A stretch of 64,000 nucleotides of DNA from Hippasteria phrygiana (Eukaryota; Echinodermata; Asteroidea; Valvatida; Goniasteridae): contig JAZGUH010000452.1 in the NCBI GenBank assembly GCA_037893225.1, forward strand, positions 806,001-870,000, read 5' to 3'. The position numbers and the translations under genes are program-made. Under the pieces are notes generated by a model. It saw only the letters and a list, made by a program, of their open reading frames with translations, was not told the DNA's origin and did no database searches. Positions 1 through 64,000 of the stretch are shown in pieces. Numbering within the stretch: position 1 is the first letter of the stretch; each line of letters begins with the position of its first letter.

Positions 1-1738
1 TGAAATTGTTTACAATATAAATACTCTTGCTCTTAAATATATAGCGTAGTGGTAGCGTAAGGACAGGATTCAAGCGTAGTGCTAATTCCCAAAAGCGTAG
101 TGGGCGCTAGCGCTATTAAATGCCTGGCTAGAACACTGATGCACTGTGCTGCGTCTGGCAGGGTTCAATCCGCAAACCTTAAATTCACGCATTCAAACCA
201 CAAACCCTAAATTATGCTAAAGTCACACAGATCGCCTCTGTTAATCTTGCATAATTTGAGGTGACTCCATTTTTATTATTCCTTAGAAACAAAGATGAAC
301 TCATGACTGTACCTAATATGTACAGTGTACATTGTACATATATTCTAAAGTACAATGTACAATATTCTGGTTTTGACAAATTTTTGTTAATATTTCCTAT
401 TTATTTTGTGTTGCGCCTGACTGTCTTTCTCTGACTGATCCAAGCTTGTTACAAACATTCTTTATTGTCAAGTTTCTCAAAGAAATGCAACTTCTGACCA
501 AGGACATTACGGGCGTTGCATTTGCAGTCGAATATTTCCCCTCGCCTAAAAGAGCCACTTCATTGGGACTAAAGAGGTAAATGAACCATGAGAATCAATG
601 GAATAATGCCTCAGGCAACTAGCGAGTACTTCTGGATAGTACCCTTCAGGGTAAGCCTACATGTCCATGTATGTACAATGTACATTTGTAGTTTATTGTA
701 CTTGCCACAGCAGCACATGTACAAATGTACATGTATATGTACATGTGAGTAAACATGACATGTATACATTGTACATTTGTACATAATGTATGAAGTCAAA
801 TCAATGTACACATTTTGACAACTTTTATACTTTATCCTTACAATGTACCTTGCCAAAAATGATTTCAAACTACATGTATTACAGTACAAACTATCTTTCA
901 TATTGTATCTTCCAGTGTCTTTTGACAAAAATACCGTTTCCTAAACAGCTGTTTTAATCCAAAATACAAAAAACAACCTAAGCACATGTAGATCATTTTT
1001 GATTTTAGAAAACAAACTTTCCAGGGTCTGACAAATAAACAAAATACAATAAAAAACATGAAGGCAATCTCTTTGGTAAACTATGTTTTTGCTACCACGT
1101 GTCATTTATAATCATTCCAAACTACAAATACACTGTACAAGGACAAGAGAAATACATGTATATGTAGCTGCATTGTACATAAAATTGTGTATGCATATTG
1201 GTGCAGGCAGCACATCAGTCATCATACCACTATGAAACTCAAGGGGATAGAAATGGTATATAAATGAAATATTTACTTCTCTGAATGGATAGGCCTATTC
1301 CCACACAGTAGAAAAATGCATCAGCTGCATGCACACTGAACAACCTGTCATGTGTGTTCCCGTTACCAGGGGTGAGATTGGCCGAAAGGAAAAATCCACA
1401 AAATCTGCAGTGTTTGGGGGTCGCTGAGTACCCCAGAGCAACGTACATGTAGGATCTGGTTTGCATTTGCCTAAAGGCACCCCTTAAAATACCCATTTGT
1501 ATTGGTCTATCCACTTTTACAGGTAAAAACACCTTTAGGGTAACACCTCAGGAATTCCAGATTTCAAACAAATTCTTTAAAAAATTGAAATTAGTAAAAA
1601 ATCTTGACCAAAAAAATCCTGAGATCTGGAAAAATCCTGACAAATCTCACCCCTGTAGTACAGTTTTCATGTTTGTACACACAGCCATGCAAACATACGG
1701 TAGAACAAAACCAGTGACGTCAGCATTGTTTCATCATT
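1..1738. other. Gene-free, ACATGT-rich sequence
   Basis: No reading frame with a recognisable domain and no convincing exon. It begins with three spaced copies of AGCGTAGTG (about 46-115) and has dense TGTACATTGTACAT words at 315-365, 665-790 and 1140-1180. The short open frames here are broken up by these repeats and are not believed. Confidence 0.6.
131..166 (-). mobile_element. Fragment of the CCCTGCCAGACGCA MITE
   Basis: About 35 bp match, in reverse orientation, the left end of the complete element at 51508-51616 (core GCACTGTGCTGCGTCTGGCA). Only one end is present, so it is a relic. Confidence 0.6.
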
Positions 1739-2108
1739 CCAATTCGGTCGATTCACAACTCGGTGCGCCGCCAGCGGCAACCGGGGAGAGGCCAAATTAC
1801 GCAGTGCATCATGGGAAAAAGTCGACATCGCAAAACCGGAAGTGGGTATCGCCAATGCATCGACCGTACTTCTTACTCTCCTTCTCTGCTAAATCTATCA
1901 ACTCCTCTCTCTTCTTTTCCCCACAAGGTATTCCCCAATTAGTCAAAAATTGCTTTAACTCATCCACTCGCATTCGCGCGAAATCCATACTGCTGTACTG
2001 TCCACCATCTAATACAACGCGATAGACGCAATGTCGACCAGAAAGTGGTAAATTGGCCTTTTCCGTCTTGCCGCTGGCGGCGCACTGAGTTGTGAATCGA
2101 CCGAATTG
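1739..2108 (-). mobile_element. Terminal-inverted-repeat element carrying a SAP-like reading frame
   Basis: About 60-bp imperfect inverted repeats bound the unit: 1739-1800 (TTCGGTCGATTCACAACTC then GCGCCGCCAGCGGCAA) and 2046-2108 on the other strand. Between them the minus strand reads MDFARMRVDELKQFLTNWG, then PCGEKKREELIDLAEK, a SAP-like motif (residues about 48-90 of a 106-residue frame). The open frame runs through one repeat into the interior. The SAP resembles the start of the SAP-SWIM protein at 46984. No transposase is present, so this is a non-autonomous element that either captured a SAP exon or derives from a SAP-containing transposon. No clear target duplication was found. Confidence 0.65.
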
Positions 2109-3382
2109 ATCAATATTCCTTACTGCCATATGGTCGATAAATTAATTAAATAAAATTCTCATTGTATGGACACATTCATGCAAATTGTTTACACGTGCAT
2201 TTTATGAAATAAATGTTCATCCATACTACAAGTACATACTTGTACATGTATACGTACGTTGTAATGTAGGAAATGTGCAGGAGTATGCGTACCCTATGTG
2301 TATGTAAATGTTCATAAGTTTATTACTCCAGATGGTCCAACAAAGTTTACTCAGTCACAGAATTCAAACATTCTTAATACTTCAATTTGTTCACTGTATT
2401 TTCAGAAATCATACAGGTACATGTACAATACAAGAGTTATGTACATGTACAAGTACATGTATGAGTACATATATGTACATGTACATGTAGCTCTGGCTAA
2501 ATTGTCTTGCAAGAATAAATTTGATCATTGAAACAAATTCTTTCTCCTTATTTAAAATTTTTGTTCTTCATTTTTTTTAATTTTTTTTTTTAGAGTTGAC
2601 AGATCTAGACAATAATATTTGTATAAGACTTGATACATGCAGCATGTAATACACCAAGAATGCTAATGTATGCCAGGCGAGACCAATTAACGTCATTCAG
2701 GATGTCATAACGGCACCAACACAAATATGATAAATAACTTCCAGCTGGCCGGAGCTGGTGGCCAATCATTAATCAAAAGGGACCACAGGCAATGGTGTGG
2801 GTATTTCAACAGCTCCTGGAATTCCTGGAAATGGGCATTATATATTTAAAGATTTGCAAAGTGGTTCTACCCACAAATGAAATTGGAATGAACCTAAATA
2901 AGGTGGGATTAGGTTGGTTTTACTTTCCTCGTCTTCCACATTTGTGACCTGGTTTTTTTAGTCACTACCTGTTTTGCAATTTGAGGCCCCTGTGTCAGAA
3001 ATCAATGTCAGAAAGAGACTAATGAGGACTTGCAAGGGTTGGTGGGCAACATAAGCCCAATTAAATTTCCCCCAACTCTTAATGGCCCGTCACTTATAAT
3101 TTGATGACAAAATCAGGATGTGCAGAGCTGGAGGCCTGGAACCATTGAGCACATTTTAGCTGGTTACTTCTTTCCTGTTGGTTTATACAAACCAACCAAC
3201 ACAAGTGGTTTTGGTATAAATTAGCAATACCCAAGGAATGACTGATCACACTTTCAGAGAGAAATTCTAAAGCATGAGAATGGCAAGAATACTTTATTCT
3301 TGCAATCTCATCCACAGAGAATATGCATTGTATATCAGACTTGAGAATAAGGTACATGTACATGTACAGTGTAGCACACTCT
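2109..3382. other. Gene-free interval with GTACATGTAC cluster
   Basis: No supported gene. The stretch 2415-2490 is made almost entirely of TACATGTAC-type words, which are self-complementary and give spurious Met/Tyr/Val-rich frames on both strands. The remainder is unique-looking AT-rich DNA. Confidence 0.55.
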
Positions 3383-3527
3383 GGGCCTGTTTGTTTCACA
3401 CGAATCCGGATCACGATCAGTGATCCGTGAGCTGGTTCACACACCAGATTCCGCCTAGTACATGTAGATGGAGCGAACCAGTGGCTGGATCACTGACCGC
3501 GATCCGGATTCCTGTAAAAACAGGCCC
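3383..3527. mobile_element. Hairpin MITE with GGGCCTGTTT ends
   Basis: Arms of roughly 65 bp pair across the unit: left GGGCCTGTTT with CGAATCCGGATCACGATCAG, right CGCGATCCGGATT with AAAAACAGGCCC. The centre (GCCTAGTACATGTAGATGG) is short, so the whole unit would fold into one long hairpin. No coding capacity and no clear target duplication seen. Confidence 0.7.
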
Positions 3528-3764
3528 TTTGTCTTTTGATACCTTAAGGTCACGACCTCGGCTTATCAGCAACTTGGGGTTAAGTGTTTGGCAGATCATA
3601 ACAAAGCTGTAAACATGGATTCTTCCAGAGTCAATAAAACACACATGGGCCAACTTAGTGACTTTTGCCCTCGAACACTTCATTTAAAGTGCATGATTGT
3701 ACCTAATCATTCAACACGTTTCTGGAGACAGAAATCGATGGCCCTGGTTTGCATACATACATGT

Positions 3765-4571
3765 AGGCCTTTTCACACCATGTACGTTCTTAAAATTTCA
3801 ACGAGGGTCAATTACGCTGCCTTTTCACACTACTCAACGCAGTGCCAGCATTTTGGCTACACGTACAATGTACGTGTTTCGACCCGTGTATATATTGTGC
3901 GATCGTTTACCACTACACACACAGCCGGCCGTTTAACACGGGTCGAATCAGACGCGTGTTACATGAATGCATGCTGTGCACGCACTCGAACTCCGATCCG
4001 CGGTTACACGGGTCAAACTCAACCCGGAGACGTTCACACTACGACTTTCAACACGGGTCCAACTTCTCTACACGGGTCGAGAGCTCTCAACCCACCTTCT
4101 GAGTAGGGTTGAGTTTCAACCCGGGTTGAGCACTCTACACGGGTCAGTGCCGTGTTCAAATGTTGCAGTGTGAAAAGGTCAGTCTAGTTAACCCCTTGCG
4201 TACGGATGACGCAAATATGCGGAAAAAAAACAGTGCCACCAGGCCGGATGACGCAAATATGCAGAAAAAAAACAGTGCCACCAGGCCGGATGACGCATTT
4301 GGCCACCGTTTGTGCAGTTTCAATCCATTGTTAGATTAAACAGTGCCACCAGGCCGGATGACGCCATTGGCTGCTATTTGTGCAGTTTCAATCCGTTGTT
4401 GGATTATTGTGTATAGGTTACGCTTGACTGCACAAACACATTGTAGCGGTTCGCTTGGCTGCCAGAGCCGCCGCGGCACCTCGACGTCTCCCATAAAATA
4501 CCGTACTCAAGGGGTTAACACGGGTCGGACCCGGGTCCAACACCGAGATTTTTCGTAGTGTGAAAAGGCCT
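3765..4571. mobile_element. MITE-like element with AGGCCTTTTCACAC ends, interrupted by another MITE
   Basis: The left end (AGGCCTTTTCACAC, 3765) and right end (GTGTGAAAAGGCCT, ending 4571) are perfect inverted copies. Inside lie internal copies of the same end (CCTTTTCACAC at about 3821 and GTGTGAAAAGG at about 4168) and repeated CACGGGTC words. A separate element is inserted at 4192-4514. No transposase. Confidence 0.75.
4192..4514 (+). mobile_element. piggyBac-like MITE flanked by TTAA, copy 1
   Basis: The ends are CCCCTTGCGTACGG and, inverted, CCCCTTGAGTACGG, 13 of 14 matching, with TTAA directly on both sides (4188-4191 and 4515-4518). A TTAA target and CCC-starting ends are the established piggyBac superfamily signature. 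The interior has three tandem copies of CAGTGCCACCAGGCCGGATG and no reading frame. It sits inside the 3765-4571 element. Confidence 0.75.
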
Positions 4572-5698
4572 CATGTATTCCAACTGTTTCATTATAAATA
4601 TTGCTACTACATTGTACGTGGCATATCTGAAGATTTCAAAGATCACAAAAAAATACAAATAAGTTTAGAGGCCTTCATGTACCAAAACAGTTTTTGCACC
4701 ATCTCACATGTGTAGCACAAGTCTGCTTTAAAACCCTCACATGTACATGTACATGTTTAAGTCCTATCTGTACATGTAACTATCACAGCCTATCAAAAAA
4801 TATACCCACCAACTCTCACAGCTTGTGTGTGTTTCAACCTGTCACTTGATAGGTTTTAGGGTAGTTGGCTACATTTTGGCCCTGAGAGAGGGAGTGTTAA
4901 ATTAATTAATAGACAATTTTTTTTATCAGATGGACTCATTAGAGATAGTCAAGTGTTGTGTTGTTGAGTGACTTTCAGACTTTGCAAGCCTTTAGAAAAA
5001 AACACAAATGTAAGAATGTTGCAGGGGCAAGGAAATTAGTCAACAAGTAAAACAATGAAAATAGAGATTAAAACATGAATTGAGAAAGTTTTACAATTAG
5101 AAACAATCAGTTGGGGCAGGGCTCTCAAACCAATTTATAAGAAAAAGACCTTTGCAGCGTCAGGCAGAAGCTGCAATGAGTGTAAGCAGTACACTAATGC
5201 ATGCTTATTGTATGTTTCCCCAGCTGTACAAACCTAAGTAAAAAACAACGGCTGCTTAAACTTTGCTCTCTAGATACTTGATAATGCTTATGCAAATTAA
5301 GATACAGGACATGCAAATCTGCGCTGCTGCACTGGCATTAAAGGTTTACACTACACAGTCCAGGGTTATCATTGCATGATATGATCTGTGTATTGATTCT
5401 TTAATTTTAAACAGACCCACCGCTGTCATCTGGTGACTGTGTATAATTCTAACACCTTTGTTGTATTGTCAAGTTCTTTAAAATTCAATAACAATTCCGG
5501 TTGATATGTGTGTACAAATTGTATCTTACAATGGCCTTGAGCAAATTTTCACTTGAAAAACTGAAAACACAAATTTAATCGATCATTTATAAATGTCAGT
5601 TTAATATGCAGGAATGAGACACAAATGCCATTGGAAATGGGATACTATATGAAACTACATGTACATGTGTACATTGTAATTTCAATTCTCTACTGGTG
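4572..5698. other. Gene-free interval
   Basis: Apart from the MITE at 4777-4896, AT-rich DNA with no recognisable frame, RNA gene or repeat shared with the rest of the window. Confidence 0.5.
4777..4896 (-). mobile_element. CCCTCC/CCTATCAAA MITE, copy 1
   Basis: Matches in reverse the core shared with 5775-5910, 31291-31440 and 57370-57505: ACTATCACAGCCTATC, then TTTCAACCTG, then TTGATAGGTTTTAGGG. The inner CCTATCAAA and TTTGATAGG form a hairpin. The left end is degraded. Confidence 0.65.
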
Positions 5699-5979
5699 TA
5701 TAGAGTACCAAAGTGTTTGGAACCAGAATACTTTTGTTATTTTGTGTCAATGTGTTTGCATGACTGGCTGTTTACCCTCCTGTGCACCTGGCCAAAATCG
5801 ACCCAGTTGTTGTACAGATCAAAACCTATCAAATGACAGATTGAAACACACACAAACTGTGAGAGTTGGTGTTTAGAGTTTTTGATAGGCTGTGATAGTT
5901 ATAAGTAAGAAACAATCAAAATCTCCATTTGTTTGGAGGCAGTTGTAGTGCAAACTGACGTCAGACTTCGGTACTCTAT
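5699..5979. mobile_element. TAGAGTACC MITE containing a nested MITE
   Basis: The ends TATAGAGTACCAAAGTG (5699) and GACTTCGGTACTCTATT (to 5979) are inverted. The motif GGAACCAGAATAC and the TGACGTCAG near the end recur in the copy at 36590-36702. A different MITE (5775-5910) is inserted in the middle, which explains the larger size. Confidence 0.65.
5775..5910 (+). mobile_element. CCCTCC/CCTATCAAA MITE, copy 2 (nested)
   Basis: Begins TACCCTCCTGTGCACC and carries GGCCAAAATCGACCCAG, CAAAACCTATCAAAT, GAAACACACACAAACTGTG and TTTTGATAGGCTGTGATAG. It is about 90% like the copy at 57370. It lies inside the 5699-5979 element and is therefore the younger insertion. Confidence 0.75.
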
Positions 5980-6399
5980 TGGCTTTTTACATTTATATGT
6001 ATATAGGCATACATATTATTTTTATTATTTATTTGGCAAAATTTTGACGAACATATTGACAATACAACTTTAAACAAACTCAACAAAGAAGAAATTCAGT
6101 CTCTGGTTGCACTTTTCAATTTCAATTTTAATTTCAAAAGAACATTTATTTCCACACTCTTTCACATTGGATATTTTGTGCATGTACATTAAAATGGGTG
6201 TGGAGGCATCATCCTAAAAGCCGAAGCTTGTGGTGGATGTGCCCAGTAAAACAAAGACCAAACCGATTAAAGATTTAGTATTAATTACAATAATTAAATA
6301 TATGCATGAATCGTTTAAACATTTAAGCATACTAGACAACGAATACATGACACAGATCAATGAGAGCTACAGACCATTGTAACTTTAACAAATACGAAG
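5980..6399. other. Possible LINE 3' UTR region
   Basis: The 420 bp beyond the LINE stop codon hold no gene. They may be the retrotransposon 3' untranslated part, but no poly-A tail or flanking duplication could be recognised. Confidence 0.3.
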
Positions 6400-6802
6400 T
6401 TACGTACTCTGGGAGCTGAGTAAGAATGATTTTAGTTTACATTTAAATGAGTTAATTGAAGGGTAGTCAGTTACAGACGATGGAAGATAGTTCCAGTTTT
6501 TTGGGACAGAGAAAAAAATGGTATGTTGAAAAAGAGTTGTTTTAGCTTGAGGTACATGTATGTGTATTTTGGATGCAGACCTGGTATTATAGTTATGTAT
6601 GGAGCTATTACATTTAGAAAGGTTATGTAACGATTCAGGAAGTTGATTGTTAACAAATTTATACATAAAAACATCTTGTTGAAAGACATTGATATTGGTA
6701 AGAGACAAAAGATTATATTTCTTAAATAAAGGAGTGGTGTGTGCATGAAAGTTGGCCTTACATGTACATACAATTCGAATTGCCTTTTTCTGTTCACACT
6801 AT
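6400..6802 (-). pseudogene. Non-LTR retrotransposon (LINE) ORF2 C-terminal fragment
   Basis: Reading the minus strand from 6802 to the stop at 6400 gives one open frame with the C-terminal signature of CR1/L2/RTE-type reverse transcriptase ORFs: EQKKAIRIVC, then HAHTTPLFKK, then FMYKFVNNQLP, then HNYNTRSASK, then KNWNYLPSSV, and a final FKCKLKSFL. This region follows the reverse transcriptase domain. The upstream polymerase domain is missing, as expected of a 5'-truncated insertion. The frame is still open, which suggests moderate age. It cannot move by itself. Confidence 0.8.
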
Positions 6803-7469
6803 TATTTATATTTCCCTGTTTAAATATTTATGTATGTACTTTTACTCATATGAGTATTTCTTCTTTACATGTACCTAATACTGTTACTCATAAAAACTTT
6901 AAATTGCACACAAAATTTCCATGTAGTCGCATGAGTACATGTACATGTTTGCTCTCAGGGAAAAATACTCATACATGTACTTGCACTGGTTGAAAAAAAA
7001 AATTGTATGTAACCCAAACATCACCCTTAAACTTTTGACCCAGGCATTATTGCAATAAGTTTTTTTTTTCTCCCTATTGATGAAGTCAATGAGTACAATA
7101 ACCAAATTGTCTCTTTTGTATATATTTGCTACAGATTCAATAGTTTGGGGTTTCTTTGGGATTTGTGTTCTGGTTCACCTGTTACTGCATTGCATCACGT
7201 ACTTATGTACTCTGCCCACAGCAACTAAATATATTTACAGTAAGCTTAGCTTAGGCTTAGCTGCATGTGTGTACATTGTACACATATCTTTCACAACTGT
7301 ACAAAATGTACCTGCATTTTTTTATTCCGTTTATGACTGATTTCAACCACAGTCGGGCCACAGTGATCAATGAAGCATGTCAAAATATTTGAACAAGAAA
7401 CAAAATTAATGCAAATATTTAAAGTTTCAATACTGTAAGCATCTGGGCCCAAAAGGAGTCTCTAGCCTA
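6803..7469. other. Gene-free interval
   Basis: AT-rich DNA with several TACATGTAC words (about 6870-6980) and a T run at 7061-7069. Nothing recognisable beyond that. Confidence 0.4.
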
Positions 7470-7683
7470 GGCTTGGGCACGGTATTTTACGGGAGACGTC
7501 GGGGTGTCGCGGCAGTTCTGGCAGCCAAATCGAACCGCTACAATGTGTTTGTGCAGTCAAGTGTATCATAAAAAATAATCCAACAATGGATTGAAACTGC
7601 ACAAACAGCGGCCAGTGGCGTCATCCGGCCTGGTGACACTGTTGTTTTTTTTGCACCCACAGGCGTCATCCGTACGCAAGGGG
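7470..7683 (-). mobile_element. piggyBac-like MITE, copy 2
   Basis: An inverted, diverged copy of the element at 4192-4514. Its end CGTACGCAAGGGG abuts TTAA at 7684-7687. Internal blocks (GACGTCGGGGTGTCGC, GAACCGCTACAATGTG, GGCGTCATCCGGCCTGG) match in order. Only one unit of the internal tandem is present and the far end has decayed, with no TTAA. Confidence 0.75.
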
Positions 7684-7689
7684 TTAATA

Positions 7690-10600
7690 CTTGCGTTACA
7701 AGGACGACTGACCTTTAACTGCAAATTTGTTATGTTCTACAATGGAGCTGTCCTCTTGCAATATCTCTGGGTAATCAATTTATATTTATTTATTATGAAT
7801 CATACTAAAAAAGTAAATTTACCTATCTGATGCCTTTGCTGATATTGGCAGCAAAATCGTCTGTTGTTCATCCATATCAACGCAGCATTTTGTTGCCAAA
7901 TCAATTTCTGAAAGAATAAATGATAAGCATAAATCATCATTTAGGCCCCTGTTCCATAAAGTTTCATCATAAAAGCCATTTTGAGAAGTGAAATAAAATG
8001 ATAGTGTTTAAGACATTAAGTTGAAATTTTGAAAATGAGGACAATCACCTAGGCTTGCCGCGCCTGTACCACAAGGCCAAGGGGAGCCTTTTTTAAATTT
8101 TAGAGCAATTTGTCAAAAGAAAAAAATGCCGACTTCCTTAAAAAAAATATCAGCAAAGGTCGTCTATTGTGTTCTTATTCCTGACCTTTTACAGCGGCGC
8201 TAAAATCTTTCCAATACCAACATTTACACGCCTGAGCGAACAGCGAGTAAAGCCCCAAGAGACACGCCGTCAAATCCACCCCCTGCCCGGCCGACACTTA
8301 CCTCGTCTGTTGGTGGGACGGACCCGTACGGCAACCTTCACTTTCGACATTTTTTTGACGGATCAGCTATTATTTCACCCGATATTTCCGCCAGAACAAG
8401 GTTCACAGCAATAAATCCTTTTCAGTCCATCGATGGTCCATAGGCTTGATTCTCTGTTCCTAAAAGCTGAAATCAATCTGATGATGTTTTGAGTCTGTTT
8501 GGTGGAATTTCATGTTCGTAATTCCAGTGGCATTGTAGCATTTCGCGCTCGTGCATGGTGTACCTACATCATGTATGCACAAAATGCCATAACAAACGCA
8601 ACGCAACGACGCCGCATTCGCGGGAGGATCACTGGTACCTGGCGGATCAGCAAGGCACGAGTGCTGATCTAGACTAGTTAAAAGTCCCTCCATCAAAGAG
8701 TATTTTTTGTTCAAACGAAAGAATTAATAATATACTGCTAAAAACTGCTTGCAAATTGGAAGGACTTTAAATAAATAATTGATAAAAGTTAAGATGGTCT
8801 AGCGTCTCCTGGTGAAATTTGTATTAAAATCTAAAAAGGTTTCGGATTCTTGTGATGTGAGTTGGAACTAGTCTAGTGTTAGGCAAGATTGAGGGCGCAC
8901 TAGCTAAACGCCGTAAAAAGTTGATGTTGGTCGCTGTGGTCGGTACCTCTTTTCGAGTTTCACCCCGATTTCATTTTATTCGATTTTATCAAATAATTTA
9001 ATACTTCAGACATGTTGCACTTTTTGGGGGCCAACAATCAGGAGCATTTGTTTGTGCAATAAACGCGAAAGCAACCTAAAATAAAAGCCTTTTTTGAGGT
9101 TTGCATAAGCCCGAAATAGACAAATAGTTTTTTGAGTTAAAATAAAACATGAATTTACGTTATCGTGGTTTGTTTGGCGAAATAAAATAAAACATGTCAG
9201 AAGAAAATATTTAGAAGACACATATTCAAATTAATATGTTGAACAGCACGGACAGTAATTTTTTCTTCTTCAAAATAATTTCTTCTAAACCATCTTTTCT
9301 ATCTTGGGCGTCTGCGACCCTTCAAAAATAGGCCATTATTGTGGGTTGCTTTCACGCATCTTATGCATACTTAATATAAGCCCGAATTATTGTCGGGCCA
9401 CAAATAATTCGATATAAACGTGGGCGAGGTTTGCGTTGATTTCAAAGTGAATAAGTTTCTCATTCCCAAAGTAAATAACTTGTGTTGGTGAATAATGGCA
9501 ATTTAAATAAGAAATGTTTTTCGGGGTGAAACTCAAAAACAAGATCGATTCGAGAGTATATTAAGTGTGCGTCACTTTCGAAATTCCAAAAGGACGGATG
9601 CACCCAAATCAAACGAGGCTGCGTGTACACCAATGACAAATCCCCCTCCCCCGAACACGCATTCTCAAAAACACATCCCTGTGAAGCCAAGTCATTGTCT
9701 TCTTTGTTCCTGAATAGAAAACCGTAGACTTTCTACACCTTTTTCCTTATGGAGACATCGCCCTCTTTAGAAATGCCCCGAGGAGACCTTTTCACTCTTG
9801 CCCCTATGTCTCCACAGGGTACCTGATACGGGTACAATGAAAAATCCCCCATTTACCCCCACCACACAGTCGTGTTTTACCATACCCGTGAGGACCAGGA
9901 ATAGACCCCTTCTTTTGTTCCCTGTTTATACTTGAACTTTTTCCCAACAGCTCCCATAAGGTTTGTACATTGTACACGAAATTCTCCCGAGGACTCGGCC
10001 CAAGTCATCGGTTTCATTGTTATTATTCCTAATCCCCATTGTCCCAAGTCCTCAGTCGTAAAGGATAACCAACCCACATTGCGAAAATGGAAAACTACTG
10101 AAACCCATCCAAGGTTACAAAGAAACTTACAGGTCTTGGTTAGAAAGGGACAAATCATGAAAAGTTTACCGTAATTAATTCGTTTCATCCAAAAAAGTTC
10201 AAATTGAGCAGGGAACCATTAGTTATTAAGTGGTAGTGCTTTTAATTGCGTAAAATACAATAACTGTATACAAAACACAGGACATACCACACAGACATCA
10301 AAAAAGTAGGGGCAGAAATTAATGTGATTACTGTACAGTTTTCACTTATAACTGTTTAATTCACATTCGTGCAAAAAGCAATGTACCTTATAATAAGTTT
10401 ATATCAAAGCAAAACCATGTCTAAATGTTTAATCACGACTACACCTCATTAATTATTCAGATACATGTACATGTACAGAGGAATTTTACATTACCTTCTG
10501 CGCACTTCCGGGTTGAAAGCGAAAACAAAACAACGCTTTTCAGCACATTTATTCATGCGTGAATTAATCAGGCCTTAAAAGGAAGCGCAGGCGCACGATC

Positions 10601-10750
10601 AGCATAAAGTTGTTTACTCTGACATTGAGATCCTCGTTTTCAAACACGGATGTGCGCAGATCGGCGCTAAACTCATCATTGTGGGATTCCTCTATTTGAA
10701 CAGTGCAAGATCAAAACAGATATCAGCACTTACTATTTTATATTCTTTTT
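7690..10750. other. Gene-free interval
   Basis: About 3 kb with no exon or domain I can support on either strand. The longest frames (103 codons at 9877-10188 on minus, 80 at 9932-10174 on plus) overlap each other and show no motif. No copies of the other repeats were recognised. Confidence 0.5.
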
Positions 10751-10751
10751 C

Positions 10752-11015
10752 ATCAAACAATCCACAAGGGAAACTGAATAGGTAAATCCGAATAGATTTT
10801 CAATGTGAACAAAGAAACTGGCAGGAGCGGGATTCGAACCTGCGACCTCCGGGTTACCGTACCGGCGCTCTACCAACTGAGCTATCTTGCCCTATGTTGG
10901 CGGTCTCCCAAATTGTCAGTATCTTTGTTCGGGTGGGCGCTAGTCAGAAGTCATAAACCCAGAATGCCATATAGCCAGGGATCACACCCAATTTTACGAT
11001 ACCATCTGGGAAACG
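10752..11015 (-). repeat. tRNA-derived SINE, family A, copy 1
   Basis: The tRNA-like head is 10891-10819 on the minus strand. It has box A (TAGCTCAGTTGGTAGAGC) and box B (GGTTCGAATCCC), ending GCTCCTGCCA. The anticodon stem does not fold correctly and a non-tRNA tail (TTTCTTTGTTCAC, then CCCTTGTGG) follows, so it is a SINE and not a tRNA gene. A further block on the 5' side (10892-11015) is shared with the copy at 11486-11634. Confidence 0.8.
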
Positions 11016-11485
11016 ACATAATATTGTTTTTGTTTAACAAATTGTCAAATACTTTATGTAGTATCGGTTTTTATACTTCAAAACACATCTAGTGCCGACA
11101 CAGGAAAGTTTTCAAAAGAAAAAAACAACTTTGTTTACACCTATTTTGAAGTATTCAAGTACAAAAACAAAACAAATTTTAGGGTAACATTTGTACTATT
11201 GTAATAGTAACTAATCGTTTCAGTCCAAATAAAACCCAGATCTCGTTTTTTTAGATCTCATACCAATATTTTTCCCAAACTGTATTTGCTATTACTTATT
11301 TTGGGATATGTAAAAACAAATTGCAAAGAACGTCTTACTCATGTGGAAAGGCTCCATAAATCAACATTTTTAATAACCCTTTTTAGAATAACCCTTTTTA
11401 GAGCCTGTACGCCCCACCCCAATTGCAACCAGCCTCTCCCAAAACTGTTTTATAGTCATCAAACAAACAAGGAAAACTAATTATG

Positions 11486-11634
11486 TAATTTGAACGAAGA
11501 CCACCTCCGGAGTGCTCTACCGACTGATCTATCTTGCCCTGTGTTGGCTGTCTCCCAAACTGTCAGTTTGTTTAAGTCATAAACCTGTAATGCCATGTAG
11601 CCGGGGATCACGCCCAATTTTACGATACAACACT
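11486..11634 (-). repeat. tRNA-derived SINE, family A, degenerate copy 2
   Basis: Shares CAGGGCAAGATAGATCAG (minus strand) and the block TGCCATGTAGCCGGGGATCA, then CCCAATTTTACGATAC, with copy 1. Most of the box B half of the head is lost. Confidence 0.65.
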
Positions 11635-11743
11635 GGGAGGAACATTGTGAAAATCACTCAATGAGGATACGACTTTTAAACTTATAATTCGTCAAACAAA
11701 CCACAAGGGAAACTGACTAGGTCATTTGAATGAATTTTCAAAG

Positions 11744-11850
11744 TGAACAAAGAAAACTGGCAGGAGCAGTATTAGAATCTGCGATCTCCGCAATGCCGTA
11801 CCAACGCTCTAACAACTGAGCTCCTGCCAGATTTCTTTGTTCACTTTTTA
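11744..11850 (-). repeat. tRNA-derived SINE, family A, fold-back copy next to MCM3
   Basis: The SINE body is present with a mutated box B. Both ends carry inverted copies of the same 3' tail: AGTGAACAAAGAAAACTGGC on the left and CCAGATTTCTTTGTTCACTT on the right. The unit could fold back on itself. It starts 12 bp after the MCM3 stop codon, so the MCM3 3' UTR must run through it. Confidence 0.7.
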
Positions 11851-11861
11851 AATCTTAAGAA

Positions 11862-20453
<8,592 letters not shown>

Positions 20454-21213
20454 TTGGATAAAGTTCTAAGGTAAAATCCCCACCAAATGCTATAAAATTG
20501 AGTCGAAATGATAATCTAGCGGGCTTCGCGATAAATCTTCAGTATGTTTTTCAGATCAAATTCGCGCGAAATCAGACACGTGAATTCCCAACTTAGCCTC
20601 CCATACAAGTCTTCTCTATCACCACACATATCTGTTATCGTTATGTCCGCATCCAGCTGGCTGTATAATGACACGAACAAAAGGCTAATTTCGCGGGGTA
20701 TTTAATTGTGAAGGCCTCCTTCTTTGCCTGGTATCCATTTCAATGATGCATCGGGTGCAATTGCTGAACACCAGTGTAATAAATTGTTTCATATGCTAAT
20801 CATAAACTCTGAACCAATCAAAGGTCGTTGTGAGTACGCGCGCGCTGTCAACGACCACCACCCACGACTGCAGTCTAGTACATACCATAGTGTATAAGTT
20901 TTTTATGTGATCAGTAATGTGTACTGCATGCATGCACCGGCTGGAATTTGCTTTTTCACCGCTTTACTTCCGGGTACGCCTGCGTTTTGTGTGTAACTAA
21001 TACCGCCGGTACCCGTTAGCACTGATGATTGCGCCATAATTATGTGTTTTAGGGCTAGTGCCGGAATTGTTTTCTGGTCTTATACTATAGTTTATTACAA
21101 ATAAAGTAGCTTGAAGTTAGTTAATGAAGTTTCCAAACTATGCCACGGTAGGCCTACCAACTACCACACCACCTGTATAAAGTTAAACATCAAGTGCAGT
21201 TTGTTAGGAAGAG
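20454..21213. promoter_or_regulatory. Bidirectional promoter interval with E2F-like sites
   Basis: The 760 bp between the MCM3 start codon and the start codon of the divergent receptor gene hold no exon on either strand. A palindromic E2F-like site, AATTCGCGCGAAAT, lies at 20559-20572 and a second, TTTCGCGG, at 20689-20696. E2F control of MCM genes is well established in animals, so these most likely serve MCM3, whose 5' end is closest. Whether the receptor gene shares the regulation is inference. No TATA box is evident near either gene. Confidence 0.55.
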
Positions 21214-24200
21214 ATGGCTTTTTCACGCAGTCCAGCGAGAGGGAGTCTCTGGTGTTTCGTGTACATGACAATGGTGTTGCTAAGTTCACCGATGGAGGTA
21301 CGTTCAAGGAACTTGCATGAATGAGGAAATAGAGGATATTGTACGGTGTCAGTGGCATAATATGTGAATTAAAGCTACTGACTACAGTTTCATACGAGTA
21401 GGCGTTACATAGGCCTACCTGTGCTTTGCTTCAAATTGCCTTTAGCTACTGCCATTTCTTATCAATAGAATTATGACTTTATGAAACTATCAAGTATCAT
21501 TCCTTTTAATGTGAAATCTAAATTTTAATATTTACTTGAGTTTTATTAAATTATTAATCATGAATGAGCAGTGATAATGTGACTGAAGCAGAATAGTAAC
21601 TTTATTAAATCTGAGCATCCCCAGCTTTGGACTGATTATTATCAAAATTCTAGACAAAAAATTTGACATATGATAAATATATTGATAAACTCAAATTGAT
21701 CAACTGTAGACCTTATGATTATCCAAGCGTTATATGTTTTTCAAGGGTAGAAGTAGCCTCACAAGTGTCAAGGAAGACTTGTACAATGTACATTAATCTA
21801 CTTGTCTTAGCTCGCCCTCCCAGCTAATGTGTGTCATTTTACCTCATGTTTTCCGAGATTTGAATACTGCTGCATGAGCGTGCATCGGAATCGAACATTT
21901 GCGCCCGAGCCGAGATTCTAAAGAGAAAGCGGTTGTGTGGCCAAGGATACAGCGCAGTGAATCTTCCTTGTCACTTGGGGCTAGGCTATAGAAGAAGACA
22001 AAATTATTTTTAAAAATCACATGCAAGTTAAACAGAAAAAAATCCCACTTAATCACTTTATTCCACAACCATATAAGTTATACAGGCATGCAACTTTTCC
22101 TCGGATCAGCTGATTTCCTCGTTTTTCACTTTACACTTTAGGGCCTTAGCTTGAAAATTCCAGCTCTAGGCTCATGACATGTAGAGCTGGAATTTTCAAG
22201 CTATTAGGGCCTATGCCATTGAAAATGGAAAAACACTGTTCAAAGTCTTCAAAAAAATTGAACTTTCTTCGTTTTTTTTTAATTCCAAGTTGCATGCCTG
22301 GTTATAAATTATGTCATGCTCCATTATTGCTGGCACCCTATTTTGCCGGCACCCTAGAAACATGTTTTGTAGTCTGGCTGGGACTGCACACAGCACCAAA
22401 TCAACACAAATGCCATTCACCGTTTTCCCTGTGTTCAGCATTCCAGCTAACGAGTTACATGAGCCCATCAGAAAGAACCCATATATATACTGAAGTTCTG
22501 TGGGACCAGTATATATGGTGCTGAAATTTTATATGCCCAACTTTTTTTATCCTTAATTTTGGTTTCTTAATTGCCTAGGTGGAAAATGAAGACGATAAAT
22601 GTGGACCCAAAATGTATTGGGAATGTCACCTTCCCACAGCTACACCTGATCCTACCACCACAGATGCACCTGATCCTACCACCACAGATGCACCTTCAGC
22701 AGTTCAGAACACTACCGGTACAACTACAAGAGATATGCAAACATCACCAAACTCTTCAACTACTGTACCAATGGAAACTACTGTATTTACATCTTTAACA
22801 ACAATGGCATGGAACTGCAGTTGCGAGCCCTGTATTGAAAATTGTGACAAATGCTTTAGTGGAGGTCACGCCTGCCTAAATTGTAGTAAGGGATATGAGG
22901 TCGAACCCACAGCTAAACGTATTTGTGAGCCGTGCAATGCGAGATGTTATACAGTCTGCAAAGATTATAAAGATTCAGAGTTATGTAACTGCATGGGGAA
23001 TCAAACTTTAGAATGCCAAACGTGCAACGGACACACCATGTATCATGGCAGTTGCATCAAGCCCTTTCCAATTGCTTTGGTGATCGGCGCCACTATTGGT
23101 GGAGTTATGCTCATCGTCCTGATCGTTATAGTGTGCTGCTGTGTCTACAAGATAAGAAAACCCCCAGCACCTGTTGTAAGTACCAAACAAAATTTGAAAA
23201 TAAGGCATAGCCCTTTCATACTTATTACATTTTTTTTACTAAGGGTGTGCCCAAACAGTTAAAAACTATAAAAGTAGTTTCCATTGGGCCCTGCATACAT
23301 TTTTAATTAAAATGAATATTTACACACATACAAAAAATAGATATTTACACACAAACGTGTACACACCGTCGTACTTCCCCAATATGTCCAAGGATAATGC
23401 TTTGTGTTTCCTATTGTTCCTTTAATATAACCAACCCCCATAGATCTACTAAGCACGTATCCTTACGTTCGAGGACCGATTTCAACAAAAGACTCTACGT
23501 TCGAGGACTGAAAGGTTTCTTTGTGTTTCTTTTCTTCTCTTGTCCTCGGAGATATATACAGTGCACGTACAGTCATACTTTCCCAATACCATTGTACTTC
23601 CGAGGATTGTTCCTTTAATATTTAACCCAACCTCATAGACTAAGCACGTATTTTTATGTCCGAGGACTGATTTCAACAAAAGACCGACTCCCGAGGACAA
23701 GAAAGATTCCTTTGAATTTTCTTTCTCCTCTTGTCATCGAATGTATAACCTGTACACACACATGTATAACACATACAAGAATATTTACACAAATAAATCT
23801 GGTTATTTTTAATGTTGTTGAAGGCCTGGTTTACTTTCCCACTTTTGGGGGCCAATTTCATAAAGCTGCTTAAGCAAAATATATTGCTTAAGCACAAAAA
23901 CCTTGCTTAGTAAAAACAGGTTAGCAGCCAAAACTCCATGTGATTTTTATGTTAAGCAAACAACAGCTAAATACCAGTCACAAGCAATATACATCACATG
24001 GAGTTTTCATAAGATGGAATTTGCGTCTGGGTGATGTAGATTCAATATTGGGTTTTGCCCTTCACCGACGTATTTTATAAACACTGCATACTCAGTGTTG
24101 TCCTGAGAGATTATTTGAAAAAATATTATTTGGAAATATATTATTTGGAGTTTTGGCTGGTACCCTGATTTTATTAACCCTAACCTAATTCCCTAACCTG

Positions 24201-27200
24201 CCAAAATCAAACACCCCATTGTGTTGAATTTTGTGTGATTGTGTACTGTAGAGCCTTGGCACCATCACTTTGCATGGGACTTGATGCCCTGATTTTGTCT
24301 AAGTACAAAGAATGTGCCATTGGTTTACTACACAGTGTAGGAGTTTGTGTGGTTAGGGAAGGATTCTAGTAAAAAGGCTTGGGCTGTTAGGGTTAGCAAG
24401 GTTTTTCCTGCTTAAAAGCAAAATTTTGTGCTTAAGCAGCTCTATGATATTGGCCCCTGGTTGAAATGTTACAAGTATAAGAGAGTAAAATCTTAGGGTT
24501 TGCCACAAACATGTTGGATTAAATTTTGTTTTAACAGCCCGGAATATCATGCAAGCAATAGTAAAAACAACATAAGCCAAATGTATGTACAGTAAGGAAA
24601 TCAAATGTTCATGATTCAATATTCATGATTCAACTGGTCTGTAGCATTCAACTATTTTGGGGAAAAAAAAGAAAAATAGTAGAAATGACTAAATGAGTGT
24701 AAAAGAAGAATTGCTGTCAAATTATTGTGAACTGAAGTGATTATTTTTTCTTCTCTTTCTAGAAAAGGGATTACAGGTCCAGTAAAGGCTCAGTGCAGGT
24801 AAAAATAAATTTGTGATTGTTTTGGGGCCAGTTTTAATCCATTTGTATTTTGCCTATCTATCTATGTGCTTGTCACTCTCACTGTCTATAGGTGAATGTA
24901 TGTGGATTGGGTTTCAAGTATCTCTACATGATTGAATTTTGTGATCATTTATCTACTTCTTTGTTATACCATCTGTCTATCTTTGTATCTGGTCTGATCT
25001 TTCAGTTAATTTCTTTTTGTTTGTCTGTCTGCCAAAGAACGTATTTGTTTACTGTTTCTGTGTGTCTCCTTCAGTCTAGAGCAAGTTCGGGTGCTGCTGA
25101 CCTAGTCCTTTTTGTCAATTTGCTATTTAAAAAACGCATGCGTGGTCTGTCCTTCACTCGAACGCATCTAGTCGATCGACTACGTCAAATCTAGTTAGTG
25201 TACAGCAACAACAAACTGCAAAGAATGTCGTCTGCTAGTGCTAGTTGTTAACGAAGCAAATGTTTGCATGTCATTTCTATTTTCTATTATTTATTTCTAT
25301 TATTTTCTCTACTTAACTTTGGTGCAATAAATATTTCATTATCTTATTGCACAGAGTTATTATAATTGGACAAAAACAACAAATTATCGTAAACGTTTGC
25401 AAAACTTGCCCAGTTTACCGATCCTCCATCTTGAAACCATGACGTAACTCGCGAGTGACTAGAGAAACCATGGTCCGGAGCTAGGTTGATCCAGTTGGAC
25501 TATAGCTAGTCAAACCGCGCAGCGTTCGGGTGACATCTAGATCGACTATGGTTAAGTCTAGTCATTCTCGTCGCCCAACCGAACTTGCTCCTAGCTGTTT
25601 TTCCCACATCTATCATAACTTCTGTTAGATTTGTTGGTTTTTGAGTGCTGATGAGATTTCTACCAACACACATTTGTCATCTTCCATTATTGAATTTTTC
25701 TCGTTTTCAAACACTCGTCTTGTTTTCTTTCTTGTTTTCTTTCTTGTTTTTGGATTCTGTTCCAATTTTGTTTGCATCTTTTATTTTCTGCTGTATGTCT
25801 GTGTAGTGAATGTAATGCTATTCGCGTAAGTAGAATGCTATAATATTATTCTATTCTCATTAAGTTTTGCCGTTTCTCCTTCTTTATGCTAATTTGCCAC
25901 CCTACTAATTCATGCTCCTTTTAGCTGGACCTTCGCCATCGGTTTTCAGGATTCAGTTCATCCGAGGATGAAGCTAACGTGGCCTTTGACAATCCTCAGG
26001 TAAATAAAGACACAAAACAATCCAATCAAACTCCCCACCCTCTAACATGTAGCTCTGTCCATCCTCAATGGTGTAATAGAGCTTCTCCAATCAGCATGCT
26101 GCATGATATTCTGTTTATTTTTTATTGCATGCAATCGGCATTAACCAGTTTCTTGAGTTTTCTAATTCGTGTAAGGAATTCATGTATTTTGGTTCTTTTA
26201 TCTATAGCCAGCTGATGATGATGTGTACGGTAATGTGGATAACCAAGGTAATATGCTGAGGTTGGATATGCCAAATGAACGCCAACCCAGCCTGCCAATG
26301 TCAGATGTCCCGACCAGACTTGCTCCATCAGAACCAGACTTCGGTGATGTGTATGAAAACACCGTCATGGGACAGCCTGCCGAGCCTGTACCAAAACGTG
26401 TCCCTGTGACTCCAGTCAAGCCAACAGCACAAGAGGAGGCGGAGCCAAGTGACTTTGGGGAGGTGTACACCAACACCGACTTTCCACAAACCGTGACTTC
26501 ACCGTCAAATAATCAGAAATTTTTTCAGAAGAATGTTCCTCCGGTTGGACTGAAAATGCCACCCCTTCCTCGGAAAGCATCACAAGATCTGTTGAGCCAG
26601 CCTCCTCTTAACCCTTCCTTACCCACAAGGCCTTGGGACAATCTAAATAAAGATAATAAGCGCAAGGACTTGCCGACACCCCCAGTCATTCCACAAGTCC
26701 CAAGGAAGCCATTTGAACGAGAAGAGTCAGTGGATATGCCGAAACATGCCCCACCTCCGCCACCAAAAGTGACTTCTTCAAAGCAAGAAGCAGTGCCCCT
26801 AACATTACCACGACGAGAGCCTCCTCCAACACCCACTAAGAAGTTTTCTAGTCTTCCAGGTATGTCTCAGCCTTCCATGACAAAGAACTTTACCGATGAG
26901 GATGACAGACTTCCAAAGACATCACCACCACCTCCGCCAGTTTCTTCCTCTGCTCCAAAAGGGATCGCTGTCTTCCCACCGAATGACGACAAACCTCCGG
27001 TTCCTGTCACCAAACCGCCCTCACTTAAGAAGAAGAAACCGCCAACGCCCAAAAAGACTATCGGTGAGTATCTTTACAATGTATGTCCTAGCTGGATGCC
27101 TTGTGTTGAGCTAAATGTTGTTTAATGAAGAACAAGAAGCACAGTACAGTACACAATGTACATGATTGATAGCCTAACATCATTACATGATCAGGAAAAG

Positions 27201-30200
27201 GAGGGTTTCACGTTCTTCTAGAATTGGAGTTGGAAGGTTTTATTGGTGAGTCAAGGAGAGCATATATCTGACGGCACATGATATCCCCCCCCCAACCCAC
27301 ATAGACTTCGATTTGAATTTAGTAAAATTCTCCTGTACTTTCCCTCTGAAAATCCGTAGCCAGCATTGTCTCTTCCTATATACCCCCCCCCCCCCCAAAT
27401 AATTATTGAGTACTAAAGCTTTGACTCAATAAGGATGATTTTAAAAGAGTACTGAATCATACCATATCGATTACGATTCCCTCATTAGTGGGAATTGTTC
27501 CGTGTGAGCTTCAAAAGGCTAAAACAATGGTGGTTGGACGTGTGCAAGATCCGTTACTGAAAGAGGAAGGAAATCACTGGAAAAGTACATGTACATGTGT
27601 ATGTGTGTCAGGGTCAGACATTACACTTGATCATTTCACATCACTACAAAAATATAACAGTAAATTTCATTGACTTTGGCTTTTGAGGCCAGATTGTACA
27701 CAGACTCACATGGATCCTTAAGACTTCTACCAACTGTCTGTTCAAATTTTCTATTTACTGGTAATTGAATTTTTTGATGGAATTTGTTGACTTCCTTCTT
27801 TTGGTTAATAATGAAGAAGCAGAATGGAACTGGAATTCTCCTTTAAATGTTGAGTCAGCTCCGGAAACAGGAAATATAAAATGCCTGAAACATGAAATTG
27901 GAGGCAGAAATTAAACAGGCTTGCTACATTCTCTTAAAGGGACACAATAACGACACTTTTGCTATTCTTTATAAAAAGATTAGAGGTTCTTATTTGTATC
28001 TTCTAATTTGTTTTCAAGGTTAAATATAATGGTTTCCATAAATATGCCTTAAAATTTGTGTAAAACAGACTTGGGGAGTCAATCACTTGAGTTAACCCTA
28101 ACGTCCTAGGCATTCATCACTTGGGGTACAGTACACTGTACTACAAAATACTACTCAATTCCCATAGGCCAGTGTAGTAAAAGTACTGCATACTACAGTA
28201 CTATTACTTGAGTTGTATTTTGTTATTATTATTATTATTATTATTAATTCTTTCTGGTAATGAAACCAAGGATTCCTCAAAAGCGCCCTAGGCACTGTAG
28301 CTCGAAAGCCTGAAGAAACCTTTAGAGAGAAGACAATAAGAAGAAGTTACAGTTTTAGAGGTGGGAGGAAAACCCCAGAAGAATATTCTGGGGAAAACCC
28401 ACGGAATCAGGTAGGGACTGAAAACCCAATTCACATGTGGACCAGGGCAGGAATCGAATCCGGGCCACAGCGGTGAAAGGCAGGGACAGTAACCACTGCG
28501 CCAACCTGATTCCCTAGTGTTATTCGGTGACGTTTGGGTTAATGGATCTGTGCTGCACATCTGCATGTCAACCATAGTGTGCATAATCACTTGATTTTCT
28601 TTGCCTGCGTGTTTCTGTAGTTGTTTCAAGTTAGTGTTCAAGTTTTGAGTGAAATAATAATATTAGCTTCAAGTACCTTCGGAGTTTTGTTTTACTGATT
28701 CACCTGTTTTTGAATCATGAACACCGACACTGAGGTAACAGGTGTTTTCAATTAAGATGAAGTATTCTCATATTTCCCTCGTCAACCTTGTATTTTTAAA
28801 ATTTCCCAAAATTTGCCCAAATGTGGCCATTCATCATAAAAACAGGACAGAATTTTTTTGGAGAATTTTGGAAGATATTTTACTACAAGTGCTCAAGATT
28901 TACAAAAATGATAAGAGTAACAATGTCGGCTTTCACAGTACATGTATTGAAATAATACAGGTTGTTTTTTTCACCAATGGTGAAAGTTACCCCGCCTGCG
29001 TCTGACAATTGGAATAATTTCTTTGGTAGGACCTAACTACAATGTATGAAGATTTATCATCTATTTAGATCTAGACCCAGGAAAACCTTAAAGGGTGGTA
29101 TAGGGCTGGCAACTTAAACTGTGAATAACCTCACCACCTCTGTCCCCTTTACCTAGAGTGACGTTTAGCCTTGTATTGGGTGACTTCAATAAAAAATAAT
29201 AATTAATGGAAATCCACTACATGGTATCATGCCTAATGTTTAAAGTTCAAGTGCACAATGCACATCTTGTAAAATGGAATAAAATAAAAACTTGTTTCTG
29301 GGTCATGTACTATCTCTTTTGGTCCACTCTATCAAGAGATATTTTTACAACCAAAGGAGATACATTAATTCTACACGTACTTTGCCTGGCATTTGTGTAA
29401 ATATGACACCACTCATTAAGTTTCATATTAACTTATGGGTCTGGAATGTTGTAACAATTGTAACAAGTGGCATGGGTGGCTTGTGCGTAAAGCGCTCGCC
29501 TCTCACCAATGTGGCCCGGGTTCGATTCCCGGCTTGGACCATATGTGAGTAGAGTTGTGCGTTGGTTCTCTCCTGTGTCAAAAGGGTTTTTCTCCGGGTC
29601 CTCCGGCTTTCCTCCCTCCGGAAAAAATCAAACACTTTTGATCTCTGGCTGTGCTCCGTGGTCATATGTGGGTCGATGTAGGCCGGCTGCCAGAGGCGCC
29701 TTTACGTGCCAGCGACTCGACCACGTTGTAGCCGCGTCCTTCGCAATTCAGCATCCCAGCTGCGAGTAAGGATGATTAGCCTCCCAAATTATAATTATTA
29801 TTATTATTATTTTCAGTTTTAATAGGATTGCGACAGTTATAGTATCAGTTTTAAGTCAGTTTAAGTCAGCAATGTGAACCTACTACTTGTAGGTTTCCTG
29901 TTCTGGACAGGATTCTGGACAGGATTTTGTTTCTGAGGTGTTAGTTTCAAGTTTAATGTCAGACAGTCACTAGGTGATGGTCAAAATAAGTTAGTTTGAA
30001 GATGGTGTGAAGATTGTCAGAAGATTGTAAGAATACATTGAGAAAATTGTCTTAAGATCATGGTTTGAAGATGGTTTGAAGGCAGCTAGTCAGATGTATT
30101 TTGAAGATTATTAGAATATGGTCTGAAGATGGTCTGGAGACTGCTTGAAGATGCTGAAGATTGTCTTTTTCATTTTGATGGTTAAAATGGTTAGAAATGG

Positions 30201-33200
30201 TTTGAAGATAGTTTGAAGATGATTTGAAGGCAGTCAGAACATGTACACGTATGTAGTTTGAAGAGCAATTTCAAACATTTAATTTTTGGGATTGGCTTTC
30301 TTTAACGGGTACCCAGATACCCATGTTTTTTTTCTCAATCGGGTACCCCATTCCCGCACTACCTGTAAATGCACCCGTAATACACTATACATGTAGCTTC
30401 ATGTATACTTTGTTGTACACATGACCAAGTTCATGCATGACTTCTTGCCAAATAATGCTCAAAATACAAGACTTGAATACTTCAGCTTGAACCTAGACAA
30501 GGTGCCAGCCTGTATTGTGAATGTGTATTGTCTAGGAAACCTTGAACAAAGGTCACGTAGCAGTAGGAAGTACATGGAATAAGTTGGGCAAAATAGTTTG
30601 GGAAATTCCCTTTGGATACCAGAAGCGCATACATGTACAGTCGAACCCTGATAATAAGAGCACTGTAATACAACATACTGCTTCTAACAAGGAAAAAAAC
30701 AGGTCCCGAGTCTTTGTTTTTCTTTGTTTTCCATTACTGATAATACAAGGTACCTGTTATAACAAGGTAAATTGTAAAGTCCCAAGGACCTTGTTATAGA
30801 GGTGTTCGACTGTACATGTGCCTCATTTGGCAAGACAGTCTTAGGCAAAAAAAGCCATTGTATTAAACCAGTAGAGACTAATAGAAGTGATGTCATAGAT
30901 TTTTTTGTTTTTGTTCTGTTTTTTTGTTTTTGTTTTGTAATACATGTACGTTGCTTGGATTTTATTAAAATGCAGAGATGTGAATGGATAGGATATAAGT
31001 CGTAAAATGTAATGTTTTCTAATAAAATTTGTCTCATGTTGCATTACGCTTGGCTGCACAAGCTCGTTTTGGCATTGAACACCCCCATTAATAACAGGCT
31101 GGCCAGAATGGGTTAACATACTGACGTTCGGACTGTTTGCCATACATGTACATCTATATACGCTGCAACCTACCTGTATGCAGCCAAATGATGATACAGA
31201 CAAACTTGAAGGGCGCCCCTCTCTGAATTTTTAAATTTTCCAATGGTCCAACTTTTCGAATGCTGGCATCCCTGAAATGATTTTCATTAACCCTCTCTAG
31301 ATCTCATGGTGCCAAAATGGAGCCAACTACCCTACCTATCAAAACCTATCGAGTTTCAGGTTGAAACACACAGGCTGTTGAAGAGGAAGGGCTTAGGTTT
31401 TTGATAGGTTATGATACATGTAGTTATAACAGTAGGAGGGTTAATGATTTTCAGACAAACCACATTTTCAAGGGATATCGATTCGATGGTCCTGTGCATT
31501 ATAGTCTTCTACTTTCTAACAATCTTTCCCGGCAACTATAGCAATTTTACGACAGATTCTTTTTATAGCCTAATTGACCTATCGCGGTCGAATCGCATCA
31601 ACGCAGCTTGTGAATTATTGTCCAATCACATCCATTATAATTTCACGTGGAACGCGCAAAATCTGTGACAAAGAAAAATTACCACACAAAATTCCAACAG
31701 GGTTGTCTAAGGGGCGTAGTTAACTCGTAAACGGCGATCGGTCAATTGGGGGCCTAGGTAATCTGGCCCTTATGCATAGCAGTTGAAAATCTGTATATTG
31801 CCTCATCACCTTCACCTTCACCCTTACCCTTACCTCTTTATTGGTAATGGGTTCCTTGAAACCTAAATATTAGATTCTTTTTAGATTTGAGCATCACAGT
31901 GTTTTCTTGATTTAATTGGAGATAGTGGGTTGTCAGCTGGGCTTACTTGGACCCCCACCGCTGGTGACCTTAGTTCGATTGGACTGGGTGTAATTGTTTT
32001 CCGGAATTTTTCCCGAGGCACGGTTTCCACAACAAAGTGGACTGAATTTTTACCGGTATTTTATTGCAGTGTATTATTTTACGAAATTGAGAATTTGTTT
32101 AACAAGTACCATACTTTCCCATACAGTTAGGGCTCGTGGTTTTCAATTACAAAATTAAAGTAACCAATTTTGTAAACACAAACGTGGCTGAAAATCAGTA
32201 CAAGGGAGCCTGATAATATGCCAGAGACTTCTCAAACTTTTTCATTTGTGTTTCAGCCGAACTTGATATCCTCATTTATTTATTTTTTATTTTTGTTTTA
32301 TTTCTTAGGATTGACATTTCAAAAGACAAGAAATACAGATAAATATAACAACAGATGACAATAGATGAAAAACAACAAACATGAAGTAAACAAAAACAGA
32401 TGCCACCTGATAAGAGATCACTAAAAGAAGCAAAGTTACTGTCTGATAGTGTTTGATTGTCTTGTTTTAATTGCAGTTCGTCACATTGATGATGATATAC
32501 ATGGTGCTGTTGAGATCGGAGTTCGCTCAATCCAGAACAAACCGGTTCCCATCAAACCAGTGAGTCCAGATTTCGGTGACACATATGAGGTTACAATGGA
32601 ACAGCAGCCTCAACATGACTACGGCATGAGCTATGAAGTTACCGAGATTAGTCCCCAGAGTTCGCCCAAGCATGATTTTGGTTTGTCTTATGAATACGTT
32701 GGAGAACCAGGTACTGTAGATCAAGATGAAGATGAAGATTATGGTGGGTCTTATGAGTCAGTTGAGATTCCCCGTGCTCAGGATTACGGCGGGACCTATG
32801 AGGTAGTTGATCTTGAGCAACCATCAAAACTCAAAGTGGATATGAGTCGGCGAGGACCCTTACCCCTTCCCAAGAAGGGCCCTGCCCCGTCCACAAAAAG
32901 TAAACCATCACGAGGTGATGTGTATGAAGATCCTGATAAACCAGTGATGCATAATCGACCTTGGGGTCCCCCGCCTCCACAAGACAAATCTGGTGACGAG
33001 GAGCAGGACTTTGGGGGGGATCACTCCAATGCCTCTGTGGCAGGACCTGGGGTTGAAAATCCCAAACCTGCAATGCGTCCCCACCCAACGCTTCCCAAGA
33101 AACTCTCTAATCTGACGAAACAGGAGGATTTCTACGAACAAGCTCTCGGCATGGACGCTAGTGATGCCAAGGCAAGACTAGAGCAGTTTCAGAAAGAAGA

Positions 33201-33324
33201 AGATGATACCATTTATCAGAACAGCCAGAGTGCAGGAGTCGTGAATAGGTATAGAAATGTCCCCCAAAGAAAGATGGATCCTTCTACTAAGTTAGGGGGC
33301 TACATCACAATAAACAAAACGTAG
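21214..33324 (+). CDS. Type I membrane receptor with Cys-rich ectodomain and tyrosine/proline-motif tail (6 exons, 831 aa)
   Basis: Not recognised as a named gene. Exons: 21214-21297, 22579-23175, 24763-24798, 25925-25999, 26208-27063, 32477-33324. All sites are GT-AG with consistent phases, total 2496 nt. The ATG has a good context (GAGATGG) and gives a 28-residue signal peptide (hydrophobic core LWCFVYMTMVLLSS) that splices in phase 0. Next come a Thr/Pro-rich stalk with a tandem DPTTTDAP repeat (residues about 48-100) and five N-glycosylation sequons. A furin-like cysteine-rich domain follows (about 107-187, 16 Cys), then a membrane span (about 193-217) and the stop-transfer CCCVYKIRK. The roughly 610-residue cytoplasmic tail has spaced tyrosine motifs (VYGN, VYENT, VYTNT, TYEVT, SYEVT, SYEYV, SYESV, TYEVV, VYEDP, IYQN) and PxxP runs. 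YxN and PxxP are established Grb2-type SH2 and SH3 ligands, so a signalling receptor or adaptor is inferred. Ligand and pathway are unknown. Confidence 0.85.
22147..22203. mobile_element. 57-bp minimal MITE with 9-bp target duplication
   Basis: The unit starts TAGCTTGAAAATTCCAGCTC and ends with the inverted copy GAGCTGGAATTTTCAAGCTA. It is almost entirely the two ends back to back. TTAGGGCCT flanks it perfectly at 22138-22146 and 22204-22212. The ends match those of the 559-bp element at 45633. It lies in intron 1 of the receptor gene. Confidence 0.85.
23368..23745 (+). repeat. CCGAGGAC interspersed repeat, tandem dimer
   Basis: Two units of about 185 bp follow each other (from about 23368 and 23570). 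Both have ACTTCC, then TTGTTCCTTTAATAT, AACC, CATAGA, TAAGCACGTAT, GAGGAC, GATTTCAACAAAAGAC and TTTCTTCTCTTGTCCTCG. A single unit is at 53762-53955. It lies in a receptor intron. Class unknown. Confidence 0.75.
23847..24457. mobile_element. MITE with GGGGCCAATTTCATA ends, with inner insertion
   Basis: Left end GGGGCCAATTTCATAAAGC with CTGCTTAAG. The right end, inverted, reads GGGGCCAATATCATAGAGC with CTGCTTAAG; 25 of 27 bases match. Sub-terminal TGCTTAAGCA words are repeated. An independent repeat (24172-24400) sits inside. Confidence 0.75.
24172..24400 (+). repeat. CCCTAACCTG interspersed repeat, copy 1 (nested)
   Basis: Matches 52335-52562 in inverted orientation almost throughout: CCTGCCAAAATCAAACACCC, GTGTTGAATTTTGTGTG, CACCATCACTTTGCATGGG, AAGAATGTGCCATTGG, GGATTCTAGTAAAAAGGC. 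The ends show short inverted CCCTAAC/GTTAGGG. No coding frame. Confidence 0.8.
25079..25590. mobile_element. MITE with GAGCAAGTTCGG ends in a receptor intron
   Basis: The ends GAGCAAGTTCGG and CCGAACTTGCTC are perfect inverted copies. Inside them are GACCTAGTC and, inverted, GACTAGAC, and further CTAGTCGATCGACTA words. About 512 bp, no frame. It separates the exons at 24763 and 25925. Confidence 0.6.
27368..27398. repeat. Poly-C tract
   Basis: A run of about 17 C in the large receptor intron, close to a shorter run at 27286. Length is likely to vary between individuals or assemblies. Confidence 0.8.
28288..28515 (-). repeat. tRNA-derived SINE, family C
   Basis: On the minus strand a tRNA-like head (GGAATCAGGTTGGCGCAGTG, then CCCGGATTCGATTCC) is followed by GGTTTTCCCCAG-type sequence and a GAAACCAAGG end. 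Box B (GATTCGATTCC) is clear. It lies in the large receptor intron. Confidence 0.65.
29463..29795 (+). repeat. tRNA-derived SINE, family B, copy 1
   Basis: The head contains TGGCTTGTGCGTAAAGCGC (box A region) and GGGTTCGATTCCCGGC (box B). A conserved centre follows (TTTCTCCGGGTCCTCCGG), then GCCGGCTGCCAGAGGCGCC and a 3' end GGATGATTAGCCTCCCAAA running into a TTA microsatellite. An inverted copy is at 37220-37531. Confidence 0.8.
29990..30260. repeat. Degenerate TTTGAAGATGGT minisatellite
   Basis: At least ten variants of TTTGAAGATGGT or GAAGATTGTC at irregular 11- to 20-bp spacing, in the large receptor intron. No open frame. Confidence 0.55.
30638..30812. mobile_element. pogo/Tigger-like MITE with TA target site
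   Basis: Left CAGTCGAACCCTGATAATAA and right TTATAGAGGTGTTCGACTG are inverted, both directly flanked by TA. CAGTCGAAC-type ends with TA duplications are typical of pogo/Tigger elements of the Tc1-mariner superfamily. At 175 bp it has no transposase. Confidence 0.75.
31291..31440 (+). mobile_element. CCCTCC/CCTATCAAA MITE, copy 3
   Basis: Left CCCTCTCTAG and right AGTAGGAGGG, flanked on both sides by TTAA (31287-31290 and 31441-31444, the left preceded by CA). The internal core AAAACCTATCGAG, GGTTGAAACACACAGGC and TTTTGATAGGTTATGAT matches the other copies. The TTAA flanks suggest a piggyBac-type target, though other copies are less clear. Confidence 0.7.
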
Positions 33325-33517
33325 GAGCTCTGAAGTGAATGTCTGCTATAGGGGCTGATCTGAAGAAAAAAATTTCGGGGGTTGATTAAAAAATACTCAG
33401 AGAATTTTCACATCCGAGACTAGAATTGTAGCGAATCTCGGAATTTGAAATCTCCATTTTAAAGTAACAGGTAAAATCTGTGCCAAAAGTTAGTAAAAAT
33501 TATTATGCTGAAATAAA
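33325..33517 (+). terminator. 3' UTR start and polyadenylation signal of the receptor gene
   Basis: The first AATAAA after the receptor stop codon is at 33512-33517, followed by a T/G-rich stretch (TGTACATTCTGTAATAGCCTG). That is the expected arrangement for cleavage about 20 bp downstream. No coding frame continues beyond the stop. Confidence 0.55.
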
Positions 33518-36001
33518 GTGTACATTCTGTAATAGCCTGTAAATGCTTTGCATATTGCAATTTTGAAAATGTTCATCATAATTTCATATTGAATTTTGTA
33601 CTCAGTTTCTCTACAGATACAGGTATATGCAGATGTTTCCCTATTTGATTTTTTTGAACACAGACAAAATATATTTTCTATTTAAAATGTTTGACCATGA
33701 AGAATTATCATGTCAAAAGTTGTATTTCTTGCATTTCTTAATTTTGCGTAAGTACATTATACATATTCAATTGTATATGATGTTGCATTTTTAAGCAGAA
33801 ATTTGTGTATGCCAAATTATATGAAAACTATTAGTGAATTAAAATAGTGGTCTTAAAAAAACAGCTCTTTTGTGCATAAAATTACCTGTAAAAATATCAA
33901 GTTTGTATAAATTTACATTCAGAAACAAAGAAAAATCTGTACTAATGATTGTATGTAGAAATGTAACTTGAATGAGTTATCCCAGAAATTTAAATTGTAT
34001 ATTAGCTGCATGGATATATTTTTTATATAAATTTGTAAATTTTTGTAACAGGTTTGCATGGAATTACTGTGTGAAACATGTAACTGGTCTGTTTGTTGTG
34101 GATAAAGGCTTTAGCAACATGTAAGTGATAAAACAAAAAAACATTTTCTGACAGTCATAGAATTGAGAGACACATACAAATGTAATTTGTAAACTAAATT
34201 TGTGTTTTTAACCCTTAAGTTGGAGACCTCATGCAAATATACTTGGAATTCAGGTGGTTGGAACCAAATGATTCCAACATCCCTAAGGGCGTGCAAAAAC
34301 GTCTATCCTGGCCTGTAATCCATTGGCTAAGAATTGGATTGCTAAACTATGGATTAATTTCCACAACTTGTTGGTCAGGATACAGGGTTTTTGGTAATAA
34401 AATTTGATAGTACTATTTAAGAAGATGGAATAGCATTTATTGAAAGCATCTTAATACTTCTTAAAACCATACTCTGGATATATTGACAAGGCTTTGTAAA
34501 GTGGTCTGGATAACTTCACATTGAAGAAGTTAGTTATAATTTGCAAGTCGTTTCCTTATTTGTATAGTTATATGGTTATACGTACTATGCAGCTGAAGGA
34601 TATGCAGTCTTTAGGACTATTTTGTTGTAACCTAAAAGTGATTTCCTTGAAATTTAAGTTTACAGTACTTATATCCTAGCTTTATTTTGTGATGGTTTCA
34701 TTTTTAAGAGGTCAAACTTTTAAGTTTAGGTATAGTAATTTGATATGTTGGGATTTTTACCCCAGTTGGTTAATTAAAGTTCTCTAAACCTGTGGCCATG
34801 AAGCAGTTCTTATTATGACCTTTGTAACAATTGTTTTCGACATCAGCAATGAGGAAATTGGCTTGAAAATAATACGAAGATAGTGGGTCCATTGCGGAAC
34901 AAATTTATATAATAAAAAAATGTAAACCCAGCTGAGAACACATCACAACAGTTTGGCAAATACCTGTTATCACGAAGCAAATGTTTTGCAGTCGAAAACA
35001 CAGTAACATTCATGAAGAGATTTTTGTGTTTATGAAATTCGACCCAGACTGGCCTGGTCAGTTTTGCATTCGATTCGATTTGATTCGATTTAAGAAAGAA
35101 GACATTAATACGTGTACGAAAATAGAAAAAGAAATTAATTAACAAAGATACAAAACAAGAAAAAAACGAACTTAATTTCACTGTGCAGCATACATTGCGT
35201 TTTGATATTTTATTGCAGATTTTGTTTTTTATTTTTACGGTTTTGTTTTCTGGTTTTGGTTTTTGATTTTTGTTTTAAGATTAGCAGTTTTTGAAACTTC
35301 AAATTGAAATGAAGATTACCATTTTATTTATATAATCATAACATTTGTTTGATCTTGATAATAGTTTTCTTCATTGAGATTGGTCTGAGCAATTAATTTA
35401 ATAGAACAAGTACAAGACGTACAAAGACTCACTTTATGGACAGCATTTCCTAACTGCGAGTGTTCTTTTATATAACATTAAAACAAATATGAAACTGTAA
35501 TCCATTTACTGCATAATTAGTGGAAATTATTTAGACTTTGCGCCCACATCACATCTCAGCCCTTCCCTTCCTCTCCCCTTGCTTCCCCTCCCTCCCAACC
35601 TCCCCCTCCCATTCCCCTCCCCGCCCTACATCACATCACATCACATCACATCTCAGCCCTCTCTTCCTCCCCCACTCCCCTTCCATTCCCCTCCCCGCCC
35701 CTATCCCCCACCCCCCACCCGCGCCGAGGTTTCTTGCGTATATACGTAGAGCGGCGCAATCATACCGCATTATTGGTCGTATTAGTGAACCGTTCATCAC
35801 ATTATTAGTTGCGTTTATCAGCCTTTTCTTTCATCGACGTGTGGTATATGCGTGCATAACCTTCCTGTGCGTGTGTGTAAATTTTCCGAGTCGCATTTTA
35901 TTGGGCACAGTTCTGTTAGAAACGATTACTTCGGATTGTGTCGGTTTTTTTGCAAGGATGGACTTAAATTAAGAGAGTGATTTTCCCGCCAACATATTAA
36001 G
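33518..36001. other. Intergenic interval between receptor and channel genes
   Basis: About 2.5 kb of AT-rich DNA with no supported gene. At 35545-35730 it changes to a pyrimidine-rich stretch (CCCTCCCC words with a CACAT tandem at about 35630-35651) just upstream of the channel gene, which may be promoter-proximal low-complexity DNA. Confidence 0.5.
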
Positions 36002-39000
36002 ATGGATCGACTTTTACATGTGTCGCTTTTGGTAGTGAACGTGCTGAATGTTGTCATTGTTGCACAAAGTACGGACACGCCTTCAGCCGATGTCTTACTG
36101 AATGATAGGTAATGTTGAATCTTGCAATTTTATGATAAAAATATTGTTGTGACGTGTTTTTGAACGTTTTCTTTCGGTATGTGGGCACTTTTTGTCTTGT
36201 AGCCAGTCCAACTGATTTTTACCTGTATGCGTGTATGGACAATTCCTTATAATTCATGCTTTCCGAAAGGGGGGAGGAAACGGGGTAAAATCCCCTCCAT
36301 ACCGACAGTAATTTGGGATTAAAGTCGTGTTGGCCATGGCTTTTAGTGTTAATTAACGTCTCTTTCCCCTTTCTTTCAAAGGAATTTTCCCATTCGAAAT
36401 ACATGTAGTATTTGTGAAAAAAATAAAAGGGGCACGCCCCGCCCTTTAGCCCTGTATCTGCGCCTAATGGTGCTGCACGCTACGGGAAACTCATCATAAT
36501 GTCTGCAACTGAAACGGCGTTCAGCCGTATAAAGGTCGTTTTTTTTATCAATTTTGCTATGCACCTGCATGCGTATAAGAATTGACCTTTAGTACCGAAG
36601 TCTGACGTCAGTTGCCACGGCAATGGTTCCAAACACATGCAGTTTAGAATGTATTCTGGTTCCAAACATTGCATTGATTGACGTCATCACTTCGGTACTC
36701 TATAAGACACTGGGTAAAATCCAAGCAATACCGCGTATAAAGCTACATATACCAGCACCATTGCATTCATAAAACAGTGATGGATTTTTACGATGAAACA
36801 GACGGGTCTGCTGTTGTAAAAAAGTGTTGTAATTCGTTTTAAAAGCCGTGCGGACCTAGTTTTGATTGACGTTTGTTTGTTCATCATTACTCCACACATA
36901 TCAATTTCATTCAGGTGAATGCATTCTAAAAGAAATACATGTATACCAGGGGATTCTAAAACAGTAACAATTTCCAGATGTTGGTGGGAAAGGGGAATTG
37001 GGGAAAGAAACAAAAGACGATGAAACTACAGGACGTATAGCCTAAATCGATAATTGGACGGACGAACAAATCACGAGAGATTAAGAGCCAGACGGGTTCT
37101 TAAAAAAATAGGGATAGCCAATTTGCAACAAAATTGCTTGTCTCCCATAAATCTCTTCTTCGAATGTATCAGGTCGGTGCAGACAATTTATATCTGTTTG
37201 TAATAATGTATAATAATTTATATTTTGGGAGGCTAATCATCCTTACCCGCAGATGTGCTGAATTGCCAAGGACAGGGCCGGCTACAACGTGGTCGAGTTA
37301 AAGGCGCCTCTATATCTAACCCATATCTAACCACGGAGCATAGCCAAAGATCGTAAATGTTAATTTTTTGCGGAGGAAGGAAAAACGGAGAACCCGGAGA
37401 AAAAAAATCTCGTGGCACAGGAGAGAATCAACGAACAACTCTACTCACACACGGTCCGGGCCGGGAATCGAATCCGGGCCACATTGGTGGGAGACAAGAG
37501 CTTTACACACTTGCCACCCATGCCACCCTATTCACAGGGAGATCTAAAGCCCAAAATAGCAGGAAAAAAATATGGAGATGAAATGAAGAAAAAGCTATTT
37601 TCATTTTATTTGATGTCTGTGATGTTAATTCACAACTAGGATCCATGCATATATGAAGCAACACGTCATGCTTCCCTTGAGAAATAACAGTAACCTTTGA
37701 AGTCACAGATGCATAGCGAGTACAAGGCTATACTCAGGGAAATTGTCGTTTGGATGGATTGCACAGCGTTGGCTCTATTCTTGATAATGGATGAACTAAT
37801 TTCATATGATGATGTGTTTTTGCACAAATTAGGTTTTGCATGCAAAGGCTAACAATGAGCTTTTCGGGAACAGAACAATAATATATACATTCTGAACGAT
37901 AAATGATGTGCCTTCTGCTCTGTGGCGTATTGAGCGCGGGTGCAATTTTGCCATTAAAAATATATATGTTTTCTCGACCAATGCAACAAAATTGTGTTTA
38001 TTTTCATTAACACGCTTTCAAGTCCACGCCGTTTTTCTAATTCAGTCAAACTAGTTTTCTCTCTCGATATTACTGCATGCAGTTTCGTTTTTGTGCACAC
38101 AAAATTTCGTTTTAGTCACACAATTCAAAGCTACATTTTCACCATCCTTAAATTTCCACCATGCATTTTCAAATGGTGGAATCAAAAAAATCGACTTCAC
38201 AGAGAGGTGTATGTACCAAGAACCAATGTATAATGAATTATTTTCGATATATCAGCTTTTATATAGACAATTACGAATCAGCATGCACGCATGCCGCAGA
38301 AAGGATTTTGAATGCCAACATTAGACAAATGTTTGCCAATAAGTGAAATTGAATTTCTGACAACCTCTGGCAAGTGGCTTCGACGAAATTGATTGAACTA
38401 AACAACCATTTGAATATGAATAATCTTATTTGTCGAGTGAATTCTCAAATAATGAAACAGAATTACTCTTGTTGACGAATGAATGCGGATGTGAAGAATC
38501 ATTCATTTTCAAATGAAACTGAATAAGCTGGTTAATAAACAGAACGCTTTTATTGTTGAAGTTGTTAGGGGAACCTCTACTAAACGTTCTGGTTTGAACT
38601 TTCAAATTTGTGTCTGTCATAAAATGTGATGAAACTTTTCATTCAGCACACAGAGCGATTTCAACATCGAAGACGCCCTCAGGCGGTATGGAGTCCAGTC
38701 AACTCGCCCGGGTGAAAAACTTGGTATAATAGATTTCGTCTGTATTTCATTGGCCTGTCTGTTTGTTTGTCTTTCCGTTTGCTTGTTAGTTTAGGTGATC
38801 TTATCTAATGGTAAATCGACTGAAAGGAAGACAATATGGCAAAATAGTCTCACTAGTTCTCACTGATATACTGATTTGACGTGCATGATTTTGAATTAAT
38901 TTTTACTGATGCACTTTTAAAGTCTTGCCTATAGGCAATCGACAGTGGTTATAATTAGTGGTGACAACATATTTTAATGCATGTTGTATAAGATGTTCCT

Positions 39001-42000
39001 CAATCCATTACGTTTAAATAAAGAGACAAACATGCATCTTTGATTCAGAATCACTTTCACTTTATTTGTTAGGATTCTATAAATATGAAGCAACAAAGCA
39101 CTTATTATACGAGATGTTGGGGTCGGTAACAGAAAAGGAAAACTCCCTACAGAACACGTTTAGTACTGTTCATTTGGTGGACATGATGTATGCTTGCCTG
39201 TGTACTTAATCCATCCCCTGCCTATCTTATGACTTATTTGCCCGGACCTTCGTTCCCATTTCTATGCATTTTTTACGCACACGTACCCATACATATTTGA
39301 TTCCACATTAACTTTATAGTCGGTGATGCAACTTACGCCTAAATTATAGATTACACCAAGCCATTACTAGCTGCGTGGTGAATAATGTAGGTGTATATTC
39401 CAATTTTATCCCACAAGAATCACGGAGATAGAATTTGATTAAACCTCGTCCTTGGTAAAAATGTTCAAACCATTTAAATGTTGTATATGGTACACTGCAT
39501 AATAATGTGAATATTCAATGTTTGCTCGTTTCGTGTCATATTCTTCTTGACTACCTTTTATATCACCTTTATTCAAAACGTTTAAAATGCATAATATCAT
39601 TTTAACAGCTTTGAAAGTTGTATGTTATACACAGTGACTCCGCTCACGACTGTTCTATTTTCTCAGACGGACATAATTCCAATGGCATTATTCATCACTG
39701 TATAATGCCTGTGCCTGAAGGGAACATGCAGAACATTTTGATTTTATGTAAGATTATGGAAATATTTAGGAAAATCTCAATAAAAAAAGATACATTGGAT
39801 TGATTTCATTTTTTTCTCCAATTCAGGTTACCCGGATGATGTGTACTGTAACTTACGGTCAGTACGAATTGACGGTATTGACCAAGTTAACATGGTAGGA
39901 ATACATTAACATAATTAATTATCTGATTGAAAATAATGATTTCGTGATGTGCCCTAATCAGACATTGAGCACCAGAACATATATGCTAAGTTACATCAGC
40001 TACCATAACATTGTTTACACCGTGAGAATAAATATTTAATATCCCGAGATTGTTCTTAATTTTTTAAGGAATGAAATGAAAGTGAAAACAAAAATATTAA
40101 AGTCTTCTTCCTCATACAAGCATCATCTTGCAGTATCTTGTGACATATATTTTCACCATGATACAATTATCAAGCATTAATCTACAAGTCATTTTCCTTT
40201 AGTTTCGGTTCCTCATCTTGATTGTAGTTTAATTTATGGAAGCTTATGATAATAAAGTACAGTGATTATTAGGAAATAATGCGCAAGGGAGCTTACCCGA
40301 CTTTGAAGTTTGTGGCACAAAAAGGGCTCTTTTACAAAATTGCATTAATTTTCAGAAAATAAGAAAGAAAATCGAAGAAAGAATGCGAATTTCACCGAGA
40401 GCGATACATTGCCATCGTAATTCTGACAGCAATATTGCACATAATAAACAAATTAGTTATGTCTTTGAAATCCGTTGTAACAAAAAACAAACATTCATTA
40501 ATTGGACTGATTGGTCCTATGGGGAGAAGAGCTATAATCTGCTTTATTAACTCTTCATAGTGCTCGACAACTTCAATCTCATGTACCGGTATAATATAGT
40601 TGAGGCCCCTGGCAGTTGGGAAGTCGTTCCCCATCCTCCTGTGATTATGTTTCTAGATGGAGGGGGCGGGGCTTTGTCTCCTTGTACTTACCATTTTGTA
40701 CACTTTTTCTGATGGAATTAAGGCATTTACGGTCACGTTAACCCTGGAGATTACGTGGGATGACTACCGTCTGCAGGATCAGCTTCCCAACTCGGAAACA
40801 TCTTACTCAATACGCGGGGCAGATATCGATAAAATATGGCTACCTGATCTGTACTTCCCGATGTTGAAAGCCGGCAATTTCCATGAACTCACTGCAACCA
40901 ACAGGATTGTGAGGGTCAATAAATATGATTCGCCTGGGGTGTATTACATCATTAGGTGAGTAGATGATCTGTCCCTTCGTTAGTCGGGTTGTCTTTGTGT
41001 CTGTCCTTTGGGCCCTGCCTGTCTGTGTGCAGTTTGTGTTTGATCATGGGCATGTATGAGGGGCACCATGTGGGGGACATCTCTCATGCAACGCCCCATG
41101 TTAAAGGATGTAAGCCCCTCCCTCCAAGGGTGTGAGCCCCCTCCAATTGGGAGAAGTGCGTGTGAGCGCCGGCCGTCAACGACTTCAAGCCCCCAAGGAT
41201 TCGTTCTTTTCCGGCAGTGATCTGAATCCCCGGGGTAGGCCCAGCATGATTGGATCCCCTCCCGTGAAAAAAGGGCATATACGCAAGGTGGCTCCACATT
41301 GTTATGCCTTTGGGTTTGGTATCGTAACAGTGTGGGTTCGAACCTCCCTATTTTTACCGACTGGTATCCCTTTTGACGGCAGGTTAACTCTGACACAGTC
41401 GTGCAGTATGGATCTTGCATTCTTTCCCTTCGATTCACAGAGGTGCGACACCCAGATATCAACTTGTAAGTCAAATGCACTTTTCTTCATCAACTTGTAA
41501 AACAAGCTAAACCTTGACCGTTTTCAAAATATGTCCTATTACAAAACAAAGACAAGGATTATCTATTTAATCTATGTATTATGGAATATAATCATAATGC
41601 TGAGATTTCCTCGTATAACCAGACTCAAGTAGTTATTGATCAAAGACATTGCTAAGATTCTGAACAAGGTTCGGACAACAAATAACCTATAACACTATTT
41701 CCCCACCCGCTCTTCGACACCGGCACTATACCCCAGATCAGACACCTGTTGATTAGCATTTTCCTATCCAGTTTCCTATTCAGTTGATGAGTTGATGCTT
41801 CACTGGAACTCCTGGCAGATCAACGACGATAGGAAGATTAAACACAACCTGCCTGATTTCTACGAACCTGTAGAGAAAATGTACAATTTCGCTATAGTTA
41901 ACACGTACACCGATCGGGAGAACGCAACCTCGACACTTAATATCAGTGGGTAGTTTCAATTCTGATGTAGGGGCCTATTTTATTTTCTTCAATACATATC

Positions 42001-42418
42001 GCATGACAGAATTTATTATTATCTGGGGAGTTTGGGCGCTTGTTGTTGCTGGTGTTGTTATTGTTGTTGTTGTTGCCGTTGTTGTTGTTGTTCTGTTTTG
42101 GTTATGTTCTGTTCTGGTTTTATGGGGGCTCAAAGTATCTGCTTTGTTGAAGGTCAATCTTTAAAAAAATTTCCACCACTTTTTGTCATTTCTAAAATTC
42201 CCCGGGACCATTTTTTTTTTACTTGAAAAGTATTTCACCATTAAAGTAGGGGTTGGGTTGGGGTATAGGATGTCCTCTTATTTTCGTCCATCTTCGTTGT
42301 GCCGTGTAGGTTACATACGCAATCATTCTGTCCAACATGTGCGATCGAATGTGCAAGACATCTTCTTAGGGCACTGAGATGATATTTTATATTTTGATTG
42401 AATATTTGTTGTTGCTGC

Positions 42419-42459
<41 letters not shown>

Positions 42460-44030
42460 TTGTCATCTGATTGTCGATGCGCATGAAATCGAATTTTACA
42501 GCTTTTTATGTTTCTCACTTTGGGTGTGGTTTTGTTCAGTGTACAACCACCTCTCTGAGCCCCTCCTTCGTGGCGCCATTTTTCGTTTCCTCATTCCAGC
42601 CTATTCCGGCCTGGGCTTGTCCATCTGTATGTACAGAGAGGGTGGATATTATGTGTTGAATCACATGGCAGCGTCTCTCCTGTTAGCCACACTGTCATGG
42701 CTTAACTGCTGGCTAGACCCGGAACAAGCGCCAGCTAGAGTATCGCTTGGGATTACTACTGTGCTTGCGGCCATCACCCAAACAAGCAATTCACGAAGGG
42801 GACTGCCACAGTTGTCCTATATCACGGTAGGTTTAAAGAGAGCACAAATTAGGAGGACTTCGTCAAAATCGACTGTAATTGCCATTCTGTTCATTTAAAT
42901 TTGTACCCTTAAAATTGTCAGTGTGCTAACCTTACATTGTGTGCACTGTACTATGTGAAGCTTAAGGTTCTTGCAACCCGAAATTTTGATGTGATCCCTT
43001 AAAGTGTTTCCCTTCATTTTGCGACATATAACACTCACCCCGAAATGCCTCTAAGGTTGTTTTTTTTCCAAGAAAGAGAGAGAGAGAGGGGGAGAGGGAA
43101 ACATTATGTGGACTGGATCATGGGCAAGTCCACATAAAGTCCAGTCTTCCTGCATCGTGTGGACATATGCAAGGTTAGAGCAAGTGTGTATACACCTTCA
43201 ATCGGGGACCTCCTCATATTGTTCAGGACCCTCATTGGTTTTGTACACGATTTTCAACCTGCATGGGACCTTTCTCAACCGGGGACCCTTTTGTCCTCTA
43301 TTGTTAAATGTCCCTGTTGAATGCAAAAACAAACCCACCCACCCGCCCGCAAAAACCATCCTCAAGAACTTTCCGCACCCGAATCCCACTAGGCTTTTAA
43401 CAAAGGATTCTGATTTTGTCAACTTTCAGGCTTTTGACATATGGATGGCTGTCTGTTTGAATGTAACTATCGTTGGACTGATTGAGTATGCGGTGGTTCA
43501 CATCCTAACATTCCGCGCCAAAAGGTTAGAGGACGAATTACAATGTGTTGAGAAAGTAAGGCAGTCATCTGAACCATCGTCACAAAATGTTGAGGTAGGT
43601 CTGGTTTTGGGATGGTTGGGGGGAGGGGGGGAAGCCAAAATAAGGATTTTTTCTCTCACGAAAAAGTGGTCAAAATTGTGGGTCAATCTTAAAAATATTT
43701 CAAAAGGAAGATTTAGGCCCTACCAAGGATTTACTGAGTATTATTTTGGTTTCAAATTTGTCCTAGACGTCCTTCGCGTGCCAACAACGCAATGCAGACG
43801 CGCCAAGATTTGCCCCGAATTATGTGGGCCAAGACCCCGCTAGCAACCCTGTGCCGCCCGCCGCTGGTAAGGAACATCAGCTACGGGACTCCATGCACAA
43901 CCATCGATTATGGGCTGAAAGAATCGATGTCTTTATGAGAGTATCCATACCATTATTTTTGTTCCTATTCATGAGTGCATTCATGGTGTTGTATGTTTTC
44001 ATTGGTGATGATTGTGAATTTATTTTGTAA
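36002..44030 (+). CDS. Cys-loop ligand-gated anion channel subunit, GABA-A/glycine receptor-like (9 exons, 457 aa)
   Basis: Subunit of a pentameric neurotransmitter-gated channel in the plasma membrane. Exons: 36002-36108, 38647-38711, 39827-39894, 40723-40955, 41383-41465, 41784-41945, 42600-42826, 43430-43594, 43767-44030 (1374 nt, phases consistent). Seen: signal peptide in exon 1 (LLVVNVLNVVIVA); WLPD motif near residue 119; Cys-loop with exactly 13 residues between C165 and C179 (FPFD core); M1 near 256-277; the PAR motif at the M2 base (284-286), which in known members goes with anion selectivity; M2 with GITTV; M3 near 318-338 starting AFDIWMAVCL; a short M3-M4 loop; and M4 close to the C terminus. 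The second loop-C cysteine pair of vertebrate glycine receptors is absent, so the subunit could be GABA-, glutamate-, histamine- or proton-gated. The least certain junction is exon 6 to 7: a GTGGGT donor and the acceptor at 42599 restore the frame and align loop C with M1. Confidence 0.9.
36590..36702. mobile_element. TAGAGTACC MITE, short copy in channel intron 1
   Basis: Ends TAGTACCGAAGTCTGACGTC and GACGTCATCACTTCGGTAC are inverted. The inner GGTTCCAAACA and TATTCTGGTTCCAAACA words match the element at 5699-5979. About 113 bp. Confidence 0.7.
37220..37531 (-). repeat. tRNA-derived SINE, family B, copy 2
   Basis: Inverted copy of 29463-29795. On plus it runs from TTTGGGAGGCTAATCATCC through GGAGAACCCGGAGAAAAA to GGGAATCGAATCCGGGCCAC and TTGCCACCCATGCC. 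It lies in the first intron of the channel gene. Confidence 0.8.
42406..42463. repeat. TGC/TGT trinucleotide repeat in channel intron 6
   Basis: About 19 units of TGT, TGC or CTG between the exons ending at 41945 and starting at 42600. A shorter TTG/CTG tract is at 42041-42092. The poly-Cys frame they create is not coding because the spliced exon starts downstream. Confidence 0.85.
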
Positions 44031-44596
44031 TGAATTGAATAGTGATGGGTTTGCTCCATTAGGCGGTGTTTAGGGTGGGACCGTCACAGAAAGGTTTGGG
44101 TATAGCTGTTTTCCTTTACCTCGTTATGTGGATCAAATTTTAATTAAAGGTTAGTTATTCCAAACCGTCAGTGAAACCTCCTTACAAAACAAGTTGAGGT
44201 GAGGGAGAGGGGCTTGAGGGAGAGGGGCTTGTGGTGGGGAGGGGGCGCGCACGCCCCCATACCCCCCTACTGAAAATGTCGCAAACGCAGAAGTGAGCGC
44301 CCACCCACTGTAACATCCAGCCCCCTCCCCCTACTGGCCCCCCTGATGTCCATCACCCCCTTCGATTTTTCCACGGCCGGTGATTTCTCCCTTTGCTACT
44401 TTCTGGTGAGTGCTTTGCCCCCCTCTAGAATGATCCTGGCGACGCCCATGGCGATGGGATGGTACTTTGTGGACGATTACAACTTGTTTAATTGTGTAAA
44501 CCTTTGTGGACGATGACAACTTGTTTGTGTAAACCAACAAGTTGAATTGTGACATTGCTATTCAAATTATGTAAGTGTGCTTAAAAAGCGTGATTG

Positions 44597-44606
44597 AATA
44601 AATAAA
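44597..44606 (+). terminator. Possible polyadenylation signal of the channel gene
   Basis: Overlapping AATAAA hexamers lie about 570 bp after the channel stop codon. A weaker ATTAAA lies nearer, around 44142. Which one is used cannot be read from the sequence. Confidence 0.35.
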
Positions 44607-44784
44607 AATGTCTATTTGTGCAGAACTCAAATGTCCTTTAGTTACTGTTTTAGAACAAGTTGTCATTCCTGATATTTAGTACTCGCGAAAAATAACTGAT
44701 AATATTTGGGTTTTCCCACTCTATTCCCGCCTGAAATCGGGGAAAGATGATGACATTTTCCTCTCTTCTGGAAAGAACGCCCAG

Positions 44785-45122
44785 TCCATCCAGGCAAGGA
44801 TTAAGAAGGGGGGGGGGGAATCAACACCCCCCCCCCCGCTCGTTGAAATTATTTTTTTTTGGGAGGGGGGGGGGGGGGGGGGGGGGGAGGGGGCATGTAG
44901 GGGCCTACGCCTAAAGTTGCAAACCAGAAAAGCAGAAACCCTACTTGTCTGCTAATGGGTAAGAACAAAACAAAGAGGTTAAATGGCGCCACCAACGGTG
45001 AGAAAGTGTGTACGCCCCCTTCGTCCCCCCCCCCCCCCCCACAACCTCCCCCTCCCCCCCCCCCCCCCCACAACCTCCCCCTCCCCCCCGCTTGTACCTG
45101 AAAAAATCCTGGATCCGCCCCT
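44785..45122. repeat. G/C homopolymer-rich interspersed repeat
   Basis: Poly-G at 44863-44887 and poly-C at 45028-45069 lie inside a unit ending CCTGGATCCGCCCCTG. The same end occurs at 56876 and 57585 (GGCGGATCCAGGATTTTTG and inverse), so this is one family. The Gly- and Pro-rich frames here are artefacts of the tracts. Confidence 0.6.
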
Positions 45123-45632
45123 GCCATCCGTACCTGACCTAGGCTGACGGTATCATCAAAATATTACAAAAGTAATAATAATTCAACCGATAAGAGAGAG
45201 ACTAAAATGTTAATGAAGGTCGTAATGGGAAGCACTGTTTTAATGACGCTTTGAAAGAAATTCAGACCTCACGACCTTTCAAAGTTTCCGAAATCTTTCG
45301 GATCTTTTATGGACGGGATTGATTCTAATGAAAACTGTAATAGCGCCCTCTTTTGCAACTTCTACAAATTGACTCTTGGGGGCGCTGTGAATATTGAACG
45401 GTGGGACTCGACTTGTGACTGACACTAGTGACAGGGAAGCTACAAAAACTGATCAAGTAAGGTCACAAATTTGACGGTTTATCATCAATTTGATATCCTG
45501 CCGTCAGTCGTTGGTTGTGTACTAATTCTTTATTGAGTCTTGAACATTTTTATTTATTTTATAACAAAATGTATAAATGTTTATCACCTAAAAAGTAGGC
45601 CCTAGTAATTGTGTTAATCGTTACCTTCCATT

Positions 45633-46191
45633 TAGCTTGAAAATTCCAGCTCTAGGCTCAAGATTCGCCATTAGAGCTGGAAGGAATTCTATAGGGTAAG
45701 TTAGGGTCGTTTAAGATCTTGCCGATATTTTCCGTTTCCCTGAATATATCAACTAAACACTCACCTTGAACTTTAGAGCAGTCATTCGATATCCAACGGC
45801 TGTTTGCTGAAATACTGACAGCTATCACTCAGCAAACAGCCGTTGGATATCGAGCCCCGAGGCGCGCGTAGTGCCGCTGGCCGATAATCGATTGGAAAAC
45901 ATCGGTCATGTTCAAAAATCCGCTCCATTACTTTGTACACAGCTGGTTTGTGCATGCACCGAGTTGATTTTTTTTTTTTTCGGGTTTAACTTGATCATAT
46001 TCTCATTTTGAGGGGATCAAAAGCTGCATGAATGACTGCTCTAAAGTTCAAGGTGAGTGTTTAGTTGATATATTCAGGGAAACGGAAGATATTGGCAAGA
46101 TCTTAAACGACCCTAACTAGTAACTTACCCTATAGAATTCCTTCCAGCTCTAATGGCGAATCTTGAGCCTAGAGCTGGAATTTTCAAGCTA
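45633..46191. mobile_element. 559-bp fold-back MITE with 9-bp target duplication
   Basis: Arms of about 155 bp (45633-45787 and 46030-46191) are inverted copies with few differences. They begin TAGCTTGAAAATTCCAGCTC, as in the 57-bp element at 22147. CCTTCCATT flanks both ends exactly (45624-45632 and 46192-46200). The spacer contains a second perfect hairpin (45787-45852) and GC-rich sequence. No transposase frame. A 9-bp duplication is typical of Mutator-like elements. Confidence 0.85.
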
Positions 46192-46983
46192 CCTTCCATT
46201 ATATAAGACTCTTTAAGAGAACGAAGGAGACAGTTTATGTTTCGGAACTTACCTCAATATTTTGCGATGATACAGGTAGGAAAAGTCACTCTGTGTGCTT
46301 GAAATCATCTAAATAGTTCGCTAAGATATGTTGAATATGAGCAAGCTTAATTTTGTGGAAAGAAGGCAGGGTTTTGATTTACGAGGGAAATTATGGGGTC
46401 AAACGGCAACGTCTCTGACTGCAAACAAAGGTAAGAAAGTCACATTTTCTTTGAAAGTGCATTTCAAAATTACAACAAACATAAGTTAATCTGAAGAAAA
46501 AAAGACTGCTTTAGCCTGCAAAAGTCTCTTTGGTACTGTGTAGTCATCTGCAAAAGTCAGTTTTGAACGGAACTCGTAAAAAAAATTGAGGTGTCCTGAA
46601 GGTAACGATTACCCTAATTTTTTGGGAACGAGTTCCATATCTGGACATCACTTATTTTCCCTTAATATGACTTAAAAACTACCAAAAAGTGTAAATCTGA
46701 TGAAGAAACACGAATTTAGGAGGGAAAAATTTTCATCTTATTCTTTGAAAATACTCTTGACTTTTTGTGTCATGGCCCATAGACTTTGTGCACGAGGTAT
46801 AAGTATATGTACATGTACATAATCATGAATGGCCGTGTCCGAATCTTGTGTCTAGAGCTACATGTATGATGTAGGTGTACCAAAAAAAAACACGCTACCA
46901 TACAATCTGTGGATTTCCTACCAAATGCTGATTTCCTTATAAGAATATTACTTTGTACTTTTATTAGAGAAACCATCGTCATC

Positions 46984-48572
46984 ATGGCAGGGGAAGAGTT
47001 TATTGCTGTTGATACCAGACTCGTTGACACGTTGACACCAAACCAAGATCCAGATGGTGAACTCTCCACCATTGAAGAATTTCTGGAGTTCTCGACTGCA
47101 GAGTTGAAATACTTTCTCTTAAACATGGGGGAATCAATTGCTGGTAAGTCTAAAATGTAGATAAATTCAGAGCTACGTAATGATTGGGAAAGACATGTGA
47201 AAAGAAATAGTCAAAAGTGAAGTGGTTTCATTGCTCAAGAACATTTGGAATAGTTCTGTGTTAAGTCCTTGGACTTGAGTCAAGCCTGAGTCAAATTCCC
47301 TGTGTAAAGTCTGAGTACAACTTCTAATATAATAAAAACCTTACATAGTGCCTTGTATTCCTAAACGACTAAGATTTTGTCTGTGTATTTGTTCAGATTT
47401 ATGCATACAGTTACAGCCATATTACTTCAAAGTAAAGTCTAATTTCGAACCATTTCTCACCTTGACTCAACTTCAAACCCAAGTCACAAGTCCAATAAAT
47501 GTTTCTATATATTTTTCAACTGTTATTTAATGCAGGTTGCAGAGCTGAATTGGCGGAACGTGCCATCCTTGCACAACAACGCAAGAAAGATGCCGGACCC
47601 AGCGAGCCCAAGAAATTCAAGATTGAACGGGAAGAGTCCAAAGGAGACTATGCAAGTGTTCTTGAGGAGTACGGTCTAACAGACCCCGATGTTGCTAATG
47701 AGTGGAGTGTTGACATCTCTGACCTACCAATTCTTGATGTCGGGAAGATCTTTCACTACATCCTAACAAAAGAAGCCTTTGATACGTACTACCTGAGTGA
47801 GTACAAAACCAAGAAGGCATATCAGTACCTGGAGTCTGTCTGTGTTAGAAGCATCCAAGTGCACGTCGCTGTCGATTTCATCTTTGTGAAAGGGGCCATA
47901 GCACCACTAAACCAATCGGGAGACGGCTTTGATGCCCTGAAGCCTCCCAACATTGTTAAGGTATTAGCAACTTCAGACAATGATATCATTGTGTCATGCT
48001 GCTCATGTACAGGAGATCTGTACCAGTGTTGCAATCATGTGATTGCAGTCCTCTTCCGTATCGAGCGTTTGGTTAGAGAGATGGACTCGCAAGACACGAC
48101 AGTGAAAGCGCCTGATGTCAATCTAGATCACCAGGACAGCTTCAAGCCGGTGAAGATCAGTGATCTCTTCAAGAAGAAGGACCCTTATTCCCAAACGCTT
48201 CTGGACAAGATACACAGGCCAACTGCTGAAGAGAAGCGACGATTTATGGAAAAGATTTGCCAGACCATACCTAATTGCTTGTTTGCACAGATGTTCAAGG
48301 GGTCCATCGGAGCAAATCAGGCACCAGGTCAGGTTATTAAAGTGACAAGAGCAGTTGTGGAACCGAGCAGAGCCCAACCTGCCACTACCTTTGCAGTACA
48401 GACAACTCCTGCACTCCAAACGACCCCTGCTGCTCAACCAATTACCCAAACTATCCAGACTGCGCAAGTTACTCGGGCTGCTCCGGCCAGCATACCTGTA
48501 CCAGTCAGTGAGCCAACAGGAGTTAGTCAGACTCCCAAGGCAGTTGAACATCCAGGACCTGCACCTGTTTAA
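46984..48572 (+). CDS. SAP-like and SWIM zinc-finger protein (2 exons, 398 aa)
   Basis: Exons 46984-47143 and 47536-48572, GT-AG, phase 1, 1197 nt. Residues about 27-65 (EEFLEFSTAELKYFLLNMG and the following AELAERA) form a SAP-like helix-turn-helix pair that crosses the intron. SAP modules usually bind DNA. The middle of exon 2 has a SWIM zinc finger, CxC-x6-CxxH type (CSCTGDLYQCCNH), near residues 200-215. The C-terminal 100 residues are low-complexity, rich in Gln, Thr, Pro and Ala (repeated QTTPA). Many marine invertebrate proteins combine SAP, SWIM and a YqaJ-like nuclease domain; here the frame ends without any nuclease motif. An upstream exon 46393-46430 joined to 46968 would add 18 in-frame residues beginning MGSNGNVSDCKQ. 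It has a good donor (GGTAAGAA), so the true start is uncertain. Function is unknown; DNA binding or a transposon-derived origin is inference. Confidence 0.8.
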
Positions 48573-48831
48573 TGATGTTGTGTGAACCTCTTCTTGAGGC
48601 GGTTGGGAAATGTGAGGGAGGAGGGGAGGTAAGGGAGTGGATTTGTTTTAGGGGTCACTGGGAAATTGGCTTTAAAATGCCTGTACAGCTTCTTTAGGGA
48701 GGTGTTTTGTTTACTATCTTGAGTTTAGTATTTACATTGTACACAGTTGTTAGTCATTCAGAATTCTAGAATTTCTAGAATTTTTAGCATCGAGAAGTGT
48801 GAAGCGATGGAATGTACAGTTCTAAATTTAA

Positions 48832-48837
48832 AATAAA
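48832..48837 (+). terminator. Polyadenylation signal of the SAP-SWIM gene
   Basis: AATAAA lies 260 bp after the stop codon and is followed by T/G-rich DNA (TTTTCGTTTGTATGTTTT), the expected layout for 3' end formation. Confidence 0.6.
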
Positions 48838-49421
48838 GAGGCATTTGCATTTTCGTTTGTATGTTTTAATTTTATTGGTTAAGATCTGGATATATGACAT
48901 ATGCATTATATTCATAATTATAAACTAGTTTTAGTGACGAGTGTACATTTTTGTAGTTTAAAATCAGCTTTGGTTAGTTTCCTTGCGATTGACTTTTTAG
49001 GTGACTGCTTCAAGTAGAAAAATTCTTAAATAGATTTGTACAAAATAGTGGTTTATTATGTTATAGTATGTATTACGTTAACTTTGTTTTAATGCTGGGT
49101 TCAAGTGTTTTTGTATTGTTTTTCTTTTTAGTGTTTATAACCTCTTAAGTGCACGTAACTTGCAGCCGAGTCTGTTCGAATCATTTGATGTAAACACAGT
49201 GTCTGAAAAAAATCAGTGTTCTATCTCATAGAGTAATTGTAAATATGGCTGTAGTGAAAGTATTGTAAGGGGTTTGTTTAATTTTATCAGTTACATAAAT
49301 GAAAACAGATTAATTACTTCATTTTTGCCTTGAAGATGGAGAGAAAATGGAATTAAATAATTGTTGGCACAGTTTCAGATAATCATGTATTATTTTTGTT
49401 CTATTTTTTATTTCTCTTTCT

Positions 49422-49650
49422 CTGGCCCACCCCTGGCCCACCCCTGGCCCACCCCTGGCCCACCCCTGGCCCACCCCTGCCCCACCCCTGCCCCACCCCT
49501 GCCCCACCCCTGCCCCACCCCGGGCCCACCCCGGGCCCACCCCGGGCCCACCCCTGCCCCACCCCGGGCCCACCCCTGCCCCACCCCTGCCCCACCCCTG
49601 CCCCACCCCTGCCCCACCCCTGCTCCACCCCTGCTCCACCCCTGCTCCTT
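49422..49650. repeat. 11-bp minisatellite (CTGGCCCACCC)
   Basis: About 20 units of an 11-bp word, in three variants ordered in blocks: CTGGCCCACCC, CTGCCCCACCC and CGGGCCCACCC, ending with CTGCTCCACCC. Because 11 is not a multiple of 3, every frame on both strands stays open, which produces false Pro- and Gly-rich frames. Confidence 0.9.
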
Positions 49651-49850
49651 CCCCTTCCTCTACTCCTGCCTCACCCTAAATGATGCTATGGGCCATCCCG
49701 CCCTACCCCCTACGGAATTTACGCAAATGCAAATATGAGCAACATATCGCCTACACCAGTTAAACAAAAAGAAAATGGAGAAAAAAAGGTTCTTGGAAAG
49801 AAATTTATGTTCCAGATAAAATCTGAGCAAATTTCTAAACAAATTTCTAA

Positions 49851-49980
49851 GGCAAGATAGCTCAGTTGCTAGAGCGCCGGTACGGTATTCCGGAGGTAGC
49901 AGGTTCGAATCCTGCTCCTGCCAGTTTTCTTTGTTCACTTTGAAAAATGTATTTAAATTTACCTAGTTTCCCTTGTAGGT
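49851..49980 (+). repeat. tRNA-derived SINE, family A, copy 5
   Basis: The tRNA-like head 49851-49922 (GGCAAGATAGCTCAGTTGC, then GGTTCGAATCCTGC) is followed by the family tail TTTTCTTTGTTCACTTTG and TTTACCTAGTTTCCCTTG. It is the only family A copy here on the plus strand. Confidence 0.8.
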
Positions 49981-50460
49981 TGATTAACACATTTCTAAAC
50001 CGCAGCCTAACAATCAATGATAAATGCATAGTAACCCATTTTTTTAGTAAGCGTTTTCTATGCGCATGCCTGTGGAACTTTCTTTTTAAAATTGTTTTAG
50101 CAACTAAATTTGTCTAATTATTATGAGAAAATTAAAGCAGACGAACAATAATCATTTGCTTGCGCGGGAAAGAAGGTGGCCAGCTTAAGATAGCGCCACC
50201 TATTGACGGTAATAAGCTGGCGTTAAAATGGTACTCTTTTTTCTGGTGATTCGAAGACGCTGAATTTGTAATTTTCTGTTTTTGTACTTCTTACCTACTT
50301 TCTTTAATCGTATGAGCTGCTGATCGATAGAAGACTACCACAGGTTAACGCAGAGCTTAAACTTGATTTCTCTACGATTGTAAAGGTGAGTTTTGAATGG
50401 TTTTCTCGGTCACTACCAGGGTCTTAAATTGGTCATATCCGTCACTTGTGTTGCATGCAG

Positions 50461-50622
50461 ACACAAGCCAGCGCTCACCGAGCCACGCCGATGATGCCTA
50501 CCGTCAATCAGAGCGCGGCTCCCCGGGGCTTGTGGTCAGTGTGGCTGGTGGGAGGTGGTGGCGTACCGGTAGATCCGTCCGAAATCATGGCACCAATCAT
50601 GCGAATTCTTGAACCTTACATG
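50461..50622 (+). CDS. Candidate first coding exon of an unidentified gene
   Basis: An acceptor (TTGCATGCAG) precedes 50461, an ATG at 50491 opens 44 codons in phase 0, and a donor (ATG then GTGACT) follows 50622. The peptide starts MMPTVNQSAAPRGLWSVWL, continues through a Gly run (VGGGG) and ends IMAPIMRILEPYM. The segment is richer in G+C than its surroundings. A possible 5' UTR exon ends at 50385 with GTGAGT, leaving an intron of only about 75 bp. I do not recognise the peptide. No following exon with a matching phase was found nearby, so it may be the start of a gene with long introns running right, or a chance frame. Confidence 0.35.
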
Positions 50623-50652
50623 GTGACTTCTTCTAATCTTAGCCACTTCTGG

Positions 50653-51239
50653 ACGATTGTGTAGTGTAGGGCCCGGCCTAGGCTAAGTAAGGGAACAAAA
50701 ATCCACTTTTAGTTTTACTTTAAATTAGGTTATTGGAATTGCCAAACTAACGTTAGTTAGTGACATTAAACCAATGCTGTAGATATTAAAGGGCACGGTT
50801 TTTAGTTTTGAGAGAAATTTTGTGGTAAAGCAAATAAAGATGGCGATTACCGCGACGCACAGTAAACACGCAAAACCGCGTTCATTCGCATAGCAACTGC
50901 CGTAAAGCCCGGTTCATACTTCATGCGAATGCGTGTGCGAAGCGAATTCGTCAAGGTAACAGGGTGCGTCACAATGAAACTTCAATTGTTGACGTCATGA
51001 AATTCGCTTTGCATTCGCATTCGCATTCGCAATCGCATGAAGTATGAACCAGGCTTTAGTTAAGCGCGTAAGAAAATTGCATTTTCTACCGAAATAAACT
51101 GTTCAAAATTACAAAAAACGATGTCAATAGAATTAAGAGAAGTCTGCTTTAGATTGAAAAAGTCATTTAGAACTGAGAAAAAATACCCTTGAAACTAATT
51201 TTATCAAAACTAAAGAGGGGCCCTACACTACACAATCGC
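50653..51239. mobile_element. Possible element bounded by 21-bp inverted repeats
   Basis: CGATTGTGTAGTGTAGGGCC at 50653 recurs inverted at 51219-51239 (GGCCCTACACTACACAATCG). The inner sequences are largely different, and another MITE (50903-51058) lies between. Perfect 21-bp ends are unlikely by chance, but the element type is unclear. Confidence 0.5.
50903..51058. mobile_element. MITE with TAAAGCCCGGTTCATACTTC ends
   Basis: Left TAAAGCCCGGTTCATACTTC with ATGCGAATGCG. The right end, inverted, is TAAAGCCTGGTTCATACTTC with ATGCGATTGCG. The outer TA may be the target duplication. An inner tandem GCATTC sits at 51011-51028. About 156 bp, non-coding. Confidence 0.75.
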
Positions 51240-51507
51240 CTGTTTCTGATATTGAGATGCTATTTGTTTCATTTGTTTTGTTTTTGCTTTTGCAGAAAAT
51301 TGTTTCTGCACCCCCCATTTGGAATTTCTGACATGATTTTTTGTTTGAGTAGCCTAATTACTTGTTTTTTTGTATTTGCCTTTAACATCTGACGCTTGTG
51401 TCTATGAGATAGTTGACTTTTTATAGACATTAATGGTAGGGCCTACATAGAGCAAAACAATTTTTCACCCTAGGCTAGGCCTAGTATAGGGCCTATGCAT
51501 TAACCCT

Positions 51508-51616
51508 AACCCTGCCAGACGCAGCACAGTGCATCTGTGCTGACAGCTCCACATTGCTGCACTCTGCACACAAGTCAATGTGACAAAGTATGCAATCTTA
51601 TGCGTCTGGCAGGGTT
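51508..51616. mobile_element. MITE with AACCCTGCCAGACGCA ends
   Basis: Left AACCCTGCCAGACGCAGCAC and right GCGTCTGGCAGGGTT are inverted. The interior pairs as well (GCATCTGTGCTG, then GCACTCTGC). 109 bp. A fragment of the same family is at 131-166. Confidence 0.75.
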
Positions 51617-51665
51617 CTAGCAAAAATACCCTGGAGGGTAAGGGTTTTAAGGTGTGTAACGTGGG

Positions 51666-51760
51666 TGACTATCGCCAGGTCCTTTTGATCACCACTCGTA
51701 TATAATCCTTTAATACCTCCATGGTACGAGTGGCGTCAAAAGGACCCGGCGACTATAGTC
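51666..51760. mobile_element. Hairpin MITE with GACTATCGCC ends
   Basis: Arms GACTATCGCCAGGTCCTTTT with CACTCGTA (51666-51699) and the inverted TACGAGTGGCGTCAAAAGG with CCCGGCGACTATAGTC (51725-51760) surround a 25-bp AT-rich loop. Non-coding. Confidence 0.7.
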
Positions 51761-53761
51761 ATGCACATTGTTTGTCATAAAATTATAATGTGTACAGGGT
51801 AGGCCTACATACATATTTTGAAGCTTTGTCTAGAAATTCCGAATATCCAAACGCTGTCGAGGACACCCACAGGTTTTGGCCCATAAAATAATTTCTACTA
51901 AAACCTGAAATGGCTTGGCTTTCTTCATGAGGACAATGAATGAATGATGTCTGACCTTGAGATATTGGCAATTATATGATTATGAAGACGTGCTTAAAAA
52001 ATGTAATGTTTTTTTTGGAGAACAGAAATTGGTTCATTGGGCGGATCTTTCCTATTAAATCACAGAGATTTAAACCAGGAGGTTGTTTTTTTTGGCCTGA
52101 ATTCCAGACCAGATGGTTGCATCATGGTAATGGTTTGAGCATTAAATACATTATAAATTATACCGTTCACTAGCTGCACACACTGAAAGCAGGCAAGCAT
52201 CACAATGACGTGTTGCATTTCTCTCCCTGAGATCATAGCAGCATTACAATATTTGTGAGAAAAAATACGTACTGTTGCAAGGAGCTACAAAAATGGTATT
52301 CAAAATCACATAGGGTTTTAATAAAGATTCATTCAGTGGTTCCTAACAGCCCAAGCCTTTTTACTAGAATCCTTCCCTAACCACACAAACTCCAACACTG
52401 TAGTATAAAACCAATGGCACATTCTTTGTACTTCTAAGACAAAATCAGGGCATCAAGTCCCATGCAAAGTGATGGTGCCAAGGCTCTACAGTACCCAATC
52501 ACACAAAATTCAACACAATGGGGTGTTTGATTTTGGCAGGTTAGGGATGGTTAGGGTTAATTAAGTCTAAAACACCAATTTCACCACTAAAAAACTATTG
52601 CATTTATCACACTTTTTCTAATTATTTTATTCATGGAAAAATGTCAAATTTGCAAAAACCAGACATGTAATGTAGTTAATCCTGAATTGAAAGTGTTCAG
52701 GTGTAATCTGTTTGGGGAGGAAGGAAGTATCTTTCCTGTGCTGAAAAGTCTAGAAAATAAACAAATACACAAAGAGATGATACCGGTACAACAATTATAG
52801 AGAAAGGCAACAATGTACGTTGTAACATAGTATAGGTAATAACCTCTGATCTCAGTGCAAGGTCATGGCACAGCTTCATTTCTGTGTATCTGTACATTGT
52901 AGAATTTGTTTAAATCATTGTTATAAATTTGAATTATATAAAAAAAAACGTACCTGTATGGGGATGCATTATCAGTTATTGTTTGTCACTTCAAGCATGG
53001 AATTCAATGTATTTTCTTCTGATGAGAATTTTTTTCAGAGGTGAATAAGCAGAATAATATAGCTTATAATAAGCTTATTTTATTTCTGTCTTGGACAGCA
53101 CCAATCAAGTCCACAGTGTGGTGAGAAAATCCGTGAATAATTGTTGCTTTTTAAAAACAGCAAGTTTACCAGTTGTAAGTTGAATGAGGAAGTTGAATTC
53201 ACACAGTTGGTGCATTATTGTAGCAACAACAAAGTTCCACAACAGTGAATTTGAGGTCCTTTGTCTTGGGTCCGTTTGTGGGGAGTAGCGAGACCCATGT
53301 TGAAGTCCTGCGTAATCAGCCAGATGGCAAGTGTATAGACCTTTGTTCACTGCACGCTGCACTACTGTCCTGCTGTGATACGCATCATTCTACATTCTGT
53401 ACTTTTACATGTATGTAATAATGAGCCAGTATAGGGTTCAAAGTTTTTGTGCGCTTTCAAATTGTATGTAATTTTTTTTATATTGAAGTCGTGCCTGGTA
53501 AAATTGATTCACTAACCAAACAGTATGATTTGAAAATACATACATCATGTACAGCAAAATCTGTATACACAGTAAGCAAGGTTTTACTTGCCTGTGATGG
53601 TTTCAATGCAATGCTTTTCTGAATTCTCTGAACAGATCAACTGACAAGGATGTACATTTTTGTAAGCGTACATTTGTAGCTCAAGTTTATGAAAATCTGC
53701 ACTACTGTAGAATCTCTCGAAACTAGAGGCGTGTACTTGTAGGTTAAATTTCCATTCCACA
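51761..53761. other. Gene-free interval
   Basis: Apart from the repeat at 52335-52562, AT-rich DNA without supported exons. The frames of 60 to 85 codons show no motif. Confidence 0.5.
52335..52562 (-). repeat. CCCTAACCTG interspersed repeat, copy 2
   Basis: Inverted, roughly 95% similar copy of 24172-24400. It occurs without the GGGGCCAATTT element that surrounds copy 1, which shows that it is an independent mobile unit. Confidence 0.8.
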
Positions 53762-53955
53762 CAGTCGTACTTCCCCAATACGTCCGAGGACAATGCTTTG
53801 TGTTTCCTATTGTTCCTTTAATATAACCAACCAACCCCCATAGACTAAGCACGTATCCTTACGTTCGAGGACCGATTTCAACAAAAGACTCTACGTTCGA
53901 GGACTGAAAGGTTTCTTTGTGTTTCCTTTCTTCTCTTGTCCTCAGAGATATTTAC
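53762..53955 (+). repeat. CCGAGGAC interspersed repeat, single unit
   Basis: Very close to the first unit at 23368: ACTTCCCCAATACGTCCGAGG, then CTTTGTGTTTCCTATTGTTC, AAGCACGTATCCTTACGTTC and GATTTCAACAAAAGACTC. Here it is monomeric. Confidence 0.8.
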
Positions 53956-54590
53956 AGTGCACGTACACACATACATGTACATGTACACATGTATGAGTAT
54001 TTCTCATTGGGACTTGACTAACTTGGTACAAATTTAAGAGCAATGAGTACAAAATTGGGTGATTGAATCTGATCAATTTTTAATCTAATTCCTGTTATCA
54101 AGTAGTGAAAATCTTTGTTGCTCATTTACATGTATTTATTATAACCCTTGCTGCAAATCATTTGCAGTATTGTGCAAAGTTCGTTTTATGCTGAGTGGCC
54201 AGTCCCATATATTGCTACCTCATACTTCTCACATTGGTACTTGTACATGGTTTCCAGATGGAAAATTTGATGCTTGTGTCTGCATCATGCCTCATTGATC
54301 TTTATCCTCCGGGTGAAGTCGGAGCGTTCTCTACTCTTTGTGCTCGTTATGTCTGGTTTCCAGATGTTAACTCCAGGGCAGAATTGATTTGAATCCCAGC
54401 CTACAGTGATATCAAGGAATTCACCAGCAGTTCTTTGTTTGTTTTGATGGTGTAGCATTGAATAATATCTAAAGTCTGCTGCCAACATGCCCTTTGTTTT
54501 CATTTCCTGATGACCGAGCTTTAATAATATCTCTGTCATATCCTTTACATGTTTTTGCTTTTCTTTTCCTGAAAAGGAACTACACTGTAG

Positions 54591-55038
54591 GGCTGTCCCG
54601 AATATACCGAATATTCGATATTCGATCGTCAAGCGAATATTCGAATACCATTTTGCCAGTTCGAATATTCGAAAAGATATACATGTATGTATATGCACGT
54701 ACAGATGCGACTCTGATGCTATTTTAATAGAAAAGTTACGGTGCTCAGCAGTGTCAAATGCCGCATTTTTGTCAATCGCAATTTTTGTGGATGGAGGTTT
54801 ATTGTTCCTGTCCGTAAAACCCTTGATACAACAGGGGCATGCAAAAAAATGCCGTTTCAACGGTCCATAATATTAATCGCCATACGTAAAACACCGGCGT
54901 GCTTTTACGTGCAATGTTTTTTTTACCGGTGTGGCATGCACTGAAAAACTTGATCCGCGAGTATCGAATATTCGAATATTCTGTCAAACCCAGTTTCGAA
55001 TATTTGAATAGTAAATTATTCGAAAATGAACAGCCCTA
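54591..55038. mobile_element. hAT-like MITE with TAGGGCTGT ends
   Basis: TAGGGCTGTCCCGAATATAC at 54598 and GAATGAACAGCCCTA-type sequence ending at 55038 are inverted. The sub-terminal regions are rich in CGAATATTCG. AAAGGAAC stands at 54583-54590 and again at 55039-55046, an exact 8-bp duplication as expected for hAT. On the left, 7 bp (TACACTG) separate it from TAGGGCTG. The interior has an open minus-strand frame without recognisable transposase motifs. Confidence 0.7.
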
Positions 55039-55578
55039 AAAGGAACAAACTTACAAAAACGTGTACGCATGCTGGAACTGTTTGTGTGGCTGATTGTTTC
55101 AAAACTCATTACACAAATCGTAATTGTGTTTTTAAGGTTAAGTTGCACACATGTACATGTAGTTAGTTACTGGCTGCAGTTTCACTTCGTTGTCAGGTTT
55201 TCAAGAGTGTTTTGTGGGAGGGCATAAATATTCCTTCAATGTAGAACTTTTGACCTCCCCTCAAAAACAAGCATCATGTCCAAAAACTTAAAGGTAAAGT
55301 GTTTGTGTACCACCACAATTACTATTCAAAACAGATGCATATAGAAATATGTGAAATCACAATTCACTCTTTGACAAGTAGAAAAACCCTAAAACCTATT
55401 TTACAAATGTACTTAAAGGTGGACGTACATGATTGGTCATTGTTGCAATATTCAGAAATGGGCGGATTTGGGGGTTAGTATTTTATTGTTCCACTGACCT
55501 GTTCAAAGTTTTGTGTTGTTGGATGCCGAAAAAAAACGAGAGAAAAACGGTGCTCGTTTTCAACCGTCGGGCAGATGA

Positions 55579-55692
55579 TAGCCTTTAGTCAAAGCGCGCG
55601 TGGCTACCTGGATGCGTGACGCGCCCCGAATACCAGCATGTCCGGGGTGCGCCACTCGTCCGGTTAGCCACGCGCGCCTTGACGAAAGGCTA
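55579..55692. mobile_element. Hairpin element with nested GC-rich hairpin
   Basis: Arms TAGCCTTTAGTCAAAGCGCG with CGTGGCTACC and the inverted GGTTAGCCACGCGCGCCTTG with ACGAAAGGCTA enclose a second palindrome, GCGCCCCG paired with CGGGGTGCGC. The whole 114 bp can fold into one cruciform. Non-coding. Confidence 0.7.
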
Positions 55693-56869
55693 CAGGGCAG
55701 TTTTCCAACGATTTTCAGCTGTAAACGATATAAATTTCCACTTTTCTTGACGACAGCACACCCGGTGCCATCATTTCACAGGATGATTGCGACTAGTATT
55801 AACTTAGTCTAGTAAGGTATTTCGTAATAATTCAGTAAAAAAGAATGGAGGATTACCAATCGTGTACACTACCTTTAAAGTGTTTAACATAATTTTACAG
55901 TCCTGAAGTTTAGTCGCTTTGTGAATGCTGCTTTTAGTCGATCTGATTTGAAATCCAATCTGCCAACGCTGCAAAAAAAATGTAATTTGAAAGTCTGCAA
56001 AAGTTGATTGGATTTTCAGCCGAGTGATATCTTAGCCAGATTGTGCAAACTGTACACACAGTTACAGAAAAAGTAATACATGTAGGAACGTGACTAGGAC
56101 GGGGTTTGCTAAAGGTTAATGAAAGCTTGGTACAGAGAGGTCTCTTGGTCCAGTTTCAAATTAATGTTGACCCAGCGGGAAAAGATATTTATCAGAAAAT
56201 AGATCTGGGTACAAGTATAGTACCTGGACTAGTGTACTGTACTGTAATAAGGGGATTGGTAAAACCTGCAGGTTGAACAAATTTCCACTCTGGTTGTACA
56301 ATGTATTCCCTCTTCCCAAAAAGGTTACATGTATTTCTACTTTTTTTTTTTTTGGCAGCAAAAGAGAGAAATTCCTAAATTTACGCCTCCTCTTTGTGGG
56401 AAGTGCATTTCAGAATCTGTCAGGATCCCTGTTATGGTTGATATGTTGAACTAAGAAAAATGCAAGCTGAATTAATTTGTTACTAAGATCTTTCACATGC
56501 AAATGTGCAGTATTCCCAATGTATGTGACCATTTGAATGTTTAGTTTACAATTGAGTGTAGATTTGTTGGATCAAACTACATGTATTTTGCACAATTATT
56601 GATGAAGTATTGTACCTAAAGTGAGATTATATTAATTATCCCTTCTTGACAGCTATTGAGATAAGAATGTTCTAAAGTTCACCAAAGATACAATGTATAC
56701 ATGTAACTTTAATAATGAGAACGCAAATTGTGCTGCGCGCCAGGGATGTTTCAGCTGTCGTTAAATTTTAGCTGTTTGAGGCATTCTTGTCTGAATAGTC
56801 GGGGCTGTTGATTTAATGACAGAAATGAAACAATTTGAAATTGTTGGCTATTCAGTGACTTGCGTGTGG
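55693..56869. other. Gene-free interval
   Basis: No supported feature. At 56341-56456 a pyrimidine/T-rich run and TTTGGCAG precede an open stretch of about 33 codons ending MVDMLN, but no donor site or family match supports an exon. Confidence 0.35.
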
Positions 56870-57600
56870 CATAGGCGGATCCAGGATTTTTGCAAAGGGG
56901 GGGGGGGGGGGTCCAACTTCAAAAGTGGGGGAGGGGGGGGGGGGGGGGAGACATACTGTGCTCCAAACTAATGCTAGCGCGAAGCCCTTGCGGCGTGGGG
57001 TTCGAAAAAGTTTTGATTCTAGATGCTCTGCGGTGCGATCTGAGCCAATTTCTGACCACTTTAACCAATTTTTTTGGGAACAAAAGATCATCATTATTAA
57101 ACATCATTTTCGAGTTTGAAGTAATTGAATCAACTATTCTGAACTAAAGAATCAAATATGTATACATGTAGGCTACAATTTTTATTCGGGGACGACAAAA
57201 AGTGGGGGTGGGAGGGGAACAAACGATATGATATCCCCCCACTTTAATAAGTATGTGTTCGTGTGGGGGGACAGGTCAGTTGTATGTTTTTCCAAAATGA
57301 TTCCCGAGTTTAGGTCAGGTCCCGCCCCAAAAAAAAGAAAAAAAAAAAAAATATAGAAAAAACATTAAATCCCTCCTGTTCTCAGGGCCAAAATCGACCC
57401 AGCTGCTGTACAGATCAAAACCTATCAAATTTCAGATTGAAACACACACAAACTGTCAGAGTTGGTGTTTAGAGATTTTGATAGGCTGTGATAGTTATAA
57501 GTATAGGAGGGATTTATTAATTTAAAAAAAAAAAACATAAAAAAAAGGGGTCCAGATCCCCTGGACCCCCCCCCCCCCCCCCTGGATCCGCCCTTGGGCT
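56870..57600. mobile_element. GGCGGATCCAGG interspersed element with homopolymers and a nested MITE
   Basis: The left boundary GGCGGATCCAGGATTTTTG and right boundary CCTGGATCCGCCC are inverted. Poly-G tracts at 56898-56910 and 56933-56949 lie inside the left end and poly-C at 57568-57582 inside the right. The CCCTCC/CCTATCAAA MITE occupies 57370-57505. Confidence 0.6.
57370..57505 (+). mobile_element. CCCTCC/CCTATCAAA MITE, copy 4 (nested)
   Basis: Left AAATCCCTCCTG and right AGGAGGGATTT are inverted. The core (GGCCAAAATCGACCCAGC, CAAAACCTATCAAATTTCAG, TTTTGATAGGCTGTGATAG) is nearly identical to copy 2. Best-preserved ends of the family. Confidence 0.75.
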
Positions 57601-60600
57601 AGGGTAAGGGTTCATAATTTTTTGAAGGACTTTTGCTTGATTAACACAGACCATTTACACGTACATTACTCAAGTTTAATATAGTACATGCACACACCTG
57701 AGCCTAAATTTAATTTTGTTTCTAGTACAGTTCATCTATTTTATATCAAAGAAACTGCAGATAACAGTGATCAATTTGTTGGTGCTTGTATTGATCTGTG
57801 ATCATGAATTATAGTCGATACCAATGTGTGCAGAACATGTGTATGAATATTTTTATCATATAGAGAGGACCAGTGCACATACATTTGTAAGGTGTTCATG
57901 TATGATGTACAAGAAAAAAAGCAAAACAAAAGCAAAAATAAAAAACGAATGCAGCTAAATTGGGTAGTCTGTATTTCATTTCATTTATTAATTTCGCAAG
58001 TAAATAAAAAAATTGTATACACAAAGCAGAAACACACATAAATTGCAATATAATTATGATGAATGGAAAAAAAGACAAACATGCAACTAATGTACATAAT
58101 ATTACACAAAAACATAAGTAGCACATTTGCAGGATTACAAAAAAATGCAAACTAAATTACTACCGAGTTGCTCTCCTTGTGCTGCAGAACGAAAACCAAA
58201 ACAGACAAGCACATAAAACTGTATCCTGACACTTGTACAAGTATGCAGATGAAATTATGTTTTGCAAATTTCCTGCATGATGAACGATCAGAATCATGAC
58301 CTTGTTCTGTATTGTGTTGCTTTTGTCATTTTCTTTGCTTGAGTAGTGCTTGTCCCTCCAACACAATAATAACTCAATGCTGAATTGCCACGCCTCCTAG
58401 CCTGGAATAACAAAAGTGCTGAAAAGACGAAGCCACGATATTGTAAAGACATGCATGCACCACAATGCTGACGTCAGTGTCTGCTTGAAATGTTTTCAAG
58501 TTGATTGCTACTTTTTTCAGGATAAATTAATTTCACAACTGAATAGAAAGTGTTTATTTAAAACATTGGTCCTGTTGGTCTAGTGAACTTCCTGTGTTAA
58601 ACCCACTGATCTTGTGGATATATGTTTGAAATCTTGGCCTGGCCTGAGCAAAATAAAATGATGAAATACTACATGCTGAAGGTCACACAGTTCCAAGATT
58701 TCTCAAGTTTTATGAGCTTGAGAAACTTGAAAACTTAACCAGCAAAACCAGCAAATCTTGAATTTCAACTGAAATGATTAAAAGTACATGTAGTCCAATC
58801 TCCGCAGCGTTCAATGAATTTCTGAATCTGAAACTTTTCTCCTATTGATTTTTCTTTATTTGCTTTATAATGCACAGTTCCTAAAATGTAAATTATTGCC
58901 ACTGATTAATCTGATCTAATTAGCCACGCAGTCCGAGATCCTTATTTCCATAATATGCTTTGTTAACAGATCATTGCCTCTCTACTAATAAATAAAATGG
59001 ATTGCAATGTTACACCACATTGTAGAAATTGTATTCAATCAGTTGCAACAAAATACTGAGCCGCTGTGCAGACTTTCCATATTTTAATCATACATGTGTA
59101 AATTTGTTATTGTCTCTTTACTGGATGTCACACTGAAGCATCAGTTGTAATTCCAATTGTAGAGTACATTTACATTGTATGTCCACAGTAACCTCCAATA
59201 GTGCTAGTCATTTCTCAGAGATTTCAGTCTCCGTGTTGCATGGATACAGGAAGCAGTTGCTGAATTGAATTTGTATGGTAATTACCTAGGAATCCTTGAG
59301 AATGCAGTCTGATATGGGATGTATTGAATCACTGTATGGAAAAGTTAATTTTCTTTAGTCAGTGGTGATACTACAGGAATAAAGTCCAGGCATGAGATGG
59401 TCATGAAGCACAGTAAGGGCAAGTGATTTACATTGAAGTTTGTTTACTCAAAATTTCAAATAGTTTAATACTCGAAGTTTACAATTTATTTCAGAGATAT
59501 GATTTACAGTACTGGCATGACTGGTATACCTTGGTATTGATACGTGTATATATACCAGCAATTTTATTTTATCTCATTTGTGTTCAGTGAATAAATCAAT
59601 TTTAAGATGACATAAAATTATATGTACATGTACATGTATGTGTGCTATTAGAATTACATGTAGCATGGTAGTGTTTATTATAATAAACTTGGAATTGTAT
59701 CATAAAAAATTACTCAAATCTAATGTGTTACCATCCCCACGTTTGATTTCGCCAAAGGGATGTCTGTCGTCATGGTGTCATCCCTAATGTGATGATGTAC
59801 TACAGTTTCTTTTATCATCCCTAAACCTTCCCCACAGCCAGCAGGCATTTTATTTAATTAATGAACGTGTTGACAATCTTTCCTGTAAGGAGGTATTCGT
59901 GGGCATCTCGTTAGGCAAAACAGGAAACAGCGTCTGCACTGTCAGCAAAGATTCATAGATTCTCCAGTTGCTATAGGAAGAGAGTCTGGTCTGTCAATGG
60001 GATATATATTTTTCTCTCAAGCAGCAAATAGATGATTTCACTTATTTTACACTGCAAATCAATTGAACTCTGATGGTAACAGTACGGGTCTGATTCCCCT
60101 CAGGAGAATATTCAAATAAGCCATCCCGGTGAGGCAAGTTGAGTTGTTGAGATGTCTGTACTCGAAGTGTGGGGTTCGAAGACTCTTAACGACTGGGTGT
60201 ACATTCCCTTATCAAGTCATTTCGTTTTTGACTGGTGTGAATATATGACGAACATGCCCATTAGCCAAGTGAGCCCGTCCACAGACCCGTCAAGTGTATA
60301 CACTTACATTGTACTTGTTCTAAGGTTTAGTCTGGTGTACAGAGATGACCATTGTTCGTTAATGACCGGATGGTGCATCCTTAATTAATGGTTTCCATTG
60401 GCTAATTCGTCCTTAGTCTGGTTCCTGTCTGAAGGGCCTGAGGTTTGAAGCTCTGACTCATGTAGTTTGTGTTCCTGATCTCCGGCACCGGACTCATTGT
60501 GGGCTTGGATTGTGGTAGAAATGTCCAAGGTTACAAAGGATTTCCGGTGGTAGTGTATAGTTTGTCGGTATCGTAGAAGAGCCTGCGATATGTTCACTGT

Positions 60601-60697
60601 GAAATGTGATGCGTGATAACCTCTGGTAAAGTCGTACATTTTATGCTTCAACTGTCATTTGCTCATCAAGCCTTGTTTCTTTTTCTGGTTTGTACAG
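57601..60697. other. Gene-free interval
   Basis: About 3.1 kb of AT-rich DNA with no supported exon, RNA gene or repeat shared inside this window. The frames at 60152-60388 (plus) and 60385-60651 (minus) are open for 78 and 88 codons but have no motif. Confidence 0.45.
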
Positions 60698-60782
60698 ACC
60701 CAGTACCTTACCGTACTGCAATATTTGGATTAACGTGGCTCTGTATTGGTGGACTTAACTCTGAACTGCACTACAAAACTTG
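60698..60782 (+). CDS. Candidate internal exon (28 codons)
   Basis: A long pyrimidine tract and acceptor (TGGTTTGTACAG) precede 60698, and a consensus donor (TTGGTGAGTG) follows 60782. Only one of three frames is open. It reads PVPYRTAIFGLTWLCIGGL, then NSELHYKTW, with a hydrophobic centre that could be part of a membrane span or a folded core. It needs one nucleotide from the previous exon, so it cannot join directly to the phase-0 exon ending at 50622. No family recognised. Splice sites are better than random but one short exon is weak evidence. Confidence 0.35.
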
Positions 60783-63700
60783 GTGAGTGATTGAAATGAA
60801 CAAAATGACCTATTTTCATTCCTATAAATATTAAGTTTTTGTAATGTTTTGAATTTTTACGGATAGTACATGTACGTGTAGGTGTGTGTCAATTTTTTAA
60901 TTTTTTTATTTTTTTATAAAACCATACAATCAAATGGTCTTGTCTCCCACAAGAATTAATTTTGTTGTGGTTAAATAAAATACTACCTGGTTGCTATGGC
61001 AACATCTGTATTGTAATAAATTATTTTTTAGCCTGAGAAGGCCGTGCAGTCCATTGCAATTTTGTTCAATTGAAAATAATTACCAAAGCAGTCCGAGGTC
61101 AATTGCTTACATGTAAATTGTTGTTTTCCAGATTTTAACGCAATGTGGGTATGTACGTATTTATTTCTTACAAAATTTTTTATTGGGCCTTTATTTTCTT
61201 CCACATCTGGTGTGTTTTAGTAGGGTATTTTTTCCTTTTCCTAAAGAATGTATGTGTAGTTGTGAGTGGATGTGTTTGTTGTTCAAATCAATTTTAATTG
61301 GTCGTGATGGTACATGTTACATGTATTTGGAGTAAATTTTAAATTTGTTTCATGGAAAAGAAACTCAAATTTTAGAAATCTATGTTTTTTGTTTTTTTCT
61401 TGTGCTTTTGTGGGGGGGGGGGGGCGGAGTTGGGGAGTGGGTGGATTAGTAGTGTTGTAAGGAAAAGGAGAGACTACATACGTGTACATTGTACATGTGT
61501 AACTAGTTGTACATTAAGAAAAAGCTGGACTTTGTTAAATTGGCTGTTAACCATGTACATGTACAATGTATACATGTACAATTACAATGTACCAATGCAG
61601 ACTGAAATTTTTATCCCTGTGGAGACATGGCTTTATACTCCTTTGTTCCTACATGTATATACCCAATCCCCCATAGATTTTCCACATGAGACATTTTCCT
61701 CTTGAGAAATTCCTTGTGGAGACGTACAATGTACATGTATTCTTTCTTTTGTCTTCTATTGTTTCCATGTCTACCAGGGATCAAATTGTACACCTGAGTA
61801 TAATTACATGTACATGTATGTACATTTATAATAATGGATTTTTCTATCATGTCTGCCGTCAATAGAAATTGATTAATTGAGGTTGTTTATGCATGATGAT
61901 CTTTCATACAAGAGTTGATGCATTCTCATCAGCAACCATCTGGCTTTTTGGTCCCACCGTCACACTTGCCTGGTTGAAGTTCCAAATTAACGAATGTACG
62001 TGTATGCATGCATACCTTTTAAAAATCTTTCTTTTTTGTTCATTGGAGATGTTATCTTCTGTCACATGTACGAGTTTTACCTCTTGCTAATTTGTTGTAA
62101 TCAGATCTCATTTGTTGGGATTGGGGGAGATCGATGCCAGATCTACATTGTAGAGCAAACTGCAATGAAATGCATTGTGTTCAAACTTGTAGGGGGGGGG
62201 GGGGGGAGGGGTCTGTTTCATCTGAAACTTCTGAAACCTGATGTCATCAAGTTTGTATTTGAACACACTGATTCATTATTTCAATTTTTTTATGTGAGCA
62301 TTTCTGTGATGTTCAATTTTTTCTGCAATCTATCCCTCCGATCCGTGCACTAAGGCAAAAAAAAACAAATGCTAAAAATATGTTACCCTTATAACTGGGA
62401 AAAATCGGGAGGGAGGGTCGGTGGGATTTTGAAAAAATCCGCGATCTGACTTTTGTGACTTTGAGGGTTGGTTGGTTGCGGGGGCAACACAACAATTTTT
62501 TTGGGCCTATCATGCCCTTGTACATTATTGTAGTAATAAAAATATCGACAGGCCATCAGCACATCAACAGTACACATAACAACAAGGCATTCTGCAAGCC
62601 GCTCAAATACATGTATTGTCCAAGACAACCCTATACAAACACCGGATAGAGCTCAGCGATTTTACAAGAAGCACGATGTACAATCAGCTGAACTGCTTGT
62701 GGTGTAAATAGTGGTATTTTGTGAAACTTGTGGTTAACAACAACAATATACACAATAAAAGATTCTGCTGCAGGTGAATGACAAAGCTTGGCTTAATAAT
62801 ACAAATTGCCTTTCAAAACATAATGAATTACAGTGTACAGTATACCCCTAGGACCTACATGTACATACACAAACTAGAACTTCACATAGAGAGGTTAGTT
62901 TATTTTGTGATCATAATACATGTGCCCTAGGCATGCTGTGGAGGGATATTTCTCTTGTCCTTAACGTAAAAATATCATTCATCTGTGTTGTCCTGTACAT
63001 GTATGTAGTCCTTCATTCTGGAAACTATTTTTTGGTGGTAAAATAATGGGAAATGGCATTGAAATTCAAATGGCATGCAATTAGAAAAAAAAAATGTATA
63101 AACTGCACATATTGGCCTTCGTGTAGATGATTGTGTTGATTTCTCTAGTTATATTAAAAATAAATGTGCATTTTTTCCTCACAAACCTTGAATTTCTCTG
63201 TAAACTGTTGAAACTAATGTGGTGAAATGAACAATCATTGAACAAGTACATGTACATGCATGTACAATTGTACAAAATGTCTAGCCCTGAGATTATAATT
63301 GATTTATGCATGTGCCATGCATCAGATGTATGTAAATGAAAAACTGATTTGCCTAAACAAAAAAAATAACTACATTGTAAGCTTTTGTGATCTGAGGAAA
63401 CGAAAAAATTCTTTTTAGTGTGAGGAGGTGCATGTTTTAATTGCTTGCCGGAATACTGCACTTGAACGTCAAATGTTTGGACAGTCAGCAGGGATAGAAA
63501 TATCCACTAGACCGCTGGACCGAGTCCAGTGATTTTTTGAGCCTTGGTCTAGTGAACTCTTGACCCAACTAGTCGGGTGGTCTAGTGATTTTTTTTATAA
63601 ACTGCATGAAATGCTATCACTGAAGTCCACTTTTTTCTAAATCTGGTGAACTGAAAAAAACCCATGAATTCCGGATGACCATTTTTAGTTTTGAGGCAGG

Positions 63701-63850
63701 GAGTTTCAATCAAAACATCATTTCTAACCCCTCCCCCAACAAGGTCGGCAAAAGGGAACAAATCGACACGGCACACTCATTCAAAACACTGTGTTCTTAC
63801 TTTTACCATTGGTCTTGTGAAATATATGGTGGCCCTGAAGGGACATAATC
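60783..63850. other. Gene-free interval with ACATGT and poly-G tracts
   Basis: No supported gene. TACATGTAC clusters occur at 61480-61590, 61800-61830, 62855-62870 and 63240-63275, and poly-G tracts at 61411-61423 and 62192-62206. The short frames here arise from these tracts. Confidence 0.45.
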
Positions 63851-63993
63851 GGTCGTGAATATTTTTGCGACGTTGCGAATTTATTTACGACAAGTCGTGA
63901 ATATTTTTGCGACGTCGTGAATATTTTTGCGACGTCGTGAATATTTTTGCGACGTCGTGAATATTTTCGCGACGTCGTGAATGTATTCACGAC
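63851..63993. repeat. 20-bp tandem repeat (TCGTGAATATTTTTGCGACG)
   Basis: At least five near-perfect 20-bp units run towards the right edge, the first and last ones diverged. Each junction contains GCGACGTCGTGA, an AACGTT-like palindrome (GACGTC). The array may continue beyond the window. Confidence 0.85.
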
Positions 63994-64000
63994 TTAGGCG

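Follow-up and report, generated by a model that had tools for sequence, protein, structure and literature searches.

The window, a 64,000-nucleotide stretch of DNA from Hippasteria phrygiana, carries a receptor-like gene on the forward strand whose six exons (21214-33324, +) splice to a single frame of 831 codons followed by TAG, as the preliminary description had proposed; all five introns are GT-AG. The encoded protein comprises, in order, a signal-like N-terminus, a Thr/Ser/Pro stalk, a Cys-rich domain, a single membrane span and some 610 residues of tail, laid out as follows.

21214-21297, + strand: exon 1, residues 1-28, with start codon, signal-peptide-like stretch, GT donor and reading frame
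22579-23175, + strand: exon 2, residues 29-227, encoding stalk, Cys-rich domain and membrane span
22627-22806, + strand: mucin-like stalk, residues 45-104
22816-23064, + strand: Cys-rich domain, residues 108-190, weakly like R-spondin furin repeats
23077-23145, + strand: membrane span (195-213) and inner-edge Cys (214-216)
24763-24798, + strand: exon 3, 12 residues (228-239), in phase
25925-25999, + strand: exon 4, 25 residues (240-264), in phase
26208-27063, + strand: exon 5, residues 265-549, with YxN sites and a proline-rich region
32477-33324, + strand: exon 6, residues 550-831, with the tandem Y-E array, C-terminus and stop TAG

Relatives were found, with limited recall, in sea stars only (Patiria miniata, Acanthaster planci, Asterias rubens, and A. 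amurensis); whether other animals lack it is uncertain, as matching depends on shared five-residue words and a search with the tail failed to recover two relatives already known. The protein search suggested in the preliminary description yields four sea-star relatives that align from N- to C-terminus with the tyrosine row in the same order: phmmer relatives in three species cover 100, 99, and 83% of the window protein, and the fourth, from A. amurensis, came from a tail-only search and was afterwards aligned along its length. Together with the window protein they form the five-sequence set used throughout, in which orthologues and paralogues are alike possible. Gaps in the relatives coincide with exon borders, the Acanthaster record lacking exactly exon 3 (12 aa) and both Asterias records lacking exon 4, save one aligned residue. 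A mis-joined gene model was rejected because the relatives continue across the exon joins. An overlooked exon within the 5.4-kb intron (27064-32476) was also rejected: tblastn (E up to 1) with the three phmmer relatives as queries gave no match wholly within the intron, and a few weak matches begin up to 37 bases upstream of exon 6.

In the databases the relatives are called 'formin-like', 'titin-like', 'proteoglycan 4-like', and 'uncharacterized'; membership of the formin, titin, or PRG4 families was rejected, as the Pfam matches include none of the FH2, titin, or PRG4 domains. For this layout, of which the preliminary description knew no named family, no Pfam family reaches its cut-off and no PDB chain is significant at E 0.001; with the limit raised to E 1 there is a single PDB match, TMIE (E 0.04), at the membrane-span region. 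Weak Pfam names were set aside, with TMIE, TM_ErbB1, EphA2_TM, Insulin_TMD, melan-A, and others matching the span region below the cut-off, and BNR matching a 10-residue stretch, also below it. Literature searches did not find the relatives under 'proteoglycan 4-like' (Asterias rubens) or 'formin-like protein 20' (Patiria), no description of the sea-star protein appeared among the titles and abstract openings consulted, and no paper joining R-spondin, furin-like, sea star, and transmembrane was found.

The signal peptide reported earlier stands in part: the N-terminus is hydrophobic and exceeds a hydropathy cut-off of 1.6 in 4/4 relatives, but falls below it in the window protein. The mucin-like stalk has 57% Thr+Ser+Pro and contains sequons N72 and N86, with N107, N129, and N169 outside it. 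The ectodomain of the window protein measures about 166 residues from residue 28 to the span, and in the relatives the segment corresponding to exon 2, with the span, is 135-200 residues long. N-terminus aside, each of the five sequences has one strong membrane span, as described previously for the window protein, bordered at its inner edge by CCC or CC in 5/5; strict CxxC occurs in Patiria only, and Cys 214-216 is a possible site of palmitoylation. A single span behind a signal-like stretch would place the tail in the cytosol. Pfam finds no kinase domain in the window protein or the four relatives, in agreement with the kinase-less tail originally proposed.

The Cys-rich domain, with 10 Cys columns invariant in the five sequences and its Cys-rich region delimited as 108-187 in the window protein, had been called furin-like, and the Cys spacing of its first module resembles that of R-spondin and growth-factor-receptor furin-like repeats. 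No furin-like Pfam match was obtained for the whole window protein at E up to 1, and none with the limit at E 10 for exon 2, the Cys-rich piece, or any of the four relatives. With a predicted model of low confidence (pLDDT 57.4), Foldseek placed R-spondin best, though weakly and chiefly over the first 31-61 of the 83 Cys-rich residues; other rows include TNF-receptor and LDL-receptor chains. The furin-like label was not confirmed and is weak. A predicted model of the whole of exon 2 (pLDDT 42.6) is confident in the membrane helix only. The low pLDDT and the mixed Foldseek rows, together with a domain identity of 40-44% and the loss of about 40% of its residues in A. rubens, weigh against an unlikely alternative in which the protein serves a growth-factor receptor kinase as co-receptor or docking subunit, with its Cys-rich domain paired to a receptor and an FRS/Gab-like tail on a membrane anchor.

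The tail contains 18-21 tyrosines per protein in the five sequences. The invariant ones form three site types: YxN, a tandem Y-E array (mostly D-x-G-x-x-Y-E-x-[VTI]), and a single Y-I-x-[ILM] at the C-terminus. These sites and the best-kept proline motifs are located as follows.

26226-26228, + strand: Y271 (DDDVYGNVDN), YxN, invariant 5/5
26352-26354, + strand: Y313 (DFGDVYENT), YxN, invariant 5/5
26466-26468, + strand: Y351 (DFGEVYTNT), YxN, invariant 5/5
26559-26576, + strand: class II SH3 motif PPLPRK (382-387), kept 5/5
32569-32808, + strand: tandem array Y586, Y602, Y621, Y642, Y657, each Tyr and the next Glu invariant 5/5
33085-33102, + strand: class II SH3 motif PTLPKK (753-758), kept 5/5
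33214-33216, + strand: Y796 (DDTIYQN), YxN, present in 3/5 and absent in both Asterias
33250-33252, + strand: Y808 (RYRNV), YxN, invariant 5/5
33301-33303, + strand: Y825 (GGYITI), Y-I-x-[ILM], invariant 5/5

The four YxN sites first noted (271, 313, 351, and 796) are all present, but the total was too low, a fifth at 808 having been overlooked. The proposed set of tyrosines in similar acidic contexts likewise needs amending: the Y-E-x-[VTI] array is a separate class, and the tail is therefore not purely Grb2-type. The motif [DE]-[FYWHS]-G-x-x-Y occurs 7 times against 0.02 expected (0/5000 shuffles reach 7) and YxN 5 times against 0.75 (5/5000 shuffles), values that show non-randomness only, because tandem motif duplication alone would give equal enrichment. 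Judged from the alignment, tyrosine conservation is a stronger control, with 12/18 tail tyrosines invariant in the five sequences vs 103/610 tail columns (hypergeometric 2.3e-6, from columns that are not independent and a set in which the two Asterias are 93% identical). Y699 is missing in both Asterias. Neighbours of the nine motif tyrosines are invariant at -5 (7/9), -3 and +1 (6/9 each), and +2 and +3 (5/9 each), with less conservation at -4 (3/9), -1 (2/9), and -2 (1/9); the poorly invariant positions -1 and -2 are also read by kinases. Conserved tyrosine spacing, put forward earlier as a mark of orthologues, is seen inside the tandem array (15-21 residues; one of 45 in Acanthaster) and between 808 and 825 (16-19), but not elsewhere, 271-313 varying from 42 to 68 and 351-586 from 175 to 235.

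Tyrosine is the tail residue type most often invariant, proline coming next (30/98), which argues against a non-signalling reading of the protein as a structural or extracellular proline-rich protein or a mis-joined model. Such a reading would draw on the proline content of the tail (98/609 residues), which would explain the formin-, titin-, and proteoglycan 4-like names; it is nevertheless highly improbable, given also the absence of the corresponding domains, the predicted cytosolic position of the tail behind the span, and the layout common to the window protein and four database records, whose gaps match exon borders.

Class I and class II PxxP motifs, noted previously, were confirmed as SH3-type motifs at 9 each against 1.9 expected (0/5000 shuffles), over fourfold above shuffles; 2/9 of class II and 0/9 of class I are in place in 5/5 sequences (class I in at most 3/5). 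PxxDY/F, a ligand form of Nck/Eps8 SH3 domains, occupies two positions, kept in 3/5 and 4/5, and RxxK and PxxxRxxKP, ligand forms of Gads/Grb2 C-SH3 domains, are not kept, or are absent, across the five aligned sequences. ITAM (paired YxxL/I) is absent from 5/5 sequences, an ITIM-type motif, (S/I/V/L)xYxx(I/V/L), occurs once per sequence vs 0.46-0.59 expected, and YxxP occurs once in the window protein vs 2.9 expected and 0-3 times in the relatives vs 2.8-3.8. ITAM, ITIM, YxxP, YxxM, YxxL/I, and NPxY were rejected as organising motifs, none notably exceeding shuffles in the five sequences, and the protein does not fit an ITAM/ITIM immunoreceptor or a p130Cas-type tandem YxxP substrate domain.

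The pairing of YxN with the Y-E-x-V class in the tail, like the composition and sequons of the stalk, is consistent with a mucin-type receptor for adhesion or phagocytosis that acts through its tail chiefly on actin assembly, the Y-E-x-V sites engaging Nck-type adaptors beside YxN Grb2 sites and recruiting N-WASP. We hold this only tentatively, since the array has E at +1, unlike the Y-D-x-V that is the usual ligand form of the Nck SH2 domain, and Pfam finds no adhesion domain. In one published case, N-WASP acts downstream of paired Nck and Grb2 phosphotyrosine sites, and the outcome depends on how the two are placed relative to each other (PMC9333988).

The protein is best explained as a sea-star single-pass membrane scaffold without an enzyme of its own, working like LAT or CD6, to which we assign a probability of roughly 0.7. 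The gene model, layout, conserved sites, and absence of a Pfam kinase domain are observed, and the transmembrane adaptor or co-receptor first suggested is the best-supported reading; having no kinase domain, it would need an outside kinase. Counting against the scaffold are the low invariance at -1, -2, and -4, the lack of Y796 and Y699 in both Asterias, the few SH3 motifs that keep their place, and the chance that tandem duplication alone enriched the motifs. Beyond this we infer phosphorylation, SH2 partners, output, cell type, and a disordered tail. The small ectodomain may sense or cluster, and a separate tyrosine kinase (of the Src family, perhaps together with Syk) would phosphorylate the long proline-rich tail. 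SH2 adaptors of the Grb2/Gads type would next dock on its YxN sites. The Y-E-x-[VTI] array would recruit a second SH2 class (Nck-, Fes/Fer-, or Src-type readers are guesses), and the C-terminal Y-I-x-[ILM], by parallel with LAT YLVV, a PLCgamma- or SHP2-type SH2 domain; with proline motifs contributing SH3 contacts, the multivalent tail could build a signalling cluster. Published work reports that CD6 and CD28 YxN peptides bind the GADS and GRB2 SH2 domains at 1-4 uM (PMC5440646), that LAT Y171/191/226 are YxNx Grb2 sites (PMC3291652), and that the LAT YLVV site takes PLCgamma1 (PMC10525366). Transcripts of Grb2, Cbl, PLCgamma, Syk, Csk, Fer, Abl, SFK1, and SFK3 occur in Patiria eggs, together with those of a BLNK-like protein and of an SH2/WW protein similar to a lancelet GRB2-related adapter 2-like; in that paper's own comparison with a T-cell set, the homologues listed are Grb2, PLCgamma, and Cbl only, and the data are for transcripts, not proteins (PMC11593052).

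In an amphioxus study, SLP-76, GADS, and Itk were found and LAT was not, and an unknown membrane molecule was proposed as one possibility (PMC5431462); the protein described here is a candidate for such a LAT-like molecule in sea stars. The calcium rise of sea-star fertilisation involves Src-family kinases and PLCgamma, not all of its signalling molecules are known, and T-cell activation serves the study's authors as a model of the pathway (PMC11593052). It is possible, if doubtful, that a membrane platform nucleating a Grb2/BLNK(SLP-76)/PLCgamma signalosome arose in sea stars independently of vertebrate LAT. If so, it would fill the LAT-like gap in invertebrate deuterostomes, where the cytosolic parts exist but no LAT has been found, and be a candidate for the missing step that connects Src-family kinases to PLCgamma in the eggs or coelomocytes of sea stars. 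A conserved membrane protein with predicted Grb2-, PLCgamma/SHP2-, and SH3-type sites makes both questions testable in sea stars. Such a scaffold, not described there before, may bring signalling proteins together at the cell surface, its gene hidden behind misleading automatic database names.

Among known systems, LAT and the other TRAPs (LIME, LAX, NTAL/LAB, PAG, SIT, TRIM) share with the sea-star protein a single span, no enzyme, a long tail carrying some ten tyrosine motifs or more, including several YxN and one Y-[IL]-x-[hydrophobic], and Cys residues at the inner edge of the membrane. Pfam, which contains TRAP family models, gave no sign of homology at E up to 1 for the window protein or at E up to 10 for the relatives. 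The tail of LAT is shorter than the sea-star one and, unlike LAT, the latter is rich in SH3 motifs; we know of no TRAP with a tandem DxGxxYE array. TRAP ectodomains are short, whereas the sea-star protein has a stalk and a Cys-rich domain, and a juxtamembrane CxxC palmitoylation motif is present in 4/7 TRAP members (PMC2803307). The co-receptor CD6, with CD5 and CD19, resembles it in having a real ectodomain and a long catalytic-free tail with YxN. CD6 has an ectodomain of SRCR domains, but Pfam finds no SRCR or Ig domain in the five proteins, and relatives of the sea-star protein were found in sea stars only. The CD6 tail, at 244 residues against about 610, carries a YxN site that binds GADS/SLP-76 (PMC5440646). 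Receptor tyrosine kinases differ in their kinase domain, and R-spondin and growth-factor-receptor furin-like repeats, although the best, if weak, structural matches, differ in giving no Pfam match and only a low-confidence model. As far as can be seen from the sequences compared, LAT/CD6-like working would have arisen by convergence rather than descent.

The six exons of the preliminary description are present at 21214-33324 (+), and the model of the multi-tyrosine receptor gene is right: a splice and frame check gave one frame of 831 codons, ending with TAG at 33324, with GT-AG borders at 5/5 introns (phases 0, 0, 0, 0 and 1). When three relatives were searched against the window with tblastn, matches fell in exons 2, 5 and 6 and, for Patiria only, in exon 4, with none wholly within the long intron (27064-32476). 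The gap in the Acanthaster record coincides exactly with exon 3 (12 residues), and the 25 residues of exon 4 are missing, bar one aligned residue, from both Asterias records. These exon-sized gaps therefore lend independent support to the exon borders and, since exons 3 and 4 are in phase, the absences look like cassette splicing beside the membrane.

The protein has a hydrophobic N-terminus (under the hydropathy-scan cut-off here, over it in four relatives), a T/S/P-rich stalk bearing sequons, a Cys-rich region (Cys 108-187), a single strong membrane span (195-213) whose inner edge carries Cys 214-216, and a ~610-residue tail holding 18 tyrosines and 98 prolines. Pfam returned 0 matches at or above family cut-off, and the earlier claim that there is no kinase domain holds in that search. 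The single PDB match up to E 1 was the membrane region of TMIE.

Searching 5.8 billion protein clusters recovered three relatives, all from sea stars, and a profile search returned the same three. A tail-only search found Patiria plus a fourth relative (P0004) and missed Acanthaster and A. rubens, indicating that recall is limited.

Relatives of the multi-tyrosine receptor (identity over coverage; database name)
P0001: Patiria miniata, 38% over 100%; formin-like
P0002: Acanthaster planci, 37% over 99%; titin-like
P0003: Asterias rubens, 31% over 83%; proteoglycan 4-like
P0004: Asterias amurensis, from the tail-only search; uncharacterized

Identities to the relatives in the five-way alignment are 45, 44, 36 and 36%. 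In an unrooted tree of the five, the protein's branch lies between the two Asterias proteins on one side and those of Patiria and Acanthaster on the other. The most likely source of the window is thus a sea star distinct from these four, though the protein may be a paralogue rather than an orthologue.

Against shuffled tail sequence, the tail is enriched in [DE][FYWHS]GxxY (7 seen, 0.02 expected), YxN (5 vs 0.75) and Y-E-x-[VIT] (6 vs 0.17), Y313 being counted under both of the latter; in the four relatives, 0/500 shuffles matched any of these three counts. SH3 motifs of classes I and II number 9 each (1.9 expected each), with a smaller excess in the relatives, weakest for class I in P0001 (5 vs 2.0, reached by 25/500 shuffles). 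Motif duplication alone could yield such enrichment, so conservation offers a better test. Across the five aligned sequences, 12/18 tail tyrosines (271, 313, 351, 586, 602, 621, 642, 653, 657, 769, 808 and 825) are invariant, compared with 103/610 tail columns (hypergeometric 2.3e-6; columns are not independent). The two Asterias sequences, being 93% identical, count almost as one, and a four-sequence alignment gave 12/18 against 104/610. Sites 796 and 699 are absent in both Asterias, while 231, 598, 623 and 638 vary among the five.

Spacing is nearly constant (15-16, 19-20, 18-21 and 15-21 residues) in the exon 6 array of Y586, Y602, Y621, Y642 and Y657, except in Acanthaster, where an insert at P0002 residues 569-614 carries extra DxGxxY copies and widens one gap to 45, evidence that copy number has changed in the tyrosine array. 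Spacing between other sites varies (e.g., 42-68 and 175-235). Kinase recognition depends on residues -4 to -1 (PMC9333988). Upstream constraint is partial, since over nine sites -4, -2 and -1 are invariant at few (3/9, 1/9 and 2/9) and -5 and -3 at more (7/9 and 6/9).

Judged by motif, there are three classes of tyrosine site: YxN (Y271, Y313, Y351, Y796 and Y808), Y-E-x-[VTI] (the array, 586-657) and Y-I-x-[ILM] (the single, invariant site 825). Y271-N276 is the longest invariant run of the tail in the five sequences. Array departures comprise C (602, Asterias) and M (657, Acanthaster) at +3, and DYA replacing DxG upstream of 621 in Asterias. Two class II SH3 motifs, PPLPRK (382) and PTLPKK (753), persist in 5/5 sequences and two others in 4/5; the best class I retention is 3/5.

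Other features of the window are as follows.

10819-10891 (-), 18281-18353 (-), 49851-49923 (+): tRNA-Thr(GGT) predictions
12893-13264 (-): open stretch that includes an acidic, tyrosine-rich run
23362-23578 (+): intron 2 repeat, copy at 53758-53974, 92% identical
24167-24391 (+): intron 2 repeat, opposite-strand copy at 52342-52567, 94% identical
29467-29809 (+, long intron), 37201-37526 (-): dispersed element, two copies 78% identical, with tRNA-like box GGTTCGATTCC and ATT-repeat tail
28423-28481: 59-base piece of the dispersed element
40657-43843 (+): downstream exons encoding a Cys-loop neurotransmitter-gated ion channel
47499-48572 (+): 357-residue open frame with a C/H-rich stretch
49422-49676: 11-bp tandem repeat CTGCCCCACCC, 23 copies

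The intron 2 repeats are probably young mobile repeats, and the dispersed element resembles a tRNA-derived SINE. Because the tRNA predictions sit inside longer repeats 86-94% alike, they perhaps represent a repeated tRNA-bearing element, not plain tRNA genes. Above the Pfam cut-off, two channel ORFs match Neur_chan_LBD and one matches Neur_chan_memb; a fourth ORF falls below it. The stretch at 12893-13264, without a Pfam match up to E 0.1, is possibly an exon of another gene; the 357-residue frame has no Pfam match above cut-off, and its C/H-rich stretch is reminiscent of SWIM-type zinc fingers.

Clustering or ligand binding of the ectodomain would most likely put the tail within reach of a kinase of the Src family or Syk type, whereupon phosphorylated sites would gather SH2 proteins of the Grb2/Gads type, of a second class and of the PLCgamma/SHP2 type; SH3 contacts would raise the valence of the assembly, giving a signalling cluster at the membrane like those of LAT or CD6. 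The SH2 domains of GADS and GRB2 bind CD6 and CD28 YxN peptides at 1-4 uM (PMC5440646), three distal LAT tyrosines are YxNx Grb2 sites (PMC3291652), and PLCgamma1 docks on the LAT YLVV site (PMC10525366). Likely parts for such a cluster are represented among sea-star egg transcripts: Grb2, Cbl, PLCgamma, Syk, Csk, Fer, Abl, SFK1, SFK3, a protein resembling BLNK and an SH2/WW protein resembling a lancelet GRB2-related adapter 2-like (PMC11593052). In that SH2-protein catalogue, only Grb2, PLCgamma and Cbl are listed as homologues when ten T-cell SH2 proteins are compared with the sea-star set, and in the portions drawn on here LAT is mentioned only within the T-cell complex (PMC11593052).

Identity as an RTK, an ITAM/ITIM receptor or a Cas-type protein was rejected on Pfam and motif counts, and the open-licence literature matches listed contained no paper describing the protein. 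In amphioxus, SLP-76, GADS and Itk are present and LAT is reported as not found, an unknown membrane-bound molecule being one of the possibilities offered (PMC5431462). The lymphocyte transmembrane adaptors (TRAPs) are described as having a short ectodomain, one span and a long multi-tyrosine tail (PMC2803307). The sea-star protein departs from them in its ectodomain and no homology to TRAPs was seen; hence it is not classed as one. It is apparently a new, unnamed variety of kinase-less multi-tyrosine scaffold, and it may work like a TRAP.
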